This document shows positions 1 to 64,000 of a stretch of DNA of 64,000 nucleotides, piece after piece. The notes under the pieces were generated by a model. That model was not told the DNA's origin. It saw only the letters and a program-made list of their open reading frames with translations, and made no database searches. A program made the position numbers and the translations under genes. Location of the stretch: the NCBI RefSeq assembly GCF_029392895.1, contig NZ_CP114200.1, positions 4,929,001-4,993,000 of the forward strand. The letters run 5' to 3'. The stretch comes from Streptomyces sp. 71268. GTDB lineage: Bacteria > Actinomycetota > Actinomycetes > Streptomycetales > Streptomycetaceae. Numbering within the stretch: position 1 is the stretch's first letter; each line of letters opens with the position of its first letter.

Positions 1-1014
1 CCGTTCGCCTACCTGTACCGCCAGGAGGGCGGCGACGGGGGCGCGGGCCAGGGCGCCCAGGGCTCGTCACGCGCGGGCGGTTACGGCTATCCCGGGCCGC
101 AGCAGCCGGGCGTCCCCCGGACCTCGTACAACCACGTGCGCGCGGTCGGCGAGCGGCAGTACGGCGGTCAGCAGCAGTACGGCCAGCAGCAGCCGGCGCC
201 GCAGCAGGGCGGCTACGGCTACCCGCAGCACAACGCGCACTACACCGCCCCCGAGGCGCTGCCCCAGCAGACCCGGCAGCGCGCGCACGGGGCCCCGCCG
301 CCCGGTGGCGTGCCGCCCCGGCAGGCCGCGCACGGCCAGGGCGCGCCCGCGGGGTACGGCGGCGGGCACGGCGGGGGCGCGGGGCACGGCGGCGGGGGGC
401 GCGGGCCCAACAGCAGGGGCCTGCTGATCGGCGCGATAGCCGTGGTGGCCGTCGTGATCATCGGCATCTCCGTCGCGATGATCTCCAACAACTCGGGCGA
501 CAAGGACGACAAGGCCGAGCCCACCCAGAACACCAGCCCCACCGCGGCCGAGACCGTCGAGCCCAGCCAGGACCCGAAGCCGACGAAGAAGCCGGAACCG
601 CTGCCCACCGAGGACGCCTCGGCCATGCGGCTGGACGGCGGCACCACCCTGGCCTCCGACATACCGGGCGCCAAGGCCGAGGGCGGCAAGTACGTCGCCG
701 GCCTCAACAAGCCCGGCGCCGGGGCCACGTGGACCGTGGACGTCGAGAAGGCCGGCCAGTACCGGCTGTATGTCGGCTACGGTGTACCCGGCGAGGACCA
801 GAACCTGAGCCTCACGGTGAACAGCAAGCGAGACCCGCGCGCCGTCAGCATGAAGAACTTCGCACTCGCGAAGAAGGGTGACTGGGCGAAGGGCTGGACC
901 CACACCTGGGCCATCGTCAACCTCAACAAGGGCACGAACACGGTGCGGCTGTCCTGCGAGGCCGGCAACAAGTGTGACGTCAACCTCGACCAGGTCTGGC
1001 TCGCCCGAGGCTGA
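1..1014 (+). CDS. Membrane-anchored carbohydrate-binding protein, 5' truncated
   Basis: The frame is open from the first base, so the gene begins upstream; 337 residues are visible. The N-terminal half is a cytosolic-looking Gly/Gln/Tyr/Pro-rich low-complexity stretch. One hydrophobic segment follows (about residues 141-160, starting GLLIGAIAVV), then a Thr/Pro/Lys/Glu linker, then about 130 residues of a beta-rich module resembling family 6/35 carbohydrate-binding modules (GQYRLYVGYG, DVNLDQVWLARG at the end, two Cys). I infer a type II membrane protein displaying a sugar-binding module outside the cell. A GTG at 136 could be taken as a start, but the composition upstream is continuous with the protein. 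The ligand cannot be told. It lies beside amino-sugar catabolism genes. Confidence 0.75.
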   Translation, partial: PFAYLYRQEGGDGGAGQGAQGSSRAGGYGYPGPQQPGVPRTSYNHVRAVGERQYGGQQQYGQQQPAPQQGGYGYPQHNAHYTAPEALPQQTRQRAHGAPPPGGVPPRQAAHGQGAPAGYGGGHGGGAGHGGGGRGPNSRGLLIGAIAVVAVVIIGISVAMISNNSGDKDDKAEPTQNTSPTAAETVEPSQDPKPTKKPEPLPTEDASAMRLDGGTTLASDIPGAKAEGGKYVAGLNKPGAGATWTVDVEKAGQYRLYVGYGVPGEDQNLSLTVNSKRDPRAVSMKNFALAKKGDWAKGWTHTWAIVNLNKGTNTVRLSCEAGNKCDVNLDQVWLARG

Positions 1015-1189
1015 CCACGGCCCACCCGCCGGCCGGCCCAGCGGCCCCCGCCTCCGCCTCCGCGCGGACCAGCGGCTGCGCACCGCCTCCGCGCGAGCGG
1101 CCTCCGCCCCGGCCGGACCGGAAGCCCGCCCAGCGGGATCGGGGCCGCCCCGGCGCGGGGCCGGCCCGGGCCGGCCCCCCGCGCACCGG

Positions 1190-2044
1190 TCAGTCGGCGT
1201 GCACCACGGCGAGGAAGCGGGCCACCGTCTCGGCCATCGCGTCCCGCCCGGGTCCCACGTACTTGCGCGGGTCCACCAGCGCCGGCTGGGCCGCCAGCAC
1301 CTCGCGCACCGCGCCGGTGAACGCCGTGTTCAGGGCCGTGCCGACGTTGATCTTGACCATGCCGGCCGTCACCGCCGCCCGGATCTCCTCGTCCGGCACG
1401 CCCGACGAGCCGTGCAGCACCAGCGGCACCGGCACCGCCTCCCGCAACCGGCCGATCAGCTCGTGGTCGAGCGCCGCGGTGCGCTCGGTCATCGCGTGCG
1501 AGCTGCCGACCGCCACGGCCAGCGCGTCCACGCCCGTGTCCGCGACGTACGCCGCGGCCTCCTCCGGGTCGGTGCGCACCCCCGGGGCGTGCGCGTCCAG
1601 CGGTGCCTCGCCCTCCTTGCCGCCGACCTTGCCCAGCTCGGCCTCCACCCAGATGCCCCGCTCGTGACCCCAGCGCACGGCGTCGGCGGTGGCCGCCACG
1701 TTCTGCTCGTACGACAGCTTCGACGCGTCGAACATCACCGAGCTGAACCCCTCCGGGTGCGCGGCGTGCAGCAGCTCCACGCTCACCACGTGGTCGAGGT
1801 GGAGCGCGAGCGACGCGCTCGACGCGCGGGCCACGGCGGCCGCCGCGGCGGCGATCGGGGCGAGCCGCCCGCCGTGGAAGCGCACCGCGTTCTCCGACAC
1901 CTGGAGGATCGCGGGCGCGCCCGCCGCCTCGGCGCCGGCGGCTATCGCCTCCGCGTGCTCCAGCGAGATGACGTTGAACGCGGCGACCGCGCGGCCCGCG
2001 GACCGCGCCTGCCCGACGAGTTCACCAGTGCTGACCAGTGGCAT
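1190..2044 (-). CDS. Class II fructose/tagatose-bisphosphate aldolase (GatY/KbaY-like)
   Basis: 284 residues, the usual length for zinc-dependent class II aldolases, which cleave ketose 1,6-bisphosphates to dihydroxyacetone phosphate and glyceraldehyde 3-phosphate. Visible family motifs are LHLDHV (catalytic Asp and metal-binding His), VEAELGKVGG, VLHGSSG (metal His) and KINVGT (phosphate loop). The ATG at 2044 is chosen because an AAGGA site lies just upstream; the frame stays open further 5' but as Pro/Arg-rich filler. The gene lies 217 bp downstream of the PfkB kinase on the same strand, so the pair plausibly phosphorylates and splits a ketose phosphate. The next genes upstream are nagA and nagK, so a hexosamine or tagatose route is possible; substrate stereochemistry cannot be judged from sequence. 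Confidence 0.88.
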   Translation of the reverse strand: MPLVSTGELVGQARSAGRAVAAFNVISLEHAEAIAAGAEAAGAPAILQVSENAVRFHGGRLAPIAAAAAAVARASSASLALHLDHVVSVELLHAAHPEGFSSVMFDASKLSYEQNVAATADAVRWGHERGIWVEAELGKVGGKEGEAPLDAHAPGVRTDPEEAAAYVADTGVDALAVAVGSSHAMTERTAALDHELIGRLREAVPVPLVLHGSSGVPDEEIRAAVTAGMVKINVGTALNTAFTGAVREVLAAQPALVDPRKYVGPGRDAMAETVARFLAVVHAD

Positions 2045-2261
2045 GTCCGTCCTTCGTTCCGGGCCGGGCTCGGCCCCTCGTGCCCGCGCGGGCGGCGGCC
2101 GCGCGGCTGCACCCAGCCCGCGCGCCTGGCCCACCCGGGCGGTCGTTCGCGCGCCGGGCCACGGCCCGGCGACCTGTTCGCGCGGCGCGGCGTCCTTGCC
2201 GGTCGCGCCCGTGCCGGGCCCCGGTCCTGGTGGGCGGGGGCCCGGCACGAAGCGGGGGGTC

Positions 2262-3191
2262 TCACGCCGCTGCCGGATGGCTGGCGACGCGCACCTTGGG
2301 GAGGAGTTCGGCGTAGGTGGCCGCGTCGTACTCGCCGGCCACCGGCGCCCGTACCGTCGCCGCCGACAGCGCCACCGCCCGGGCCAGGCGCTCCGGCCAG
2401 GGCAGCCCTTCGGCGAGGCCGGAGAGCAGGCCGGCGACGGCCGAGTCGCCCGCGCCGGTCGGGTTGCCGGCGATCCGGCTCGGCGGGCTCGCGCGCCAGG
2501 CGCCGTCGCCGGTGACGGCGAGCAGCCCGTCGGGCCCGAGCGAGGCGGCGACCGCGTGCGCGCCCCGGCGCCTGGCGTCGCGCGCGGCCCGCACCGGTTC
2601 GGTGGACCCGGTGAGCGCGGCCAGCTCCTCCGCGTTCGGCTTGACGATGTCGGGCCGGGCGGCGATGCCCCGGCGCAGCGGTTCGCCGCTGGTGTCGAGC
2701 AGCACCGGCACGTCGGCGGTCCGCGCGGTACGTATCAACTGGGCGTACGCGCCGACCGGCAGCCCCGGGGGCAGGCTGCCGCACAGCGCGACCGCCGCGG
2801 CGCCGTCCAGCAGCTCCGCGTAGCGGTCCGCGAAGGCGGCCCACTCGGCGGGCGTGACCTGCGGGCCCGGCTCGTTGAGCTGCGTGGTGTCGCCCGACGA
2901 GGCGTCCACCAGGCCCACGGTGCGTCGGGTGGTACCCGCGATGGGCACGAACGCGTCCGTGACGCCCGGGTAGGCGTCGAGCTGGTCGCGCAGCGCGGCG
3001 CCGGTCGCGCCGCCGACCAGGCCGGTGGCGACCGCCTCGTGACCGAGCGTGGCCAGCACCCTGGCGACATTCAGGCCCTTGCCGCCGGGGCGCTCGATGA
3101 CCTCGGAGACGCGGTGGCTGTGGTGGGGCCGCAGGCGTGGCACGCGGTAGGTGATGTCGAGGGCAGCGTTGAGCGTCACGGTCAGGATCAC
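2262..3191 (-). CDS. PfkB-family sugar-phosphate kinase (1-phosphofructokinase/tagatose-6-phosphate kinase type)
   Basis: 309 residues. The start MILTVTLNAALD is typical of the 1-phosphofructokinase (FruK/LacC) branch. Both PfkB signatures are visible: GGKGLNVA near residue 38 and GNPTGAGDS near residue 250, where the Asp is the catalytic base and GAGD forms the anion hole. It would phosphorylate fructose 1-phosphate or tagatose 6-phosphate using ATP. The GTG at 3191 follows a GGGAGG-like site. The gene precedes an aldolase able to split the product. I cannot choose between fructose and tagatose pathways; no PTS permease or isomerase is nearby. A promoter must lie in the 408-bp gap upstream, after the nagA terminator. 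Confidence 0.85.
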   Translation of the reverse strand: MILTVTLNAALDITYRVPRLRPHHSHRVSEVIERPGGKGLNVARVLATLGHEAVATGLVGGATGAALRDQLDAYPGVTDAFVPIAGTTRRTVGLVDASSGDTTQLNEPGPQVTPAEWAAFADRYAELLDGAAAVALCGSLPPGLPVGAYAQLIRTARTADVPVLLDTSGEPLRRGIAARPDIVKPNAEELAALTGSTEPVRAARDARRRGAHAVAASLGPDGLLAVTGDGAWRASPPSRIAGNPTGAGDSAVAGLLSGLAEGLPWPERLARAVALSAATVRAPVAGEYDAATYAELLPKVRVASHPAAA

Positions 3192-3328
3192 TGCGGGCTC
3201 CCCCTCCCGTTGGTGGTGGTCGTGACGGTGCCCCGGCGGCGCGGCGCGGGCCGGCCGGCGCGGTGTTCCCCCGGGCCGGGGTTCCGGTCCCGCGCGCCGG
3301 GTCCGTGCTGCGCGGTGCGGCGCTCGGA

Positions 3329-3396
3329 GCGGTTGGCTTACTGGCAGCGATCATGCCAAAGCCGGAGCGGTTGTCCCACCCCTGTAGGCCAACCGC
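3329..3396. promoter_or_regulatory. Candidate operator/promoter region of the PfkB-aldolase genes
   Basis: Two inverted repeats lie 140-200 bp upstream of the kinase start. GCGGTTGGC at 3329-3337 is mirrored by GCCAACCGC at 3388-3396, and TGGCA at 3342-3346 is mirrored by TGCCA at 3354-3358. They sit between the nagA terminator and the kinase, where a regulator would be expected. I do not recognise the motif. Confidence 0.3.
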
Positions 3397-3491
3397 GCGG
3401 CTTCGACGCGTTATGAGCCGTTGTCGACGCATTCCGCCTGCCTGTCGCGCGGATTCGTCCCGCTCCGCGGGGACGGGGAGCGGGGAGCGCG

Positions 3492-3530
3492 GGAGCGGGG
3501 CCGCGGCCGGCTGCGCCGTGGCCCCGCTCC
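3492..3530 (-). terminator. Hairpin terminator after nagA
   Basis: A 16-bp stem (3492-3507 with 3515-3530, one G-T pair) around a 7-nt loop, 70 bp past the nagA stop. There is no clear T-run, which is common for actinobacterial hairpins. It separates nagKA from the PfkB-aldolase pair. Confidence 0.6.
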
Positions 3531-3599
3531 GGTGTCGTCGCCCGTGGCGGGCGTGGTGCGCGTCCTCGGCCGGGGGGTGGTCGGCCGACGGCGCCGGTG

Positions 3600-4778
3600 T
3601 CAGCCGGTCGTCGGGCGGACCACCCAGGCGCCCCGGCGCATCACGCCGACCAGGGCGAAGTGCTCGTCGAGCACCACCAGGTCGGCGTCCTTGCCGGGTT
3701 CGATGGAGCCGACGCGGTCGCTGAGCCCGAGCACCCGGGCCGGGGTGGCGGACAGGGCGCGTACGGTCTGCTCGACGGAGAGCCCGTCGATGGTCACCGC
3801 GCGCCGGAAGACCTGGTCGAGGGTGAGCGTGGAACCCGCGATGGAACCGGCGGTCGGGCCGTCGCTGATGCGCGCCACGCCGTCCTTGACCTCGACCTTC
3901 ATCGGGCCCAGCGGGAAGATGCCGTCCTCCATGCCGGCCGCGCCCATGGCGTCGGTGATGAACGCGACCCGGTCGGCGCCGGCGCGGTGGAAGGCCAGTT
4001 CCAGCGTGGCCGGGTGCAGGTGGGTGCCGTCGTTGATCAGCTCGACGGTGATTCGCTCGTCCTCCAGGAGGGCGGCCACCGGGCCCGGCGCGCGGTGCAG
4101 CAGCGAGGGCATCGCGTTGAACAGGTGGGTGGCCACGCTCGCGCCGGCCTCGATGGCCTCGCGCGTCGCGTCGTACGTGGAGTCCGTGTGACCCACGGCC
4201 GCGATGACGCCGGCTTCGACGAGCAGCCGTACCGAGTCCAGGCCGCCGGGCAGCTCGGGCGCCAGCGTCATCATCTTGGCCGTGCCACGGGCCGCGTCCA
4301 CCAGCTTGCGCACGTCGGCCGGGTCCGGGTCGCGCAGCAGCGTCGGCTCGTGCGCGCCGCAGCGGTGCGGCGAGATGAACGGGCCCTCGAAGTGCACGCC
4401 CGCCAGTTCGCCCTGCTCGACCAGTTCGGACAGGGCGTGTGCCTGCCGGGCCACCTCGTCCAGGTCGCCGGTGACGGTGGAGGCGAGCATCGTGGTGGTG
4501 CCGTGCCGCCGGTGGGTGGCGATGGCCCGCAGGGACTCCTCGGCGGTGCCGGAGGAGAACGAGGCGCCGCCGCCGCCGTGCACGTGCAGGTCCACGAAGC
4601 CGGGGACCACCCAGTGGCCGGCGAGGTCGAGGCGGTCGCCGGCCCCGCCGCTCGCGGCGGGTGCCGCGTCCGGGCCGGCGCTGACGACGCGGCCGTCCGC
4701 GACCGTCACCACGCCGGATTCCACGATCCCGGTCGGCAGGACGACGCGGGCGCCCGCGAGAGCTGTTCGTTCGGCCAT
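3600..4778 (-). CDS. nagA: N-acetylglucosamine-6-phosphate deacetylase
   Basis: 392 residues, normal for NagA. The cytosolic enzyme removes acetate from GlcNAc-6-phosphate to give glucosamine-6-phosphate. Amidohydrolase-fold motifs occur in order: DLHVHGGGG (HxH metal site), HFEGPFIS (metal Glu), GHTDSTYD (metal His), THLFNAM (His) and FITDAMGAAG (catalytic Asp). The ATG at 4778 shares one base with the TGA of the upstream nagK (TGATG), so the two are translationally coupled. In S. coelicolor nagK and nagA form the same pair and are DasR-controlled; a matching dre site lies upstream of nagK here. The product would feed glycolysis via NagB, which is not in this window. Confidence 0.95.
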   Translation of the reverse strand: MAERTALAGARVVLPTGIVESGVVTVADGRVVSAGPDAAPAASGGAGDRLDLAGHWVVPGFVDLHVHGGGGASFSSGTAEESLRAIATHRRHGTTTMLASTVTGDLDEVARQAHALSELVEQGELAGVHFEGPFISPHRCGAHEPTLLRDPDPADVRKLVDAARGTAKMMTLAPELPGGLDSVRLLVEAGVIAAVGHTDSTYDATREAIEAGASVATHLFNAMPSLLHRAPGPVAALLEDERITVELINDGTHLHPATLELAFHRAGADRVAFITDAMGAAGMEDGIFPLGPMKVEVKDGVARISDGPTAGSIAGSTLTLDQVFRRAVTIDGLSVEQTVRALSATPARVLGLSDRVGSIEPGKDADLVVLDEHFALVGVMRRGAWVVRPTTG

Positions 4779-5710
4779 CAGGCGGATACCTCCGTAGCGA
4801 GAAGATCCCAGGCGAGCAGACCCGCGCCCAGGCAACCGGCGGTGTCCCCGAGGGCCGCCGGGACGATGTCGGGGAGCTGTTGGAACGTGACCCGCTCGGC
4901 CACCGCCGCGCGCAGCGGCACGAACAGCGTGTCCCTGGCCTCGGCGAGCCCGCCGCCGATGATCAGCCGGCGCGGGTCGAGCAGGGTGAGGGCGATGACC
5001 AGGCCGTCGGCGAGCGCGGCCACGGCGTCCCGCCAGACGGCCAGCGCGCGCGGGTCGCCCGAGGCGACGGCCTTCGCGCAGTCGGCGGCGTCCGCCTCCG
5101 GGTCGCCCACGGCGGCGGCCCAGGCCCGGCTGACGGCGGACGCCGACGCGAGCGTCTCCAGGCAGCCGCGCTGGCCGCAGCCGCACTCGGGGCCGGCCGG
5201 GCGCACCACGATGTGCCCGATCTCGCCGGCGTAGCCGTGCGCGCCGGCCTCGACGCGGCCGTCGATGCCGATGGCGCCGGCGATGCCGGTGCCGAGCGGT
5301 ACGAACAGGAAGCGATCCGTCCCCTCGCCGGCGCCGATGCGCCCCTCGGCCAGGCCACCGGCCCGTACGTCGTGGCCGAGCGCGACGGGGACGCCGGCCA
5401 GCCGCTCGGAGAGCAGGGCGCGCAGCGGCGCGTCGCGCCAGCCCAGGTTGGCCGCGTACACCGCGACCCCGGCCGCCTCGTCGATGATGCCGGGCACGGC
5501 GACGCCGGCCGCCGCGGCGGGTGTGCCGAACCGCTGGGTGCCGATCGCGTGCAGCTCGGCCGCGAAATCGAGGATTCCGGCTATCACGGCGTCCGGCCCG
5601 CGCTCGCGTTCCGTCGGCCGCCGGGCCGTGTGCAGCAGCTCGCCATCCGCCCCGACCAGGGCGGCCTTCATTCCGGTGCCGCCCACATCGAGGGCGATGA
5701 CGTGTTTCAC
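4778..5710 (-). CDS. nagK: ROK-family N-acetylglucosamine kinase
   Basis: 310 residues starting MKHVIALDVGGTGMKAAL, the N-terminal ATP phosphate-binding loop of ROK kinases. The ROK zinc motif CGCGQRGCLE is present, preceded by the conserved GEIGH (substrate-binding Glu and zinc His). The enzyme phosphorylates GlcNAc (or glucose) at O6. The GTG at 5710 is chosen because the ROK fold begins there. The stop overlaps the nagA ATG by one base, so the GlcNAc kinase assignment is favoured over a general glucokinase. A DasR-like site lies 29 bp upstream of the start. Confidence 0.92.
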   Translation of the reverse strand: MKHVIALDVGGTGMKAALVGADGELLHTARRPTERERGPDAVIAGILDFAAELHAIGTQRFGTPAAAAGVAVPGIIDEAAGVAVYAANLGWRDAPLRALLSERLAGVPVALGHDVRAGGLAEGRIGAGEGTDRFLFVPLGTGIAGAIGIDGRVEAGAHGYAGEIGHIVVRPAGPECGCGQRGCLETLASASAVSRAWAAAVGDPEADAADCAKAVASGDPRALAVWRDAVAALADGLVIALTLLDPRRLIIGGGLAEARDTLFVPLRAAVAERVTFQQLPDIVPAALGDTAGCLGAGLLAWDLLATEVSA

Positions 5711-5738
5711 GCGGGACAGTCTCGCGCGATTCCCCACT

Positions 5739-5754
5739 AGAGGTCTAGGCCACT
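5739..5754. promoter_or_regulatory. DasR-responsive element (dre) upstream of nagK
   Basis: The 16-mer AGAGGTCTAGGCCACT matches the Streptomyces dre consensus A(C/G)TGGTCTAGACCA(C/G)T at 14 of 16 positions. It lies 29 bp upstream of the nagK start, where it can block the promoter. DasR is the GntR-family GlcNAc repressor released by glucosamine-6-phosphate (established in S. coelicolor). Confidence 0.85.
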
Positions 5755-6271
5755 TCGCCCTCGCGGAGTGTCGTGCCCTGTCGCCGCACGGGTTATCGGC
5801 CGCGCGGGGGCCGTCGGAGGCCGTGCCCGAATGGTGTCCGTTCGGGCCCGGGCGGGCACCGAACCGGGCAGCGGCGGGCGGCCCGAACACCCCACCGGAC
5901 AACGGGTGCCGCGCGCCGCGCGCGGCGCCGACGGGCCACGGTTCGGCGCGGCTCGGCGTCGGTGGCGCGCGCGGGGCCGGCGACGCCGCCGTGAACGGCG
6001 ACCGGCGTACGGGCTGAGCGGCGGCGACCGGTAAACGATCTGTGAGACCGCACACGGTCGCGCGACCGGGCGCCGGAATGGCCCGGAAATCACCCCGTAT
6101 GAGGCGCGGGTGTGGCCGGCTTCGGGTGGGGATGGCCCTCCGCGCCGAAGGGGGTCGTGCTTAGTCTGAGCGGGTTCGGCGGCGCCGCGGTGGAGCGGCG
6201 CGTTCCGGGCCGGCCATAGCTGATGTGGGTGACGCGGAAGTGGCCACAGGTGATACCGAAGCGAGACCAGG

Positions 6272-6287
6272 TGTGGTGTAGACCTTA
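6272..6287. promoter_or_regulatory. Second, weaker dre-like site upstream of the sugar-binding lipoprotein gene
   Basis: TGTGGTGTAGACCTTA keeps the TGGT-n-TAGACC core of the dre palindrome (11 of 16 overall) and lies 30 bp upstream of the GTG at 6317. The position fits control of the divergent sugar-binding protein by the same DasR regulator. Confidence 0.55.
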
Positions 6288-6316
6288 GGGGGGTTGCGGG
6301 GGGAGACTCGCAACTC

Positions 6317-7660
6317 GTGTCGGAGAGTGACACTCCGGCAGATTCCGGGAAACAGAGCAGAGCACGAGGGTGGGTACCGGTTGTGCAGCGGCGGCGGTTC
6401 TTGAGTCTGACGGCAGCGGGTGCCGCGACGGCGGCGGTGACTCCGACGCTCGCCGCCTGCGGTGCCGGCTCGGGCTCCAGTGACGTACGGCTCAAGCTCG
6501 TCGCGGCGGACTACGGAGACACCAGCACCAACAGCTCCCTGAACTACTGGGGCGACCTGGCCCGCGCGTTCGAGACCAAGCACGGCAACATCAAGATCGA
6601 CGTCAACGTCTTCGGCTGGGCCGACATCGACAAGAAGGTCGCCCAGATGATCGAGAGCGGCGACACCCCGGACCTCGTCCAGTTCGGCACGTACGCGGAC
6701 TTCGCCGCCAAGGGCATGCTCTACCGCGCCGACCAGATCCTCTCCATCCGCACCCAGGCGTCCTTCCCGTCCGCCATCACGCAGGCGGGCGAGGTCAAGC
6801 GGGTGCAGTACGCGATGCCGTTCGGCGCCAGCACCCGGCTGCTCTTCTACAACAAGAAGCTGTTCAGCGAGGCGGGCGTCCTCAAGCCGCCGACCGACTG
6901 GGACGAGCTCCAGGCCGCGGCCGAGAAGCTCAAGGCCATCGACGTGAAGTACCCGTACGCGCTGCCGCTCGGCCGCGAGGAGGCCCAGGCCGAGACGTTG
7001 ATCTGGCTGCTCAGCGGCGGTGGCGGCTACACCGACGGGTACGGCAGCTACATGCTCGACTCGCCGGAGAACGTCGAGACGCTGGAGTGGCTGCGCGACG
7101 AACTCGTCGGCAAGGGCCTCACGGGCCCCACCGCGCCCGGCAAGCTCAACCGCCAGGACGCCTTCAACGCCTTCACCCGGGGCGAGGTCGGCATGCTCAA
7201 CGGCCACCCGACGCTGATGCAGCAGGTGGTCGGGCACCGCATCGAGTACGACGTCGCCCCGCTGCCGGGGCGCGACGGCCCCTCGGCGACCACGATGGGC
7301 GTGGCCGACTGGATGATGGCGTTCAAGAAGAACGGCCACCGCAAGGAGATAGGCGAGTTCCTCGACTTCGTCTACAGCGAGCCGAACGTCGTGGCGTTCG
7401 CGTCGAAGTACCGGCTGCTGCCGGTCACCACCGAGGCGTCCGACACGATGCGCCGCAACGACGAGTACAAGAGCCTCTGGCAGTTCCTCGACGGCCTGGA
7501 GACCGCGCAGTTCTACCCGTTCGACAAGACGTCCTGGGCCAAGGTCAACCAGAAGCTGCGGGACTCGGTGGGCACCATGGTCGCCAAGGGCGGCGACCCG
7601 TCGACCGCGCTCGGCGAGATCCAGCGCGCGGCCGACGCCACGGAGAACGAGGAACGTTAG
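6317..7660 (+). CDS. Extracellular sugar-binding lipoprotein of an ABC importer (Tat-exported)
   Basis: 447 residues from the GTG at 6317; an in-frame GTG at 6383 would start it directly at the signal peptide. The leader VQRRRFLSL is a twin-arginine motif followed by a hydrophobic stretch and the lipobox LAAC (Cys near residue 52), so the mature protein is lipid-anchored on the outer face of the membrane. The rest matches family 1 solute-binding proteins (for example a conserved ADWMMAFKKNGH region near residue 330). No permease or ATPase genes adjoin it; Streptomyces sugar importers often share the MsiK ATPase. Its position opposite nagKA and a dre-like site suggest an amino-sugar ligand, but this is inference. 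Confidence 0.85.
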   Translation: MSESDTPADSGKQSRARGWVPVVQRRRFLSLTAAGAATAAVTPTLAACGAGSGSSDVRLKLVAADYGDTSTNSSLNYWGDLARAFETKHGNIKIDVNVFGWADIDKKVAQMIESGDTPDLVQFGTYADFAAKGMLYRADQILSIRTQASFPSAITQAGEVKRVQYAMPFGASTRLLFYNKKLFSEAGVLKPPTDWDELQAAAEKLKAIDVKYPYALPLGREEAQAETLIWLLSGGGGYTDGYGSYMLDSPENVETLEWLRDELVGKGLTGPTAPGKLNRQDAFNAFTRGEVGMLNGHPTLMQQVVGHRIEYDVAPLPGRDGPSATTMGVADWMMAFKKNGHRKEIGEFLDFVYSEPNVVAFASKYRLLPVTTEASDTMRRNDEYKSLWQFLDGLETAQFYPFDKTSWAKVNQKLRDSVGTMVAKGGDPSTALGEIQRAADATENEER

Positions 7661-7669
7661 GTTGGCGGC

Positions 7670-8095
7670 GTGACACACCCCGCCGAGCCCGGCCCCCCAC
7701 CCACCGGCGGCGACCCGACCAACGGCGACCCGGCCCACGGCGACCTGGCCGCCGGTGGCCCGACCCCCGGCGGTCCCGCTGAGGGAGCGCCCGCCGCCGA
7801 GCCCGAGCCCGAGCCGGTCTCCGACGCCGAGCCCGGGCCGGCCGCCGCCGACGATGACCCCGCCGAGCAGGGCGAACTCTCCGCGCGGGACGTGGCCGTG
7901 CTGGCGCTGGAGCGTCGCGGCTGGTCGGGGCCCGGCGCGAAGGAGCGGGCGATCCGCGAGCGCCTCGGCATGTCGCCGACCCGCTACTACCAGGTGCTCA
8001 ACGCCCTCCTCGACGACCCGCGCGCCCTGCGGCACGACCCGGTGACCGTCCACCGGCTGCGGCGCCTGCGCGCCGCCCGCCGCTCCCGCCGCTGA
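7670..8095 (+). CDS. DUF3263 family protein (small HTH-like)
   Basis: 141 residues. The first 65 are a Pro/Gly/Ala/Glu low-complexity tail. The rest is the DUF3263 module (SARDVAVLALERRGW, then IRERLGMSPTRYYQVLN and a basic C-terminus). The second half reads like a helix-turn-helix with recognition helix SPTRYYQVLN, so a DNA-binding role is plausible but unproven. The GTG at 7670 starts 9 bp after the lipoprotein stop, so the two are probably co-transcribed. Function is not known. Confidence 0.8.
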   Translation: MTHPAEPGPPPTGGDPTNGDPAHGDLAAGGPTPGGPAEGAPAAEPEPEPVSDAEPGPAAADDDPAEQGELSARDVAVLALERRGWSGPGAKERAIRERLGMSPTRYYQVLNALLDDPRALRHDPVTVHRLRRLRAARRSRR

Positions 8096-8250
8096 CGAAG
8101 GGGCGCCGGGCTCCACGCCGGCGCACCGGGTCAGCACCCGCGTACGGCCTCGGGTACGCCCCCGCGTACGACCAAGGCGAACGACCGCCCCGCCGCTGGC
8201 CGAAACCCGCCCCGGCGACGGCGCCGGGGCGCCCCGGTAAGGTCGGCCGC

Positions 8251-9081
8251 ATGGCCATTCCCGTCCCCTCCACCGCCGCGGGCCGTGACGGCCTCGCCGC
8301 GCTGCTCGCACGGCCCGAACGCGCCGTGATCGCTCTCGACTTCGACGGCACCCTCGCCGAGATCGTGCCCGACCCGGAGCAGGCCCGGGCCCACCCCGCG
8401 GCCGTGCCGGCGCTGGCCGCGCTCGCCCCGCTGGTCGGCACGGTCCTCGTGCTCACCGGCCGGCCGGCCGAGGTCGCGGTGGGCTACGGCGGGTTCGCCG
8501 GCGTGCCCGGCCTCGAACACCTGGTCGTGCTCGGCCACTACGGCGCCGAGCGCTGGGACGCCGCCACCGGCCAACTGCGCGCCCCCGAGCCACACCCGGG
8601 CGTGGCCGCCGCGCAGGGCGAGCTGGCCGAGGTGTTCACCCGGGCCGGCGCGGCCGACGGCACCTGGGTCGAGGACAAGGGCCGCGCCATCGCCGTACAC
8701 ACCCGCCGGGCCGCCGACCCGCAGGCCGCGTTCGAGGCGCTACGCGCCCCGCTCGCCGCGCTCGCCGACCGGCACGGCCTGATCGTCGAGCCGGGCCGAC
8801 TCGTCCTCGAACTGCGCCCGCCCGGCATGGACAAGGGCGTCGCGCTTGAGGAGTTCGTACGCGAGGTGGACGCGGAGGCCGTGCTGTACGCGGGGGACGA
8901 CCTCGGCGACATCGCGGCCTTCGAGGCGGTGGAACGGCGCAGGTCCAAGGGGCTGCCGGGGTTGCTCGTCGGCAGCGGGAGCGTCGAGGTCACCGCGTTG
9001 GCCGAGCGGGCCGACCTGGTCGTGGACGGCCCGCGTGGCGTGGTCGACCTGCTCTCGTCCCTGGCGCACGAGCTGCGCTGA
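8251..9081 (+). CDS. otsB: Trehalose-6-phosphate phosphatase
   Basis: 276 residues. HAD-superfamily phosphatase of the OtsB type, removing phosphate from trehalose 6-phosphate to give trehalose. Motif I is LDFDGTLAEI near residue 30 (nucleophile and acid Asp), motif II is VLTGRP, and motif IV is YAGDDLGDIAAFE near residue 215. It converges on otsA, which makes the substrate, with a shared hairpin between them. Trehalose is a stress and spore solute in streptomycetes. Confidence 0.93.
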   Translation: MAIPVPSTAAGRDGLAALLARPERAVIALDFDGTLAEIVPDPEQARAHPAAVPALAALAPLVGTVLVLTGRPAEVAVGYGGFAGVPGLEHLVVLGHYGAERWDAATGQLRAPEPHPGVAAAQGELAEVFTRAGAADGTWVEDKGRAIAVHTRRAADPQAAFEALRAPLAALADRHGLIVEPGRLVLELRPPGMDKGVALEEFVREVDAEAVLYAGDDLGDIAAFEAVERRRSKGLPGLLVGSGSVEVTALAERADLVVDGPRGVVDLLSSLAHELR

Positions 9082-9096
9082 GCACGCTCCGAGCGC

Positions 9097-9130
9097 GCTG
9101 AGCCGCCCCCGGTGTCGGGGGCGGCTCAGC
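9097..9130. terminator. Bidirectional hairpin terminator between otsB and otsA
   Basis: A perfect 15-bp stem (9097-9111 with 9116-9130) and a 4-nt GTGT loop, placed between two convergent genes. Confidence 0.85.
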
Positions 9131-9180
9131 GAGGCCGGTCGCGGCCGGCGGGCCGGCTTGCCCGTGGTGGGGCGGTGCGG

Positions 9181-10902
9181 TTAGGTCGCGCCCAGCGCGC
9201 GCAGCTGGGCCAGGAACCACTGCTTGGGCGGCAGCGCCGTGGCCGCCGCGGCCAGCCGCTTGGTCCGCTCGGCGCGCTCACCCGGGTCCATCGTCAGCGC
9301 CTCGTGCAGCGCGTCGGCCGTCGCCCGCACGTCGTACGGGTTGACCGTCACCGCGTCGTCACCCAGCTCGGCGTAGGCCCCCGCCTCGCGCGAGAGCACC
9401 AGCGCGCAGCCCGCGTCCGAGACCACCGGGACCTCCTTGGCGACCAGGTTCATGCCGTCCCTGATCGGGTTCACCAGGGCCACGTCGGCGATCCGGTACG
9501 CGGCGAGCGAGCGCGCGAAGTCGTCCTTGACGTGCAGCACCACCGGCCGCCAACCCGGCGTCCCGAACTCCTCGTTGATCGCGTCCGCGACCCGCTGGAC
9601 CTCCTGCGTGTACTCCCGGTACACCGCCAGGTCCTGCCGCGACGGGTAGGCGAAGGCGACGTGCACCACCCGCTCCCGCCACTCGGGACGGTCGGCGAGC
9701 AACCGCCGGTAGGCGAGCAGACCGCGCACGATGTTCTTGGACAACTCCGTGCGGTCCACCCGGACGATGACCTTCCGTCCGCCGCCCGCGTCCCGCGCCG
9801 ACTCACCCGCCCCGCCGTCGGCCGCCCCGCCGTCGGCCGGTGTGCCCTCGGCCGGTGTGGCCGTGGCGTCGGCGTCGCGGCCCTCGACCTGCGCGCGCAG
9901 CGCGGTGCGGCGCTCCACCACGTCGGCCGCGCGCGAGCGCTCGCGCAGGAACTCCGCGTCCGCGCCCAGGCCGTGCACCCCGAGGTGGGTCGTGCGCCCG
10001 TCGAGTTCGACCGTCAGCTCGCCCGATGCCGCGTCCCGTCCGACGCGCGCGCCGAGCACCCGGGCGCAGCAGTCCGCGAACGCCTCGGCCCAGCGCTCGG
10101 TCAGGAACCCGGCCCGGTCGCCGCCGAGGATGCCGCGCAACACGGCGTCGGCGACGTCGTCCGGCAGCATCCGGAAGTAGTCCGGCGGCGCCCACGGCGT
10201 GTGCGAGAAGTGCCCGATGCGCAGGTCGGGGCGGCGCTCGCGGAGCAGCGCCGGGACCAGCGACAGGTGGTAGTCCTGCACCAGGACGGCCGCCCCCGGC
10301 GCGGCCTCGCGCGCGAGCGCGTCAGCGAAGGCGGCGTTGTACGTCTCGTACGCCTCCCACTCGCGTCGGAAGTCCGCGTCGAACGCCGGCTCCAGCGGGG
10401 TCTGGTACAGCAGGTGGTGGACGAACCAGAGGACCGAGTTGGCGATGCCGTTGTACGCCGCGGCGAAGACCTCGGGCGCGATGTCCAGCATCCGCACCCG
10501 CTGCCCGCCGGTGTCGTCCGTGTCGAGCAGCGCCCCGGCCGGGCCGCCCGCCTCCCGCTGGCCGTCGGCCCCGGCGCGGGCCGCGGCCTGGCGCACCGCC
10601 TCCCGGTCGCCTTCGCCGAGCGCGGCGCACACCCACACCGCCCGCGCGTCCGCGCCGATCGCGGAGAGGCCGGAGACCAGCCCGCCGCCGCCGCGCTTGG
10701 CGGTCAGCGCGGGCGGCTCGGCCGGTTCGGCGGCGCCCGCGTCGTCGGACGTCGGTGTTCGCGATGGCGAACGGGAGGGTGGCGGCGTCAGGGCGTACGA
10801 GACCGGCCCGCGGTTCGACGCGACCAGCACCTGGGCACCGGGCCCGGGGGCGGCGTCGCGCGCGGGTTCGGCGGCGTCCTGCTCGGAGTGCTCGGAGACC
10901 AT
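9181..10902 (-). CDS. otsA: Trehalose-6-phosphate synthase (GT20)
   Basis: 573 residues, about 100 longer than typical OtsA. It joins UDP- or GDP-glucose to glucose-6-phosphate. Family features are VASNRGPVSY at the N-terminus, VQDYHLSLVP, GHFSHTPWAPPDYFRMLP, RVDRTELSKNI (sugar-nucleotide site), and NPIRDGMNLVAKE followed by LVLSREAGAY near the C-terminus. The extra length comes from Thr/Pro/Ala/Glu-rich tracts, one near residues 25-45 and one near 350-380 (ADGGAADGGAGES), both probably surface loops. The ATG at 10902 is the only convincing start. Pairs functionally with otsB. Confidence 0.93.
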   Translation of the reverse strand: MVSEHSEQDAAEPARDAAPGPGAQVLVASNRGPVSYALTPPPSRSPSRTPTSDDAGAAEPAEPPALTAKRGGGGLVSGLSAIGADARAVWVCAALGEGDREAVRQAAARAGADGQREAGGPAGALLDTDDTGGQRVRMLDIAPEVFAAAYNGIANSVLWFVHHLLYQTPLEPAFDADFRREWEAYETYNAAFADALAREAAPGAAVLVQDYHLSLVPALLRERRPDLRIGHFSHTPWAPPDYFRMLPDDVADAVLRGILGGDRAGFLTERWAEAFADCCARVLGARVGRDAASGELTVELDGRTTHLGVHGLGADAEFLRERSRAADVVERRTALRAQVEGRDADATATPAEGTPADGGAADGGAGESARDAGGGRKVIVRVDRTELSKNIVRGLLAYRRLLADRPEWRERVVHVAFAYPSRQDLAVYREYTQEVQRVADAINEEFGTPGWRPVVLHVKDDFARSLAAYRIADVALVNPIRDGMNLVAKEVPVVSDAGCALVLSREAGAYAELGDDAVTVNPYDVRATADALHEALTMDPGERAERTKRLAAAATALPPKQWFLAQLRALGAT

Positions 10903-11066
10903 GTGCCGAGCCTAGCCAGCACCGGAACCGCTCAAACGTACGGACCTGATCCGCCCCACCCGCCCGGCCGGTCGCCCGCCACCCACCCGGGCCCCGTCCG
11001 CCCCGTGCACGCCGTCCGTCTCGCCCGCCTCGTGTGCCTCCGTACGACGGCGCTCCGCCGGTCCCG

Positions 11067-12044
11067 CTACGCCGCCCAGCGCTCCGCGTACTCCCGGACC
11101 TCGATCATCGGCGGGCGTTCCTCGGTGTCCACCGGGTGCGTCCGCGGCTCGAACCCGCCGCCGGCGCCGCGCGTGAACTGGGTGAGCCGTGGGCGTACCA
11201 AGTGGCCCCGGGCGAGCCGTAGTTGGGCCGTGCGGTAGATCGCCGCCGCCATCCGGCCGAGGGCCTGGCCGTCCTGGTGGCGGTGGCGGCGTACGCCCAC
11301 GTCCACCTGGCCGAGCGCGTCGAGCCCGACCGTGTGCAGCGCGTCGACGAGCAGGCCCAGCTCCACGCCGTAGCCGACCGGGAACGGCAGCCGCTCAAGC
11401 AGTGAACGGCGCGCCGCGTACTCGCCGCCGAGCGGCTGTACGAACCCCGCGAGCTGCGGCCAGTGCAGGTTCAGCAGCGGCCGGGCCACCAGCTCGGTCA
11501 CCCGGCCGCCCTGCCCGACGGGCCCGGCGCCGGCCTCGGCCCCGCGCGCCGCCGGTTCGAGCGGCCGGTCGTACATGGCCTTCACGAACTGCGTCTCCGG
11601 GTCGGTGAGCAGCGGGCCGACGATCCCGGAGACGAAGGTGGCGGAGAAGTCGCGCAGGTCGGCGTCGACGAAGCAGACGATGTCGCCGCTGGTCGCGAGC
11701 AGCGAACGCCACAGCACCTCGCCCTTGCCCGGGACCGCCGGCACCCGGGGCAGCAGGCTGTCCCGGTGCACCACGCGCGCGCCGGCCGCGCGCGCGACCT
11801 CGGCGGTGGCGTCCGTCGAGCCGGAGTCGAGCACCACCAGCTCGTCCACCAACGGGACCGCCCGCATGAGGTCGCGCCGGATCGTGTCGACGATCGCCCC
11901 GACCGTCGCCTCCTCGTTCAGCGCGGGCAGCACCACGCTGACGCTGCTGCCACCGGCCCGTTTCGCCGCGAGGAGCAGGTCGAGCGGACGGTCGGCAGCG
12001 GACCAGGACCGGCGACTGAGCCAGCGCTCCACCTCTTCCAGCAC
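11067..12044 (-). CDS. gpgS: Glucosyl-3-phosphoglycerate synthase (GT81)
   Basis: 325 residues. GT-A fold glycosyltransferase matching GpgS, which moves glucose from a nucleotide sugar to 3-phosphoglycerate, the first step to glucosylglycerate. Seen: VVLPALNEEATVG (UDP binding), VLDSGSTDATAEVA, CFVDADLRDF (metal-binding DxD), a central GEYAARRSLLERLPF acceptor region and VGVRRHRHQD. The GTG at 12044 is preceded by an AGGAG-like site. No matching phosphatase (GpgP) adjoins it, but otsA/otsB lie next door, so the block is a compatible-solute cluster. Confidence 0.9.
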   Translation of the reverse strand: MLEEVERWLSRRSWSAADRPLDLLLAAKRAGGSSVSVVLPALNEEATVGAIVDTIRRDLMRAVPLVDELVVLDSGSTDATAEVARAAGARVVHRDSLLPRVPAVPGKGEVLWRSLLATSGDIVCFVDADLRDFSATFVSGIVGPLLTDPETQFVKAMYDRPLEPAARGAEAGAGPVGQGGRVTELVARPLLNLHWPQLAGFVQPLGGEYAARRSLLERLPFPVGYGVELGLLVDALHTVGLDALGQVDVGVRRHRHQDGQALGRMAAAIYRTAQLRLARGHLVRPRLTQFTRGAGGGFEPRTHPVDTEERPPMIEVREYAERWAA

Positions 12045-12220
12045 CTGCGTGACTCCTTTGCGCGCCGAGCGGCGCTCGATGTTACGTTCATCTCGTGGTT
12101 TGGACGACCCTCACCCGGGTCCCAGCCTTCGGTTACAGTCTTGAACAACGCGGATGACCGTCGCATGCCGGGGTCATCACGCCAACAAACGCCTGGCTCC
12201 AAGGAGCCGGTGCCATACCG

Positions 12221-12356
12221 CTCATCCAGAGGGGCAGAGGGATACGGCCCGTTGAAGCCCCGGCAACCCTCCAGTCGGTTTCTCGCACAGCGAGGCTCCC
12301 GGCGGGGAAGGTGCCAATTCCGTCTCGTGGCGAGATGCGTCGCGAGGAAGATGAGG
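12221..12356 (+). ncRNA. SAM-I (S-box) riboswitch
   Basis: The P1 helix is closed by CTCATC at 12221-12226 and GATGAG at 12350-12355. Inside are the S-box landmarks in order: CAGAGGG, GGCCC-n-TTGAA, CCCCGGCAACC and GGTGCCAATTCC. The element ends about 20 nt before the ATG of the threonine-synthase-like gene, so in the SAM-bound form it can mask the ribosome site or terminate. SAM-I elements normally repress methionine synthesis or uptake genes. Confidence 0.93.
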
Positions 12357-12374
12357 AGAAAGGGCCTCGCCTCC

Positions 12375-13688
12375 ATGGCTGTGCAAGTCACCGAAAGCAC
12401 CACCGCCCCCGCCACGTCGGACGCGTCCGCCGCGTCCGTGGACCTCGGCCCCGCTGCCGCGCTCTCCTGTCGCGAGTGCGGCGAGCGCTTCGATCTCGGC
12501 CCGATCTTCGCCTGTGCGCTGTGTTTCGGCCCCCTTGAGGTGGCGTACGACCTGCCGACCGGTGACCCGCAGGGGCTGCGGCAGCGCATCGAGGCCGGCC
12601 CGAACAGCATCTGGCGGTACGCGCCGCTGCTGCCGGTGCCCGCCGACGTCGCGTCCAAGCCCAACCTGAACCCGGGCCTGACGCCGCTGGTCAAGGCCGA
12701 CCGGCTGGCCGGCGAGCTGGGCGTCACCGGCGGGCTGTACGTCAAGGACGACTCGGGCAACCCGACCCACTCCTTCAAGGACCGGGTCGTGGCCATCGCC
12801 GTCGAGGCCGCCCGCGCCTTCGGCTTCACCACCCTCTCCTGCTCCTCGACCGGCAACCTGGCCGGCGCGGTCGGCGCCGCCGCCGCCCGCGCGGGCTTCC
12901 GTTCCTGCGTGTTCATCCCGCACGACCTGGAGGCCGGCAAGGTCGTCATGGCCGCGGTCTACGGCGGCGAACTGGTCGCCATCGAGGGCACGTACGACGA
13001 CGTCAACCGGTTCTGCAGCGAGTTGATCGGCGACTCGCTCGGCGAGGGCTGGGGCTTCGTCAACGTCAACCTGCGCCCGTACTACGGCGAGGGCTCCAAG
13101 ACGCTGGCGTACGAGATCTGCGAGCAGCTCGGTTGGGAGATCCCGGACCAGATCGTCATCCCGATCGCCTCCGGATCGCAGCTCACGAAGATCGACAAGG
13201 GGCTCAAGGAGCTGATCAAGCTCGGCCTGGTCGAGGACAAGCCGTACAAGATCTTCGGCGCGCAGGCCGAGGGCTGCTCGCCGGTCTCCCGGGCCTTCAA
13301 GGACGGGCACGACGTGGTGCGCCCGGTGAAGCCGAACACCATCGCCAAGTCGCTGGCCATCGGGAACCCGGCCGACGGCCCGTACGTGCTCGACATCGCC
13401 CGGCGCACCGGGGGAGCGGTCGAGGACGTGACCGACGAGCAGGTGGTGGACGCCATCAAGCTGCTCGCGCGCACCGAGGGCATCTTCGCGGAGACCGCGG
13501 GCGGCGTGACCGTCGGCGTCACCAGGAAGCTCATCGAGACCGGCCAGCTGGACCCGACCCGCACCACCGTCGTCCTCAACACCGGCGACGGGCTCAAGAC
13601 GCTGGACGCCGTCGCGCCCACCACCGGGCCCACCGCGACGATCAAGCCGAGCCTCGACGCGTTCCGCGCGGCGGGTCTGGCGGGCTGA
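12375..13688 (+). CDS. thrC: Threonine-synthase-family PLP enzyme, possibly an O-phosphohomoserine sulfhydrylase
   Basis: 437 residues. A short N-terminal zinc-ribbon-like region (CRECG, then CALC) leads into a fold-type II PLP enzyme. The PLP lysine is in NPTHSFKDRVV, the phosphate-binding loop region is SSTGNLAGAVGA, and SGSQLTKIDKG and VLNTGDGLKTLD follow. By homology it makes threonine from O-phosphohomoserine. Two context signals argue otherwise: a SAM riboswitch directly upstream, and a ThiS/MoaD-like sulfur carrier directly downstream. I infer it may instead use a thiocarboxylate or sulfide donor to make homocysteine; I recall a report of such a MetM activity in Streptomyces but cannot verify it here. 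The ATG at 12375 is chosen because the frame further upstream runs through the riboswitch. Confidence 0.85.
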   Translation: MAVQVTESTTAPATSDASAASVDLGPAAALSCRECGERFDLGPIFACALCFGPLEVAYDLPTGDPQGLRQRIEAGPNSIWRYAPLLPVPADVASKPNLNPGLTPLVKADRLAGELGVTGGLYVKDDSGNPTHSFKDRVVAIAVEAARAFGFTTLSCSSTGNLAGAVGAAAARAGFRSCVFIPHDLEAGKVVMAAVYGGELVAIEGTYDDVNRFCSELIGDSLGEGWGFVNVNLRPYYGEGSKTLAYEICEQLGWEIPDQIVIPIASGSQLTKIDKGLKELIKLGLVEDKPYKIFGAQAEGCSPVSRAFKDGHDVVRPVKPNTIAKSLAIGNPADGPYVLDIARRTGGAVEDVTDEQVVDAIKLLARTEGIFAETAGGVTVGVTRKLIETGQLDPTRTTVVLNTGDGLKTLDAVAPTTGPTATIKPSLDAFRAAGLAG

Positions 13689-13775
13689 CGCCCGCGGCGC
13701 CGGCCACCCATCCGGCCGGCGCCCCGTCCGCCGCGATCAGCAAGCTTTCCGTTCTCCCACGAAGGTGGCCCCCTC

Positions 13776-14051
13776 ATGAGCGTCAACGTTCGCATTCCGA
13801 CCATCCTGCGCACCTACACCGGCGGCAAGGCCGAGGTGCCCGCCGAGGGCGCGACCCTCGGCGAGGTGCTGGCGGACCTGGAGAAGAACCACCAGGGCAT
13901 CGCCGCCCGGGTGCTCGACGACCAGGGCAAGCTGCGCCGCTTCGTGAACGTGTACGTCAACGACGACGACGTCCGCTTCGACCAGGGTCTTGAGACGGCG
14001 ACGCCGGACGGCGCGGGCATTTCCATCATTCCCGCCGTCGCCGGCGGCTGA
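13776..14051 (+). CDS. MoaD/ThiS/CysO-like sulfur-carrier protein
   Basis: 91 residues with a beta-grasp pattern and the C-terminal diglycine (IIPAVAGG at the very end). In this family the diglycine is adenylylated and converted to a thiocarboxylate that donates sulfur. RRFVNVYVNDDD and TLGEVLADLE are typical of the CysO-like branch. The gene lies 87 bp after the threonine-synthase-like gene with an AAGGTGGCC site, and a strong terminator follows, so the two form one transcript under the SAM riboswitch. No E1-like activator or JAMM protease is adjacent. Sulfur delivery to the neighbouring PLP enzyme is inferred. Confidence 0.87.
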   Translation: MSVNVRIPTILRTYTGGKAEVPAEGATLGEVLADLEKNHQGIAARVLDDQGKLRRFVNVYVNDDDVRFDQGLETATPDGAGISIIPAVAGG

Positions 14052-14078
14052 CCCACGCATTCCGCGCGCGAACTGCCC

Positions 14079-14116
14079 GAATTGCCCCGTCCACGAGAAA
14101 GTGGACGGGGCAATTC
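14079..14116 (+). terminator. Strong hairpin terminator after the sulfur-carrier gene
   Basis: A perfect 16-bp stem (14079-14094 with 14101-14116) with the 6-nt loop GAGAAA, followed by CGTGTTTG. It closes the SAM-regulated transcript. Confidence 0.88.
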
Positions 14117-14494
14117 CGTGTTTGAAACCGCGATAAGGTTGAACTGATCTCCCTCCCTCTCTTACGGGCCCGTGCGCGGAACGCGGCAGTGGCTCGTCAA
14201 AATGTGCGTGAAGTGTGGACGTGATTTGCCGGGTTGCTCCCGCCATGTCCAGCCCGACTTGACCGGTAATCACCGGAGTTCGCCTCCTATGGCCGATGAC
14301 GCGCGCCCAGAATTCTCGTCCGATTGACCTGTTGCTCTGGGCATCTGGACAGATACATTCAGCGGCGGTCGACGCGTTCCGGCGCACGCCCCAGGGGTCC
14401 CCTTTCCGCAAGTGAGGGGTTTCTCAGGGGTGAGGTCTGACCCGGGTCCGCGGAGTGCGGTCCCGCGCAAGGGCCAGCAATAGGGGAGTTAGGA
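14117..14494 (+). other. 378-bp gap: promoter and probable long 5' leader of the cold-shock gene
   Basis: No coding signal. This stretch is less GC-rich than its surroundings. It precedes a cold-shock gene, a class whose mRNAs usually carry long structured leaders. A GGGGAG ribosome site sits just before the ATG (14483-14488). I cannot place the transcription start by eye. Confidence 0.45.
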
Positions 14495-14698
14495 ATGGCT
14501 CAGGGCACCGTCAAGTGGTTCAACGCGGAGAAGGGGTACGGCTTCATCGCGGTCGACGGTGGTGCGGACGTGTTCGTCCACTACAGCGCGATCCAGATGG
14601 ACGGGTACCGCACCCTTGAGGAAGGCCAGCGGGTCGAGTTCGAGATCTCGCAGGGCCAGAAGGGGCCGCAGGCGGACATGGTCCGCGTGGCCGGCTGA
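14495..14698 (+). CDS. Cold-shock protein (CspA family, ScoF-like)
   Basis: 67 residues, a complete single cold-shock domain. RNP1 is KGYGFIAV and RNP2 is DVFVHYSAI; the start [13 protein letters not shown] is nearly invariant in the family. It binds single-stranded RNA/DNA as a chaperone. In S. coelicolor the homologue scoF lies directly upstream of groEL2, as here. It is flanked by its own leader and terminator, so it is monocistronic. Confidence 0.95.
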
Positions 14699-14722
14699 GC
14701 GCCGACCGACTGCAGCGCGAAC

Positions 14723-14759
14723 AAGGGCCCGCACCCTCGGCAGGGGGGTGCGGGCCCTT
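14723..14759 (+). terminator. Terminator of the cold-shock gene
   Basis: A perfect 14-bp stem (14723-14736 with 14746-14759) around a 9-nt loop, 25 bp after the stop codon. Confidence 0.87.
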
Positions 14760-15105
14760 CGCGCGCCCCCGCCCCGACGTGCCCCGCCGCACACCCCGAT
14801 CGCGCCCCGGGCCACGCGCGGTGGTGGGCGACTGGCGCGCCACTCGGGCCCGCTCGCGTCCACGACCGCTGGCGTACGGGTGGGAGGACCGGCTCGCGTC
14901 GGGGGCGTGGCCGCCTCGTGCACGGCTCGCACACGGCGCACGCCGGCCCTGGCCCACCCCGTCCCACACCACCGCGCCGGACGCCCCCTGACGGCCCGTA
15001 CGACCACCGGCCGCGCCTCGGCGACCCGCCCCCCGTTCCCGCGCGTTGCGACTGCGTACGGTGAACGTGAGTGAGCGGTCCCGCAGTCCCGCGCCCGTGG
15101 CCGGC
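14760..15105. other. 346-bp gap with no gene seen
   Basis: GC-rich, with no ribosome site leading into a plausible frame on either strand and no hairpin that stands out. It lies between the cold-shock terminator and the tandem repeats in front of groEL. Confidence 0.4.
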
Positions 15106-15268
15106 GTCCCCGACCACCACCCCTCATCGACGCTCCTACGAAGCGCGCCTTGCGCCCACCGCGTCCCCGACCACCACCCCTCACCGACGCTCCTGCGGAG
15201 CGCGCCTTGCGCCCACCGCGTCCCCGACCACCGCCCCTCAACGACGCTCCTGCGGAGCGCGCCTTGCA
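15106..15268. repeat. Two and a half tandem 57-bp repeats upstream of groEL
   Basis: Units run 15106-15162, 15163-15219 and a shortened third from 15220. Each begins GTCCCCGACCACC and contains a small palindrome, CGCTCC-tgc-GGAGCG in units 2 and 3. The third copy ends in GCGCCTTGCACTC, which supplies the first half of the upstream CIRCE operator, so the repeat array abuts the heat-shock control region. Confidence 0.85.
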
Positions 15269-15289
15269 CTCTATGGTGCCGAGTGCTAA
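15263..15289 (+). promoter_or_regulatory. CIRCE operator 1 (HrcA site) of groEL
   Basis: CTTGCACTC at 15263-15271, a 9-nt spacer, then GAGTGCTAA at 15281-15289. The right arm is perfect and the left arm has 7 of 9 matches to the CIRCE consensus TTAGCACTC-N9-GAGTGCTAA. HrcA binds it to repress chaperonin genes. Confidence 0.85.
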
Positions 15290-15298
15290 TCATTGGCG

Positions 15299-17102
<1,804 letters not shown>

Positions 17103-17132
17103 TCCGCCTCGCGGATCGGCTGTTCCTACGAA

Positions 17133-17165
17133 CGAGGGCGGCACCCCCTGCGGGTGCCGCCCTCG
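17133..17165 (+). terminator. groEL terminator
   Basis: A perfect 14-bp stem (17133-17146 with 17152-17165) and 5-nt loop, 30 bp after groEL and facing the convergent murQ. Confidence 0.87.
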
Positions 17166-17193
17166 GGCGCGTCCGGGCCCGGTTCGGCCGGTC

Positions 17194-18141
17194 TCAGGCC
17201 GCGCGGGCGGCGTCGATCGCCGCTCTGAGGTGGCCGTTCGCCTCCGCGAGCAGCCGCTCGGCCGCCGCGGCGTCCACGTCCGCGAGGAGGGTGAGGATGG
17301 CGTTCTTCACCTCGCCGCCGGTGGCCGCGAGGGCAGCCTCGATCTCCTGCTCCGGCGCGCCGGTGGCCAGCGCCACGATGCGGCGCGAGCGGGCGCGCAG
17401 CTTCTCGTTCGAGGCCCGCACGTCCACCATCAGGTTCCCGTACGTCTTGCCGAGCCGGATCATGGTCAGCGTCGAGACCATGTTGAGCACCAGCTTCTGG
17501 GCCGTGCCCGCCTTGAGCCGGGTGGAGCCGGTGAGCAGTTCCGGGCCGACCACGACCTCGATGCCGTGCTCGGCGGCGGCCGCGAGGGCCGAGCCCGCGT
17601 TGCAGGCCAGCCCCACGGTCAGGGCGCCGCGCTCGCGCGCGTACGTCACGGCCCCGACGGCGTACGGCGTGCGCCCCGACGCGGAGACGCCCACCACGCT
17701 GTCGCGGTCGGTCAGCTTCAGCGCGGCCAGGTCGGCGGCGGCCAGCTCGGCGCTGTCCTCGGCGCCCTCGATCGAGGTCACCAGCGCGTCCGGGCCGCCC
17801 GCGATGAGGCCGATGACCTGGTCGGGGGCCGCGTTGAAGGTGGGCGGGCACTCGCTGGCGTCGAGCACCCCGAGCCGGCCCGCGGTGCCCGCGCCCGCGT
17901 AGATCAGCCGGCCGCCGTCGGCCATCCGCGCGGCGATCGCGTCGATCGCCGCGGCCACCTCGGGAAGCCGCTCGGCGACGGCGGTGGGGACGGCGGCGTC
18001 CTCCGCGTTCATCAGGCGGGCGATGGCGAGCGTGTTGAGCCGGTCGACGTCGGCGAGTTCGGGGCGGAACGCCTCGGTCGTCAGCGTGTCGAGCTCGGCG
18101 CGGAGCCGGTCGGGCGCTTGGCCCTGGGTGCTGGAGTTCAT
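17194..18141 (-). CDS. murQ: N-acetylmuramic acid 6-phosphate etherase
   Basis: 315 residues. It cleaves the D-lactyl ether of MurNAc-6-phosphate to give GlcNAc-6-phosphate, recycling peptidoglycan; the product then needs NagA, encoded in this window. SIS-domain motifs include IYAGAGTAGRLGVLDASE (sugar-phosphate loop), SIEGAEDS (catalytic Glu), GVSASGRTPYAVG and RASNEKLRARS. The ATG at 18141 is the natural start. It follows the RpiR-type regulator on the same strand after a 193-bp gap and is probably controlled by it. Confidence 0.95.
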   Translation of the reverse strand: MNSSTQGQAPDRLRAELDTLTTEAFRPELADVDRLNTLAIARLMNAEDAAVPTAVAERLPEVAAAIDAIAARMADGGRLIYAGAGTAGRLGVLDASECPPTFNAAPDQVIGLIAGGPDALVTSIEGAEDSAELAAADLAALKLTDRDSVVGVSASGRTPYAVGAVTYARERGALTVGLACNAGSALAAAAEHGIEVVVGPELLTGSTRLKAGTAQKLVLNMVSTLTMIRLGKTYGNLMVDVRASNEKLRARSRRIVALATGAPEQEIEAALAATGGEVKNAILTLLADVDAAAAERLLAEANGHLRAAIDAARAA

Positions 18142-18191
18142 GCGACGGGGGCTCTTTCTCGGTACGGATGAGGGAGGTTCGCAGGAGAGAG

Positions 18192-18245
18192 CTGGTGCGA
18201 CTGGTCTGGCTGGTGCGACTGGTACGGCTGGTGTGGCTGGTACGC
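18192..18245. repeat. Six 9-bp tandem repeats between the regulator and murQ
   Basis: CTGGTnnnn occurs six times without interruption (CTGGTGCGA, CTGGTCTGG, CTGGTGCGA, CTGGTACGG, CTGGTGTGG, CTGGTACGC), 50-100 bp upstream of the murQ start. It could be a variable-length spacer or a protein-binding array; nothing shows which. Confidence 0.8.
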
Positions 18246-18334
18246 GTACGGGCTCGGGGGTCGCGGGCGCGGGTGCGGGCGCAGCGTGCGGGCGGGGCGG
18301 TGCGGTCGGCGTACGGGAGCGGGGCGGGCGGGGC

Positions 18335-19321
18335 TCAGCGGCCCGGGCGCGGGTCGTGGCGGTGCGCCAGCGCCTGGTAGGAGGCCGACAGGGCCGGGGC
18401 CGCGGTGGCGTAGGTGCGCTGCGCGACGCCGACGAACAGGCAGTCCACGACCAGGAGTTGGCTCGTGCGGCTGGACATCGCGGCCGGTCGCAGCTCGCTC
18501 TCGCGGGCGGTGGAGGTGGTCAGCACCAGGTCCGCGTACTGGGCGACCTCGGCCTCCGGGTGCCCGGTGATCGCCACCGTCGTCGCGCCCTGGTCGAAGG
18601 CCGTGCGCAGCGGTTCGATGACGTCGATGGTGCGGCCCGAGTGCGTGATCGCGATGGCCACGTCGCCCGGCCGGAGCTGCACGGCGTTGGTCACCGCCAG
18701 GTGCGGGTCGGTGTGGGCGTGCGCGATGAGCCCGATGCGCAGCAGCTTCTGCACCAGGTCCTGGCCGACCAGGCCGGAGGCGGCGATGCCGTACGCGTCC
18801 ACGCGGCGGGCGGCCACCAGTGCCGCCACCGCCGCGTCGAGCTGGACCGGGTCGAGGGCGGCGGCGGTGTCCGCCAGGCACTGCTGTTCCTCCTGGGCCA
18901 GCTTGGCGACGACGTCGGCTATCGGGTCGTCCACCGCGATGTCGGCGGTGACGGCCGGCGCGCGGCCGGCGGCCTGTTGGGCGGCGAGCGCGGCGAGGGC
19001 CAGCCGCAGGTCCCGGTAGCCCGGGTAGCCCAGGACGCGGGCGGTGCGTACGACGGTGGCCTCGCTGGTGCCGGTGCGCTCGGCGAGGCCGGTGACGGTG
19101 AGCGCGGCGCAGCCGGCCGGGTCGGCGGCGACCGTCTCGGCGACGCGCTGCATGGAGCGGGTCATGGACGGGGCCAGGGCGCGGACCTTGGCCGTCAGGG
19201 CCGCCGGTGCCGGGGCCGGTGCCGACGTCGCGGCCTGGGTCGGGGCCAGCGGACCGGACGGCGCGGCGTCGCCGAGCGGGCCACCGCCGTCGGTGAAAGT
19301 TTCTTTCAGTCTGCTGCTCAC
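18335..19321 (-). CDS. RpiR/MurR-family transcriptional regulator
   Basis: 328 residues from the GTG at 19321. After an Ala/Pro-rich N-terminal 60 residues comes a helix-turn-helix (residues about 65-125; TVTGLAERTGTSEATVVRTARVLGY) and a C-terminal SIS domain (about 170-310; YGIAASGLVGQDL, ITHSGRTIDVIEPL) that senses a phosphosugar, likely MurNAc-6-phosphate. It lies immediately upstream of murQ. Two near-identical 15-bp palindromes overlap its start, pointing to autoregulation. The GTG is chosen because the upstream palindrome and a GAAAG-rich site place the promoter just before it. Confidence 0.9.
   Translation of the reverse strand: MSSRLKETFTDGGGPLGDAAPSGPLAPTQAATSAPAPAPAALTAKVRALAPSMTRSMQRVAETVAADPAGCAALTVTGLAERTGTSEATVVRTARVLGYPGYRDLRLALAALAAQQAAGRAPAVTADIAVDDPIADVVAKLAQEEQQCLADTAAALDPVQLDAAVAALVAARRVDAYGIAASGLVGQDLVQKLLRIGLIAHAHTDPHLAVTNAVQLRPGDVAIAITHSGRTIDVIEPLRTAFDQGATTVAITGHPEAEVAQYADLVLTTSTARESELRPAAMSSRTSQLLVVDCLFVGVAQRTYATAAPALSASYQALAHRHDPRPGR
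19294..19308. promoter_or_regulatory. Operator-like palindrome within the 5' end of the RpiR regulator gene
   Basis: TGAAAGTTTCTTTCA is a perfect 6-bp inverted repeat with a 3-bp centre, overlapping codons 5-9 of the regulator. A near copy lies 32 bp upstream. Confidence 0.7.
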
Positions 19322-19325
19322 TCTT

Positions 19326-19340
19326 TGAAAGGTATTTTCA
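19326..19340. promoter_or_regulatory. Second operator-like palindrome in front of the RpiR regulator gene
   Basis: TGAAAGGTATTTTCA has the same 15-bp layout (5 of 6 arm pairs), centred 32 bp from the first, about three helical turns. It also lies 44 bp before the divergent gene at 19384, so it could affect both. Confidence 0.7.
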
Positions 19341-19383
19341 CTCGTGGCGGGCGTCAACCCTTGGTGCCCCCGACAATGGAGAC

Positions 19384-19794
19384 ATGGAGCTCGAACAGAC
19401 ACTGCACATGGCACGGGCGCTGGTGCTCGCCGACCTGTCGGCGGGGGACGTGGCGCGGGCGGACGTGGTCTCGCTCGTGGAGGACGCGGTGGCGCACCGC
19501 CGGTGGTGGGTCGAGCAGTGGCCGGAGGGCTCGGAGTTCGTGGCGGGCCTGGTGGCCCAGGACGTCCAGGACGCGCTGCTCGAGCGGTACGGGCGGTGGC
19601 CGCTGTGCCCGGTGTGCGTGGGCGGCGGCGACCCGCACGCCCTTGAGGTGGAGCCCGAGTTGGGCGCCGACCCGCACTGGGTGTGCGCCAAGACCACGGT
19701 CGCGGTCGCCCGGGTGGGCGCGCTTGGCTCCGTGGTGTCGGGCGGTGGGGACCACGGCCCGAGACGCGACCGCGAGGCCGAGGACGAGCACTGA
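19384..19794 (+). CDS. Conserved actinobacterial protein of unknown function
   Basis: 136 residues, soluble. A helical first half (EQTLHMARALVLADLSAGDVA, WWVEQWPEGSEF) leads to a CPVC motif near residue 78 and another Cys (VCAK) near 101, which could bind a metal. The C-terminus is charged and disordered. The gene is divergent from the RpiR regulator, and its stop overlaps the next start by one base (TGATG), so it is translationally coupled to the DUF4031 gene. Function not recognised. Confidence 0.75.
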   Translation: MELEQTLHMARALVLADLSAGDVARADVVSLVEDAVAHRRWWVEQWPEGSEFVAGLVAQDVQDALLERYGRWPLCPVCVGGGDPHALEVEPELGADPHWVCAKTTVAVARVGALGSVVSGGGDHGPRRDREAEDEH

Positions 19795-20123
19795 TGGCCG
19801 TGTACATCGACCCGCCCGTGTGGCCCGGACACGGCCGCATGTGGTCGCACCTGGTCAGCGACGTCTCGTACGCGGAGCTGCACGAGTTCGCCGAACGCAT
19901 CGGCGTCCCGCGACGCGGCTTCGACCGCGACCACTACGACCTGCCGTCGGCCAGCTACGCGGCGGCGGTGGAGGCCGGCGCGATCGAGGTGAGCAGCAAG
20001 GAGTTGGTGCGGCGGCTCACCGGGGCCGGGCTGCGCCGGCCCCGGCAGGGGGCCGACGGCGCGGCGCCGCCGCGCGACGACAGCTTGGGCGACCCGGGTT
20101 CGGCGGGTGGGGCCGCCCCGTAG
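19794..20123 (+). CDS. DUF4031 family protein
   Basis: 109 residues. It begins AVYIDPPVWPGHGRMWSHL, the DUF4031 signature, and goes on SYAELHEFAERIGVPRRGFDRDHYDLP. The conserved His, Asp and Arg suggest a small enzyme or metal site, but no activity is known to me. The ATG at 19794 shares a base with the TGA of the gene before it. The last 35 residues are low-complexity. Confidence 0.87.
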   Translation: MAVYIDPPVWPGHGRMWSHLVSDVSYAELHEFAERIGVPRRGFDRDHYDLPSASYAAAVEAGAIEVSSKELVRRLTGAGLRRPRQGADGAAPPRDDSLGDPGSAGGAAP

Positions 20124-20203
20124 TCCGGCGGCCCGTGGTCGCGCGGCCCGCGTGACCGCGTGACCTCTCAGCCTCCGGCGGCTGGGCGGTGGTGTGTCGC
20201 CGG

Positions 20204-20235
20204 GGCGGGCGGGCCCGGGTGCGGACCCGCCCGCC
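20204..20235. terminator. GC-rich hairpin between convergent genes
   Basis: A 10-bp stem (20204-20213 with 20226-20235) between the DUF4031 gene and the MFS gene, both of which point at it. Confidence 0.5.
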
Positions 20236-20247
20236 GGCGGCGGGGGA

Positions 20248-21600
20248 TCAGGCGGTGGAGCAGGACTCCGCCGCCGTGGTGGTTTCGGCCTTGGCCAGGG
20301 CGGCGGCCTTCGGCGTGGAGTCGGCCGAGCTGGCCACCACGCGGGTGCCGGGCTCGGCGGTGGCGCTCCGCCGGTGCAGGCGGGAGGCCACGGCCGTGGT
20401 GCCGACGGCGAGGGCGGCCAGCGCGGCGGCGGTCCAGGCGACGGCCGGGTAGCCCCAGCCGGCGCCGATGACCAGGCCGCCGAGCCAGGGTCCGACCGTG
20501 TTGCCGATGTTGAACGCCGAGGTCGTGGTGGCCCCGGCCAGGGTGGGCGCCGCGCTCGCGACGTTGAACATCCGGGCGTTGAGCGCGGGTGCCGTGGTGA
20601 AGGCGGTGACGCCGAGCAGCAGCGACAGGGTGACGGCGGCGACCGGCCACCGCGCGGTGAGCGCCAGCAGCGTGAGCACGGCCGTGGAGGCCGTGATGCC
20701 GCCGTAGATGGTGCCGAACAGGTGCGCGTCCGCGATGCGCCCACCGATCGCGGTGCCGATCAGGGCACCGACGCCGAACAGGCCGAGCACGGTCGGCACC
20801 CAGCTCTCCTTCAGGCCCGCGGTGTCGGTGAGCAGCGGCGCGAGGTAGGAGAACAGGGCGAAGACGGCGCCGCCGTTCAGGGCCGTGGTGATCAACGCGA
20901 GCCACACCTGCCGGTCCCGGTAGATGAGCAGCTCCCGGCGGAGCGAGGGCGCGTCGTCGCCGGTCGCGGGCGCCGTACGGGGCACGAGGGCGATGACGCC
21001 GACGAGCCCGAGCGCGGACAGCCCCGCCACCGCCCAGAAGGCGGCGCGCCAGCCGGCGTGCTGGCCGAGGAACGCGCCGGCGGGCACGCCGGCGATGTTG
21101 GCGATGCTCAGCCCGCCGACCATCACGGCCATCGCCCGGGCCCGCGCGGTCACCGGCACCAGCGAGACGGCCACCGACGCGCCCACGGCCCAGAACCCGG
21201 CGCAGGCGAGCGCGCTGATGACGCGGGAGACGAACAGCACGGCGTACGTGGGGGCGACCGCGCCGGCTATCTGGCCGAGCCCGAAGACGGCCAGCAGGGC
21301 GATCAGGGTCGTCCGGCGCGGCAGCCGCAGGGTGGCGGCGGCCAGCACCGGGGCGCCGACCACCATGCCGACCGCGAACGCGGAGACGAGCAGGCCCGCC
21401 TGGGGGATGGAGACGCCCATGTCGCGGGCGAGCGGCTGGAGCAGCCCGGAGAGCATGAACTCCGAGGTGCCGAGCGCGAAGACCGAGAGGCCGAGCACGT
21501 ACACGGCGATGGGCATGCGGTGGGGCGCCGCGGGTGACTCGGGGGAAGCGGGAGGCGCGGGGGCAGGGTGGGGCGCTGTGGGTTCAGTGGGGACGGGCAT
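20248..21600 (-). CDS. MFS efflux transporter (DHA1 family, Cmx/CmrA-like)
   Basis: 450 residues from the ATG at 21600; the frame extends 25 codons further 5' to an ATG at 21675, and no convincing ribosome site separates these. Twelve hydrophobic segments are apparent. The start VYVLGLSVFALGTSEFMLSGLL and the motif-C-like GGLSIANIAGVPAGAFLGQ match drug/sugar-efflux DHA1 pumps of the Cmx/CmrA/AraJ branch. It would export small molecules using the proton gradient; the substrate is unknown. Chloramphenicol export is only one possibility. The N-terminal 25 residues are Pro/Ala-rich and cytosolic. Confidence 0.85.
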   Translation of the reverse strand: MPVPTEPTAPHPAPAPPASPESPAAPHRMPIAVYVLGLSVFALGTSEFMLSGLLQPLARDMGVSIPQAGLLVSAFAVGMVVGAPVLAAATLRLPRRTTLIALLAVFGLGQIAGAVAPTYAVLFVSRVISALACAGFWAVGASVAVSLVPVTARARAMAVMVGGLSIANIAGVPAGAFLGQHAGWRAAFWAVAGLSALGLVGVIALVPRTAPATGDDAPSLRRELLIYRDRQVWLALITTALNGGAVFALFSYLAPLLTDTAGLKESWVPTVLGLFGVGALIGTAIGGRIADAHLFGTIYGGITASTAVLTLLALTARWPVAAVTLSLLLGVTAFTTAPALNARMFNVASAAPTLAGATTTSAFNIGNTVGPWLGGLVIGAGWGYPAVAWTAAALAALAVGTTAVASRLHRRSATAEPGTRVVASSADSTPKAAALAKAETTTAAESCSTA

Positions 21601-21844
21601 GACAGGCAAGAACAGTCCGCCGCCGCCTGACATTCCCGGTACGCCGCTGCTACCTGGTGTCTTTCCGCAGGTCACACGCCCGTCAGCGGTCGGACGACAC
21701 GGCCTGGGTCCGGTCTGGGCCCGGCTTGGATCCGGCCTGGGCCCGGCCTGGGCCTGGTCCGGCCAGCTCGCCCGCGCGCCCCCGCAACCGTGCCCCGGGC
21801 CGTCACCCGTCCCCGCGCCGCGCCTGCCCCGAACCGAGCCGGTG

Positions 21845-22657
21845 CTACGCGCTCAGCAGCTCCAGCTCGGTGGCGAGGTTGCGGCGCGCGACCCGCTCCC
21901 ATCGGGTCTGCCCGGTCGGCGTCCTGAACAGGGGCTCCTGGCCGAGGAGTTGGCGCAGTACGTCGGCGCGCCCGGCGCGGAACGCGTCGTCGGGCACGAA
22001 CGCGTACTCCGCGCGTACGGCCGCCGCGTACGCCGCGTACTCCTGCGGCCCGCCCGCCAGCACCGCCAGGTCCGCGTCGCACAGCACCTGGCCGTTGTGG
22101 TCCCGCTCGGCCGGGTCGTGCTCGATGGTCAGCCGCACCAGGCGGGCCACCTCGGCGGTGGTCTCCGGCGAGACTCCGGCCTCCGGCAGCGCGCGCTCGG
22201 CCAGCCTGGCGCTGCGCTCCTCGTTGGTGGAGCGGTCCGGCAGGTAGACCGCGTCGTGGAACCAGGCGGCGAGCCGCACCGCGTCGGGGTCGTCCGCGTG
22301 GTGGGCCAGCTCGTCCACGCGGTTGAGCACGGCGATGAGGTGGTCGGTGGTGTGGTAGCGGCGGTGCGGCTCGGCCCAGCGGGTGAGCAGGTTCTCGCCG
22401 TACGGGAGCGGGTCGGGCCCCGCGCCGCCCGCGCGCGCGTTGATCAGCGCCTGCGCCCAGCGCGAGAGCAGGGCGTCGGTCGCGGGGTGCGGGGAGCCGG
22501 GCACGGTGGGGGTTTCGGCCGAGTCCGTGGCCGACTCCGCGGGGTGGGGCTCAGGTCCCGACGCGCCCGGGCCCTGGCGTTGGCGCTGGCCGGCGTCGTG
22601 ATCGCCGAAGGAGGCGTCGTCGGAAGGGGAATGGGGATGTGGCACGGGGGCTGGCAT
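21845..22657 (-). CDS. HD-domain metal-dependent phosphohydrolase-like protein
   Basis: 270 residues. The first 60 are low-complexity. The rest matches the predicted HD phosphohydrolase family: RRYHTTDHLIAVLNRVDEL (first His), AAWFHDAVY (the HD pair) and CDADLAVLAG (final Asp). Such proteins hydrolyse nucleotides or phosphoesters; the substrate here is unknown. The first 230 bp of the upstream intergenic region are GC-rich with no feature seen. It is divergent from cutC with a 58-bp gap. Confidence 0.85.
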   Translation of the reverse strand: MPAPVPHPHSPSDDASFGDHDAGQRQRQGPGASGPEPHPAESATDSAETPTVPGSPHPATDALLSRWAQALINARAGGAGPDPLPYGENLLTRWAEPHRRYHTTDHLIAVLNRVDELAHHADDPDAVRLAAWFHDAVYLPDRSTNEERSARLAERALPEAGVSPETTAEVARLVRLTIEHDPAERDHNGQVLCDADLAVLAGGPQEYAAYAAAVRAEYAFVPDDAFRAGRADVLRQLLGQEPLFRTPTGQTRWERVARRNLATELELLSA

Positions 22658-22715
22658 AGGCCAATTGTGAGGTACACCTTCCGGTCCCGGGCCGGGATGT
22701 GGCAGGCTGTGTTAC

Positions 22716-23432
22716 ATGTCTAGACCAATTCTTGAGGTGATCGCGCTCGGCGTGGACGACGCGGTCGCGGCCGAGGCCGGAGGGGCGGATCGCCTCGAAC
22801 TGGTCACCGACATGGCGGCCGACGGGCTCACCCCCACACTCGACGGCTTCGCCGCGATCCGGGCCGCCGTCGACCTCCCGCTGCGGGTCATGCTGCGCTC
22901 CGCCGACGGCTTCGCCGCGGGCGGCGAGAGCGCGGTGGCGGCCCTGTGCGCGAGCGCGCGAGCACTCCGCGCCGAGGGCGCTGACCAGTTCGTCTTCGGC
23001 TTCCTGAACGAGGCGGGACAGCCCGACCTGGCGACCGTGCGCGCGCTGGCCGAGGCCATCGACGGCGCCCCGTGGACCTTCCACCGCGCCATCGACCGGG
23101 CCGCCGACCGCGACCTGGCCCGCAAGCGGCTTATCGAACTCCCCGGCCTCGACACGTACTTGACGGCCGGCGCGGCGACCGGCGTGGACGCCGGCCTGGC
23201 CACGCTGGTGGCCGAGGCGAAGCGCGGCCAGGCCGGCGAACCCGGTTACGAGCCGACCATCCTCGTCGGCGGCGGCCTGCGCCTGGACCACCTGCCCGCG
23301 CTGCGCGAGGCGGGCGTCGACGCCTTCCACATCGGCGGCGCCGCCCGGCCCCAGGGCTGGTCAGGCCCGGTGGACACCGAGTCCGTCGCCGCCTGGCGCG
23401 CGGCGCTGGACACGCCGGTGGGCGTGGGCTGA
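22716..23432 (+). CDS. cutC: CutC-family protein
   Basis: 238 residues, a TIM-barrel of the CutC family linked historically to copper homeostasis. Seen: EVIALGVDDAVAAEAGGADRLEL at the start (the family's AxxAGADRIEL-like signature), TFHRAIDRAADRD in the middle, and ILVGGGLRLDHL near residue 185. The enzyme activity is not settled in the literature I know. It ends the core block before the toxin region. Confidence 0.92.
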   Translation: MSRPILEVIALGVDDAVAAEAGGADRLELVTDMAADGLTPTLDGFAAIRAAVDLPLRVMLRSADGFAAGGESAVAALCASARALRAEGADQFVFGFLNEAGQPDLATVRALAEAIDGAPWTFHRAIDRAADRDLARKRLIELPGLDTYLTAGAATGVDAGLATLVAEAKRGQAGEPGYEPTILVGGGLRLDHLPALREAGVDAFHIGGAARPQGWSGPVDTESVAAWRAALDTPVGVG

Positions 23433-23578
23433 GGCGCCCCTCGACCCGGGACCGCCATGGGCCGGAGCGGCGCGGTAGGAACTGAGGCGCGCGTGGGCGC
23501 GGGCAGGGCGTCTCGCGCCCACGCGCGTGGCGTCATGCGACGGCAGGCGCGGCCGGGTCGCGTGCCTACCGGTGTGAC

Positions 23579-23847
23579 TCAGCCGACCGCGTCCACGAAC
23601 CCCATCCTCTGGTTCATCGCGATCGCGCTCACGTTGGCCGGGTGGTGGACTGTACGGACCGTGGGCAGCCCACGCTCCCGGACGAAGGCCATGCCGTACG
23701 TCTTCATGGCCAGCGAGACGCCCCGCCCCCCGGTAGGCGGCGCGCACCCCGGTCATCTCGTTCATCGCGAACGTGCTGTGCCGCGAGGTCGCGGCCATCC
23801 CCAACGCCGCCACGTCGAGTTCGAGCCGCACCCAGTGATCGGCCACG
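23579..23847 (-). pseudogene. Frameshifted GNAT acetyltransferase remnant
   Basis: Reading the minus strand from GTG at 23847 gives ADHWVRLELDVAALGMA and FAMNEMTGVRAAYRG. At a G-run (about 23738-23750) the frame must shift by one base to continue as VSLAMKTYGMAFVRERG and NVSAIAMNQRMGFVDAVG, ending at the TGA at 23581-23579. Together these make a GNAT acetyltransferase C-terminal half with the acetyl-CoA loop RGxG disrupted by one extra G. The N-terminal half is missing. I read this as a decayed gene, unless the G-run is a sequencing error. Confidence 0.75.
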
Positions 23848-23932
23848 CTTACCCCTCCGCTCCCCGTCGCGAGCCCGGACGCCTGTGTGCTCGGTGGGGC
23901 CATCCTCGGGGATGGTGGTGGTGGGGACAAGA

Positions 23933-24400
23933 TCACGCTCTAGAGATGGCGCTCTGTAGGCGAGCGACCCCCGGCCCGTCGCAAGCCAGAATGGTGCGGA
24001 ACCGCGCCTGAGTGCTTCCGTCGACTCGTTCTACTTGTGACCACTCCTGCCCCGTCCGCAGCAGCATGGCGAGAAACTCGGGCACTGCTTCGGGCTCGTC
24101 GACCAACAACTCGTGGGCTTCTTCGATCACGAGCACGTAGTGTTCTGCGGGCAGCCAGGAAAGGTCACGCAAGCAGTCGTTGAGTGCGGGAAAATTCCAG
24201 CCGAAGTAATCCGGCAGTTTGAAATCGTCAAAGAATTGCATAAGGAGGCCGTCCGAGTCTCGCATGCGGCGCCCGCTCAGCCAAGCGGTAAAGGTGAGGC
24301 CGGGCGACGGGAGGAGCTGCCGAACTGACGCGCGGGCGTCCGAGCTGATAATGCGCAGCCAGGGCTCGACACCGAGCCAAGGGTCATGATCAGTCACCAT
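23933..24400 (-). CDS. Barstar-family immunity protein (ribonuclease inhibitor)
   Basis: 155 residues from the ATG at 24400. The core (FFDDFKLPDYFGWNFPALND, then SWLPAEHYVLVIEEAHELL) matches barstar, whose helix and loop with acidic residues plug the active site of barnase-type ribonucleases. Its ATG overlaps the stop of the rhs gene (ATGGTGA), so toxin and antidote are translated together. The matching toxin domain is at the end of that gene. Base composition is visibly less GC-rich than the core genome, fitting transfer with the toxin tip. Confidence 0.92.
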   Translation of the reverse strand: MVTDHDPWLGVEPWLRIISSDARASVRQLLPSPGLTFTAWLSGRRMRDSDGLLMQFFDDFKLPDYFGWNFPALNDCLRDLSWLPAEHYVLVIEEAHELLVDEPEAVPEFLAMLLRTGQEWSQVERVDGSTQARFRTILACDGPGVARLQSAISRA

Positions 24401-27400
24401 TGAGGGCTTTCTACTACGATATACGTCTGATAATGCGTCGGAGTATAATATACGGAGCCGTCGCTGCCCCATACTGTTCTTTCCCCGCCCGGCTTCGGAT
24501 TGTCACTTGCCGCGGGTGCGCCATATTCGCGATAAGTGATCGGATTTCCTGTCGGGTCGGTTCGTGGAAGTACGTGGGCTCCCCCCTTGCCGTCATTAGC
24601 GAAGGGCTTCATGGTGAGGTTGGGGCCGTGCCATTGGGCTCCCCAGCCTGTGGCTTCCCGCCCGTACTTTTTGACGTCTTGAATAGAGCTCATCGCCTCG
24701 TCGGGCACGCGGCTCGGTATCCACCCGCCGAGCCTGCTTGTATCTCCGAGTTGAGTACCTGGCGCAGGACTGGACGTGGGACAGGGGCCGAGCCCTAAGG
24801 GGTCCATCCAAGTGAGTGGATTGTGGACATACGACAGAGGGTTGGGTGCCGCCTCCAACCCCAGCGGATCAGGGCTCGCATACCGCCCGGTCTCCGGGTC
24901 GTAGTGGCGGAAGTAGTTGTAGTGCAGGCCCGTTTCCGGGTCGGCGTACTGGCCCGGGAAGCGGAGGGGGCAGTCGAGGTCCTGGGCGTGGGGCGGGGTG
25001 GGTAAGGGGGTGCCCCACAGGGTGGTGCGGGGGGTCCAGGCCAGGGTGCCGGTCGGGGTGACGAGTTCCTGTGGGGTGCCGACCAGGTCGGTGACGATGG
25101 CGTGGAAGCGGGTGTCGGTCTGGGTGAGGACCTGGCTGAGTGGCTCGGGTGGGGCGGGGGTGTGGTCGGTCTGGGTGAGCGGGCGGTGGGTGGCGGGGGC
25201 GTAGTCCCAGGTGGTGGCCGCTCCCGTGGTCGCGTCGCCGATCGCGACCTGCTCCGCCAGCCGGGTGCCGTCCCAGGAGAACCGGAGCTCCTCCGCGACC
25301 TGTTCGCCGTCACCCCCCAGGCGCTGCTTGGTGGCGCGGCGGCCCAGCGGGTCGTAGGTGTAGCGCCATCGGGTGCCCTCCGGGGTGACCGCGGCGGTGA
25401 GGTGGTCCTCCGAGTCCCAGGTGTAGGTCCAGGTGCGGCGTTGGCCGTTGAGGAGGCGGCGGGTGCGGCGGGTGAGCCGGCCCTGGGCGTCGTGTTCGTA
25501 CGTGGTCCGGCCCGCGCGGTGGATCAGGGTTCCGGTGAACTCGCGCTCGCCGGTGGAGGGGTGGTCAGGTGCGGTCGCGTCGGTGATGTTGCCCGCGCTG
25601 TCGTACGCGTAGCGCTCCGTCCAACCGTGTGCGTGGACCGCTGTGGCGCGTCCTGCCCGGTCCAGGTCGAAGCGACGCGTGCCCGTGGTGAGGTCGCGGA
25701 TCTCGGTGAGTTGGTCGTCGGCACGGTAGGCGTACTCGCGGTGTTGGAGGAGGACGTCCGCCGCGGCCCCCGACCGGTGAGTCAATCGTTGGCTGTTGAG
25801 CCGGTCGAGCTCGTCCCAGCGTTGGGTGAGGGTGACGTCCTCGCCGAGGGCGCGCGAGATCTCGCGTCCTGCCGCGTCGTGCGCGAAGCGCAGTTCGTGA
25901 CCGGCCGTGGTGAGCGTGGCGGGACGTTGCGCCGCGTCGTACGTCCACCGCGAGACCAGCCCTGACGGGGTGGTACGCGAGGCGCGACGGCCCGCCGCGT
26001 CGTAGGCGTAGCGCGTCGTACGCTCGTTGACCGTCTCGGTCAGGAGTCGGCCTGCCGCGTCGTAGCTTCGACGCAGGTCCGTGTCCGCGTTCCGGGCGCG
26101 CAGGAGTCGGCCACTCGCGTCGTAGGTGTACGTGACGCCGGGGCGATCACCGTCCGGGTGCGCCGCGACGGTGCGGCCCAGTGCGTCCCGCACGTAGCGG
26201 ATCGTCTCCCCGGCTCCGTTGGCGCGTGCCGTGAGTCGTCCCGCCGCGTCGTGTGTGTACGAGGTGCGACGGCCGTTGAAGTCCGTCTCCGTCGTCAGGC
26301 GGCCGGCCGCGTCGTAGGCGTAGGTCCACGTCCGACCTTGGGGGTTGGTGACGGACGTCAGGCGTAGCTCGGTGTCGTAGGCGAAGGCGTATCGCGCGCC
26401 GTCGGCGGTGGTGTGGGTAGCGGGCAGGTCGAAGTGGGTGTGGGTGTGTCGGGTGGTGTGGCCCGCGGTGTCGGTGTGCTCAGTGAGGTTGCCCTCGGCG
26501 TCCCAGGTCCAGGATTCGCGTGTCCCGTCGGGCCGTTCGCGCCAGGAGAGCTTGCCTTCGATGGTCCAGCCTTGGCGGGTGGTGTGCCCAAGGGGGTCGG
26601 TGATGGCGGTGACGCGGCCGTGGGTGGCGCGGCGCAGGGTGGTGGTGTGGCCCGGCGGGTCGGTGATCTCCACGGGGAGGCCGGCGGCGTTGGTTCTCAG
26701 ACGGGTGGTGTGGCCGAGGGGGTCACTGACGCTGGCGAGGTGTCCGGTCTCCTCGTCGTACGTGTAGTGGGTCCGGGCCCCCGTCGGGTCCGTGGTCGTG
26801 AGGCGGTTGCCGTGGGCGTCGTACGTGTGCCGCCACAGCGCGCCGTCCGGCTCGCGCACCTCGACCGGTAACCCGAAAGCGTCGTACGTGGCGGTGGCGG
26901 TGCTGCCGTCCGGCCGCTCGACCTTGATGAGACGGTCGTCCTCGTCGTACGCGTACCGGGTGGTGTGGCCGAGCGCGTCGGTGACCGCCAAGGGCCGGTG
27001 CGGGCGGTCGGGGTGCCACTGGGTGCGGCGCGTGTGCCCGAGTGGGTCGGTCTCCGCCACCACCTTGTACGTCTCGTCGTAGACGTAGGTCGTCTCGTAG
27101 CCGAGCGAGTCCGTGTAGGTGGTGGTGCGCCGGGCGCTGTCGTAGTGCAGCCGACCGGTCATCATGTCGCCGCTGCCGATGGTGCGCAGCACGCGGCCCC
27201 GTCGGTCGTAGACATAACCGAATCGGGTCCCGTTGCGGTCGGTCCAGGAGGTGATGCGGTGGTCGGTGTCGTAGGTGAACCGCAGGGCCTCGCCGCTGGA
27301 GTTGATCACGTCGGTCAGGTTGCCGGCGGCGTCGTAGCCGTAGGAGACGAGTGTCGTGCCCGCCGTCGTCGCGCCCACGCCGAGGAGGCGGAGGGCGGTG

Positions 27401-29040
27401 ATACGCGGTGGTCCCGAACCGGCTCCCGTCCCTGGTTCTTCTCCCGTCGGGAGAGCCCCCGTCTGCCGAGGGGCGCGGTCATGCCGGTCGGCTCCGACGC
27501 CGGAGCCGTCCTCATGGCCGACGGAGGCCGCGCCGGGGCTGGTGTCCACCGCTATCCGGTAGCCACCGGAGTGCGTGACCTCCGTGGGCGTGCCCTGCGC
27601 GTCGTACGTGAACGTGATCGTGTCGCCGTTGTGGTCGCAGACGCTGACCAGGGGCAGTTCCGTGGGCTCCAGGCCCGGCAACGGAGCGAAGTACAGGGTT
27701 CGGTCACGCTCTGGTTGGGCCAGCCGCATGGTGCCGCCCGCCGTGCCGTCCCAGTACAGGGGCCAGCGGCGCCCGCCCTCCGGGTAAGTGTCCTCGTCGG
27801 GCGTGGGAACCGGGTAGCGCAGCACCATCCCGTCGTCGGCCACGAAGACGACGCCGTCACCGTCCAACTCCAGTCGCTGGTCCAGCGTGGCGGCCCAGGT
27901 CCGACCGAACCACCCGCCGCAGGGGTGGCCGGAAACGAAGGCACGCTGAAGCACCAGTGGAAGCGCGCCCGGCAGGGACACGTCCACGGCCGACATGACC
28001 ATCTCGCCCGTGGCCACGTCGATGGGCTCGCCGCACGTCGCCTTCTCGGGACCGCACTGGCGCTGGGTGCCCTCGCCGTCGGCGCGCTCCCGCGCCGCGC
28101 CGTCCCGACCCAGCTCCGCCTTGCGACGGTTGAGCCGCGTCGCCGCGTCCCGGCCCGACTTCATGGCGTCGCGCAACACACTGCCGCCGCCGGTGGCGAT
28201 GGCCAACACCACGGAGGGTGCCAGGCTGCCCATCGCCCGGTAGGGATGGTCACTCCACTCGTCCCAGTTGGCCGCCGCCTTCAGGAAGCCCTGTGGGTCC
28301 TTGGCCGCGTAGACCGCCCCGTCGGTGATCTGCGCCAACTGCATGGCGATGGCCTTCTCATCACCGGTGACGAAGGGCACGGCCAACTCGGCCATGCCGT
28401 TGATGGCGTGGTGGGCGCTCCACAGCGCCTCCTTGAGGTTCTCCTTCGCCGACTGGAACCCGCTCGGCTTGTCCGGTGCCTTCTCCGCCGCGGTGTCGAT
28501 CTTCTTCTTCACGGCGTCGACGACCGGCTGCAGCTCCGCCCTGAGCGCCTCCAGACGCCGTACGCACCCCTCCATCGCGGTGATACCCGGGTTGGTGTCG
28601 GGCGGGCGCTCCGGAAGCGTCTCGTCCTCGCGCTCGATCGCCGCGTTGTAGTCGGCGACCCGCCGGTCGTGCCGCTTGGCGTCCGCGCGCGCGGTGTCGG
28701 CCGCCTCGATGATGGGCAGGCACCGCTTCTGCACGGTACGGAGCTTGACCGCGTACGCGGCCAAGGCGCTGGCCGCGTCGGTGAACCGGTCCCGGGCCGA
28801 CGTCAACTCCTTGGGGAGCCGGTCCACCGCCTTGCGGAAGGCTCCCGCGCCCTTGCCCTGCCAGTCGGCCAGGTGCAACGGACCCAGACGGTCGTGCCCG
28901 TCGCGAAACGCGCCCGCGTACGCGCGTAACTCCGCGACCAGCGAGTCGACGTCATCCGGCTCGCCCGGTATGAGGTCCTTGGCCGTGCAGCCCTCCGGGA
29001 TGGCGGGCCGGGCCGGGTTCCACCGCTCTGGCTCAGCCAT
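24394..29040 (-). CDS. Rhs/YD-repeat polymorphic toxin with barnase-type ribonuclease tip
   Basis: 1548 residues. Residues 1-130 form a helical WXG100-like export domain (LADWQGKGAGAF), suggesting type VII-linked secretion. Near residue 336 begins a DUF6531-like module (CGEPIDVATGEMVMS). Residues about 450-1390 are dozens of YD repeats (TYDAAGRL-type) that would build the Rhs shell. The core ends DPETGRYASPDPLGL and NPLTWMDPLGLGPCP. The last 112 residues are a barnase/RNase-Sa-like domain: ITYREYG (Glu1505), GGERTVWGSD (Arg1521) and THYQTYIVV (His1536) match the barnase triad Glu73, Arg87, His102 with near-equal spacing. It overlaps the ESX-like gene upstream by one base and barstar downstream by seven. 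Confidence 0.94.
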   Translation of the reverse strand: MAEPERWNPARPAIPEGCTAKDLIPGEPDDVDSLVAELRAYAGAFRDGHDRLGPLHLADWQGKGAGAFRKAVDRLPKELTSARDRFTDAASALAAYAVKLRTVQKRCLPIIEAADTARADAKRHDRRVADYNAAIEREDETLPERPPDTNPGITAMEGCVRRLEALRAELQPVVDAVKKKIDTAAEKAPDKPSGFQSAKENLKEALWSAHHAINGMAELAVPFVTGDEKAIAMQLAQITDGAVYAAKDPQGFLKAAANWDEWSDHPYRAMGSLAPSVVLAIATGGGSVLRDAMKSGRDAATRLNRRKAELGRDGAARERADGEGTQRQCGPEKATCGEPIDVATGEMVMSAVDVSLPGALPLVLQRAFVSGHPCGGWFGRTWAATLDQRLELDGDGVVFVADDGMVLRYPVPTPDEDTYPEGGRRWPLYWDGTAGGTMRLAQPERDRTLYFAPLPGLEPTELPLVSVCDHNGDTITFTYDAQGTPTEVTHSGGYRIAVDTSPGAASVGHEDGSGVGADRHDRAPRQTGALPTGEEPGTGAGSGPPRITALRLLGVGATTAGTTLVSYGYDAAGNLTDVINSSGEALRFTYDTDHRITSWTDRNGTRFGYVYDRRGRVLRTIGSGDMMTGRLHYDSARRTTTYTDSLGYETTYVYDETYKVVAETDPLGHTRRTQWHPDRPHRPLAVTDALGHTTRYAYDEDDRLIKVERPDGSTATATYDAFGLPVEVREPDGALWRHTYDAHGNRLTTTDPTGARTHYTYDEETGHLASVSDPLGHTTRLRTNAAGLPVEITDPPGHTTTLRRATHGRVTAITDPLGHTTRQGWTIEGKLSWRERPDGTRESWTWDAEGNLTEHTDTAGHTTRHTHTHFDLPATHTTADGARYAFAYDTELRLTSVTNPQGRTWTYAYDAAGRLTTETDFNGRRTSYTHDAAGRLTARANGAGETIRYVRDALGRTVAAHPDGDRPGVTYTYDASGRLLRARNADTDLRRSYDAAGRLLTETVNERTTRYAYDAAGRRASRTTPSGLVSRWTYDAAQRPATLTTAGHELRFAHDAAGREISRALGEDVTLTQRWDELDRLNSQRLTHRSGAAADVLLQHREYAYRADDQLTEIRDLTTGTRRFDLDRAGRATAVHAHGWTERYAYDSAGNITDATAPDHPSTGEREFTGTLIHRAGRTTYEHDAQGRLTRRTRRLLNGQRRTWTYTWDSEDHLTAAVTPEGTRWRYTYDPLGRRATKQRLGGDGEQVAEELRFSWDGTRLAEQVAIGDATTGAATTWDYAPATHRPLTQTDHTPAPPEPLSQVLTQTDTRFHAIVTDLVGTPQELVTPTGTLAWTPRTTLWGTPLPTPPHAQDLDCPLRFPGQYADPETGLHYNYFRHYDPETGRYASPDPLGLEAAPNPLSYVHNPLTWMDPLGLGPCPTSSPAPGTQLGDTSRLGGWIPSRVPDEAMSSIQDVKKYGREATGWGAQWHGPNLTMKPFANDGKGGAHVLPRTDPTGNPITYREYGAPAASDNPKPGGERTVWGSDGSVYYTPTHYQTYIVVESPQW

Positions 29041-29528
29041 CAGTCCTCATCCACGAAGTCCTGAAACTTCTTCCAGTGGCCGCTCTCACCGGGCCGTGGG
29101 TCCATCTCCGGAACGCCGTACTTCTTCGCCGCCCAGGTGCTCGCGTCACCGATCGGCAACTTGGCGATGTTCGCGTCCGAGGGCCAGAAGTTCTCCACCT
29201 GAAGGATCTCGGCCAGCATGTACGCGGCGACCGCCTCGTACAGCCGATCCACCACCTCGTCCGCGTGCTCGGCGAGTTGCCGCATGCCAAAGCCCCATGA
29301 CGAGACGAACTCCTGCCCCGCGTGCAGGATCTCCGGCGCGCCGGCATGCCGCAGGTACCCGGTCAGCCGCTCCTCGTCGCGGCCCATCGCACGAGCCGCC
29401 GCCACCGACTCTTCCAGCGGCAGGATGAGCCCCTTCACCTGGGCGATCTCCAGCCGGTAGCCGACATCGCCCTCCCCGTCGCCGAGGTCCCGGTCGTGAT
29501 GGCCGTTCCACTCCTCGGGATCAGCCAC
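29040..29528 (-). CDS. WXG100/ESX-like partner of the Rhs toxin
   Basis: 162 residues, mostly helical, from the GTG at 29528. It contains FVSSWGFGMRQLAEHADEVVDRLYEAV (a WxG with following helix, about residues 74-100) and no signal peptide. Size and position fit the small adaptor/chaperone proteins encoded before type VII-exported toxins. Its start lies inside the 3' end of the SseB-like gene (8-bp overlap) and its TGA shares a base with the rhs ATG. Function inferred from context and helical pattern only. Confidence 0.65.
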   Translation of the reverse strand: MADPEEWNGHHDRDLGDGEGDVGYRLEIAQVKGLILPLEESVAAARAMGRDEERLTGYLRHAGAPEILHAGQEFVSSWGFGMRQLAEHADEVVDRLYEAVAAYMLAEILQVENFWPSDANIAKLPIGDASTWAAKKYGVPEMDPRPGESGHWKKFQDFVDED

Positions 29529-29976
29529 CGACCCCCTCCCGGTGCTCCGCGTTCAACCCACCGACGGAAGGCAGGGAACGATCGCTTCGCGTGGTGGACG
29601 CCGGTACCGCCTCTTCAGCGGCGTCCACGACCAGCGCGCGCAGCACCTCCCTGTCCAGGACGAATGGTTGTTCACCCAGCGGGTCCACCAACGCCCGCAC
29701 CCCGTCAGGAAGCAACCCCACCAGGTCCTCGACCGTGGTGGAGGCCCAGTCGCACGCCCCCGCGTACAGCGCCAGACCGGACACCGACGTGAACACCGCG
29801 ACCAGCGGGCCCTCGTCCGTCCGCGCCACCAGGAAACCAGGGGGCGCGGGCGGTCGTGGACGCTCGAAGTACAACCGGGTCGCCAGCAGGGCCGTTCGCC
29901 GGGCCGTCCGAGAAGCTTCACCCGCCGCGCTGTCCGACGCCAGATCCGCCAGCCGTAACCGGCCGTCACCGCTCAC
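29521..29976 (-). CDS. SseB-like protein at the head of the toxin operon
   Basis: 151 residues from the GTG at 29976. The middle (FLVARTDEGPLVAVFTSVSGLALYAG, LVDPLGEQPFVLD) matches the SseB N-terminal domain, a fold common beside WXG100 and Rhs genes in actinomycetes. It is the first gene of the overlapping set, 130 bp after the HelD-like gene, so the operon promoter probably lies in that gap. The exact role is unknown; a secretion adaptor or accessory immunity function is possible. Confidence 0.75.
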   Translation of the reverse strand: MSGDGRLRLADLASDSAAGEASRTARRTALLATRLYFERPRPPAPPGFLVARTDEGPLVAVFTSVSGLALYAGACDWASTTVEDLVGLLPDGVRALVDPLGEQPFVLDREVLRALVVDAAEEAVPASTTRSDRSLPSVGGLNAEHREGVGG

Positions 29977-30106
29977 GCGGACACCCCCGAAGCCCCGCAC
30001 CCTGACACTTGGCACAACCGGCACATGGTCACACGCTGTTGAGCAGTGCGCAACGCTGGGCTCGCACGGCGCACGGGACCTGCGCCCCACCCGCCCCGAC
30101 GTCGCC

Positions 30107-32437
30107 CTACACCCCCACCCCACCCTCCCCCCGCGCGAGTTCCGTCGGTAGCGGCTGCGCGTGGACGATGGTCAGGCCGGAGACGGCGCGGGTGAGGGCG
30201 ACGTAGAGGCGGCGCAGGCCGGTGCGGTGGGCGGGAACGCGGGGGGCGTCCGTGGCACCGGCCTCGCCCGTGGCATCGGTGGTGGCCGGTCGCGTCGTCG
30301 GGCCGGTCAGCAGCGGCTCGCCGGCCACCACCGCGGCCGGTTCGTCGAGGACCACGTAGTCGTACTCCAGGCCCTTGGCGAGCGAGGCCGGGACCAGGGT
30401 GAGGCGGGCGTCGGCCGTGGTCTCCTCGCCGGGGGAGAGGTAGCTGAGGCCGGCCGACGTGAGGACATCGGCGAGGGCCGGGACGCGGGCGTCGGCGGCG
30501 ATGAGACCAATCGACCCTTCCTGAGCCAGGGCGCGTTGGCAGGCCGCGACCACCTCCGCGTCGAGCGCCGCGCTCCCCTCGCCCGCGTCCTCCGTGGCCA
30601 CCCGGTGGAACTCCAGCGAGCCCGGGGATTCCCGGACCGAGGTCGCCTCCGTCAGGTCAGGGGCGATCGAGGGCAGCAGCCGCGAGGCGTACGCGATCAC
30701 CTCGCGCGGCACGCGGAAGCCGCGCGTCAACTCTTCGACCCTGGCCTCCGGTTTGCCCAGGTGGTGCAGCGCCTCGGCCCAACTGCCGGTGGCCCACGGC
30801 GTGGTGCCCTGCGCGATGTCGCCGAGGATGGTCGCCGAACCCGTCGTACAGCGCCGGCCCACCGCGCGGTACTGCATCGGCGACAGGTCCTGTGCCTCGT
30901 CCAGCACCACGTGCCCGAGCGAGGGCGTGCGCTCGATGAGGTCGGCCGCCTCGTCGATCAACACCGCGTCCGCCGCCGACCACTTCGCCGACTTCGGGCC
31001 ACGGGCCGGCTTCTCCCACAGCAGCGTGCGCTGCTCCTCCTCGGTGAGGATGCCCGCCGCGTGCTCGGCCAGCGCGTCGGCGTCCGACAGCAGCCGCAAC
31101 ACCAGCTTGGCCGGGTCGACCGCCGGCCAGATCTCCTTGACCGCCGCCTTCACCGCCGCGTTGCGGGCCACCGCGTCCTGCACCCGGTCGTCCGGGGCCT
31201 CGCCGGACTGCTCCATGCGCACCAGTACGGCGTGCGCGATGCGCTGCGGCAGCGCCGCGCGGGCCGCCCCGTACCGGATGTCGCGGGCCAGCAACTCCCT
31301 TACGATCTCCTCCACCTCGTACGCCGGCACCCGCCACCGGCGCGAGCCGCGCACCACGACCACCGACTCGCGCGGCATCCGCACCCCGGAGCGCAGCGCG
31401 CGGCGCAGCACCTCGGCCATGCGCGCGTCGCCCTTGATCCGGGCCCGCTCCGCGCTGTCCGTGCCGCGCACCTCCACGTGCGCCACCAGGTCGGCCACCG
31501 TCGCCTGCTTGACCTGGAGTTCGCCGAGCGCCGGCAGCACCTGCTCGATGTAGTGCAGGAAGGACTGGTTGGGGCCGATGACCAGGGTGCCGGTGCGGGC
31601 CAGCCGCTCGCGGTGCGCGTACAGCAGGTACGCCACCCGGTGCAGGCCGACGGCGGTCTTTCCGGTGCCGGGCGCGCCCTGCACGCAGACCGTGCCGCCG
31701 ATGCCGGCGCGGACGATCTCGTCCTGTTCCGGCTGGATGGTGGCGACGATGTCGCGCATCGGGCCGACGCGCGGACGCTCGATCTCGGACTGGAGGAGCC
31801 TGCTGGTGCGCTCGTCGCCGTCGGCGTCGGGGCCGCTGAGCGGCTCGTCCTCGTACGCGGTCAACTCTCCGCCGGTGTAGCCGAAGCGCCGGCGCAGTAC
31901 GACGTCCATCGGCTTCTTCGGGGACGCCTGGTAGAAGGGTTGGGAGATGGGCGCGCGCCAGTCGATGACCATGGGCTCGCCGTCGGCGTCGTGCACGTGC
32001 CGGCGCCCGATGTAGAACCGGTCGCCGACCTCGTCCACCGTGCTCCCCGGGGCCGGCCGGTCGGCCGGGGCGGGCGCGGCGGGCGTCTCGGTGGTGTGGT
32101 GGTCGTGCCCGTAGTCGAGGCGGCCGAAGAACAGCGGGGTGTCGGACAGGTCGGCGAGCGCCTTGATCCGCTCGTCGATGGTGTGCCGCAGCGACTCGGC
32201 GCTCACCCAGTTCCCGGCCGTGTCCCGGGTGTCGAGCGCCTCCGCGTCCTGACGCATGGCCCGCAGCGCGGCCCGCGAGGCGGCCAGGTGCGCGCGCTCC
32301 CTGGCGAGCGGCCCACCGCCGGCGGCGTCGGCCTCGTCGGCTCCACCCGTGGCGCTGGTGCCGCCCGAGGTCGGTTCGGGTGGTTCGTCGGCGCTGGTGG
32401 GCAGGGGTGCGGCGGGTTGCTGGGCGTGCGACGGCAC
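30107..32437 (-). CDS. helD: HelD-like UvrD/Rep-family ATPase (RNA polymerase recycling factor)
   Basis: 776 residues from the GTG at 32437, preceded by GGAGGCCACACC. A helical N-terminal arm (about residues 45-100), then FYIGRRH and VIDWRAPISQPFY, is typical of HelD rather than DNA-repair helicases. Walker A is QGAPGTGKTAVG near residue 254, the DEAQ box is VVLDEAQDLSP, and motif VI is RRLYVALTRA. HelD proteins use ATP to pull stalled or drug-bound RNA polymerase off DNA. I see no rifamycin-associated inverted repeat upstream, so it is more likely the housekeeping HelD than the rifampin-inducible HelR. Confidence 0.88.
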   Translation of the reverse strand: MPSHAQQPAAPLPTSADEPPEPTSGGTSATGGADEADAAGGGPLARERAHLAASRAALRAMRQDAEALDTRDTAGNWVSAESLRHTIDERIKALADLSDTPLFFGRLDYGHDHHTTETPAAPAPADRPAPGSTVDEVGDRFYIGRRHVHDADGEPMVIDWRAPISQPFYQASPKKPMDVVLRRRFGYTGGELTAYEDEPLSGPDADGDERTSRLLQSEIERPRVGPMRDIVATIQPEQDEIVRAGIGGTVCVQGAPGTGKTAVGLHRVAYLLYAHRERLARTGTLVIGPNQSFLHYIEQVLPALGELQVKQATVADLVAHVEVRGTDSAERARIKGDARMAEVLRRALRSGVRMPRESVVVVRGSRRWRVPAYEVEEIVRELLARDIRYGAARAALPQRIAHAVLVRMEQSGEAPDDRVQDAVARNAAVKAAVKEIWPAVDPAKLVLRLLSDADALAEHAAGILTEEEQRTLLWEKPARGPKSAKWSAADAVLIDEAADLIERTPSLGHVVLDEAQDLSPMQYRAVGRRCTTGSATILGDIAQGTTPWATGSWAEALHHLGKPEARVEELTRGFRVPREVIAYASRLLPSIAPDLTEATSVRESPGSLEFHRVATEDAGEGSAALDAEVVAACQRALAQEGSIGLIAADARVPALADVLTSAGLSYLSPGEETTADARLTLVPASLAKGLEYDYVVLDEPAAVVAGEPLLTGPTTRPATTDATGEAGATDAPRVPAHRTGLRRLYVALTRAVSGLTIVHAQPLPTELARGEGGVGV

Positions 32438-32815
32438 GGTGTGGCCTCCGGCTGTTGTACGAGGGCGTACCAAGCGCGCGTGGACGCCCGCGTGCGCCGA
32501 CGGGCGCGCGAGGGCGCACGTCGGCGTACGGCGCCTACGCGCGGATGTGAGCGAGGACCGCCCGGTTTCCGTCCGGACGGCGGCGCTCCCTGGCGGTGAG
32601 GGAGGCGGGGAACCCGGCATGGCCGGGGAAGAGCGAGAGTTTAACCACGAGGACAGGCGGACGCGACTGGTTTTTCACGGGGCCGGCCGCGGTTCCCCCG
32701 CTCCGGCTCGGGTGCGGGCGGGACGGGAATCTCAGGGTCGGTCTCCACCTCCCGTAGGGGATGCCATAGGACCGCAGGGGGAGGGGCGCCCACCGACGTT
32801 TACATCGGCAGGCCG
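32438..32815. other. 378-bp gap: promoter region, nothing else seen
   Basis: Separates the divergent HelD-like gene and a small plus-strand frame. It holds a less GC-rich patch with AGTTTAACCACG near 32640 and GGTTTTTCACGG near 32668. No hairpin or known operator is recognised. Confidence 0.4.
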
Positions 32816-33094
32816 ATGCCCGAGCCGCTCGCGGAATCGATGATGGAGTACATGAGCATCGCGACCATCACCTCAGCGCCCCTCGCCCCGACGACCAGTG
32901 GCTACGGCTCCGCCCCGGTGAACCCCGGGTCGACGGCCGCCTGTGCCACCGCCTCCACGCCGCGCACCGGCGAACTCCCGCGCTCCCGCCGCCCGCTGGG
33001 CACCGCGCTGCACGCGGTGCGGGCCTTCGCGGGCGCCGCGTTCAGCGTGGCCGTGCTCGGCGACTACAAGGACGCGGGCGTGAAGAAGAAGTAG
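32816..33094 (+). CDS. Small hypothetical protein
   Basis: Up to 92 residues; the start could also be the ATG at 32840, 32843 or 32852, since no ribosome site is decisive. The N-terminal half is Ser/Thr/Ala/Pro-rich. The end is a helical segment (ALHAVRAFAGAAFSVAVLGDYKD) with a basic tail GVKKK. Codon third positions are GC-rich as in real genes here. Function unknown and existence moderately supported. Confidence 0.5.
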   Translation: MPEPLAESMMEYMSIATITSAPLAPTTSGYGSAPVNPGSTAACATASTPRTGELPRSRRPLGTALHAVRAFAGAAFSVAVLGDYKDAGVKKK

Positions 33095-33102
33095 CCCCAG
33101 CC

Positions 33103-33165
33103 GACCCTTCCGTACCCGAGCCTCCCGTACCCGACCGACCTGTACCCGACCGCCCCGTACCGACC
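33103..33165. repeat. Degenerate CCGTACCCGA repeats
   Basis: CCCGTACCCGA-like units recur about five times (for example CCGTACCCGAGC, CCGTACCCGACC, TGTACCCGACC, CCCGTACCGACC) in the gap between convergent genes. Probably simple sequence drift. Confidence 0.5.
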
Positions 33166-33327
33166 GGCCTGCCCCTACTCCCGCCGCGACCGCGACCACC
33201 GGCCCACGAACCTTCCGCACAACACACCCTCCTACGGTCCGCCGCGCACAGCCCACCTCACACCACCCGCCCCCACGGCGGCCTCATGACGACCCTACGG
33301 TGACCTCATGAGGGACCCACGACGACC

Positions 33328-34977
33328 TCACGCGTCCTCGTCCGCGAGGAGTTCGCTCGCGTCGACGATCCGGTACGCGTAGCCCTGCTCGGCCAGGAAC
33401 CGCTGGCGGTGGGCGGCGAAGTCCTGGTCGATCGTGTCGCGGGCGACCACCGAGTAGAACCTGGCCTCGTGCCCGTCCGCCTTCGGCCGCAGCACCCGCC
33501 CGAGCCGCTGGGCCTCCTCCTGCCGCGACCCGAACGTGCCCGAGACCTGGATGGCCACCGTCGCCTCGGGCAGGTCGATGGAGAAGTTGGCCACCTTGGA
33601 GACGACGAGGACGGACAGCTCGCCGGCCCGGAAGGCGTCGAACAGCCGCTCCCGCTGCGCGTTGGTCGTCTCACCCTTGATCACCGGAGCGCCCAGGTGC
33701 TCGCCGAGTTCGTCGAGCTGGTCGATGTACTGCCCGATGACCAGCGTCTGCTCGCCGTGGTGCCGTTTGACCAGCGCCTCGGTGATCCGCCGCTTGGAGT
33801 CGGTGGTCGCGCAGTAGCGGTACTTCTCCTCGGCCTCGGCGGTCGCGTACGTCAGGCGCTCGCTGTCGGTCAGGTTGACCCGCACCTCGACGCAGTCGGC
33901 GGGCGCGATGTAGCCCTGCGCCTCGATCTCCTTCCACGGCGCGTCGAAGCGCTTGGGGCCGATGAGCGAGAAGACGTCCGACTCGCGGCCGTCCTCCCGT
34001 ACGAGCGTCGCGGTCAGGCCGAGGCGGCGGCGCGCCTGGAGGTCGGCGGTGAACTTGAAGACCGGCGCCGGCAGCAGGTGCACCTCGTCGTAGACGATCA
34101 GCCCCCAGTCGCGGGAGTCGAACAGCTCCAGGTGCGGGTAGAGGCCCTTCCGCTTCGTCGTCAGCACCTGGTACGTGGCGATGGTGACCGGCCGGATCTC
34201 CTTCCTCGTGCCGCTGTACTCGCCGATCTCGTCCTCGGTGAGCGAGGTGCGCCGCACCAGCTCGTGCTTCCACTGCCGGGCCGAGACGGTGTTGGTGACC
34301 AGGATCAGTGTGGTCGCCTTGGCCTCGGCCATCGCGCCAGCGCCGACCAGCGTCTTGCCCGCGCCACAGGGCAACACGACCACGCCGGAGCCGCCGTGCC
34401 AGAAACCCTCGACGGCCTGCTTCTGGTACGGGCGCAGCGACCACTCGCTCTCGTCCAGCTCGATCGGGTGCGCCTCGCCGTCCACGTACCCGGCGAGGTC
34501 CTCGGCCGGCCAGCCCAGCTTGAGCAGGGTCTGCTTGATCTGCCCGCGCTCGGAGGGGTGCACCACGACGGTGTCCTCGTCGACGCGCGCCCCGACCAGG
34601 GGCTGCACCTTCTTCGAGCGCAGCACCTCCTCCAGGACCGGCCGGTCGCTGCTCTCCAGGACCAGCCCGTGCGTGGGGTGCTTGAGCAGGCGCAGCCGCC
34701 CGTAGCGGGCCATCGTCTCGGCGACGTCCACGAGCAGGGCGTGCGGCACCGGGTACCGGGAGAACTCCACGAGCGCGTCCACCACCTGCTCGGCGTCGTG
34801 CCCGGCTGCCCTGGCGTTCCACAGGCCGAGCGGGGTGACCCGGTAGGTGTGCATGTGCTCCGGCGCGCGCTCCAGTTCCGCGAACGGGGCGATGGCCCGA
34901 CGGCAGGCGTCGGCCTGATCGTGGTCCACCTCCAGGAGGAGTGTCTTGTCGCTCTGGACGATGAGGGGTCCGTTCAC
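33328..34977 (-). CDS. XPB/Rad25-type DNA repair helicase
   Basis: 549 residues from the GTG at 34977. The N-terminal XPB-specific domain (residues 1-175) is followed by a superfamily 2 helicase core. Walker A is PCGAGKTLVGA (about 203-213), the Walker B DEVH box is at about 297-300, GLTATLVREDGRE carries motif III, and GTFGSRQEEAQRLGRVLRP is motif VI. A 3'-5' helicase probably acting in nucleotide excision repair, as for bacterial XPB homologues. The large protein encoded just upstream on the same strand carries an XPB-like region and may be a partner. Confidence 0.93.
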   Translation of the reverse strand: MNGPLIVQSDKTLLLEVDHDQADACRRAIAPFAELERAPEHMHTYRVTPLGLWNARAAGHDAEQVVDALVEFSRYPVPHALLVDVAETMARYGRLRLLKHPTHGLVLESSDRPVLEEVLRSKKVQPLVGARVDEDTVVVHPSERGQIKQTLLKLGWPAEDLAGYVDGEAHPIELDESEWSLRPYQKQAVEGFWHGGSGVVVLPCGAGKTLVGAGAMAEAKATTLILVTNTVSARQWKHELVRRTSLTEDEIGEYSGTRKEIRPVTIATYQVLTTKRKGLYPHLELFDSRDWGLIVYDEVHLLPAPVFKFTADLQARRRLGLTATLVREDGRESDVFSLIGPKRFDAPWKEIEAQGYIAPADCVEVRVNLTDSERLTYATAEAEEKYRYCATTDSKRRITEALVKRHHGEQTLVIGQYIDQLDELGEHLGAPVIKGETTNAQRERLFDAFRAGELSVLVVSKVANFSIDLPEATVAIQVSGTFGSRQEEAQRLGRVLRPKADGHEARFYSVVARDTIDQDFAAHRQRFLAEQGYAYRIVDASELLADEDA

Positions 34978-35293
34978 GTTGCCTCGCCCTTTCCGCTGGT
35001 GACCGGTTCCACTGGTGACCGGCTGGCATCGGCGACCACCCGGGCCGCCCTGGACCGCGCGAGCGCACCGCGTGGGCGGCGGCAGGTACGGCGTCCGGGG
35101 GCCGCCGCGCGATGGGCGGCCAAACAGCCAGTGTCGCTCATCGGGGCGGGGTGCCGGGGTGGCATCGGTCACGCGGGAGTGGGGGGCCGCTGGGGCGGGC
35201 CGCTCGGGTGGGCCGTCAGCGGGGTTCCACGGTGGCGGTGGCCCGCCGCGCGGAGGTGGGGCGTCGGGCGGGGCCAGCGGGGGTCCCGCCGGC

Positions 35294-38287
35294 TCACAAC
35301 GCGTCGTCGGCCAGTTCGGCGACGCCCGTGATGCGGTGCAGTGGGTAGGTGCGGACCTCGTCGGCGGTGTGGTCGTACCCCGTGACGAACCCGCCCTCGA
35401 CCCGCACCGGGGCGATCACCCGCTGGCTGGCGGCGCCGTCCGCGTTGACGTAGCCGATCCACACGGCGGAGCCGGTGAGCGCCGCCGCCTGCATGGTGGC
35501 CAGGGTCTCGGCGGACGTGGTGCGCGGGAGCCGGCCCGCGCCGGTGGCCGCCGGGGCGGGCCGGTCGGCGGCCGTGCCCGGGGCGGCGTCGGGGGTGGCG
35601 TCAGGGGTGGCCTCGTCGCCGCTCGGCGCGGCCGGCTTGTGCGCGGCCGTCGCCGCCAGGTCGCCGGCGCGGATCGCCCGTACCGCCGCGTGCAGCAGCG
35701 TCTCGTCCGGCACCGGCGGACCGTCGGGCACGGGGGTCGGCGCGGAGCGCGGCGGGGTGCGGTACGCGTCGGCCCGCGTCACCAGCACGTCGCCCTCCAC
35801 CGACTCGGCCGCGGGCGCGTACCCCATCTCGCGCAGCCGCTCCAGGAGCACCGAGGGGTCCGCCTGGGCGGCCAGCACGGTCGGCGCGAGCCGGCGCAAC
35901 CGCAGCCCCGACGAGCGCCGGTCGGCCAGGATCTCGGTGAGCAGCGCGTCGTCGTCGCAGCGCACGTACGCGGAGGCCGCGCCCACCCGCAACTGGCCGT
36001 GCCGGCGCGCGACGTCGTCGATCAGGTACGCCAGCGGCTGCGGCACCGGCGTACGGGAGTGCTCGGCGAGGAAGGCGTGCAGGTCAGCGGCGGTGCGGCC
36101 GGTGTCGAGCGCGCGGCGTACGGAGGTGGGCGTGAAGCGGTAGACCGTCGCGCCGCCCTTGGACTCGACGTCGGCGAGGACGCCGAGCACGTCGGCGAGG
36201 TGGCGTTCGAGCGGCCCCGGCGCGACGGCGGTCAGGTCGGCCTGGAGGAGTACGTGGTCCAGCGGCTGGGGGAGCAGCGGGGCCAGCAGTCGCGCGGCGG
36301 CGGCGCCGGAGGCCGCCAGTTCGGCGGGGGTCGGGGTGGCCTGTTCGCTGGGGCTGGTGTGCTCGGTGGGACCGGGCTGTTCGGCGGAGTCGGGCTGTTC
36401 GGCGGGTGCTTCGGCCGTCGGGGTCGGCTCGGGCGTCGGGGTCGGCTCGGGCGTCGGGGTCGGCTGGGGCGGCGCGCTCGGGCCGATGAGCGCGCGGCCG
36501 TGCGCCGCGAGCGCCCCGCGACCGGTCACGCCGAGTTCCTCCGCCTCGGCGAGCGCCCAGCGGGCGAGCCGGGAACGCGGGTCGTCGCCCGGGGGCGCGT
36601 CGGCCCCGGCCGCGCCCCGCAACGGCCGCTCCCACGCCAACCTGGCCAGCAACGCGTCGGCCGGCACCGCGCCCCCGGCCGGCAGCGATGCCAGCAGCCC
36701 GAGCACGCGCCGGCGCACCTCCGGCGCGGCACCCCGGTCCAGATCGGGCCCGAGCGCCGCCAGCGTGCGCCCCTTGGCGTCCCGGCCACCGACGAGCCCC
36801 GGCGTACGGGTGGCCACCAGCCAGGCGGTGGCGAGCCGGGCCCACCGCTGCTCGGCGGGCAGCCGCAGCCACTCGTCGTACGCCGGCGTCGGCGCGAACC
36901 GCTCGTCCGCCTCGCCGTCCGACGCCAGCAGCCCGGCCGCGTAGGCCAGCTCGATCCAGAACGCGGCCATCGACTCCGGTACGTCGAGTGCGCCGGCGGT
37001 CCGCTTGAGGTCGCGCACGCTCAACCCGCCGGCGCGCAACACGGCGGGCCCGCCGCTCTGCCACTCGGTGAGCAACTCCTCCACCGTCGCGAGCGCCGTG
37101 TACGCCTGCCCGGCCGCCGCGCTGTCCACAACCTGTGTACGCCGCTCGGCCAGCGGCGTGAGCGGTGGCGGCACCGGTTCGACGGTGCGGTGCGCGCGCC
37201 CGCCGCGCAGGTGCAGCGCGACCTCGCGCGGCAGGACGACGTTGCGGGGGCCCGCGGGCAACAGGAGGCCACGGGCCAGCAACCAGCGCAGGTGCGGAGC
37301 GGGGCCGGAGGCGGCGTGCGCGGGCTCACCCTGTGCGGTGGCGTGCGCCTGCGGCGCGCCGGCTGGCCCGAGGTCGGGGTGTGGGGCCTGGCCCAGGCCG
37401 TTCTCCGCCGCGGCCGTCTCGGCGGTGGCGGCGGACACGGAGCCGTACGGCGGCCCCCACATCAGCTTCCGCAACACGGCGCGCGCCTGCGGCGGCGCCT
37501 GGTCGAGCAGCGCCGCCATCCGCGTACGGTCGCTGAACAGGCTGGTCAGGGCCGCGACAGCGGTCACGGGATCATGCGTGGCCGGCAACCCCGCCGCGGC
37601 GATGACCTCCTGCAACCGCCCGGGCGACATCCCCGCCGTGGCCTCCGCGACGGTCGGCCCGAGCCCGGTGGGCGATGGCCTGGCGGCGGCGGGCGCGAGC
37701 AGTTCGCGGGCGGTACGGATGAGGCGCAGCCGGTCGTCCCCACCCCACACCAACGCCTGCCGCCGCAACGTCGCCACCGCGTGGGGCAGGGCGGCGTGGA
37801 TGTCGTCGGGGGACGCGGTGGTGGGGGCGGTGCCTGGCTTTTCGCTGGTGCTGATGCCGGACCGTGAGGGCGAGTCCGGGCGCTCGCCGGCGCCCGGGCT
37901 CAGCGCCGGGGGCGCGTGCGGGTCGGCGTTCGCGCCGGGGCTCGGCTCCGGGAGCGTGCCCGGGTCGCCGGTCAGCAGGTCGCGCAACGTCTCGTACGGG
38001 CACGGGTCGGGCGCCACGGCCAGCGCCTCGGCGACCTGGAGCGCGAACCGGTCCAGCCGCTCGACGGCCCGTACGACCGACGCCCGGGTACCCGCCCTGG
38101 TGGCGAGCTGGGTGAGGTCGTTCGGCACCGGATTGAGCAGGTCAGGCCGGGCGCGCAGCAACAGTTCGAGCGCGCTGTCGGGGCGTCCCCGCAACTCTTC
38201 CGCCAACGTGCGCGGCGCCCCACGGGCGCCGTCGCGCTGCCCGGCTCCCCGGGTCCTGCGTGCCGCTCGATCCCGCGAGGTGGTCAT
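35294..38287 (-). CDS. Large XPB-associated (Helicase_C_3-like) protein
   Basis: 997 residues from the ATG at 38287 (a GTG nine bases earlier is possible). No Walker motifs are visible, so it is not itself an ATPase. The N-terminus (LAEELRGRPDSALELLLRARPDLL) and the C-terminal third (DVLGVLADVESKGGATVYRF, SYVRCDDDALLTEIL) match the actinobacterial helicase-associated family that accompanies XPB. The last 60 residues (AVWIGYVNADG, VIAPVRVEGGFVTGYDH) look WYL-like. A run of PTPEPTPT repeats lies in the middle linker. It lies 316 bp upstream of the XPB gene on the same strand; that gap shows no gene. A joint role in repair is inferred. Confidence 0.85.
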   Translation of the reverse strand: MTTSRDRAARRTRGAGQRDGARGAPRTLAEELRGRPDSALELLLRARPDLLNPVPNDLTQLATRAGTRASVVRAVERLDRFALQVAEALAVAPDPCPYETLRDLLTGDPGTLPEPSPGANADPHAPPALSPGAGERPDSPSRSGISTSEKPGTAPTTASPDDIHAALPHAVATLRRQALVWGGDDRLRLIRTARELLAPAAARPSPTGLGPTVAEATAGMSPGRLQEVIAAAGLPATHDPVTAVAALTSLFSDRTRMAALLDQAPPQARAVLRKLMWGPPYGSVSAATAETAAAENGLGQAPHPDLGPAGAPQAHATAQGEPAHAASGPAPHLRWLLARGLLLPAGPRNVVLPREVALHLRGGRAHRTVEPVPPPLTPLAERRTQVVDSAAAGQAYTALATVEELLTEWQSGGPAVLRAGGLSVRDLKRTAGALDVPESMAAFWIELAYAAGLLASDGEADERFAPTPAYDEWLRLPAEQRWARLATAWLVATRTPGLVGGRDAKGRTLAALGPDLDRGAAPEVRRRVLGLLASLPAGGAVPADALLARLAWERPLRGAAGADAPPGDDPRSRLARWALAEAEELGVTGRGALAAHGRALIGPSAPPQPTPTPEPTPTPEPTPTAEAPAEQPDSAEQPGPTEHTSPSEQATPTPAELAASGAAAARLLAPLLPQPLDHVLLQADLTAVAPGPLERHLADVLGVLADVESKGGATVYRFTPTSVRRALDTGRTAADLHAFLAEHSRTPVPQPLAYLIDDVARRHGQLRVGAASAYVRCDDDALLTEILADRRSSGLRLRRLAPTVLAAQADPSVLLERLREMGYAPAAESVEGDVLVTRADAYRTPPRSAPTPVPDGPPVPDETLLHAAVRAIRAGDLAATAAHKPAAPSGDEATPDATPDAAPGTAADRPAPAATGAGRLPRTTSAETLATMQAAALTGSAVWIGYVNADGAASQRVIAPVRVEGGFVTGYDHTADEVRTYPLHRITGVAELADDAL

Positions 38288-38390
38288 TCGGACCACGGTA
38301 CCGGGTGGGCGGCTGCCGCCCTATGAGTCACGCAACGCGGGGCGGGTGGCACGAGCGGGGCTTGATTGAGCCTCGGGTGGGGGTGGGGTG

Positions 38391-39393
38391 GGTTCGTCGT
38401 CCCTGTGCGCGGGGACCAGTCGGCGACGACCTTGTCGGCGGCCACGACCCGGGGACCATCCCCGCGCGCGGGGACCAGCAACGGCGCCAGGAGCCCACCC
38501 GTCGCGACTTGGGACCATCCCCGCGCGCGGGGGGACCAGGAGCGCGACGCCTTGGCCGCCAAGGAGCGCGAGGGACCATCCCCGCGCGCGCGGGGACCAG
38601 GTCGAGCCGAACCGGGTCACCGCCAAGCTGGCGGGACCATCCCCGCGCGCGGGGACCAGCACCCCCGGGCGGGTTGATGTAGTTCACGAGGGGGACCATC
38701 CCCGCGCGCGCGGGGACCAGGCGACCAGCGCGCACGCGCTGAACGCCGGCGAGGGACCACCCCCGCGCGCGCGGGGACCAGAGCGTCGAGGGCAGGCTCG
38801 TCAGGGTGGTGCTGGGACCATCCCCGCGCGCGCGGGGACCAGACCGAGTGCCGCGCGGGCAAGGTCAGCGTGCTGGGGACCATCCCCGCGCGCGCGGGGA
38901 CCAGCGCCACCATGACGCGGGACCAGGACCAGGACCATCCCCGCGCGCGCGGGGACCAGCACCCCGGCGACCGCAGACGGCCCCCGCCAGCGCTTCACGG
39001 GACCATCCCCGCGCGCGCGGGGACCAGGTGCACTCGGCGTACCTCTGGAGGGCGGCCCGGGGACCATCCCCGCGCGCGCGGGGACCAGCCCGACACGGCC
39101 AAGCTCGTGACGATCCACGTGGGACCATCCCCGCGCGCGCGGGGACCAGAGGGCAAGCGGTGAACTTCGCGTTCGTATGCGGGGACCATCCCCGCGCGCG
39201 CGGGGACCAGGCGGCCAGCCACGCGGCGCTCTTGTCGTACCGGGGACCATCCCCGCGCGCGCGGGGACCAGCCGCCGATGCCCGCGCACCCGCCGGCCAC
39301 CGCGGGACCATCCCCGCGCGCGCGGGGACCAGCCCGCAGACGCCTCCCCGGCCACGCCCGAAGCGGGACCATCCCCGCGCGCGCGGGGACCAG
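38391..39393 (-). CRISPR. CRISPR array 1, type I-E-like, 16 repeats plus a degenerate end repeat
   Basis: Sixteen near-identical repeats, mostly 29 bp, start at 38452, 38511, 38572, 38633, 38692, 38753, 38814, 38876, 38931, 38999, 39060, 39121, 39182, 39243, 39304 and 39365, plus a decayed copy at 38391-38419. In minus-strand reading the repeat begins CTGGTCCCCGCG and ends GGGGATGGTCCC, the palindromic type I-E form. Thirteen spacers are 32 nt and one is 33; two are odd (26 and 39 nt). Two repeats are 27 bp (one CG unit short). The decayed repeat marks the trailer, so the leader is on the right and crRNAs read from the minus strand. No cas gene is in the window. Confidence 0.96.
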
Positions 39394-39525
39394 AGCAATT
39401 GACCTGCGGGTTTATCGCGCGACACCCCAGTTTTTTGCAACTTCCGCGAACTCCGACCTATCGCTCAAACTCGGCAGATCGCCCACAGCGCCCCCTTGCT
39501 GGCCAGGCTTCACAGACTAGCTGCG
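39394..39525 (-). promoter_or_regulatory. Leader of CRISPR array 1
   Basis: About 130 bp after the last repeat is homologous to the sequence after array 2: both begin AGCAATTGACCTGCGG and share TTTATCGCGCG, GTTTTTTGCAACTTCCGC and GAACTCCGACCTA. It is AT-richer than its surroundings, as leaders are. It should hold the array promoter and the integration signal. The remaining 200 bp up to 39730 show no gene. Confidence 0.88.
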
Positions 39526-39730
39526 CTCGCACACGCGACGCTGACGTACAGGAATGCTGGACCGCCAACTCACCAGCCACGCCAGCCACGCCGCCCCCGT
39601 TCGCAAGGCGGCACAGCCAGCGTCACCCCCGGCCCCCCGCCCACCCGCCAACCGCACTCCCCACCCGCAGGTGCCAGCACCCAACACCACAGCACCCGAC
39701 GCGACAGTCCGGACCGTCTCTCCACCCCGC

Positions 39731-40015
39731 CTACGGTCCAGCACTCGGCCCGATGTCCTCGGCGGGCGTGACCAGCCACCGCAAGGTCACATGAGCGGTG
39801 TAGCGGAAATGGCGGCCGTCGGGATGATCGCGGGCCGCGTGGCTCGTACACCAGCGCTGAGCCTGCTGGTGCTGGCCGGTGATGGACTCCGACGGTTCGG
39901 GTTCCGGGGACTGGTCGGCGCAGGTGAGGCATGTGGCGCGGACGGTGTACGGATCGGCCGCCGGATCAGGAGCCAGGCTCATCTCCACGTAGCGGTAACG
40001 GCGTCGGTGGGTCAT
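39731..40015 (-). CDS. DUF7848-like small protein
   Basis: 94 residues, starting MTHRRRYRYVEMSLAPDP, with TCLTCAD (CxxC), a central QQAQRWCTSHA and a C-terminal FRYTAHVTLRWLVT. The layout matches small Streptomyces proteins of the DUF7848 type, probably zinc-binding; the family name is from memory. It is the last gene of a three-gene set, starting 5 bp after the stop of the gene before it. Function unknown. Confidence 0.65.
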   Translation of the reverse strand: MTHRRRYRYVEMSLAPDPAADPYTVRATCLTCADQSPEPEPSESITGQHQQAQRWCTSHAARDHPDGRHFRYTAHVTLRWLVTPAEDIGPSAGP

Positions 40016-40020
40016 GGCGG

Positions 40021-40452
40021 TTACCGGTTGTTGCGGGGGCCGTGGGCGGCGTGGACAGCGGGGGTGAGGGCGGCGGCGAGGTAGGCGGGTTCGGTGAGGT
40101 AGCGGCCGGACCAGTTGTGCGGCACGTACCAGTGCAACCCCGGGCCCGTACGGCGGTGCGCGGGCGGGATGCCGACGTAGTGCGTACCGGACCTGGCCGG
40201 GAGCACGGCCACGTGGGGGTGCAGGCGCTGCCAGTGGATGAAGTCGTGTGCCTCACCCGGTGGTAGGAGCCAGTACGTGGAGCAGGTGTACGGGTCCACG
40301 ATGGCCGCGCTCTCATACGGGCCGCTGAGGATGGGGAAGGCCCAGCGGGCGGTGGCGGCGTCGGTGCGTACGGCGTCCCAGTCCCGGCCGGCGGGCAGCA
40401 ACGAGACGGTGTCACTGCGCGGCGGGCACCAGTCGAGTCTCGTGTCCGTCAT
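40021..40452 (-). CDS. Hypothetical protein, paralogue of the gene before it
   Basis: 143 residues from the ATG at 40452, which overlaps the upstream stop by four bases (ATGA). Landmarks are RDWDAVRTD, ESAAIVDPYTCSTYWLLPPG, THYVGIPPAHRRTGPGLHW and a final helix. The same order (WDV, GAVIQDD, TWLVPLG, FVPGMARTRT, W) occurs in the upstream protein, so the two look like diverged tandem copies. Not recognised. It stands in a regulator-controlled small-gene set typical of Streptomyces accessory islands. Confidence 0.7.
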   Translation of the reverse strand: MTDTRLDWCPPRSDTVSLLPAGRDWDAVRTDAATARWAFPILSGPYESAAIVDPYTCSTYWLLPPGEAHDFIHWQRLHPHVAVLPARSGTHYVGIPPAHRRTGPGLHWYVPHNWSGRYLTEPAYLAAALTPAVHAAHGPRNNR

Positions 40453-40880
40453 GACGCTGGCCGCCCGGGGCGCGAGTTGTTCTGAACGGCTTCGAGTGCG
40501 GCGAGCAGACGGACGCAGTCGGTCAACAGCCGCTGGGCGTCCGGCTTGACGCGCCAGTACGTGGTGCGCGTCCGCGCCATGCCCGGAACGAAGATCTTTC
40601 CCTCGTCGCCCGTCGTGTCCGCCTCGGGCGGCAGGGCACACTCCTCGGCCGAGCCGAGCGGAACGAGCCAGGTCATGGTGTGTACAAGGTCGTCCTGGAT
40701 GACGGCGCCACTTTCCTCGCCGAGTTCGGCCAGTACACGGTTGCCCAACCAGGTCGGCAGGCTGATGACGTCCCAACCGTGCTGACCGATGGAGGACCAG
40801 TTGACGCCCTCACCGGGCGGAATCCAGGCTCGCGGCCCGGAGGTGAGCTGCGACGAGTCCACGACCATCACGCACCCCAT
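40449..40880 (-). CDS. Hypothetical protein, first gene of a three-gene operon
   Basis: 143 residues from the ATG at 40880; because AAGGGAA sits only 2-3 bases before that ATG, the GTG at 40871 or ATG at 40868 may be used. Landmarks are GWDVISLPTWLGNRVL, ESGAVIQDDLVHTMTWLVPLG, FVPGMARTRTTYWRV and a helical tail. It resembles the next gene product. The gene is divergent from the XRE regulator at 40970 with an 89-bp shared promoter region, which suggests control by it. Function unknown. Confidence 0.7.
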   Translation of the reverse strand: MGCVMVVDSSQLTSGPRAWIPPGEGVNWSSIGQHGWDVISLPTWLGNRVLAELGEESGAVIQDDLVHTMTWLVPLGSAEECALPPEADTTGDEGKIFVPGMARTRTTYWRVKPDAQRLLTDCVRLLAALEAVQNNSRPGRPAS

Positions 40881-40969
40881 TTCCCTTACTCAGAAGACCA
40901 GTTCCGCTGATACAACTGGAGGGAGGAGTCGCGAGACAGGGCAGCGGTGGGGGCCAGGTAGGGGCCAGC

Positions 40970-42235
40970 ATGGAGCGCACGACCATTGGCGAGCGGATGC
41001 GACAACGTCGGTCCGAACTCGGCTTAGGGCAGGGCAAGCTTGCGGCCAAGGCCAACCAGTTGGCTGGGTTGACGTCCGGGGGCCTGACCCGGAACGAGAT
41101 CAGTCGGTACGAGCGAGGGCTGCGCACCCCACACGACTGGCTCCCGTTCCTCGCGCGGGCGCTCGGCGTGTCGCCCCACTGGCTGACGGGCGCACCCGTT
41201 CCTGCCTCGTTGGCCCTCACGGATGCTCTGACGCGGTTCGAGCAGCACGTCGGACTCGGGCTAGACAGGCGCACGTTTCTCGCCGATAGCAGCGGCCTCG
41301 CACTCACCGTGATTCCCACCGGTTCACCTCCGTCGCGCGCGGTGCCACCGGAGTGCGTCGGGTATTTCAGGAACCAACTCCGCGAACTGTGGGCAGCCGA
41401 CGCATCGCATAGCTCCCATCGAATCGTGCCCTCTGCCCTTGCACACTTCCGAATCGTCGCGCATGTGGCATCTCTCAGCCACGGAGGTACCCGAAAGGGG
41501 CTCTGGGCGGTGGCTGCGGGATTCGCTGGTTTGATCACGTGGCTTCACCAGGACGTTGGAAAACTCGATCAGTCGACGGTCTGGGGAATACGAACCCTGG
41601 ACCTGGCGCATCGATCTCACGACAGGCAACTCGTAGCCCATGCATTGGCCAACCGCGCCATGGTGGCCATGGATGACGGTGACGGACCGACGACGATCGA
41701 GATGGCTTCGGCGGCTCTGGCTGACGAGAGCCACCTCTGTGCCAAGGTGAGAGTGCAAGCGCTCCAGCAAGCCGCTCACGGGTATGCGTTGGTTGGTGAT
41801 CGCACTTCCGTCGATCGGCTGCTCGACAGAGCCGGCGAACTCGTCGGGCACATCGATGACGACTACGCGTGGGGCAACGCGACAAGGACACCGCTCTACC
41901 TGGAAACCCAGCGAGCCACCTGCTACAGCCGCATGCGGCTTGGGTCGGAAGCCGTGCGGTTGTGGGACCAGGTCGTTCCTGGCGCGCAGTGGCGGAATTC
42001 CGGTGCCTTCACCGCACGACGGGCGGCTGCACTAGCTGACAGCAGACAACCGGAGGAATCGGTGGAGGGCCTGGCAGCGGCCATTCGAGTAGCGGTACAG
42101 GTCGATTCGGCCCGCCTATGGCAGGAATTGCAGCTGACCTGGGAACGGCTGGCACCTTGGCACGATGCCCCCGTGACCGATGAGGTGCGCGCACTACTCG
42201 CTCATTCAAGCCTGCGCATTAACCATCGAGATTAG
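40970..42235 (+). CDS. XRE-family regulator with TPR-like sensor domain
   Basis: 421 residues. An N-terminal helix-turn-helix (about 5-68; TIGERMRQRRSELGLGQGKLA, RNEISRYERGLRTP) is followed by about 350 residues of helical repeats (AHALANRAMVAMDDGD, AKVRVQALQQAAHGYALVGD) like TPR units. This layout resembles peptide- or ligand-sensing Rgg/Gou-type and Streptomyces XRE-TPR regulators. It is divergent from the three small unknown genes, and followed after 9 bp by the pterin dehydratase gene whose AGGAGAGG ribosome site overlaps its stop codon. GC is lower than in core genes, consistent with transfer. Confidence 0.85.
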   Translation: MERTTIGERMRQRRSELGLGQGKLAAKANQLAGLTSGGLTRNEISRYERGLRTPHDWLPFLARALGVSPHWLTGAPVPASLALTDALTRFEQHVGLGLDRRTFLADSSGLALTVIPTGSPPSRAVPPECVGYFRNQLRELWAADASHSSHRIVPSALAHFRIVAHVASLSHGGTRKGLWAVAAGFAGLITWLHQDVGKLDQSTVWGIRTLDLAHRSHDRQLVAHALANRAMVAMDDGDGPTTIEMASAALADESHLCAKVRVQALQQAAHGYALVGDRTSVDRLLDRAGELVGHIDDDYAWGNATRTPLYLETQRATCYSRMRLGSEAVRLWDQVVPGAQWRNSGAFTARRAAALADSRQPEESVEGLAAAIRVAVQVDSARLWQELQLTWERLAPWHDAPVTDEVRALLAHSSLRINHRD

Positions 42236-42244
42236 GAGAGGCAT

Positions 42245-42559
42245 ATGGCCGAGCGTGACCCCCTGACGGCGGAAGAGGTCAAGGAGAACCTGGCGGACTG
42301 GGCGGGATGGTCCGGCGATACGAGCCGCATCTCGAAGACCTACCAACTGGACTACTACACAAGTATCGAGGTCATCAACGAGGTAGCGGAAGCCGCCCAG
42401 CGGCTCCAGCACCATCCGGACATCGACATTCGGTGGGAGCGGCTGCATTTCAGCATGACCACGTACACCGCTGGCGGTGTGGTGACGCCGTTGGACTTCA
42501 AGCTTGTCGCGGATATCGAGCGGATCGCCGCAGCACACGGCGCGACCACGGCGGCGTAA
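42245..42559 (+). CDS. Pterin-4a-carbinolamine dehydratase
   Basis: 104 residues, full length for the PCD/DCoH family. The active-site signature QHHPDIDIRWERLHF is present, followed by TAGGVVTPLDFKLVADIE. The enzyme dehydrates 4a-hydroxytetrahydrobiopterin made by aromatic amino acid hydroxylases, and relatives bind transcription factors. No hydroxylase lies nearby. It is transcriptionally and probably translationally coupled to the XRE-TPR regulator, an unusual partner. Confidence 0.92.
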   Translation: MAERDPLTAEEVKENLADWAGWSGDTSRISKTYQLDYYTSIEVINEVAEAAQRLQHHPDIDIRWERLHFSMTTYTAGGVVTPLDFKLVADIERIAAAHGATTAA

Positions 42560-42614
42560 CGCGCCATAGTCGCCGTCATCATCGACCATCGATCAGTGGC
42601 GTGAGGACTCGTAC

Positions 42615-43832
42615 CTACCCGTCGACGCCCAGCCGGGCGGCCAGCCCGACAACCGGAGCGTCACGGCGCGTGGAGCGCTCGCGGAGTTCGCCGGTGAGCC
42701 GGCGCGTTGTCGCGTGGTAGCGCATCCATTCCGGGGCGGCCTGCTCTGCCGTGAGTAGCGCCCTGGCCGACGAGGCGTCCTGGTGGAGTTCCGCGTGTGC
42801 GAGGGCGAGATCAACGTAGAACCTGGCCCGCCAGGTAGGGGGTAGGGAATCAATATCGGGAACGGTACGGGCGGCCTGGATGGCCTCGGGGGCCTTTTCC
42901 ATTTCCACCAGGAAATTGACCTTGGCCACCCCGGCGTTCGTCGGACCGAACGGCGTCGCGTAGACCAGTTGGTCCGTTCCGATGCGGGCGGCGGCGGCCG
43001 AGGCCATGTTGAGCAGGTCCGTTACGTCGTCGCGACGTTCCTGCCGTACGACGGCGGTTGCCGCGCGGAGGATGAGTACGCCCCACAGAGCGAGTTCCTT
43101 CGGCGCGGACCGGAAATTCGGCTCGATGGCGGCGGCCCGCTTCAAGGCCACCGCCTCGGCGTCCGCGAGGCGCCCCTGCTTGGTGAAGACCCAGGACAGC
43201 GTGGACAACGCGAGGGTTTCGAGATGCGGATCGTCGCTCTGCCGAACCGACTGCATCGACCGCTCTATGGCCGTGAAGGCCGCGTCTTCCTTGCCCAGCG
43301 CGGCCAGCGTTGTCGCCGCCACCTGATAGGCGACGGCCAGTACGGAATGCGCTGCCGCCGCATCGGCTCCGGAGGAAGCGTGGGCCGCCGCCCGGGCGTC
43401 GTGGATCAACTGGGGGAGTAGCGCCCCGATTTCCCCGAGACGCCCCTCCCGTCGAATGCCGTCAGTGGAATGGAGGGAGGCGCGCAACGCGGCGATGCTG
43501 GGCGGATCTTCCGGGTCGTTCTCGCCGTCGAACAGGTCGTACACCGGCGAAATGGCTCGCCGGAGGGCCAACACGGAGGGTAGTTCCGCGTGGGGGTCCG
43601 GATTCTCGAAGGTGGAAGGCTGGCCCACGAGGTAGCTCGGCTCGGTATCCAGTGCCCGGGCGAGGGAATTGATCGTGGCCAACCGGGCCGTCCGACGTCG
43701 CCCCTGTTCCAGTTTGCGAATCACGTCAACGGAGGCCCCAGCCCGTTCGGCCAGGCGCTCCTGCGTAAGACTGCGCCGAATCCGCAACCGGGCCAGCCGG
43801 TCGCCCATCCCCAACTCGAATGAAGTGCTCAT
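42615..43832 (-). CDS. XRE-family regulator with TPR-like domain (second copy type)
   Basis: 405 residues from the ATG at 43832. The helix-turn-helix covers about residues 8-70 (MGDRLARLRIRRSLTQERLAERAG, SVDVIRKLEQGRRR), followed by helical repeats (LAVAYQVAATTLAALGKEDAAFTAIERS, ALSTLSWVFTKQGRLADAEAVAL). It has the same general plan as the regulator at 40970 but little direct similarity. Divergent from the first SLOG-like gene with a 175-bp shared promoter region, so it likely controls that gene. Converges on the pterin dehydratase. Confidence 0.85.
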   Translation of the reverse strand: MSTSFELGMGDRLARLRIRRSLTQERLAERAGASVDVIRKLEQGRRRTARLATINSLARALDTEPSYLVGQPSTFENPDPHAELPSVLALRRAISPVYDLFDGENDPEDPPSIAALRASLHSTDGIRREGRLGEIGALLPQLIHDARAAAHASSGADAAAAHSVLAVAYQVAATTLAALGKEDAAFTAIERSMQSVRQSDDPHLETLALSTLSWVFTKQGRLADAEAVALKRAAAIEPNFRSAPKELALWGVLILRAATAVVRQERRDDVTDLLNMASAAAARIGTDQLVYATPFGPTNAGVAKVNFLVEMEKAPEAIQAARTVPDIDSLPPTWRARFYVDLALAHAELHQDASSARALLTAEQAAPEWMRYHATTRRLTGELRERSTRRDAPVVGLAARLGVDG

Positions 43833-44007
43833 ACGTTGCTCCCGTCGCAGGGCCCGGAATCCACGGTACGCCGACGCGCGCTCACGTCATCCGTGATGGA
43901 GTGTGCCGCTGCCCTCATCTCGTACGGTGACAATCGCCCCCGCCGGCAGGTTGGGCTGGTGGACTGCCGTCGCGTAGCCCGCCGCCATCGAAGTAAGGAA
44001 GCGCCAC

Positions 44008-44496
44008 ATGGTCACGCTGGCTGTCACCGGACACATCGACCTGACCGACGCCACCACCGCCCTCGTCCGCGAGGCCCTGCGACACGTCATCACCCAGCAT
44101 CGTGACGACAAGCTGACGGGCGTGTCCTGCATCGCTGCTGGGGCGGACTCGTTGTTCGCCGAGGCCGTGTTGGAGGCGGGCGGGCGCCTGATCGTCGTCA
44201 TCCCGTCGCGGGACTACCGCGAAGCGAAGGTCAAGCCCGCCCACGCGGGCACCTTCGACCGGTTGAGCCAGGCCGCTCACGAGACCCGCGTCATGCCACA
44301 TGAAACGGCGAACCGGGCTGCCTACGAGGCCGCCAACGCGGTGCTGCTGGAGCGGGCTGACCGGCTGGTCGCGGTGTGGGACGGCGCACCCCCGAGCGGC
44401 AAGGGCGGGGGAACGGCCGATGTGGTGGTGGCGGCACGTGAGATGGGGATTCCCGTGGATGTCGTCTGGCCCGAGGGGGCGCGGCGGGGGAGGTGA
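44008..44496 (+). CDS. SLOG-like Rossmann protein A, adjacent to CRISPR array 2
   Basis: 162 residues with an AAGGA site before the ATG. It begins VTLAVTGHIDL, then GVSCIAAGADSLFAEAVLEAG, IVVIPSRDYRE and the C-terminal ADRLVAVWDG, GGTADVVVAAREMGIPV, VVWPEGA. The order of Rossmann strands, the early TGH turn and the G-A-D loop fit the SLOG (SMF/DprA-LOG) superfamily, whose members bind or cleave nucleotides. It is clearly homologous to the protein at 45131. It ends 25 bp before the decayed end repeat of array 2. Nucleotide binding is inferred. Confidence 0.75.
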   Translation: MVTLAVTGHIDLTDATTALVREALRHVITQHRDDKLTGVSCIAAGADSLFAEAVLEAGGRLIVVIPSRDYREAKVKPAHAGTFDRLSQAAHETRVMPHETANRAAYEAANAVLLERADRLVAVWDGAPPSGKGGGTADVVVAAREMGIPVDVVWPEGARRGR

Positions 44497-44520
44497 TGGG
44501 GTGGGTGTGACTGGGTGTTG

Positions 44521-44841
44521 GTGGCACAGCCCCGCGCGCAGGGAGCCAGTCGAACCCGTCATAAGCCACCGTGGGGTTAACGGGACCACCCCCGCGCGCG
44601 GGGACCAGCGCACTTCGGGGAGTTGAGGACATGTCAGACCGGGACCACCCCCGCGCGCGGGGACCAGATGCGCCCGCGCTGGAACAGGTGGGGACCACCC
44701 CCGCGCGCGCGGGGACCAGGTGGTGAGCTTGGCGCCGCTGGCGGACAGCTTGGGACCACCCCCGCGCGCGCGGGGACCAGCCCTACGCCGATGCCTACCG
44801 GGCCCGCCACCCAGGACCACCCCCGCGCGCGCGGGGACCAG
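44521..44841 (-). CRISPR. CRISPR array 2, type I-E-like, 5 repeats plus a degenerate end repeat
   Basis: Repeats start at 44582, 44641, 44691, 44752 and 44813, with a decayed copy at 44521-44549. They match array 1 except for one base that is C in all of these (ACCACCCCC, not ACCATCCCC). Two repeats are 27 bp. Four spacers are 32 nt and one (44668-44690) is only 23 nt. The leader is on the right, so crRNAs read from the minus strand, as in array 1. The first base of the leader-proximal repeat is A instead of G on the plus strand. Confidence 0.95.
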
Positions 44842-44975
44842 AGCAATTGACCTGCGGCTTTATCGCGCGGTACCCCGGTTTTTTGCAACTTCCGCGAACT
44901 CCGACCTACCGCTCAAGCTCGGCATATGACTCATAAAGCCCCCTGTTGGTCAGGTTTTCCAGGCTATCGCCCTGC
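44842..44975 (-). promoter_or_regulatory. Leader of CRISPR array 2
   Basis: Homologous to the array 1 leader for about 130 bp (AGCAATTGACCTGCGG, TTTATCGCGCGG, GTTTTTTGCAACTTCCGC, GAACTCCGACCTA). It fires toward the array and away from the SLOG-like gene at 45131, so it sits in a divergent promoter region. Confidence 0.88.
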
Positions 44976-45130
44976 TCGCGGTCCAGCGCTCGGCCCGGCG
45001 CCCTCGGCGAGGCTAGCCAGCCACAGCACGGCCACCATCGCGCTCGTCGGCCGGGCCTCTCAGAGCGGTCCGCGCTTTCGATGAGCGGCTCAGGGACATG
45101 TATTCCTAGTCTCACGGGAAGAGGTCCTTC

Positions 45131-45607
45131 ATGCGTCTCGGGATCACCGGACATCGCGGACTCCCCGCGCAGGTTGAGGAAAAGGTCAGGGCGCTACTCG
45201 CTGACGAGATCCGTCAGTTCGCCCCGGCTGAGCTGTGCGGGGTCTCGTGTCTGGCTGACGGTCCCGACGCGTGGTTCGTCGAGATGGTCATCGAGCACGG
45301 CGGGCGGTGCGAGGCGGTCGTGCCGGCCGAGGAGTACCGGGCCGGCTTGCCCGCCTGGCACCACGCGACGTACGACGCCCTGCTGGCGCGGGCGACCAGG
45401 GTCCACTCCACGGGCCTGCGTCGCTCTGACGCGCAGGCCCACATGGCGGGCAGTGAGATTCTGGTGGGCCTTGTCGATCGACTCATCGCCGTCTGGGACG
45501 GGCTCCCGGCTCGTGGTTACGGAGGGACGGCGGACGTCGTCGCGTACGCCGAACGCACGGGAGTGCCAGTGACCGTCGTGTGGCCCGAGGGCGCGACGCG
45601 TGACTGA
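45131..45607 (+). CDS. SLOG-like Rossmann protein B, beyond the CRISPR array 2 leader
   Basis: 158 residues, starting MRLGITGHRGL with a GAAGAGG site before the ATG. It shares the landmarks of the protein at 44008: GVSCLADGPDAWFVEMVIEHG, AVVPAEEYR, VDRLIAVWDGLP, GGTADVVAYAERTGVPV, VVWPEGA. The pair brackets array 2. SLOG relatives include DprA and cytokinin-activating LOG enzymes, and some occur in nucleotide-signalling defence systems. Whether this one acts with CRISPR is unknown. Confidence 0.75.
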   Translation: MRLGITGHRGLPAQVEEKVRALLADEIRQFAPAELCGVSCLADGPDAWFVEMVIEHGGRCEAVVPAEEYRAGLPAWHHATYDALLARATRVHSTGLRRSDAQAHMAGSEILVGLVDRLIAVWDGLPARGYGGTADVVAYAERTGVPVTVVWPEGATRD

Positions 45608-45834
45608 GGGGCCGGGCCCGACCGGGTAAGAACACCACCGGCATCGCCGGGCTGGCGTCACCAGCCCCCCACCCCCCGCCTAACAGCCCCCCGTCACAGC
45701 CCCGCACACCTCCCGCATGCGGCCCACCCCCGCCCGAAACAACCCACCCGTGGCGCTAGCGCCCCCCAGCGCGGCTGGAACGGTAACGTCGGAACAGTTC
45801 AGGGCGCCAACGTTCCGGATTCGCAGGGGTTTTG

Positions 45835-47322
45835 GTGGGGATCGAGAGCGATCAGCTCGTTTATGACTATCTGGGCAAGGTCGGCGACCTCGCCCAGCAG
45901 CAAGGGCTGCTCTCGGGCGATCGGGTGCGGCTGGTCTCCGAGTTGCGGGCCGACATCGATCGGCGGCGGGCCGCCATGGCGGGTGGGGACAACCCCGCCG
46001 CCGTGAAGAAGTTGCTCGCGAAGATCGGGACGCCGGCCGAGGTGGTGGTCGCGGCGGGGGGTCGGCCTCCCGGGACGCCCGCGCCGATCGAGCCGACGCA
46101 CATCGAGCCGGGGCCGAGTTCCGCCGCGCGTCAGCAGGACGTCGGCGCGGGGCGGCCGGCCGGCGGGGGAGCCGCGGCGGGTGACGGCGGGGCCGACCGT
46201 ACGGGGATCTTCTCGGCCGCCGACCAGGCCACCCGCGCGGCCCGCGAGAAGCTGTCCCAACTGACCGACCTCAGCGCCTTCACGTCCAACCTGACCAGCG
46301 GGTTCACCGGCAAGGCCCCGTCCCAGCGGCGGGGCGACGACCGGTCGGCCCGCCGCACCGCACGCCCCGCCACCCCGGACGTACCGGCACAACCGCAGTC
46401 ACAGCCACACCCGCAGTCACAGCCGGCGACCGAGCGGCCGGCTGGGCCGCGGCTGCGGAAAGAGGCGGCGGGGGAAGCGGAGACGGCAGAGGCGACGGAG
46501 GTTGGGGAGGGTGCGGAGGAGTTCGGCGCGCCGGCCCCCGCGTACCCGCCCCGGCCACGGTTCCGGCCGCCGGGCGCGGCCTCGCCGCCGCACCTGGCCG
46601 GCGAGGACGAGCTCGGGCCGCGCGAGTCGAACCCCGACTGGTGGCTCAACGAGCCGGGGCCGTTGGAGGTCAGCCCGTTCGACGGCGGTGTCTTCGCGCC
46701 GCAGGGCCAGGGGCCCGGCTACGTGGACGGGTTCGTCGGCGGCATCGACCTGCCTGACCTGCTCAAGCCGCCGGGGGAAACGGGCCCCGGGGGCAAACCG
46801 GTCGAGAAGCTGCCGGACGGCTCGGTCCCCGACATCACCTCGGGGACGCTCGTGGGCGGCACGGCGGGTGGCGGCGGCGCGGCCGACGAGGGGGGTGGGA
46901 AGCGCCGAGGGTTGCTGCGGCGGGTGTTGCGGCGGCGTGGCGGCAAGAGCGGCGGTGACGGTGGTGGCGGCGGTGGCGGTGGGTCCATCGCCTGGCTGGC
47001 GGTGGCGGCCGCGCTGCTGCTGATCGTGGGCGGCGCGTTCGGCAGTTGGATCGCGCTGGGCTTCGGCTGGGTCCTCGCGTACAACACGCGCGGCCTCACC
47101 CGTGGCGAGACCACCACCGCCACCATCGGCGTGCCGAGCCTCGCGGTGTTCGGGGGCATGGTGTGGCTGTGGGGGCGGTTCGAGGGGCGTTGGGGCACGG
47201 CCATCCCGGAGGACGGCATGGGTGACGCCCTTGCCGACACGGCCCCCGCGGTCATCCGGGTCGCCGCGTTCGGCTCGGCGCTCTACCTGGTGTGGCGCGT
47301 GCAGCGCAAGCGCAACGGCTGA
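45835..47322 (+). CDS. HAAS-domain membrane protein
   Basis: 495 residues from the GTG at 45835 (AGGGG site 8 bp before). Residues about 5-75 form a HAAS-like helical domain (DYLGKVGDLAQQQGLL, VSELRADIDRR, KLLAKIGTPAEVV). A long Gln/Pro/Ala/Glu linker with QPQSQPHPQSQP follows, then a conserved WWLNEPGPLEVSPFDGGVF block, a Gly-rich stretch and three hydrophobic segments (about 385-490). HAAS domains are thought to relay signals in the cytosol. It resumes the core genome after the CRISPR island. Ligand and partner unknown. Confidence 0.8.
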   Translation: MGIESDQLVYDYLGKVGDLAQQQGLLSGDRVRLVSELRADIDRRRAAMAGGDNPAAVKKLLAKIGTPAEVVVAAGGRPPGTPAPIEPTHIEPGPSSAARQQDVGAGRPAGGGAAAGDGGADRTGIFSAADQATRAAREKLSQLTDLSAFTSNLTSGFTGKAPSQRRGDDRSARRTARPATPDVPAQPQSQPHPQSQPATERPAGPRLRKEAAGEAETAEATEVGEGAEEFGAPAPAYPPRPRFRPPGAASPPHLAGEDELGPRESNPDWWLNEPGPLEVSPFDGGVFAPQGQGPGYVDGFVGGIDLPDLLKPPGETGPGGKPVEKLPDGSVPDITSGTLVGGTAGGGGAADEGGGKRRGLLRRVLRRRGGKSGGDGGGGGGGGSIAWLAVAAALLLIVGGAFGSWIALGFGWVLAYNTRGLTRGETTTATIGVPSLAVFGGMVWLWGRFEGRWGTAIPEDGMGDALADTAPAVIRVAAFGSALYLVWRVQRKRNG

Positions 47323-47336
47323 GCCCCACCCCGCGC

Positions 47337-47480
47337 GTAGCACCACGGTCGTAGCACCACGGTCATAGTGCCACGGTCATAGTGCCTCGGTGTCGCGTAC
47401 CACCGCGCGTAGCGCCACCGTAGGAGCACGGGCGTACGAGCCGGCTCGTACGAGCTGAGTCGTACGAGCCGAGTCGTACG
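47337..47480. repeat. Short tandem repeats after the HAAS gene
   Basis: Four 14-bp units (GTAGCACCACGGTC twice, ATAGTGCCACGGTC, ATAGTGCCTCGGTG) at 47337-47392. They are followed by CGTACGAGC-type palindromic units near 47434-47480. Located between convergent genes. Confidence 0.75.
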
Positions 47481-47548
47481 GGAACGAGCCGCGCCCCGAG
47501 CGGTGCTCCGCACCCCGAGCGGCGCCCCGCGCCGCCCCGGGCCCCGCG

Positions 47549-47574
47549 CCGCCCGGCGCACGCGCGCCGGGCGG
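47549..47574. terminator. Hairpin terminator between the HAAS gene and the siderophore-binding gene
   Basis: A perfect 11-bp GC stem (47549-47559 with 47564-47574) and 4-nt loop, 40 bp past the 3' end of the binding-protein gene, in a convergent gap. Confidence 0.7.
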
Positions 47575-47615
47575 TACCCCTACGTGCGGGGCGGGGCGAG
47601 CAGGCCGGACTCGGG

Positions 47616-48578
47616 TCACTTCTTCGTCAGGTGACCCTGCATCTCGTCGAGGATCTTGTTGGCGGCGGTGTAGCCGATGCCCTGGATCCAGAGCTGGTCG
47701 TCCACCGTGTAGACCTTGCCGTTCTTGACGGCGCCCATGTTCTTCCACAGGCCGCTGGCGGTCGTCTTCGTCTCGCCGGACTTCTTCGGGTCGCCGTAGG
47801 TGGAGGTGAAGACGACGTCCGCGTCCGCCTTGTCGATCTGCTCGGGGCTCACGTCGTACGAGAAGCCGTCCTTGGCCTTGTCGGCGACGGCGGGGCGGCC
47901 GAGGCCGGCGTCGGCGAGGATGGTCGCGATGTAGTTCTTCTTGCCGTAGATCCGGATGTCGGCGCCCTCGATGAAGCGGACGACGTTGACCTCGGTCTGC
48001 TTGACCTTGGCCGGGCCGCCGACGGCGTCGGTGACGCGGCCGGCGTGGGCGGTGTAGTCCGCCGCGACCTTCTTGGCCTCGGCGGTCTTGCCGAGCGCGG
48101 CGGCGTGCACCTGGAAGTTCTCCTTCCAGGGGTAGCCGGTGGTCTCCGTCATCACCGTGGGCGCGATGGCGCTGAGTTCCTTGTAACGCGTCGCGTCGCG
48201 GTCCTTGTTGGTGAGGATCAGGTCCGGGTCGAGGCTGGCGATGGTCTCCAGGTTCGGCGCGGCGATGGTGCCGACGTCCTTGATGCCCTGGACCTTCTCC
48301 TTCGGCAGGTAGTTGAGGAAGCCCGAGGCCACGTCGGCGCGCGTGGCGCCGACCGGCTTGACGCCCAGGGTGATCGCGGAGTCCAGCTCGGCGGTGTCGA
48401 GGACCACGACGCGCTTCGGGGACTCCGGCACCTTCACGTCACCCATGGCCGTCTTCACCGTGCGCTTCTTGCCGTCCGACGAGTCGTCGGAGTCCGCACT
48501 GCACGCGGTCAGACCCACGGTGGTGACCAGGGCGAGCGAGACGACGCCGAGCGTGCGGCGGTACGGGAGGTGGGTCAT
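47616..48578 (-). CDS. Iron-siderophore-binding lipoprotein (FecB/CdtB-like)
   Basis: 320 residues. The signal peptide ends in the lipobox LTAC near residue 26, so the protein is anchored outside the membrane. The fold is the class III binding protein type: KRVVVLDTAELDSAITLGVKPVG, IASLDPDLILTNKDRD and VNVVRFIEGADIRIYGK. Such proteins capture ferric siderophores for FecCD-type permeases. It is the last gene of the minus-strand set, 282 bp after the ATPase gene, and probably belongs to the iron-box regulon. Confidence 0.9.
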   Translation of the reverse strand: MTHLPYRRTLGVVSLALVTTVGLTACSADSDDSSDGKKRTVKTAMGDVKVPESPKRVVVLDTAELDSAITLGVKPVGATRADVASGFLNYLPKEKVQGIKDVGTIAAPNLETIASLDPDLILTNKDRDATRYKELSAIAPTVMTETTGYPWKENFQVHAAALGKTAEAKKVAADYTAHAGRVTDAVGGPAKVKQTEVNVVRFIEGADIRIYGKKNYIATILADAGLGRPAVADKAKDGFSYDVSPEQIDKADADVVFTSTYGDPKKSGETKTTASGLWKNMGAVKNGKVYTVDDQLWIQGIGYTAANKILDEMQGHLTKK

Positions 48579-48695
48579 GGTCTGGCCTTTCTGCCGCCCG
48601 TACGGAGGGGCCGTACGGGGAGCGGAGGAGAGGGAGCGGGAGGGGAGGGAGGGTGGGGACGCGGGGCGAGTGCCGTACGACTTCGGCTTCGGGGA

Positions 48696-48785
48696 CGTCG
48701 GTTACGGCGACCACCAACACGGCGACTACGGCTACGGGACTGCGGTTACGGCGACGGGACTACGACGGTGGGGCTACGGCTGTGG
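48696..48785. repeat. Degenerate GGnTACGG repeats before the siderophore-binding gene
   Basis: TTACGGCGA, CTACGGCTACGGGACT, TTACGGCGACGGGACT and CTACGGCTGTGGG recur in a 90-bp stretch between the ATPase and binding-protein genes. No other feature is seen in this gap. Confidence 0.55.
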
Positions 48786-48860
48786 GTCACGGGACCGTGG
48801 TCGTACGGGCAGAGGGGCCCAGGGGACTACGGGGCGGTGGCCCGGGTCGTACGGGGCCGG

Positions 48861-49805
48861 TCATGCCGGGTCGGGGGCGTCCCGCGCCGGGTCGGTGGGC
48901 CGCCAGGGGGTGCCGGGGACGACGAGCGGGCTGCCGGTGACCGGGTCCGGGACGACGACCGAGTCGAGCCCGAAGACCTCGCGCACCAGGTCGGCGGTGA
49001 CCGTCTCGGCGGGGCTGCCCTGCGCGACGATCCTGCCGGCCTTCATCGCCACCAGGTGGTCCGCGTACCGCGCGGCCTGGTTGAGGTCGTGCAGCACCGC
49101 CACGACCGTGCGGCCCCGCTCGTGGTTGAGCTGCCGGACCAGGTCCAACACCTCGACCTGGTGCGCGATGTCGAGGTAGGTCGTCGGCTCGTCGAGCAGC
49201 AGCAGGTCCGTCTCCTGGGCCAGTGCCATGGCGATCCACACCCGCTGCCGCTGGCCGCCGGACAGCTCGTCCACCGGCCGGTCGGCGAGGGCCGAGACGT
49301 CCGTGCGGGCCATCGCGTCCGTCACGGCCCGCTCGTCCGTCTCCGACCACTGGCGCCACCAGCTCTGGTGCGGCTGGCGGCCCCGCGAGACCAGGTCCGC
49401 GACGGTGATCGCCTCGGGCGCCACCGGCGTCTGCGGCAGCAGGCCGACGGACTGGGCGATCTTCTTCGTCGGGATGCGGTCGAGTTCGGTGCCGTCGAGC
49501 AGGACGGCGCCGTGCCGCGGCTTCAGCAGCCGGCCGAGCGCGCGCAGCAGCGTGGACTTGCCGCAGGCGTTGGGCCCGACGATGACGGTGACCGCGCCCT
49601 GCGGGACGGCCAGGTCGAGGCCCTCCACGACCACCCGGTCGTCGTAGGCGAGGGTCAGCCCGCGCGCGGCGAGCCGGCTCTCCGGCCGCCCGGCCTCCGC
49701 CCGGGCCGAGGCGGCGGCCGGGGTGTCCCCGGTGTCCCCGGCTTTCCCGGTGGCTCCAGCGTCCCCGGCCGGGGCGGCGGCGTTCGCGGATGCGGGTTTC
49801 GTCAT
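48861..49805 (-). CDS. Ferric-siderophore ABC importer, ATP-binding subunit (FecE-like)
   Basis: 314 residues. Walker A is [15 protein letters not shown], the ABC signature is [12 protein letters not shown], Walker B is [16 protein letters not shown], and the switch His is in [16 protein letters not shown] is the Q-loop. The ATG at 49805 overlaps the permease stop (ATGA). An Ala-rich 40-residue N-terminal tail is not part of the domain. It powers uptake by the two permeases encoded just upstream. Confidence 0.93.
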
Positions 49806-50905
49806 GCCTTGCCTCCGGTGCGGCTGCGGATGATCAGCCAGATCAGGTACGGGGCGCCGATGGCCGCGGTCAGCACGCCGACCGGCAGCTCCGTCGGCGC
49901 GAACAGCTTCCGGGCCAGCAGGTCGGCCGTGACCACGATGAACGCGCCCATCAGGGCCGAGCACAGCAGCGGGATCTGCGCGGTGCGGGTCATCCGGCGG
50001 GCGATCTGCGGGGCCAGCAGCGCGACGAAGTCCACCGGGCCCGCGGCCCCGGTCGCCAGCGCCGCGAGCACCACGCCGAGCAGCACGAGCCCGAGCCGTA
50101 CCCGGCCGAGCCGTACGCCGAGCGCGGTGGCCGTGTCGTCGTCCAACGCCACCGAACGCTGCGCCCGCGCGGCCCACATCATGCACGGCAGCAGCACGAG
50201 CAGGGCCAGCGTCAGCGGGTTGGCCTCGTCCCATCCGCGCCCGTTGAGCGAGCCGGTCATCCAGACCTGGGCCTGCTGGGCGACCAGGTAGTCGCCCTTG
50301 GTCAGAAAGAGCTGCGTGATCGATCGCAGCGCGATCGCGAAGCCGATGCCGATGAGCACGAAGCGCGCCGCGTGCAGCCCGCCGCGCCAGGCGAAGACGT
50401 AGACGAGCGCGGCGGCGGCGATGCCGCCGGCGATGGAGAGATAGGGGAGGACGGCGTACGAGGTGACGCCGTACGTCATCGCGCCCACCGTCAGCGCGCT
50501 CGCGCCCTGTGTGACGCCGATGATGTCGGGGCTGGCCAGCGGGTTGCGGGCGACGGTCTGGATCAGCGCGCCGGCCACCCCGAAGGCCGCGCCGACCAGC
50601 AGGCCGAGCGTCATCCGAGGCAGCCGCAGGGTCTCCACGACGAGCCGGTCGGGCGAGGGCTGGCCCGCGAGCACCCGCACCACCTCGCCGGGCGGCACGA
50701 AGCTCTCACCGACCGAGAGGTACAGCACGCAGACGGCGGCCAGCAGCACGGCCAGCACGCCGGCGACGACGGTGGCCCGCCGGTGCAGCAGGAAGGCCCC
50801 GCGACCGGCGCGCACCAGCGCGTACCCGGCCGGCCGCACGCCCGGGCGCGCGCCCGCGGGCACCGTACGGCCGCCGCCCGCCGGGCCGGTCTCGACGGCG
50901 CTCAT
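49802..50905 (-). CDS. Ferric-siderophore ABC importer, permease (FecD-like)
   Basis: 367 residues with about nine to ten hydrophobic segments. FecCD family landmarks are [37 protein letters not shown] and the [16 protein letters not shown] stretch that contacts the ATPase. It forms a heterodimer with the product of the gene 115 bp upstream. The first 40 residues are Gly/Ala/Arg-rich and probably cytosolic. Confidence 0.92.
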
Positions 50906-51020
50906 CGGAGTGCCCCGCGAGGGCCGGCGCCGCGCGGGCCGCTCGTCACCGGCGCGCTCCGGTTCGTGGTGCGCGACGGGTGGAGGAAGGGCGCGGTGTG
51001 GGCCGCGCTCGGGGAGCCGG

Positions 51021-52049
51021 TCACGCGGCCACCGCCTTTCGACGTACGAGCGCCACCAGGAACGGCACGCCGATCAGGGAGGTCATCACGCCGGCCGGCA
51101 CCTCGCTCGGCGGGAAGATGATCCGGCCCACGGTGTCCGAGACCAGCAGCATGACCGGGCCGATGAGGGCGGCCATCGGCAGCACCCAGCGGTGGTCGGT
51201 GCCGACGACGGCGCGGGCGATGTGCGGCACGGCCAGGCCCACGAACGCGATCGGCCCCGCCGCCGCGACGCCCACCCCGGTGAGCACCGCAGCGCCGAGA
51301 CCGCCGACGATCCGTACGGTGGCGACGTTCTGGCCGAGCCCCCTGGCGACGTCCTCGCCGAGCGCCAGGGCGTCGAGCCCGCGCGCGACCGAGGCCACCA
51401 GCACCACGCCCACCAGCAGAAACGGCCATATCTGGGCGGCCACTTCGGCGTCCCGGCCGGAGAGCGAGCCGACCTGCCAGAAGCGGAACTCGTCCAGCGC
51501 CGCGGCCTTGGTGGTGAGCACCGCCATGGTCACCGAGACCAGCAGCGCGTTGATGGCGGCGCCCGCGAGCGCCAGCTTCACCGGGGTCGCGCCGCCGCGC
51601 CCGCGCGCGGCGATGGCGTACACGAGCACGGCCGCGACCCCCGCGCCGGCGAAGGCGAACCACACGTATCCGGTCAGCGTGTGCACCGAGGCGTACGCGA
51701 TGGCGAGCACCACCGCCACCGACGCGCCCTGGCTGATGCCGAGGATGCCGGGGTCGGCGATGGGGTTGCGGGTGATGCCCTGCATCACCGTGCCCGCCAT
51801 GGCCAGCGCGGCCCCCACCATCACCCCCACCACCGTGCGGGGCAGGCGCATGGAGCGGACCACCTCGGCCGCGTCGCTGCCGCCGCCGTGCAGCAGCGCG
51901 TCGAAGACCGCGGACGGCGCGATCTGGCGGCTGCCGATCGCGAGGCTGAGCAGCATGGCGAGCAGCAGGGCCAACACGGCGATCGCCGTCCAGCCGATGC
52001 GGCGGCTGACCAGGGAGGTCCTGGCGCTGCTGGTCGGGACGGCTGACAT
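51021..52049 (-). CDS. Ferric-siderophore ABC importer, permease (FecC-like)
   Basis: 342 residues from the ATG at 52049, which has GAAGGG 4 bases before it; a GTG at 52061 is in frame but lies within that site's leader. Landmarks are RLPRTVVGVMVGAALAMAG, NPIADPGILGISQGAS and GPIAFVGLAVPHIAR. It is the first gene of the importer set and lies directly downstream of an iron box. Confidence 0.93.
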   Translation of the reverse strand: MSAVPTSSARTSLVSRRIGWTAIAVLALLLAMLLSLAIGSRQIAPSAVFDALLHGGGSDAAEVVRSMRLPRTVVGVMVGAALAMAGTVMQGITRNPIADPGILGISQGASVAVVLAIAYASVHTLTGYVWFAFAGAGVAAVLVYAIAARGRGGATPVKLALAGAAINALLVSVTMAVLTTKAAALDEFRFWQVGSLSGRDAEVAAQIWPFLLVGVVLVASVARGLDALALGEDVARGLGQNVATVRIVGGLGAAVLTGVGVAAAGPIAFVGLAVPHIARAVVGTDHRWVLPMAALIGPVMLLVSDTVGRIIFPPSEVPAGVMTSLIGVPFLVALVRRKAVAA

Positions 52050-52098
52050 CGTGCCCTTCACATCGCGCGCGGTCGGATAAGTGGATCTTGAACGGTGG

Positions 52099-52117
52099 TT
52101 AGGTCAGGCTAAGTGTA
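52099..52117. promoter_or_regulatory. Iron box (DmdR1/IdeR-type operator)
   Basis: TTAGGTCAGGCTAAGTGTA matches the DtxR-family consensus TTAGGTTAGGCTAACCTAA at about 14 of 19 positions, with the core TTAGGTnAGGCTAA intact. It lies 50 bp before the FecC-like start and 29 bp before the divergent HAD gene. In iron-replete cells the regulator would shut the importer off. Confidence 0.85.
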
Positions 52118-52145
52118 AGGGGCGGGACGCGGCAGAATATCGACC

Positions 52146-52943
52146 ATGTCTTCGCATCCGCACCAGCCCCCGCAGCCGTCGCAGCACCCCCAGCCGGCCC
52201 CGCACCGGGCCGACCCGCGGCCGGGCACCGCCGACGCGCCGCCCTTCCTGACGGTCGGCTTCGACCTCGACATGACCCTGATCGACTCGCGACCTGGCAT
52301 CAAGGCCGCGTACCAGGCACTCGCGGAGGAGACCGGCACCTTCATCGACGCGGACCTCGCCATCACCCGACTCGGCCCGCCGCTCGAACAGGAGCTGGCG
52401 CACTGGTTCCCCGACGACCAGATCCAGCCAGTCGGTGATCGCTATCGCGCGCTGTACCCCACCCACGCCATCGCCCCCACCCCGGCGCTGCCGGGCGCCC
52501 GCGAGGCCATCGCCGCGGTACGGGAGTACGGGGCGGGCGGCGCGGGGCCGGAGGCCGACGGGGCGGGCGTCGGCGAGGCGGGCGCGGGCGGCGGCGCCGG
52601 GCGGGCGGGCGCGGCCCGTGGCCGGGCGATCGTCGTCACGGCCAAGCACGAGCCCAACGCCAAGCTGCACCTGGCCCACCTCGGGATCGAGCCCGACGCC
52701 GTCATCGGCTGGCTGTGGGCCGAGGCCAAGGCGGAGGCGCTGCGCGAGTACGGGGCCAGCGTGTACGTCGGCGACCACGTCGGGGACGTGCGCGGCGCCC
52801 GCACCGCGGGGGCGCTCGCGGTGGCGGTGGCGACCGGTCCGTGCGACGCGGACGAGCTGCGCGCGGCCGGGGCCGACGTCGTCCTCGCCGACCTCACGGA
52901 GTTCCCCGCCTGGTGGCGCTCGTACGTGAACGAGCTGGCCTGA
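52146..52943 (+). CDS. HAD-superfamily phosphatase
   Basis: 265 residues. Motif I is GFDLDMTLIDSR near residue 39 (nucleophile Asp plus acid Asp), motif II is VVTAKHEPN, and motif IV is YVGDHVGDVRGAR. The layout is like phosphoglycolate phosphatase (Gph) relatives. The first 32 residues are His/Pro/Gln-rich, and a Gly/Ala-rich insert sits near residues 127-155. It shares a promoter region with the siderophore importer and could also be iron-affected. Substrate unknown. Confidence 0.85.
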   Translation: MSSHPHQPPQPSQHPQPAPHRADPRPGTADAPPFLTVGFDLDMTLIDSRPGIKAAYQALAEETGTFIDADLAITRLGPPLEQELAHWFPDDQIQPVGDRYRALYPTHAIAPTPALPGAREAIAAVREYGAGGAGPEADGAGVGEAGAGGGAGRAGAARGRAIVVTAKHEPNAKLHLAHLGIEPDAVIGWLWAEAKAEALREYGASVYVGDHVGDVRGARTAGALAVAVATGPCDADELRAAGADVVLADLTEFPAWWRSYVNELA

Positions 52944-53130
52944 CCCACGGACCCCTCCGGCGCGCCCGCCACGTCGGCGGGCCCACCCCGCGCCCGTACG
53001 CCGGGGCGGGCGCGCTGGCGCACGGGCGTGCGGGGAGCCGAAGGCGGCGCGTCGGGGAACGGGCTCTCAGGGGCTGGACCCGGCGGACTGGGTTCGGCGG
53101 GCCGGGTCCGGTGAGGCAGCGCCCGCAGGG

Positions 53131-53367
53131 TTACGCGGCGGACCTGGCCTGGCGGCGCTGCGCGGCGATCGACGTCAGCAGGCCGGCCCCCGCGATCACG
53201 AAGCCGACGCCCATCAGCATCGACACGAAGTACGCGGGCGTGGGCAGCCGGTCGAGCCCGAGCAGCAGCGGGGCCACCGTGACCAGCGTCCCCACCGCGC
53301 CGACCAGGAAGACGATCGCGCCGATGCGGACCAGGAGATCCCCAGTACGGGAAGTTTCATTACTCAC
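53131..53367 (-). CDS. Small two-helix membrane protein
   Basis: 78 residues from the GTG at 53367. Two hydrophobic segments (about 11-34, LVRIGAIVFLVGAVGTLVTV, and 45-68, FVSMLMGVGFVIAGAGLL) and a basic tail. Conserved in Streptomyces as far as I recall. Function unknown. It diverges from the cold-shock gene at 53562. Confidence 0.75.
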   Translation of the reverse strand: MSNETSRTGDLLVRIGAIVFLVGAVGTLVTVAPLLLGLDRLPTPAYFVSMLMGVGFVIAGAGLLTSIAAQRRQARSAA

Positions 53368-53561
53368 GTGACCAGGGTAGGTCCCCTACCTGCAACAGTG
53401 AGACTCCTGTCGGTCATTACCGAGCAGGAACGACCCGGGTACGTCTTGTCACCAGGCTCCGGACCATTAGCCTTGGTGCCGGCGGGTCTTGCGACCCGCT
53501 GTAGTGCTATCCAGAGCTGTTTTCCGTTGTTTCCCGACGAGTTACGAGGACGAGGACAGAC

Positions 53562-53945
53562 GTGCCTACCGGCAAGGTCAAATGGTTCAACAGTGAGAAG
53601 GGCTTCGGCTTTCTCTCCCGCGACGACGGCGATGACGTCTTCGTCCACTCGTCGGTGCTCCCCGAAGGCGTCGAAGCGCTCAAGCCAGGCCAGCGCGTGG
53701 AGTTCGGGGTCGTCGCGGGGAACCGCGGTGACCAGGCGCTTTCGGTGACTCTGCTCGACCCGACCCCGTCGGTCGCGGCGGCCCAGCGGCGCAAGCCCGA
53801 CGAGCTGGCCTCGATCGTGCAGGACCTGACCACGCTCCTGGAGAACGTGACCCAGCAGCTCGAACGGGGCCGCTACCCCGACAAGGCCCACGGCGCCAAG
53901 ATCGCGGGCATGCTGCGCGCGGTGGCGGACCAGCTCGACGTGTAA
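53562..53945 (+). CDS. Cold-shock domain protein with C-terminal extension
   Basis: 127 residues from the GTG at 53562. Residues 1-65 are a cold-shock domain ([17 protein letters not shown] with RNP1; DVFVHSSVL with RNP2). Residues 70-127 are an extra helical domain ([23 protein letters not shown]) found in the actinobacterial long form. It binds nucleic acid; the extension may dimerise. The gap before it is about 190 bp with an AT-rich patch near 53400 suitable for a promoter. Confidence 0.93.
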
Positions 53946-54436
53946 CGCGGCGGCGGACAGCGCATCCGGGGGCCGGCGGGCGCCGACCCCCTCCCGGGCC
54001 CGGCGGCCTCCATCGACCCGCCGGGCCCGCGCCGTGTGGTCCCGGGCCCGCGACCCGCCGGACCCACACGGTGACGCGCCGGGCCCGGCCGTAGGGGTTG
54101 GCGGTGCCCGGCCGCAGGGAGTGGCGGCGCGCGCCGTACGCGTACGCCACCGCGCACGACCCGGCGCGCCGTGCCCCGCGCCCGCCCCGGGAGGACCGCC
54201 CCGCCCTCATTCCCTCGCAGGCCGTCGCACGCCGTCGTACGCCGTCGCGCACCGGGGCGTGGTGCGGGCGGTGCCGGGTGGACTCGCGTACGCCGGTGCG
54301 TGGACCGGGTGGGGTCGCCGCGGTGGTGGCGTGCGCCGGCTGGTGCGCCGGGGCGGCCACGCTATGGGGACATCCCTTCTCGTTTCCGCCTTTCCGTGTC
54401 ATCGCCAGGCAGCCCCCGCTTCGGTTAGATGGGTGG
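53946..54436. other. 491-bp gap between cold-shock and TetR genes; nothing recognised
   Basis: Very GC-rich with GTACG-type short repeats near 54120-54250 (CGTACGCGTACG, CGCCGTCGTACGCCGTCG). Frames run open on both strands but lack ribosome sites and protein-like composition. A less GC-rich patch near 54365-54425 probably holds the TetR gene promoter. Confidence 0.4.
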
Positions 54437-55291
54437 ATGAACGCTCAGCCAGCGGAGCCCACGCGAGCCACCCCGGCCCGCCCGACGCCCGACCCCGTGG
54501 TCTCCCCGAGCGCGCTGCGCCGCGAGCCCCGGCAGCGGCGCAGCCGCGAGAAGGTGGACCGCATCATGGACGCCGCCGTGGGACTGGTGGTGCGCGAGGG
54601 GTACGCGGCGGCCACCACCACCCGCATCGCCGAGGCCGCCGGCGTCGGTCTGGCCACGCTGTACGGCTTCTTCACCGACCGCAGGGCGGTCTTCCGGGCC
54701 GCGTCCGCCCGCAACCTGGACGCCTTCCTGGGCCGGCTCGACCAACTGCTCGCGCGGGCCGGTTTCACGCACTGGTCGGAGGCGGCGACGGCCGGTTTCG
54801 ACGAGTACGTCCGGATGTCGCGGGCCGACGTGGGCTTTCGGATGGTGCTCTTCGGGGACGTGGCCGACGACCGGCTGCTGGCCGAGGGGCGGCGCAACGA
54901 CGAGGTGGTGGCCGACCGGCTGGCCGAGCTGATCGGCACGCGGTTCGGCGTCGTGGTGGACGACCGGCTGCGGACCGCGCTGCTGACGGCCGTCGCCGCC
55001 GGGGACGCGCTGGTCAAGCTCGCCTTCGAGTGCGACCCGGAGCAGGGCGACCCGGCCGTGCTGGCCGAGGCGCGACGCGTCGTACAGGGGATCTTCGAGC
55101 GCGGCGGGCCACGGGAGTACGGCGGGTCACCGGAGAGCGGCGGGTCGGTCGCGCTGCCGGCGCCTCCGGTCGACCGGGGGTCCTCGACCGCCGCCGCGCT
55201 GCCGGGCGCCCGGGAAGGCGAAACGGGCTCGGAAAGCGCGGGTTCCGCTGCCGCCGAATGCCGTACGGGCGAGGGCCCAGCGGTGGCGTAA
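54437..55291 (+). CDS. TetR-family transcriptional regulator
   Basis: 284 residues from the ATG at 54437. The TetR N-terminal helix-turn-helix spans about residues 30-80 (RRSREKVDRIMDAAVGLVVREGYAAATTTRIAEAAGVG in several turns; ATLYGFFTDRRAVF). The C-terminal ligand domain is unassigned, and the last 55 residues are Gly/Ser/Ala-rich. It lies upstream of the ceramidase gene with a 146-bp gap; whether it controls that gene is unknown. Confidence 0.88.
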   Translation: MNAQPAEPTRATPARPTPDPVVSPSALRREPRQRRSREKVDRIMDAAVGLVVREGYAAATTTRIAEAAGVGLATLYGFFTDRRAVFRAASARNLDAFLGRLDQLLARAGFTHWSEAATAGFDEYVRMSRADVGFRMVLFGDVADDRLLAEGRRNDEVVADRLAELIGTRFGVVVDDRLRTALLTAVAAGDALVKLAFECDPEQGDPAVLAEARRVVQGIFERGGPREYGGSPESGGSVALPAPPVDRGSSTAAALPGAREGETGSESAGSAAAECRTGEGPAVA

Positions 55292-55327
55292 AAGCTGAGT
55301 ACCTTTTCGGTTTACGTGGTCAGCGTA

Positions 55328-55357
55328 TTGACCCGGGAGTAAGTACGGTCCCATTCT
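55328..55357 (+). promoter_or_regulatory. Candidate promoter of the ceramidase gene
   Basis: TTGACC at 55328-55333, an 18-bp spacer and CATTCT at 55352-55357, inside the most AT-rich stretch of the gap. The -10 is a poor match, so this is tentative. Confidence 0.3.
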
Positions 55358-55437
55358 GAGCCGCAAGCGCCGGCCCGGGCGGTTTCTCCCGGAGGCCGTA
55401 CCGGGGCCGCCCCACCCCTCACAGTCAGGCACCGCGT

Positions 55438-57603
55438 ATGTCGTTACGCACGTTGTGTCCGTCGCGCGGTCTCGGTGATCGCGCCCCCCTGACCATCCGT
55501 ACGCCCCGCCGTAGCCGCGGGCTCCGGCGCCGGGCCCGGCCCGCCGCCGCGCGGGCGGCGCTCGGCGCGCTGCTCGCCGCGGTGTTGGCCGCCGGCCTCG
55601 CCGCGCCGGGGCCCGCGGCGGCCGACCCGGCCCCCGACTCCCCCGGCGGGGCCTCCACCGAGGGCGGCGGCTACCGGGTCGGGGTGGGCATCGCCGACGT
55701 CACCGGGGAGGCCGCCGAGGTCGGCATGATGGGGTACGCCCGGCTCGACCAGCGGACCTCCGGCATCCACACCCGGCAGTGGGCGCGCGCCTTCGTGCTG
55801 GAGCAACCGGAAGGCGGGCGCACGGCGTTCGTCAGCACCGACGTCGGAATGATCATGCAGGGCGTGCACCAGGAGGTGTTGCGCCGGCTCGCCGAGCGCC
55901 TCGGTCAGCGCTACACCGAGAGCAACGTCGTCCTCTCCGCCACCCACACCCACGCCGGCCCCGGCGGCCACGGGCACGACGTGCTCTACAACCTCACCAC
56001 GCTCGGGCACCAGAAGAAGACGTACGAGGCGATCGTCTCCGGCATCGTGGCGGCCGTCGTCGCCGCCGACGCGGACCGCGCCCCCGGCACCGTGAAGATC
56101 GCCACCGGCGAGTTGAAGGGCGCGAACGTCAACCGGTCGTCGGCGGCCTTCCGCCGCAACCCGGCCGCCGAGCGGGCCCGCTTCCCGGGCGAGGTGGACA
56201 CCCGGATGACCGTGCTCCGCTTCGAGCGGGCGGGCCGGCCGGTGGGCATGCTGAGCTGGTTCCCCACCCACGCCACCTCCATGACCCCGAAGAACACGCT
56301 GATCAGCGCCGACAACAAGGGGTACGCCAGCTACCGGGTCGAGCACGACGCCTTCGGCGTGGACGCGGCAGACCGTGGCCGGTTCGTCGCCGCGTTCGCG
56401 CAGACCAACGCCGGCGACATGTCACCCAACCTGCGCGACGGCGGCGCCCACGGCCCCACCGACGACGAGTTCGAGAACACCAGGATCATCGGGGAGCGAC
56501 AGGCCGCCAAGGCGCTCGAACTCTTCAACGGCGCCACGGAGGAGCTGCGCGGCCCCATCGACCACCGGCAGCGCTACGTCGACTTCTCCACCGTGGACGT
56601 GGCCGGCCGCTACACCCCCGACGGCCAGCCGCACCGCACCTGCCAGGCCGCCCTCGGGCAGGCGTTCACCGCCGGCGCCGAGGACGGCCCCGGACCCGAC
56701 CTGGTGGACGAGGGAGAGTTGCGGGCCAACCCGCTGGTGGTCGGCCTCGGCGCGGTGCTCAACCCGGCGCCGCCCGGACTGCGCCGCTGCCAGGCCCCGA
56801 AGCCGGTCTTCCTGGCCACCGGCGCGCAGCGGCCGGCCTGGACCCCGCAGGTCCTGCCGGTGCAGATCGTGCGCGTCGGGCAGCTCACCCTGACCGCGGC
56901 CCCGGCCGAGTTCACCATCGCGGCCGGCCACCGGGTCACCGACACGGTCGCGGCCGAACTCGGCGACTCTTCGCGGCACACCGTGTTCGCCGGCTACTCC
57001 AACGCGTACAGCCAGTACGTCACCACGTCGCAGGAGTACGACGCCCAGCACTACGAGGGGGCCTCGACCCACTTCGGCCGCTACACCCTCCCCGCCTACC
57101 AGCAGGAGTTCGCGCGCCTCGCCCAGGCGCTGCGCACCGGCGAGCCGACGCCGAGCCAGACCCGGCCGGCCTGGCGCGGCGACCACCAACTGAGCCTGAA
57201 CCCCGGGCCCGTCCTCGACGCGCCCCCCGCGGGCCGGGAGTTCGGGGACGTACGCGACCAGCCGGCGGCGGACGGCTACCGGCGCGGCGAGCGCGCCAGC
57301 GCCACCTTCTTCACCGGCCACCCCGCCAACAACCTACGCACCGGCTCCACCTTCCTGGAGGTGCAGCGCCGCGACCCCGACGCGCCGGGCGGCTGGCGCA
57401 CGGTGGCCACGGACGACGACTGGTCCACCACCTACCGCTGGCAGCGCGCCTATCTGGCGGTCTCCACGGCCACGCTGACCTGGGACATCCCACGCGAGGC
57501 CGAGCCGGGCACGTACCGCCTCGTCCACCACGGCGACGCCCGCGCGCTGTCCGGCGGGATCAGCCCCTTCACCGGCGCGAGCCGCCCCTTCACCGTCCAC
57601 TGA
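55438..57603 (+). CDS. Secreted neutral ceramidase
   Basis: 721 residues. An Arg-rich N-terminus and hydrophobic stretch (about 36-62, ALGALLAAVLAAGLAAPGPAAA) form a signal peptide. The catalytic domain has zinc ligands in SATHTHAGPGGHGHD (His-x-His) and FPTHATSM, and the nucleophile Ser in QTNAGDMSPNL, the ceramidase signature. A C-terminal Ig-like domain follows (from about 560; ASATFFTGHPANNLR). It hydrolyses the amide bond of ceramides outside the cell. Length matches Pseudomonas and Streptomyces enzymes. Confidence 0.94.
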   Translation: MSLRTLCPSRGLGDRAPLTIRTPRRSRGLRRRARPAAARAALGALLAAVLAAGLAAPGPAAADPAPDSPGGASTEGGGYRVGVGIADVTGEAAEVGMMGYARLDQRTSGIHTRQWARAFVLEQPEGGRTAFVSTDVGMIMQGVHQEVLRRLAERLGQRYTESNVVLSATHTHAGPGGHGHDVLYNLTTLGHQKKTYEAIVSGIVAAVVAADADRAPGTVKIATGELKGANVNRSSAAFRRNPAAERARFPGEVDTRMTVLRFERAGRPVGMLSWFPTHATSMTPKNTLISADNKGYASYRVEHDAFGVDAADRGRFVAAFAQTNAGDMSPNLRDGGAHGPTDDEFENTRIIGERQAAKALELFNGATEELRGPIDHRQRYVDFSTVDVAGRYTPDGQPHRTCQAALGQAFTAGAEDGPGPDLVDEGELRANPLVVGLGAVLNPAPPGLRRCQAPKPVFLATGAQRPAWTPQVLPVQIVRVGQLTLTAAPAEFTIAAGHRVTDTVAAELGDSSRHTVFAGYSNAYSQYVTTSQEYDAQHYEGASTHFGRYTLPAYQQEFARLAQALRTGEPTPSQTRPAWRGDHQLSLNPGPVLDAPPAGREFGDVRDQPAADGYRRGERASATFFTGHPANNLRTGSTFLEVQRRDPDAPGGWRTVATDDDWSTTYRWQRAYLAVSTATLTWDIPREAEPGTYRLVHHGDARALSGGISPFTGASRPFTVH

Positions 57604-57635
57604 CGCCCACGCCCACGGCCCGGGCTCACGCCAAC

Positions 57636-57670
57636 GGCCCCGCCCCTCGCGCGTTCGGGAGGGCGGGGCC
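57636..57670. terminator. Hairpin between ceramidase and mqnD
   Basis: A 10-bp GC stem (57636-57645 with 57661-57670) with a 15-nt partly paired loop, between convergent genes. Confidence 0.6.
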
Positions 57671-57753
57671 GAGGCGTACGGAAGGAGACGGCGCGGCTCG
57701 GCCGCGAGCGGGGTGCGCGGCCAGAGCCGAGGACCCGGCCGCGAGCCGAGCGC

Positions 57754-58656
57754 TCAGACGAAGTCGAGCGCGCCCGGGGGCAGGGCGGGTACCAGGCCCT
57801 CGGCCGCGGCGCGGGTGAGCAGGCCGCGCACGGCGGCGTAGCCGTCCTCGCCGAGGTCGGCCGTGAACTCGTTGACGTACAGGCCGATGTGCTGGTCGGC
57901 CACGGCCGGGTCCATCTCCTGCGCGTGCTCAAGGACGTACGGGCGCGAGGCCAGCGGGTCGTCCCAGGCCATGCGCACCGAGGCGCGCGCCGCGTCCGCC
58001 AGCTCGCGCAGCCGCTCAGCGCCCAGCGCGCGCCGGGCGATGATCGCGCCGAGCGGGATGGGCAGCCCGGTGGTCGCCTCCCAGTGCTCGCCCATGTCGG
58101 CCAGGCAATGCAGCCCGTGGTCCTGGTAGGTGAAGCGCGCCTCGTGGATGACCAGGCCCGCGTCCACCGTGCCGGCCCGCACGGCCGGCATGATCTCGTG
58201 GAAGGGCAGCACCTTCACCTCGCCGACGCCGCCCGGCACCTCGGTCGCGGCCCACAGCCGGAACAGCAGGTACGCCGTCGACCGCTCGCTGGGCACCGCG
58301 ACCGTGCGGCCCGCCAGGTCGGCGGCGTCCGCCGGGCCCGAGGTGAGCACCAGCGGCCCGCAGCCCCGGCCGAGCGCCCCGCCGCAGGGCAGCAGCGCGT
58401 ACTCGTCGAGGACCCAGGGCAGCACGGCGTACGACACCTTCAGCACGTCCAACTCGCCGCGCTCGGCCATGCCGTTGGTGACGTCGATGTCGGCGAAGGT
58501 CACGTCGAGCGCGGGCGCCCCCGGGACGCGGCCGTGGGCCCAGGCGTCGAAGACGAACGTGTCGTTCGGACACGGCGAATAGGCGATGCGCAGCGGGCGG
58601 TCGTCGCTTCCGCCGGCGCCGGGTGCCGGGTCGGAGAGTTCGGCGCTTTCGGTCAT
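57754..58656 (-). CDS. mqnD: 1,4-dihydroxy-6-naphthoate synthase
   Basis: 300 residues from the ATG at 58656. It starts RIAYSPCPNDTFVFDAWAHG, the MqnD signature. DVTNGMAERGELDVLKVSYA and ERSTAYLLFRLWA follow, and a central VIHEARFTYQDHGL carries the catalytic His region. The enzyme converts cyclic dehypoxanthine futalosine to dihydroxynaphthoate in the futalosine route to menaquinone. It lies 91 bp after mqnB on the same strand. Confidence 0.95.
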   Translation of the reverse strand: MTESAELSDPAPGAGGSDDRPLRIAYSPCPNDTFVFDAWAHGRVPGAPALDVTFADIDVTNGMAERGELDVLKVSYAVLPWVLDEYALLPCGGALGRGCGPLVLTSGPADAADLAGRTVAVPSERSTAYLLFRLWAATEVPGGVGEVKVLPFHEIMPAVRAGTVDAGLVIHEARFTYQDHGLHCLADMGEHWEATTGLPIPLGAIIARRALGAERLRELADAARASVRMAWDDPLASRPYVLEHAQEMDPAVADQHIGLYVNEFTADLGEDGYAAVRGLLTRAAAEGLVPALPPGALDFV

Positions 58657-58747
58657 CACGGGGTCCTCCTCGCGCGGGGGGTAGTCTGCGGTGGCTCCTT
58701 CGGCGGGGGAGCGGGGCGTCTTCGCGGGTACGGGGCCGGCCTGGGTC

Positions 58748-59698
58748 TCAGGTCGGCCCGCCGCCGGCCGCCGTGTCGGAGGCCGCCTCGTGCAGCGCCG
58801 CCGCGCCCCGGACTGTTCCCGCCGGGGCGGTCGGCGCGCTGTTTTCCGCCATGGCCCGCGGCAGCGCCCGCGCGAGCGCCTCGAATGCGCCGGTGAGGGC
58901 GGCCAGCGCGGCGTCGATCCGCCAGGCGGCCCGGTCACGCGGGCCCACCGCGTTGGAGACGGTACGGATCTCCAGCACCGGCACCCCGTACGCGGTGGCC
59001 GCCTCCGCCACGCCGAAACCCTCCATCGCCTCGGCCACGGCCCCCGGGTGGCGGGCCATCAGCTCGGCGGCGCGTTCGGCGCTGCCGGTGACCGTCGACA
59101 CGGTGAGCACGCTCCCGCGCACGCCCCCGGTGGCCTCGGCCGCCGCCCGCACCAGGTGCGCGGGCGGCAGGTGCCGGATGGTGCCGAAGCCGAGGTCGGT
59201 GACGGCGGCGAAGCCGTCGGGCGTCTCGGCCCCCAGGTCGGCGGCGACGATCGCGTCGGCCACCACCACGGCCGCGAGCGCCAGCCCGGCCGGCCGGGCC
59301 GCCGCCTGACCCGTGCCGGCCGATTCCGTACCGGCCGTACCGCCGACCGACCCCGTGCCGGTCGGCGGTACGGCCGGGGCCACGCCGAAGCCGCCGCCGA
59401 TGCCGGCGGAGATGACCAGGTCGTACGGGAGGCCGTCGGCCGTCGCGGTGGCCAGGGCGCTGCCGGTGGCGGCGGCCGACGCGGCCGGCCCGACGCCGGC
59501 CGCCAGCACGTCGGCGTCCAGCGCGTCCAGCGTCAGGGCGTCGCTGGCCCCGGTGACCGGCAGCGCCAGCCGGTGTCGCGCGTACCCCGGGGCGCCGGGC
59601 AGGGCGCGCTCCACCCCCTCGAAGGCGCCGGCATCCCGGATGCCCCGCACCACCGCGTCGCGTTCGGCCGGGACCGCGGTAACGATCAGCGCGCGCAT
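58748..59698 (-). CDS. mqnB: Futalosine hydrolase
   Basis: 316 residues, longer than usual (about 210-230) because of a Gly/Thr/Ala-rich insert near residues 110-140 and a C-terminal tail. The nucleosidase fold is clear: MRALIVTAVPAERDAVVRG at the start, AAGVGPAASAAATG, ISAGIGGGFGVA, VTDLGFGTI and EAMEGFGVAEAA (substrate Glu). It removes hypoxanthine from futalosine. It pairs with mqnD. Confidence 0.94.
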   Translation of the reverse strand: MRALIVTAVPAERDAVVRGIRDAGAFEGVERALPGAPGYARHRLALPVTGASDALTLDALDADVLAAGVGPAASAAATGSALATATADGLPYDLVISAGIGGGFGVAPAVPPTGTGSVGGTAGTESAGTGQAAARPAGLALAAVVVADAIVAADLGAETPDGFAAVTDLGFGTIRHLPPAHLVRAAAEATGGVRGSVLTVSTVTGSAERAAELMARHPGAVAEAMEGFGVAEAATAYGVPVLEIRTVSNAVGPRDRAAWRIDAALAALTGAFEALARALPRAMAENSAPTAPAGTVRGAAALHEAASDTAAGGGPT

Positions 59699-60000
59699 GG
59701 ACTCACGCCCCTTCGTCGTGCACCGCGCTCCGTGCGCCCCGCGCGCCCGCGCGGCGGGCGGCGGTGCGGCCCGCCGGCGAGCTGGGCCGGCACTCGGTGC
59801 AGTGCGGTGTGTGTGGCTGAGGTGGTGCAGGTGGATCGGGTGGTGCGGGGCGGATCGGGCGGTACGAGGGTGGTGCGGGTGGTGCGTCCGGCGCCCGGGC
59901 CGGTGGGCGTCGCGGGGACGGTCACCGGCCCGGGCGGGCGGGGACGGCTGGCCCGTGGGGCGGCTCGGCCCGTGGGGCGGGCGGCGCCCGACGGGGCTGC
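59699..60000. other. 302-bp gap with GGTGGTGCGG-like repeats
   Basis: Holds degenerate direct repeats (GGTGGTGCAGGTGGATCGG, GGTGGTGCGGGGCGGATCGG) around 59820-59890 and presumably the mqnB promoter. No gene seen. Confidence 0.45.
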
Positions 60001-60528
60001 CTAGTCCTCGCGCTCCAGGTTGAAGTGCCACATGGCCTTCGGGCCGTCGTTGCCCTTCAGCTCCACGATGGCGATGGTGACCTTGTCACGCATGCCCATC
60101 GTCTGACCCGTCTGCGGGTCCTTCTGCTCGAAGAGGGTGTCACCGTCGAAGCTGCGGTAGTTGTCCTTGCTCGGTTCCTTCATGAGCGGGTTGCTCGAAA
60201 CCATCACCCAGCCGGACTCACCGATCTCCGGGTCCACGCCGATGCGCACCTTCTCGCCGGGGGCGACCTTGATCGTCTTGCCGCCCTTCTTGGAGAGGCA
60301 GTCCTTGGTCTTCTTCTCGTTCAGCACCTTGCCGTCGCCGTAGCAGCCCTCGGTGGCCTCGGAGTTCACCGAGCTGGTGCCGACGGTCACGGTCGCGAGG
60401 GGGGTCGGCTTGTCACAGGCGGCCAGGGTGATCAGCCCGATGGACACGGCACCAACGGCGGCGGCGACGCGGCGGCCCTTGCGCCAGGACGACATCGAAG
60501 TGCGGCTCCGCCGCGTGGCAGTGGTCAT
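60001..60528 (-). CDS. DUF2771-type lipoprotein
   Basis: 175 residues; the second Met (MSSWRKG) may be the true start. A basic N-terminus, a hydrophobic stretch and the lipobox LAAC near residue 38 show a surface lipoprotein. The mature part has two further Cys (CYGDG, DCLSK) that may form a disulfide. It ends AMWHFNLERED. The DUF2771 assignment is by resemblance and gene order next to mqnB. Function unknown. Confidence 0.8.
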   Translation of the reverse strand: MTTATRRSRTSMSSWRKGRRVAAAVGAVSIGLITLAACDKPTPLATVTVGTSSVNSEATEGCYGDGKVLNEKKTKDCLSKKGGKTIKVAPGEKVRIGVDPEIGESGWVMVSSNPLMKEPSKDNYRSFDGDTLFEQKDPQTGQTMGMRDKVTIAIVELKGNDGPKAMWHFNLERED

Positions 60529-60554
60529 GCTGGCAGGCTATCGGGCCGCGCGGA

Positions 60555-62390
60555 TCAAGCCACGCGCGGGTGCGGCGTGCCGCGCCTGGCCGAAGCGAGC
60601 AGCCCACGCACGGTGCCGAGCCAGCCGAGGGCGAGGAAGCAGACGGCCGTCGACATGCCGAGGACGCCGTTGAGCGGCAGCGCGATACCGATCGCGCCGC
60701 CGACCACCCAGGACATCTGGAGCGCGGTCTCGGAGCGGGCGAACGCGGAGGTACGGACGTTCTCCGGCACGTCGCGCTGGATCAGGGCGTCCAGCGACAG
60801 CTTGCCCAGCGCCTGCGAGAGGCCCGCGACGGCGGCCAGGGCGGCGACGGCCACCTGGCTGTAGAGGACGGCCGCGGTGATGGCCGTGGCCAGCGAGGTG
60901 GTCAGCACGGCCACGATGATCAGCTCCGGGCCACGGGCGCGCAGCCCGGCCCCGATCGCGGTGCCGAGCGCGTTGCCCGCACCCGCCGAGACGGCCACGA
61001 TGCCCAGCGACAGTTCGGGGCTGAGCCCGCTCAACGGGTGCTCGCGCAGCATGAAGGCGAGGAAGAGGGTCAGGAAGCCGGAGAGCGTACGCATGGTGGC
61101 GTTGGCCGGCCACGCGTGCAGCACCGACGAGCCCACGTTGCGCAGCCCGGGTCGCTTGATCGGCTCCTCGTCCCAGCCCGGGTACGCCGCGTCGCCGGCA
61201 TACGGCACGACCTCGTGCGCCCCGGCCGTCTCATGGGCCCCGGCCTCCCGTGCCTCGGCCGTCACCTGCGCCCCGGCCGTCACCTGCGCCGCGTCCTCTC
61301 GCGCCCCGGCCTCCCGGGCGTCGGGCGGGCCCTGCTCGGCGGTGGCGCCACCGTCGGCGGTGGCCGTGCTCGTGCCCGTCGTGCTCGTGCTCGCGCCCGT
61401 CGTCGCGCTCGCACCCGACGTCGTGCTCGCGGCGGCCGCGACCGCCGGCCCGGCCCCGGCCCCGGTCTGGGTCGCGCCCGCGCCCGCCGTCTCGGTGGCG
61501 GAACCGGCCTCGGTGTCAGTGTCGGTCTCGGGGTCGGTGTCAGGACTGGTATCGGAACCGGTATCGGGGTCGGCGTCGGCAGCGCGGTGCGAGGCGTGGG
61601 CTGGACCGTGGTCGTGGCCGTGACCGTGGTCGTGGGAGCGCAGGTGCGGGGGGTGCGCGATGACGTGGGCCCGCGCCTCGCCCTTGGCCGAGTCCACCTT
61701 GTGCGGCAGCGTGAAGCACAGGATCGTGCCCATCGTGAAGACCGCGCACGCCCCGTAGAGCGGCCACGCCGGCCCGAGCTGGTGCAGCCCCGCGCCGATG
61801 GGCGCCGCGAGACCGGTGGCGAGCAGCCCGCCGAGCGTCACCCGCGAGTTCGCCTTGACCAGCGAGAAGCGTGGCGGCAGCAGCCGGGGCACGACCGCCG
61901 AGCGCACCACGCCGTACGCCTTGGAGGCCACTAGGACGCCCAGCGCCGCCGGGTACAGCTCAAGCCCCCCGCCGCTGACCACGTCGGCCATCGTCAGCGC
62001 GAGCAGCGCGCGGGTCAGCATCGCGCTGGCCATCGCCGCGCGCCGGCCGTGCGGCACGCGGTCGAGCAGCGGGCCGATCACGGGGGCCAGGAGCGCGAAC
62101 GGCGCCAGCGTGATGGCGAGGTAGAGGGCGACCCGGCCGCGCGCCTCGTCGGTCGGTACGGAGAAGAACACGGTCGAGGCGAGCGCGACGGTGATCATCA
62201 TGTCGCCCGCGGAGTTCACCGCGTGCAGCTCGATCAGCTTCCCGAGGCCGGACTCGCCCGCGCCGTGCGCATGGGTCGCCCGCCGCACGCCGCGAGCCGT
62301 GCTCGCGAACGGGCGCCGTAGCGTCTGGCCGAACGAGCGTCGCGACCTTCCGATCGCACCGCCCGCGGCGAACCTCGTGCCTCTCACCAC
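60555..62390 (-). CDS. MFS transporter with long histidine- and acid-rich central loop
   Basis: 611 residues from the GTG at 62390. Six or so hydrophobic segments in residues 55-230 (LYLAITLAPFALLAPVIGPLLDRVPHGRR carries motif A-like residues) and six in 420-600. Between them is a loop of about 180 residues with HDHGHGHDHG, then Asp/Thr (DTDTEAGS) and Ala/Gly/Thr tracts. The His-rich part could bind metal. The substrate is unknown. It lies 26 bp upstream of where the lipoprotein gene ends its 5' side, on the same strand, with a short gap. Confidence 0.82.
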   Translation of the reverse strand: MVRGTRFAAGGAIGRSRRSFGQTLRRPFASTARGVRRATHAHGAGESGLGKLIELHAVNSAGDMMITVALASTVFFSVPTDEARGRVALYLAITLAPFALLAPVIGPLLDRVPHGRRAAMASAMLTRALLALTMADVVSGGGLELYPAALGVLVASKAYGVVRSAVVPRLLPPRFSLVKANSRVTLGGLLATGLAAPIGAGLHQLGPAWPLYGACAVFTMGTILCFTLPHKVDSAKGEARAHVIAHPPHLRSHDHGHGHDHGPAHASHRAADADPDTGSDTSPDTDPETDTDTEAGSATETAGAGATQTGAGAGPAVAAAASTTSGASATTGASTSTTGTSTATADGGATAEQGPPDAREAGAREDAAQVTAGAQVTAEAREAGAHETAGAHEVVPYAGDAAYPGWDEEPIKRPGLRNVGSSVLHAWPANATMRTLSGFLTLFLAFMLREHPLSGLSPELSLGIVAVSAGAGNALGTAIGAGLRARGPELIIVAVLTTSLATAITAAVLYSQVAVAALAAVAGLSQALGKLSLDALIQRDVPENVRTSAFARSETALQMSWVVGGAIGIALPLNGVLGMSTAVCFLALGWLGTVRGLLASARRGTPHPRVA

Positions 62391-62872
62391 GACATCGTCT
62401 ACCCCATGAGGACGCCGTACGCGACTTTCCGCCGCTTCTCCGCCGTGTTTCCCTCACATCCGTGTCGCCGCACCCCCACCTCCCGGGCCCCGTCGCGGGC
62501 GAGTTCCGCGATCTTCGTCGGCGGCCGGATGGCGGCCGGGTGACCGGGTACGTGACATCGGTTGGGCCACCTCGCGCCGGGCGTCGGGGCGGCGCGCGGG
62601 GGCGGCCGGCGGGGTCCCGGGGCGGCGCGCGCACCCCGTGGGGACGAGGCGGGGTGGGGATGGCGCGGTCCGACAAGGTAGCGTGCCTTACGCGCCACTG
62701 GCGGTCGTTCTTGGCCACGCACCGGGTCAGCATCCCGCAGAATGGGACGTAACCGGCGCGTCCGAGGCCGTTCGGGCGCGGACGTCGACGCGGTCCACAG
62801 GTCCGCTCCGTCCGCTGTCCCGGCTGCTTGGCCGGCGCGCTCGTGAGACGGCGTAGGAGAGAATCGATTCTT
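62391..62872. other. 482-bp divergent promoter region; no gene recognised
   Basis: Lies between the MFS gene and the DUF3027 gene. A GGTAGCGTGCCTTACGCG stretch near 62677 and GGAGAGAATCG before the downstream start are the only features of note. Confidence 0.4.
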
Positions 62873-63901
62873 GTGAGTGCTGCGATGCGAAGCCGTACCC
62901 CGGACCGCTTGTGCGCCGAGGCGGTCGATCTTGCCCGTGCGGCGGCCGAGGAGGCGGCGTTCCCGGGCCCCGTCGGCGAACACGTCGCCCTCGCGGCCGA
63001 CGGGGACCGTGTGGTCACCCACTTCTTCGAGTGCGCGGAACCCGGTTACCGGGGCTGGCGCTGGGCGGTGACCGTCGCCCGCGCCTCCCGCGCCAAGGTC
63101 GTCACGCTCGACGAGACGGTGCTGCTGCCCGGCCCCGAGGCGCTGCTGGCGCCGGAGTGGGTGCCCTGGAGCGAGCGACTGCGCCCGGGCGACATGGGCC
63201 CCGGCGACCTGCTCCCCACCGAGGCGGACGACCTGCGCCTGGAGCCGGGCTTCACCGGCGAGGACGCCCCGCCGCCCAACTCCGTCCTGGCGGACGAGGG
63301 CTCGCCCGTGCGCGCGGTCGCCGACGGCCCCGACGGTGCGGGGCGGCGCGCTCCGCTCTCCGGCGAGCTGGCCCAGCTCGCGGACACCGAGGACGCCGAC
63401 GTCACGCCCGGCTCCCCGGCCACCCAGCCGGCGCCCGTGGCCGGCGCCCCGGCCACCGCCGCCGACGGCTCCGAGCTGCCCGTGGTCGGCACGATCGCGG
63501 GCGTGGCCCAGGAGCTGGGCCTCGGGCGCGCCCGGGTGCTCTCGCGGTACGGGCTGCACGTGGCGGCCGACCGCTGGGACGAGGCGTACGGGGCGAAGAC
63601 CCCGATGGCGCAGGCGGCCCCGGCCTCCTGCATGACCTGCGGGTTCCTGGTGCCGCTGACGGGATCGCTGCGGCAGGCGTTCGGGGTGTGCGCTAACGAG
63701 TTCAGCCCCGCCGACGGCCGCGTGGTCTCCCTCAGCTACGGCTGTGGTGGCCACTCCGAGGCCGCCGTCATGCCCAAGCCGCCGCGCCCGGCCCCGCCCG
63801 TCATCGACGAGACGGTGGTCGACCCGCTGACCCTGCGCCCCGACCGTACGGGCGGCTCCGTGGAGCCCGACGGCCCGGCCGAGGAACTCGGCCACTCCTG
63901 A
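62873..63901 (+). CDS. DUF3027 family protein
   Basis: 342 residues from the GTG at 62873 (GGAGAG upstream); an ATG at 62885 is possible. The N-terminal half is RLCAEAVDLARAAAEEAAF, FFECAEPGYRGWRWAVTVARA and VLLPGPEALLAPEWVPWSERL. The second half has SCMTCGFLVPLTGSLRQAFGVCANEFSPADG with a CxxC and later CGGHSEA, suggesting zinc binding. This family is conserved in Streptomyces next to cold-shock and mqn genes. Function unknown. Confidence 0.87.
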   Translation: MSAAMRSRTPDRLCAEAVDLARAAAEEAAFPGPVGEHVALAADGDRVVTHFFECAEPGYRGWRWAVTVARASRAKVVTLDETVLLPGPEALLAPEWVPWSERLRPGDMGPGDLLPTEADDLRLEPGFTGEDAPPPNSVLADEGSPVRAVADGPDGAGRRAPLSGELAQLADTEDADVTPGSPATQPAPVAGAPATAADGSELPVVGTIAGVAQELGLGRARVLSRYGLHVAADRWDEAYGAKTPMAQAAPASCMTCGFLVPLTGSLRQAFGVCANEFSPADGRVVSLSYGCGGHSEAAVMPKPPRPAPPVIDETVVDPLTLRPDRTGGSVEPDGPAEELGHS

Positions 63902-64000
63902 CGGGTCACTCCTGACCCCTCCGCCCCACCACAAAACCGTGCCCGCGCACGCCTGAGCCGCCCCGCCCCGCGGCGGCGACCCCAGGCGCGCGCCGGCCCC

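What the first reader, a model, noticed from the sequence alone, without database searches (positions are those of the whole stretch)
23933..29976. Complete overlapping operon for an Rhs toxin with a barnase tip and barstar antidote
Four genes overlap by 8, 1 and 7 bases: SseB-like, WXG100-like, Rhs, barstar. The last 112 residues of the Rhs protein carry Glu1505, Arg1521 and His1536 in the context and order of the barnase triad (spacing 16 and 15, against 14 and 15 in barnase), and the next gene is a barstar. Rhs toxins are known; this combination with an N-terminal WXG-like export domain and a coupled SseB-like gene makes a testable cell-contact or secreted RNase weapon of a streptomycete.
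Basis: partly seen in the sequence, partly recalled or inferred. Interest (0 to 1): 0.8.

Follow-up and report, generated by a model that had tools for sequence, protein, structure and literature searches.

The report
Streptomyces Rhs toxin with barnase-like tip
A Streptomyces genome carries a four-gene operon for a large, probably exported protein that ends in an RNA-cutting toxin tip, with the matching antidote encoded right behind it: an intact example of a known class of exchangeable bacterial weapons.

Summary
In detail: four minus-strand genes overlap by 8, 1 and 7 bases. The Rhs protein has a T7SS_signal domain, an Rhs core, a paired DPLGL motif and a 131-residue tip. The tip is a microbial RNase, nearer RNase Sa than barnase. 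Its PF00545 score (20.1 bits) is under the cut-off (24), but 13 of 13 Rhs tips, this one included, match that family, and a profile comparison with stand-alone RNases gives 98%. The next gene is a clear barstar; a barstar follows the tip in 14 of the 14 closest named-genome loci.

The sseB-like/small-gene/Rhs set recurs in Streptomyces with nine other tips that show no blastp similarity to each other. The barnase tip also rides on other Rhs carriers. Composition breaks at the tip junction. The operon sits between cutC and helD, which lie together without it in 9 of 9 relatives read.

It is a polymorphic toxin-immunity locus, probably type VII-exported (inferred), of a class described by Zhang et al. 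2012. Gene 2 is not shown to be WXG100. Least known: what the two small genes do.

The parts
29521..29976 (-). SseB-like / T7SS-associated small gene (151 aa, GTG start)
   Evidence: PF07179 (17 bits, cut-off 21) and NF033532 (24.6, cut-off 85) are sub-threshold for this sequence; 12 of 12 aligned members, window included, match both at E up to 0.01, best 5.2e-7 and 5.2e-8
29040..29528 (-). small gene 2 (162 aa, GTG start), conserved WGFGM motif; probable export partner of the Rhs protein (inferred), family unnamed
   Evidence: lies with an SseB-like gene in 11 of 11 and with Rhs in 10 of 11 other Streptomyces loci read; no Pfam family above cut-off, no PDB match better than E 2.2
24394..29040 (-). 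Rhs polymorphic toxin (1548 aa)
   Evidence: RHS_repeat 6.9e-94; Rhs_assc_core 5.9e-23
28465..28983 (-). T7SS_signal domain of the Rhs protein (residues 20-192) with invariant W60-x-G62
   Evidence: PF21725 9.3e-23, 81.8 bits against cut-off 27; WxG in 12 of 12 rows
24856..28005 (-). DUF6531 and Rhs/YD core (residues about 346-1395), predicted cage
   Evidence: cage inferred from Rhs proteins elsewhere
24790..24870 (-). DPLGL-x17-DPLGL (residues 1391-1417), predicted self-cleavage site and junction where tips are exchanged
   Evidence: a DxxGL pair spaced 17 in 21 of 23 other loci checked, strict DPxGL at both sites in 19 of 23; GC3 and synonymous-change breaks here
24397..24789 (-). RNase tip (residues 1418-1548), microbial RNase family, RNase Sa-like
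24526..24528 (-). E1505, predicted catalytic base (role recalled from RNase Sa/barnase)
   Evidence: 32 of 32
24478..24480 (-). R1521, predicted phosphate-binding arginine (role recalled)
   Evidence: 31 of 32
24433..24435 (-). H1536, predicted catalytic acid (role recalled)
   Evidence: 32 of 32
23933..24400 (-). barstar-family immunity protein (155 aa); D75 aligns with the second Asp of barstar's DxxxD helix (its role in binding barnase is recalled)
   Evidence: PF01337 4.2e-20; alignment to barstar chains; barstar next to the tip in 14 of 14 closest named loci

Best explanation
This is a polymorphic toxin-immunity operon. The Rhs protein is probably exported by the cell's own ESX/type VII system through its N-terminal T7SS_signal domain, with the small WGFGM protein as a partner and the SseB-like protein as an accessory (inferred). 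The Rhs core would form a cage around the tip and free it at the paired DPLGL motif (inferred from Rhs proteins studied elsewhere). The released 131-residue tip enters a competing, related bacterium and degrades RNA with a Glu-Arg-His microbial RNase active site (family and residues shown by comparison, activity inferred). The barstar made from the overlapping next gene protects the producer and its siblings by plugging that site (family shown, binding inferred). Tip and barstar form one exchangeable cassette, joined at the DPLGL motif.
For: Tip: 13 of 13 Rhs-borne tips, window included, match PF00545 and no other Pfam family at E up to 1. hhalign of Rhs tips only against stand-alone RNases only: 98.2%, 3.8e-14; two control alignments gave 0.13% and 0.04%. 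The stand-alone set matches solved RNases at 1.4e-29 (best) and RNase Sa at 1.5e-27. Model helix plus four strands, pLDDT 80.1. Antidote; 14 of 14 closest loci and 58 of 79 of all loci with a tip have a barstar match within 600 bases downstream; 15 of 17 stretches in the whole-genome set (at least four genomes are in both sets). Export: PF21725 well above cut-off, no hydrophobic stretch in the first 60 residues, ESX locus in the same genome with an FtsK/SpoIIIE-type ATPase, two WXG100 proteins, a subtilase, EccB and EccE. Exchange: same upstream set with nine other tips, best blastp E among the ten 0.33, one a colicin/pyocin DNase (1.8e-39); barnase tip on WXG100_2 and other carriers; GC3 falls from about 0.9 to 0.6 at residues 1389-1400; against G031 synonymous changes triple, best break after residue 1397. 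Insert: cutC and helD lie together without the operon in 9 of 9 relatives read.
Against: PF00545 is below its gathering score for this sequence, and Rhs tips alone reach PDB RNases only at E = 0.041, barnase at 0.41. The residues that Zhang et al. print for their Tox-Barnase row (H, H, [ST], FP, [STD]) are not this tip's Glu-Arg-His set. Their table also gives Imm-Barstar for Ntox21, so a barstar neighbour alone does not prove a barnase. The first Asp of barstar's DxxxD is Pro here (D in only 2 of 12 relatives; the second Asp is kept in 11 of 12). No activity, export or binding data exist. The ESX locus is about 2.9 Mb away; EccD was not seen among the eight proteins scanned there. In L047 the barnase tip rides on a frame whose first 487 residues hold no Pfam domain, so the tip alone does not imply type VII export. 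21 of 79 tip loci, 19 of them labelled Clostridia or Bacillota, show no barstar match at E 1e-3.
Confidence: 0.75

Rival explanations
1. Same toxin and antidote, but the protein leaves the cell by another route (cell lysis, Sec or an unrecognised path), and the two small genes are chaperones or regulators rather than type VII targeting factors.
For: The four genes include no secretion machinery; NF033532 and SseB matches of gene 1 are sub-threshold for this sequence; gene 2 has no family; L047 carries the barnase tip on a frame without a Pfam T7SS domain in its first 487 residues.
Against: PF21725 at 9.3e-23, invariant WxG in 12 of 12, ESX locus in the genome, no signal-peptide-like stretch.
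Confidence: 0.2
2. The operon works inside the producer, as a developmental or stress RNase held by barstar, rather than against competitors.
For: Five TTA codons (sseB codon 7; Rhs 38, 724, 1346, 1415), all shared with G031, suggest bldA-linked late expression (meaning of TTA recalled).
Against: Toxin-first order on a very large carrier with an export domain, and differing tips on the same carrier, fit between-cell conflict; TTA codons are absent from Rhs in 7 of 9 other such operons.
Confidence: 0.07
3. A decayed or silent locus.
For: It is an accessory insert: gene 2 matches in 17 of 295 genomes of the genus, some weakly, and cutC-helD lacks it in 9 of 9 relatives read; a broken acetyltransferase-like remnant lies beside it (by eye).
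Against: All four frames are open here and their counterparts in G031 align without a stop, with dN below dS in each (dN/dS: sseB 0.045/0.158, gene 2 0.008/0.095, Rhs 0.016/0.109, tip 0.015/0.402, barstar 0.054/0.530).
Confidence: 0.05

Closest known systems
Tox-Barnase / Imm-Barstar polymorphic toxins (Zhang et al. 2012, PMC3482391; passages seen)
   Same: barnase-fold RNase as toxin module, barstar as immunity protein, toxin-then-immunity order, Actinobacteria and T7SS (WXG) listed for Tox-Barnase, barnase cassettes inside larger polymorphic systems
   Different: the conserved residues printed in the Tox-Barnase row (H, H, [ST], FP, [STD]) are not this tip's Glu-Arg-His; SseB is not mentioned (0 occurrences in the 300,000 of 357,715 characters held)
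Secreted guanyl-specific RNases (Sa, Sa3 and 1py3) of the PDB, and barnase
   Same: same family profile and catalytic residues in register
   Different: those are free enzymes; here the RNase is the tip of a 1548-residue Rhs protein and has a different N-terminal lead-in
Rhs effectors of type VI systems (RhsA, RhsB of Enterobacter; one passage seen in PMC10763514)
   Same: Rhs cage, DPxGL motif before the tip, differing tips
   Different: Pfam shows no PAAR domain; the N-terminus is a T7SS_signal domain
LXG toxins of type VIIb with small targeting partners (Klein et al. 2024: seen only as a reference-list entry, paper not held; Lap names recalled)
   Same: small gene directly upstream of the toxin, immunity gene downstream
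   Different: ESX locus with EccB and EccE, Rhs carrier, partner without a recognised WXG family

Membership tests
Microbial ribonuclease (PF00545) | family profile match | tested here: inconclusive
   window tip 20.1 bits, cut-off 24; 13 of 13 Rhs tips match at E up to 1, best 3.5e-6; hhalign to stand-alone RNases 98.2%
Microbial ribonuclease (PF00545) | Glu, Arg, His catalytic residues in register | tested here: met
   E and H 32 of 32, R 31 of 32; aligned with solved RNases Sa by profile
Microbial ribonuclease (PF00545) | fold matched to a solved RNase | tested here: inconclusive
   model has H18-34 and four strands, pLDDT 80.1, but its alignment included stand-alone RNases; the Foldseek search was never accepted
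Barstar (PF01337) | family profile above cut-off | tested here: met
   71.9 bits against 23.4
Barstar (PF01337) | DxxxD on the binding helix (motif from PMC3482391) | tested here: inconclusive
   second Asp kept (D75; 11 of 12 aligned barstars), first is Pro here and D in 2 of 12
Barstar (PF01337) | binds and inhibits the RNase tip | not testable with these tools
   no complex prediction offered; needs binding assay
Polymorphic toxin system (Rhs) | Rhs core with exchangeable C-terminal tip and adjacent immunity gene | tested here: met
   immunity function itself not tested
Type VII (ESX) substrate | recognised T7SS N-terminal domain | tested here: met
   PF21725, a 'putative' signal domain by its own title; WxG invariant
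Type VII (ESX) substrate | secretion depends on ESX | not testable with these tools
   needs a deletion mutant
WXG100 protein (gene 2) | WXG100 profile and a conserved W-x-G | tested here: not met
   no WXG100 hit for this protein, 1 of 13 members at E 0.0078; conserved motif is WGFG; the WNG at residue 7 is not conserved. Its fold was not predicted
SseB family / NF033532 (gene 1) | family profile match | tested here: inconclusive
   below cut-off for this sequence (17 bits against 21; 24.6 against 85); 12 of 12 members match both at E up to 0.01

The most novel reading that the evidence does not exclude
The sseB-like gene and the WGFGM small gene are a dedicated two-protein adaptor that delivers Rhs-caged toxins of Streptomyces to the ESX type VII machine, an actinobacterial counterpart of the Lap targeting factors built from unrelated parts, and it would be a general loading device since it is kept while the tip changes.
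Probability: 0.4. Interest if true: 0.55.

Novelty: new member of a known kind. Interest (0 to 1): 0.35.

Why it matters
It gives an intact locus in which three things can be tested in a laboratory-friendly genus: whether Streptomyces use their ESX system as a weapon, how a cage-forming Rhs protein passes a type VII channel, and what the coupled SseB-like and WGFGM proteins do. The toxin and antidote chemistry itself is well known.

Tried and rejected
Gene 2 as a WXG100 protein: rejected on sequence; its fold could not be predicted. PDB match of Rhs tips without stand-alone RNases in the profile: weak (E 0.041), so the strong figure (7.9e-27) is partly built in, and I rest. The stand-alone RNases were themselves found by similarity to the tip alignment. 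The rise in synonymous change at the tip may partly reflect its lower GC3 and is not proof of recombination; the split at residue 1395 was set after the tip's high dS had been seen, while the best-break scan was free. An ORF at 23457-24011 (+) was dropped: no Pfam match. The TTA background is 27 window ORFs chosen for GC3 above 0.85, which favours few TTA codons (Fisher p = 3.2e-4). Of 12 strong gene-2 places outside the window and G031 (E below 1e-20), 11 were fetched; the twelfth lies at a contig end. In L146 the Rhs frame ends without a DPLGL tail, and its SseB-like match lies apart and holds a stop; in L150 no Rhs was found in the stretch; both are left out of the nine tips. Weak barstar matches in that set: L147 (E 0.003, not behind the tip) and L149 (E 0.002, 474-704 bases past the Rhs end). 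Barstar was missing in L036 and L038 of the 17 stretches; L038's tip match contains two stops. The 9 relatives were picked from the 24 same-genus ones; the matching helD search gave no answer.
Full report
What is there. The window lies at 4,929,001-4,993,000 of a single 8.38 Mb contig. The genus is Streptomyces: same-genus genome G049 has a contig of the same length, 10,677,137, as Streptomyces cyaneochromogenes NZ_CP034539.1. Four genes run on the minus strand: an SseB-like gene 29976-29521, a small gene 29528-29040, an Rhs gene 29040-24394 and a barstar gene 24400-23933, overlapping by 8, 1 and 7 bases. The Rhs protein has 1548 residues: T7SS_signal domain 20-192, DUF6531 337-409, Rhs repeats, Rhs-associated core 1353-1417, and the tip.

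The tip. Alone, the tip matches PF00545 at E 0.0009-0.0022 and 18.9-20.1 bits, under the cut-off of 24. Thirteen of 13 Rhs-borne tips (window included) match PF00545 and no other Pfam family. A profile of those 13 compared with a profile of 14 stand-alone RNases gives 98.2% and 3.8e-14; comparisons with the gene 2 and gene 1 alignments as controls give 0.13% and 0.04%. The stand-alone set matches solved RNases at 1.4e-29. With Rhs tips alone the PDB match is weak, E 0.041 for an RNase (1py3) and 0.41 for barnase. In a 32-row alignment Y1503, E1505, Y1532 and H1536 are invariant and R1521 is kept in 31. The AlphaFold2 model (pLDDT 80.1, pTM 0.77) has helix 18-34 and strands 74-78, 92-96, 101-104 and 111-115, the helix-then-four-strand-meander order that Zhang et al. 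give for this fold; E1505, R1521 and H1536 are model residues 76, 92 and 107. The alignment behind the model includes stand-alone RNases, which may guide it, and no structure search could be run.

The antidote. The next protein is a barstar (PF01337, 71.9 bits against 23.4). In 295 genomes of the genus, 18 have a tip match; of the 17 stretches other than the window, 15 have a barstar match next to the tip. Of barstar's DxxxD the second Asp is kept in 11 of 12 relatives and the first in 2 of 12.

Modularity. Gene 2 was sought in 295 genomes; 17 match, with 12 strong places outside the window and G031. Eleven were fetched: 11 of 11 have an SseB-like match, 10 of 11 the Rhs N-terminus and core, 9 a full tail behind the second motif. 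Those nine tips and the window's have no blastp match to each other better than E = 0.33; one is a colicin/pyocin DNase and eight have no Pfam match at E 0.01. Conversely, of nine Rhs N-termini with the barnase tip that were scanned, five are T7SS_signal (L028, L041, L043, L044, L046), three WXG100_2 (L024, L026, L049) and one without a match in its first 487 residues (L047). GC3 falls from about 0.9 to about 0.6 at residues 1389-1400, and GC of tip and barstar is 0.593 and 0.617 against 0.71 for the rest of Rhs. Against G031, 6.1% of codons 1-1395 but 19.6% of codons 1396-1548 differ synonymously (Fisher p = 1.4e-7), with the best single break after residue 1397. The tip-barstar pair thus looks like a cassette with its own history, though weaker codon bias could add to the difference.

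Setting. In 9 of 9 relatives whose cutC region was read, cutC and helD lie side by side (62 to 2,258 bases between matched ends, under 250 in six) with no match to the four genes; in the window and in G031 the operon fills the gap. So it is an accessory insert. The genome has an ESX locus at about 2.03-2.045 Mb with an FtsK/SpoIIIE-type ATPase (frame possibly cut by the stretch), two WXG100 proteins, a subtilase, EccB and EccE; EccD was not seen among the eight proteins scanned.

Mechanism. Shown: gene order, families, conserved catalytic residues, linkage to barstar, differing tips on one carrier type. Inferred: type VII export, caging, release at DPLGL (a DxxGL pair spaced 17 in 21 of 23 loci, strict DPxGL in 19; release by autoproteolysis is reported for a type VI Rhs protein, one passage seen in PMC10763514), entry into a competitor, RNA cleavage, neutralisation by barstar. 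How the tip crosses the target envelope is unknown.

What is known. Zhang et al. 2012 (PMC3482391; [quoted passage not shown] The residues they print for Tox-Barnase are not this tip's Glu-Arg-His, so this tip may belong to another barnase clade than the one in that row. Searches pairing Streptomyces or actinobacteria with Rhs, barnase, barstar, type VII secretion, SseB, WXG100 or YD repeat showed, in their listings, no paper on this operon or on the sseB-like plus small-gene pair; apart from passages of PMC3482391, PMC12691689 and PMC9990079 the listed papers were not opened, and the library lacks most subscription journals. Residue numbers of barnase and RNase Sa, residue roles, and the bldA reading of TTA codons are recalled.

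Verdict. It is a new member of a known kind. The open point worth a specialist's time is the pair of small genes that stays while the tip changes.

Noticed in passing
window 23933-29976: Five TTA codons in the operon (sseB codon 7; Rhs codons 38, 724, 1346, 1415), all kept in G031, against 1 in 12,062 codons of 27 other window ORFs picked for high GC3: predicted bldA-dependent, late expression. Not general: absent from Rhs in 7 of 9 other such operons.
   Followed up: partly
window 23433-23930: Between cutC and the barstar, a remnant on the minus strand that reads like pieces of a GNAT acetyltransferase in different frames (family by eye only, no search).
   Followed up: no
L034 (G072), about 7620-13439: Rhs N-terminus and core matches over their length, with pieces of a barnase-like tip in two short frames about 1.1 kb behind the core and a barstar match after it: looks like a displaced older cassette.
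   Followed up: partly
window against L163 (G031): Barstar is the most diverged gene of the operon between the two strains (89% aa, dS 0.53), although the tip is 97% identical in aa (dS 0.40).
   Followed up: partly
L025 / L040 (Streptomyces cyaneochromogenes): The Rhs N-terminus and the core-tip part lie in different overlapping frames, so the gene is broken there, while the barstar is kept.
   Followed up: no
L047 (Streptomyces phaeofaciens), 1740-8390: Barnase tip and barstar on a 2216-residue frame without a Pfam T7SS domain in its first 487 residues and with a hydrophobic stretch near its start (by eye), suggesting another export route.
   Followed up: no
L079 and L098 (Caballeronia, Burkholderia): Barnase-type tips at the end of frames of about 2,700 residues that run off the start of the stretch, each followed by a barstar match.
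   Followed up: no
window 12219-12357: SAM riboswitch, 80.1 bits.
   Followed up: no
G000 7,118,501-7,138,500 (L152): Two further places with weak Rhs-core similarity, in open frames of 205 and 889 aa.
   Followed up: no
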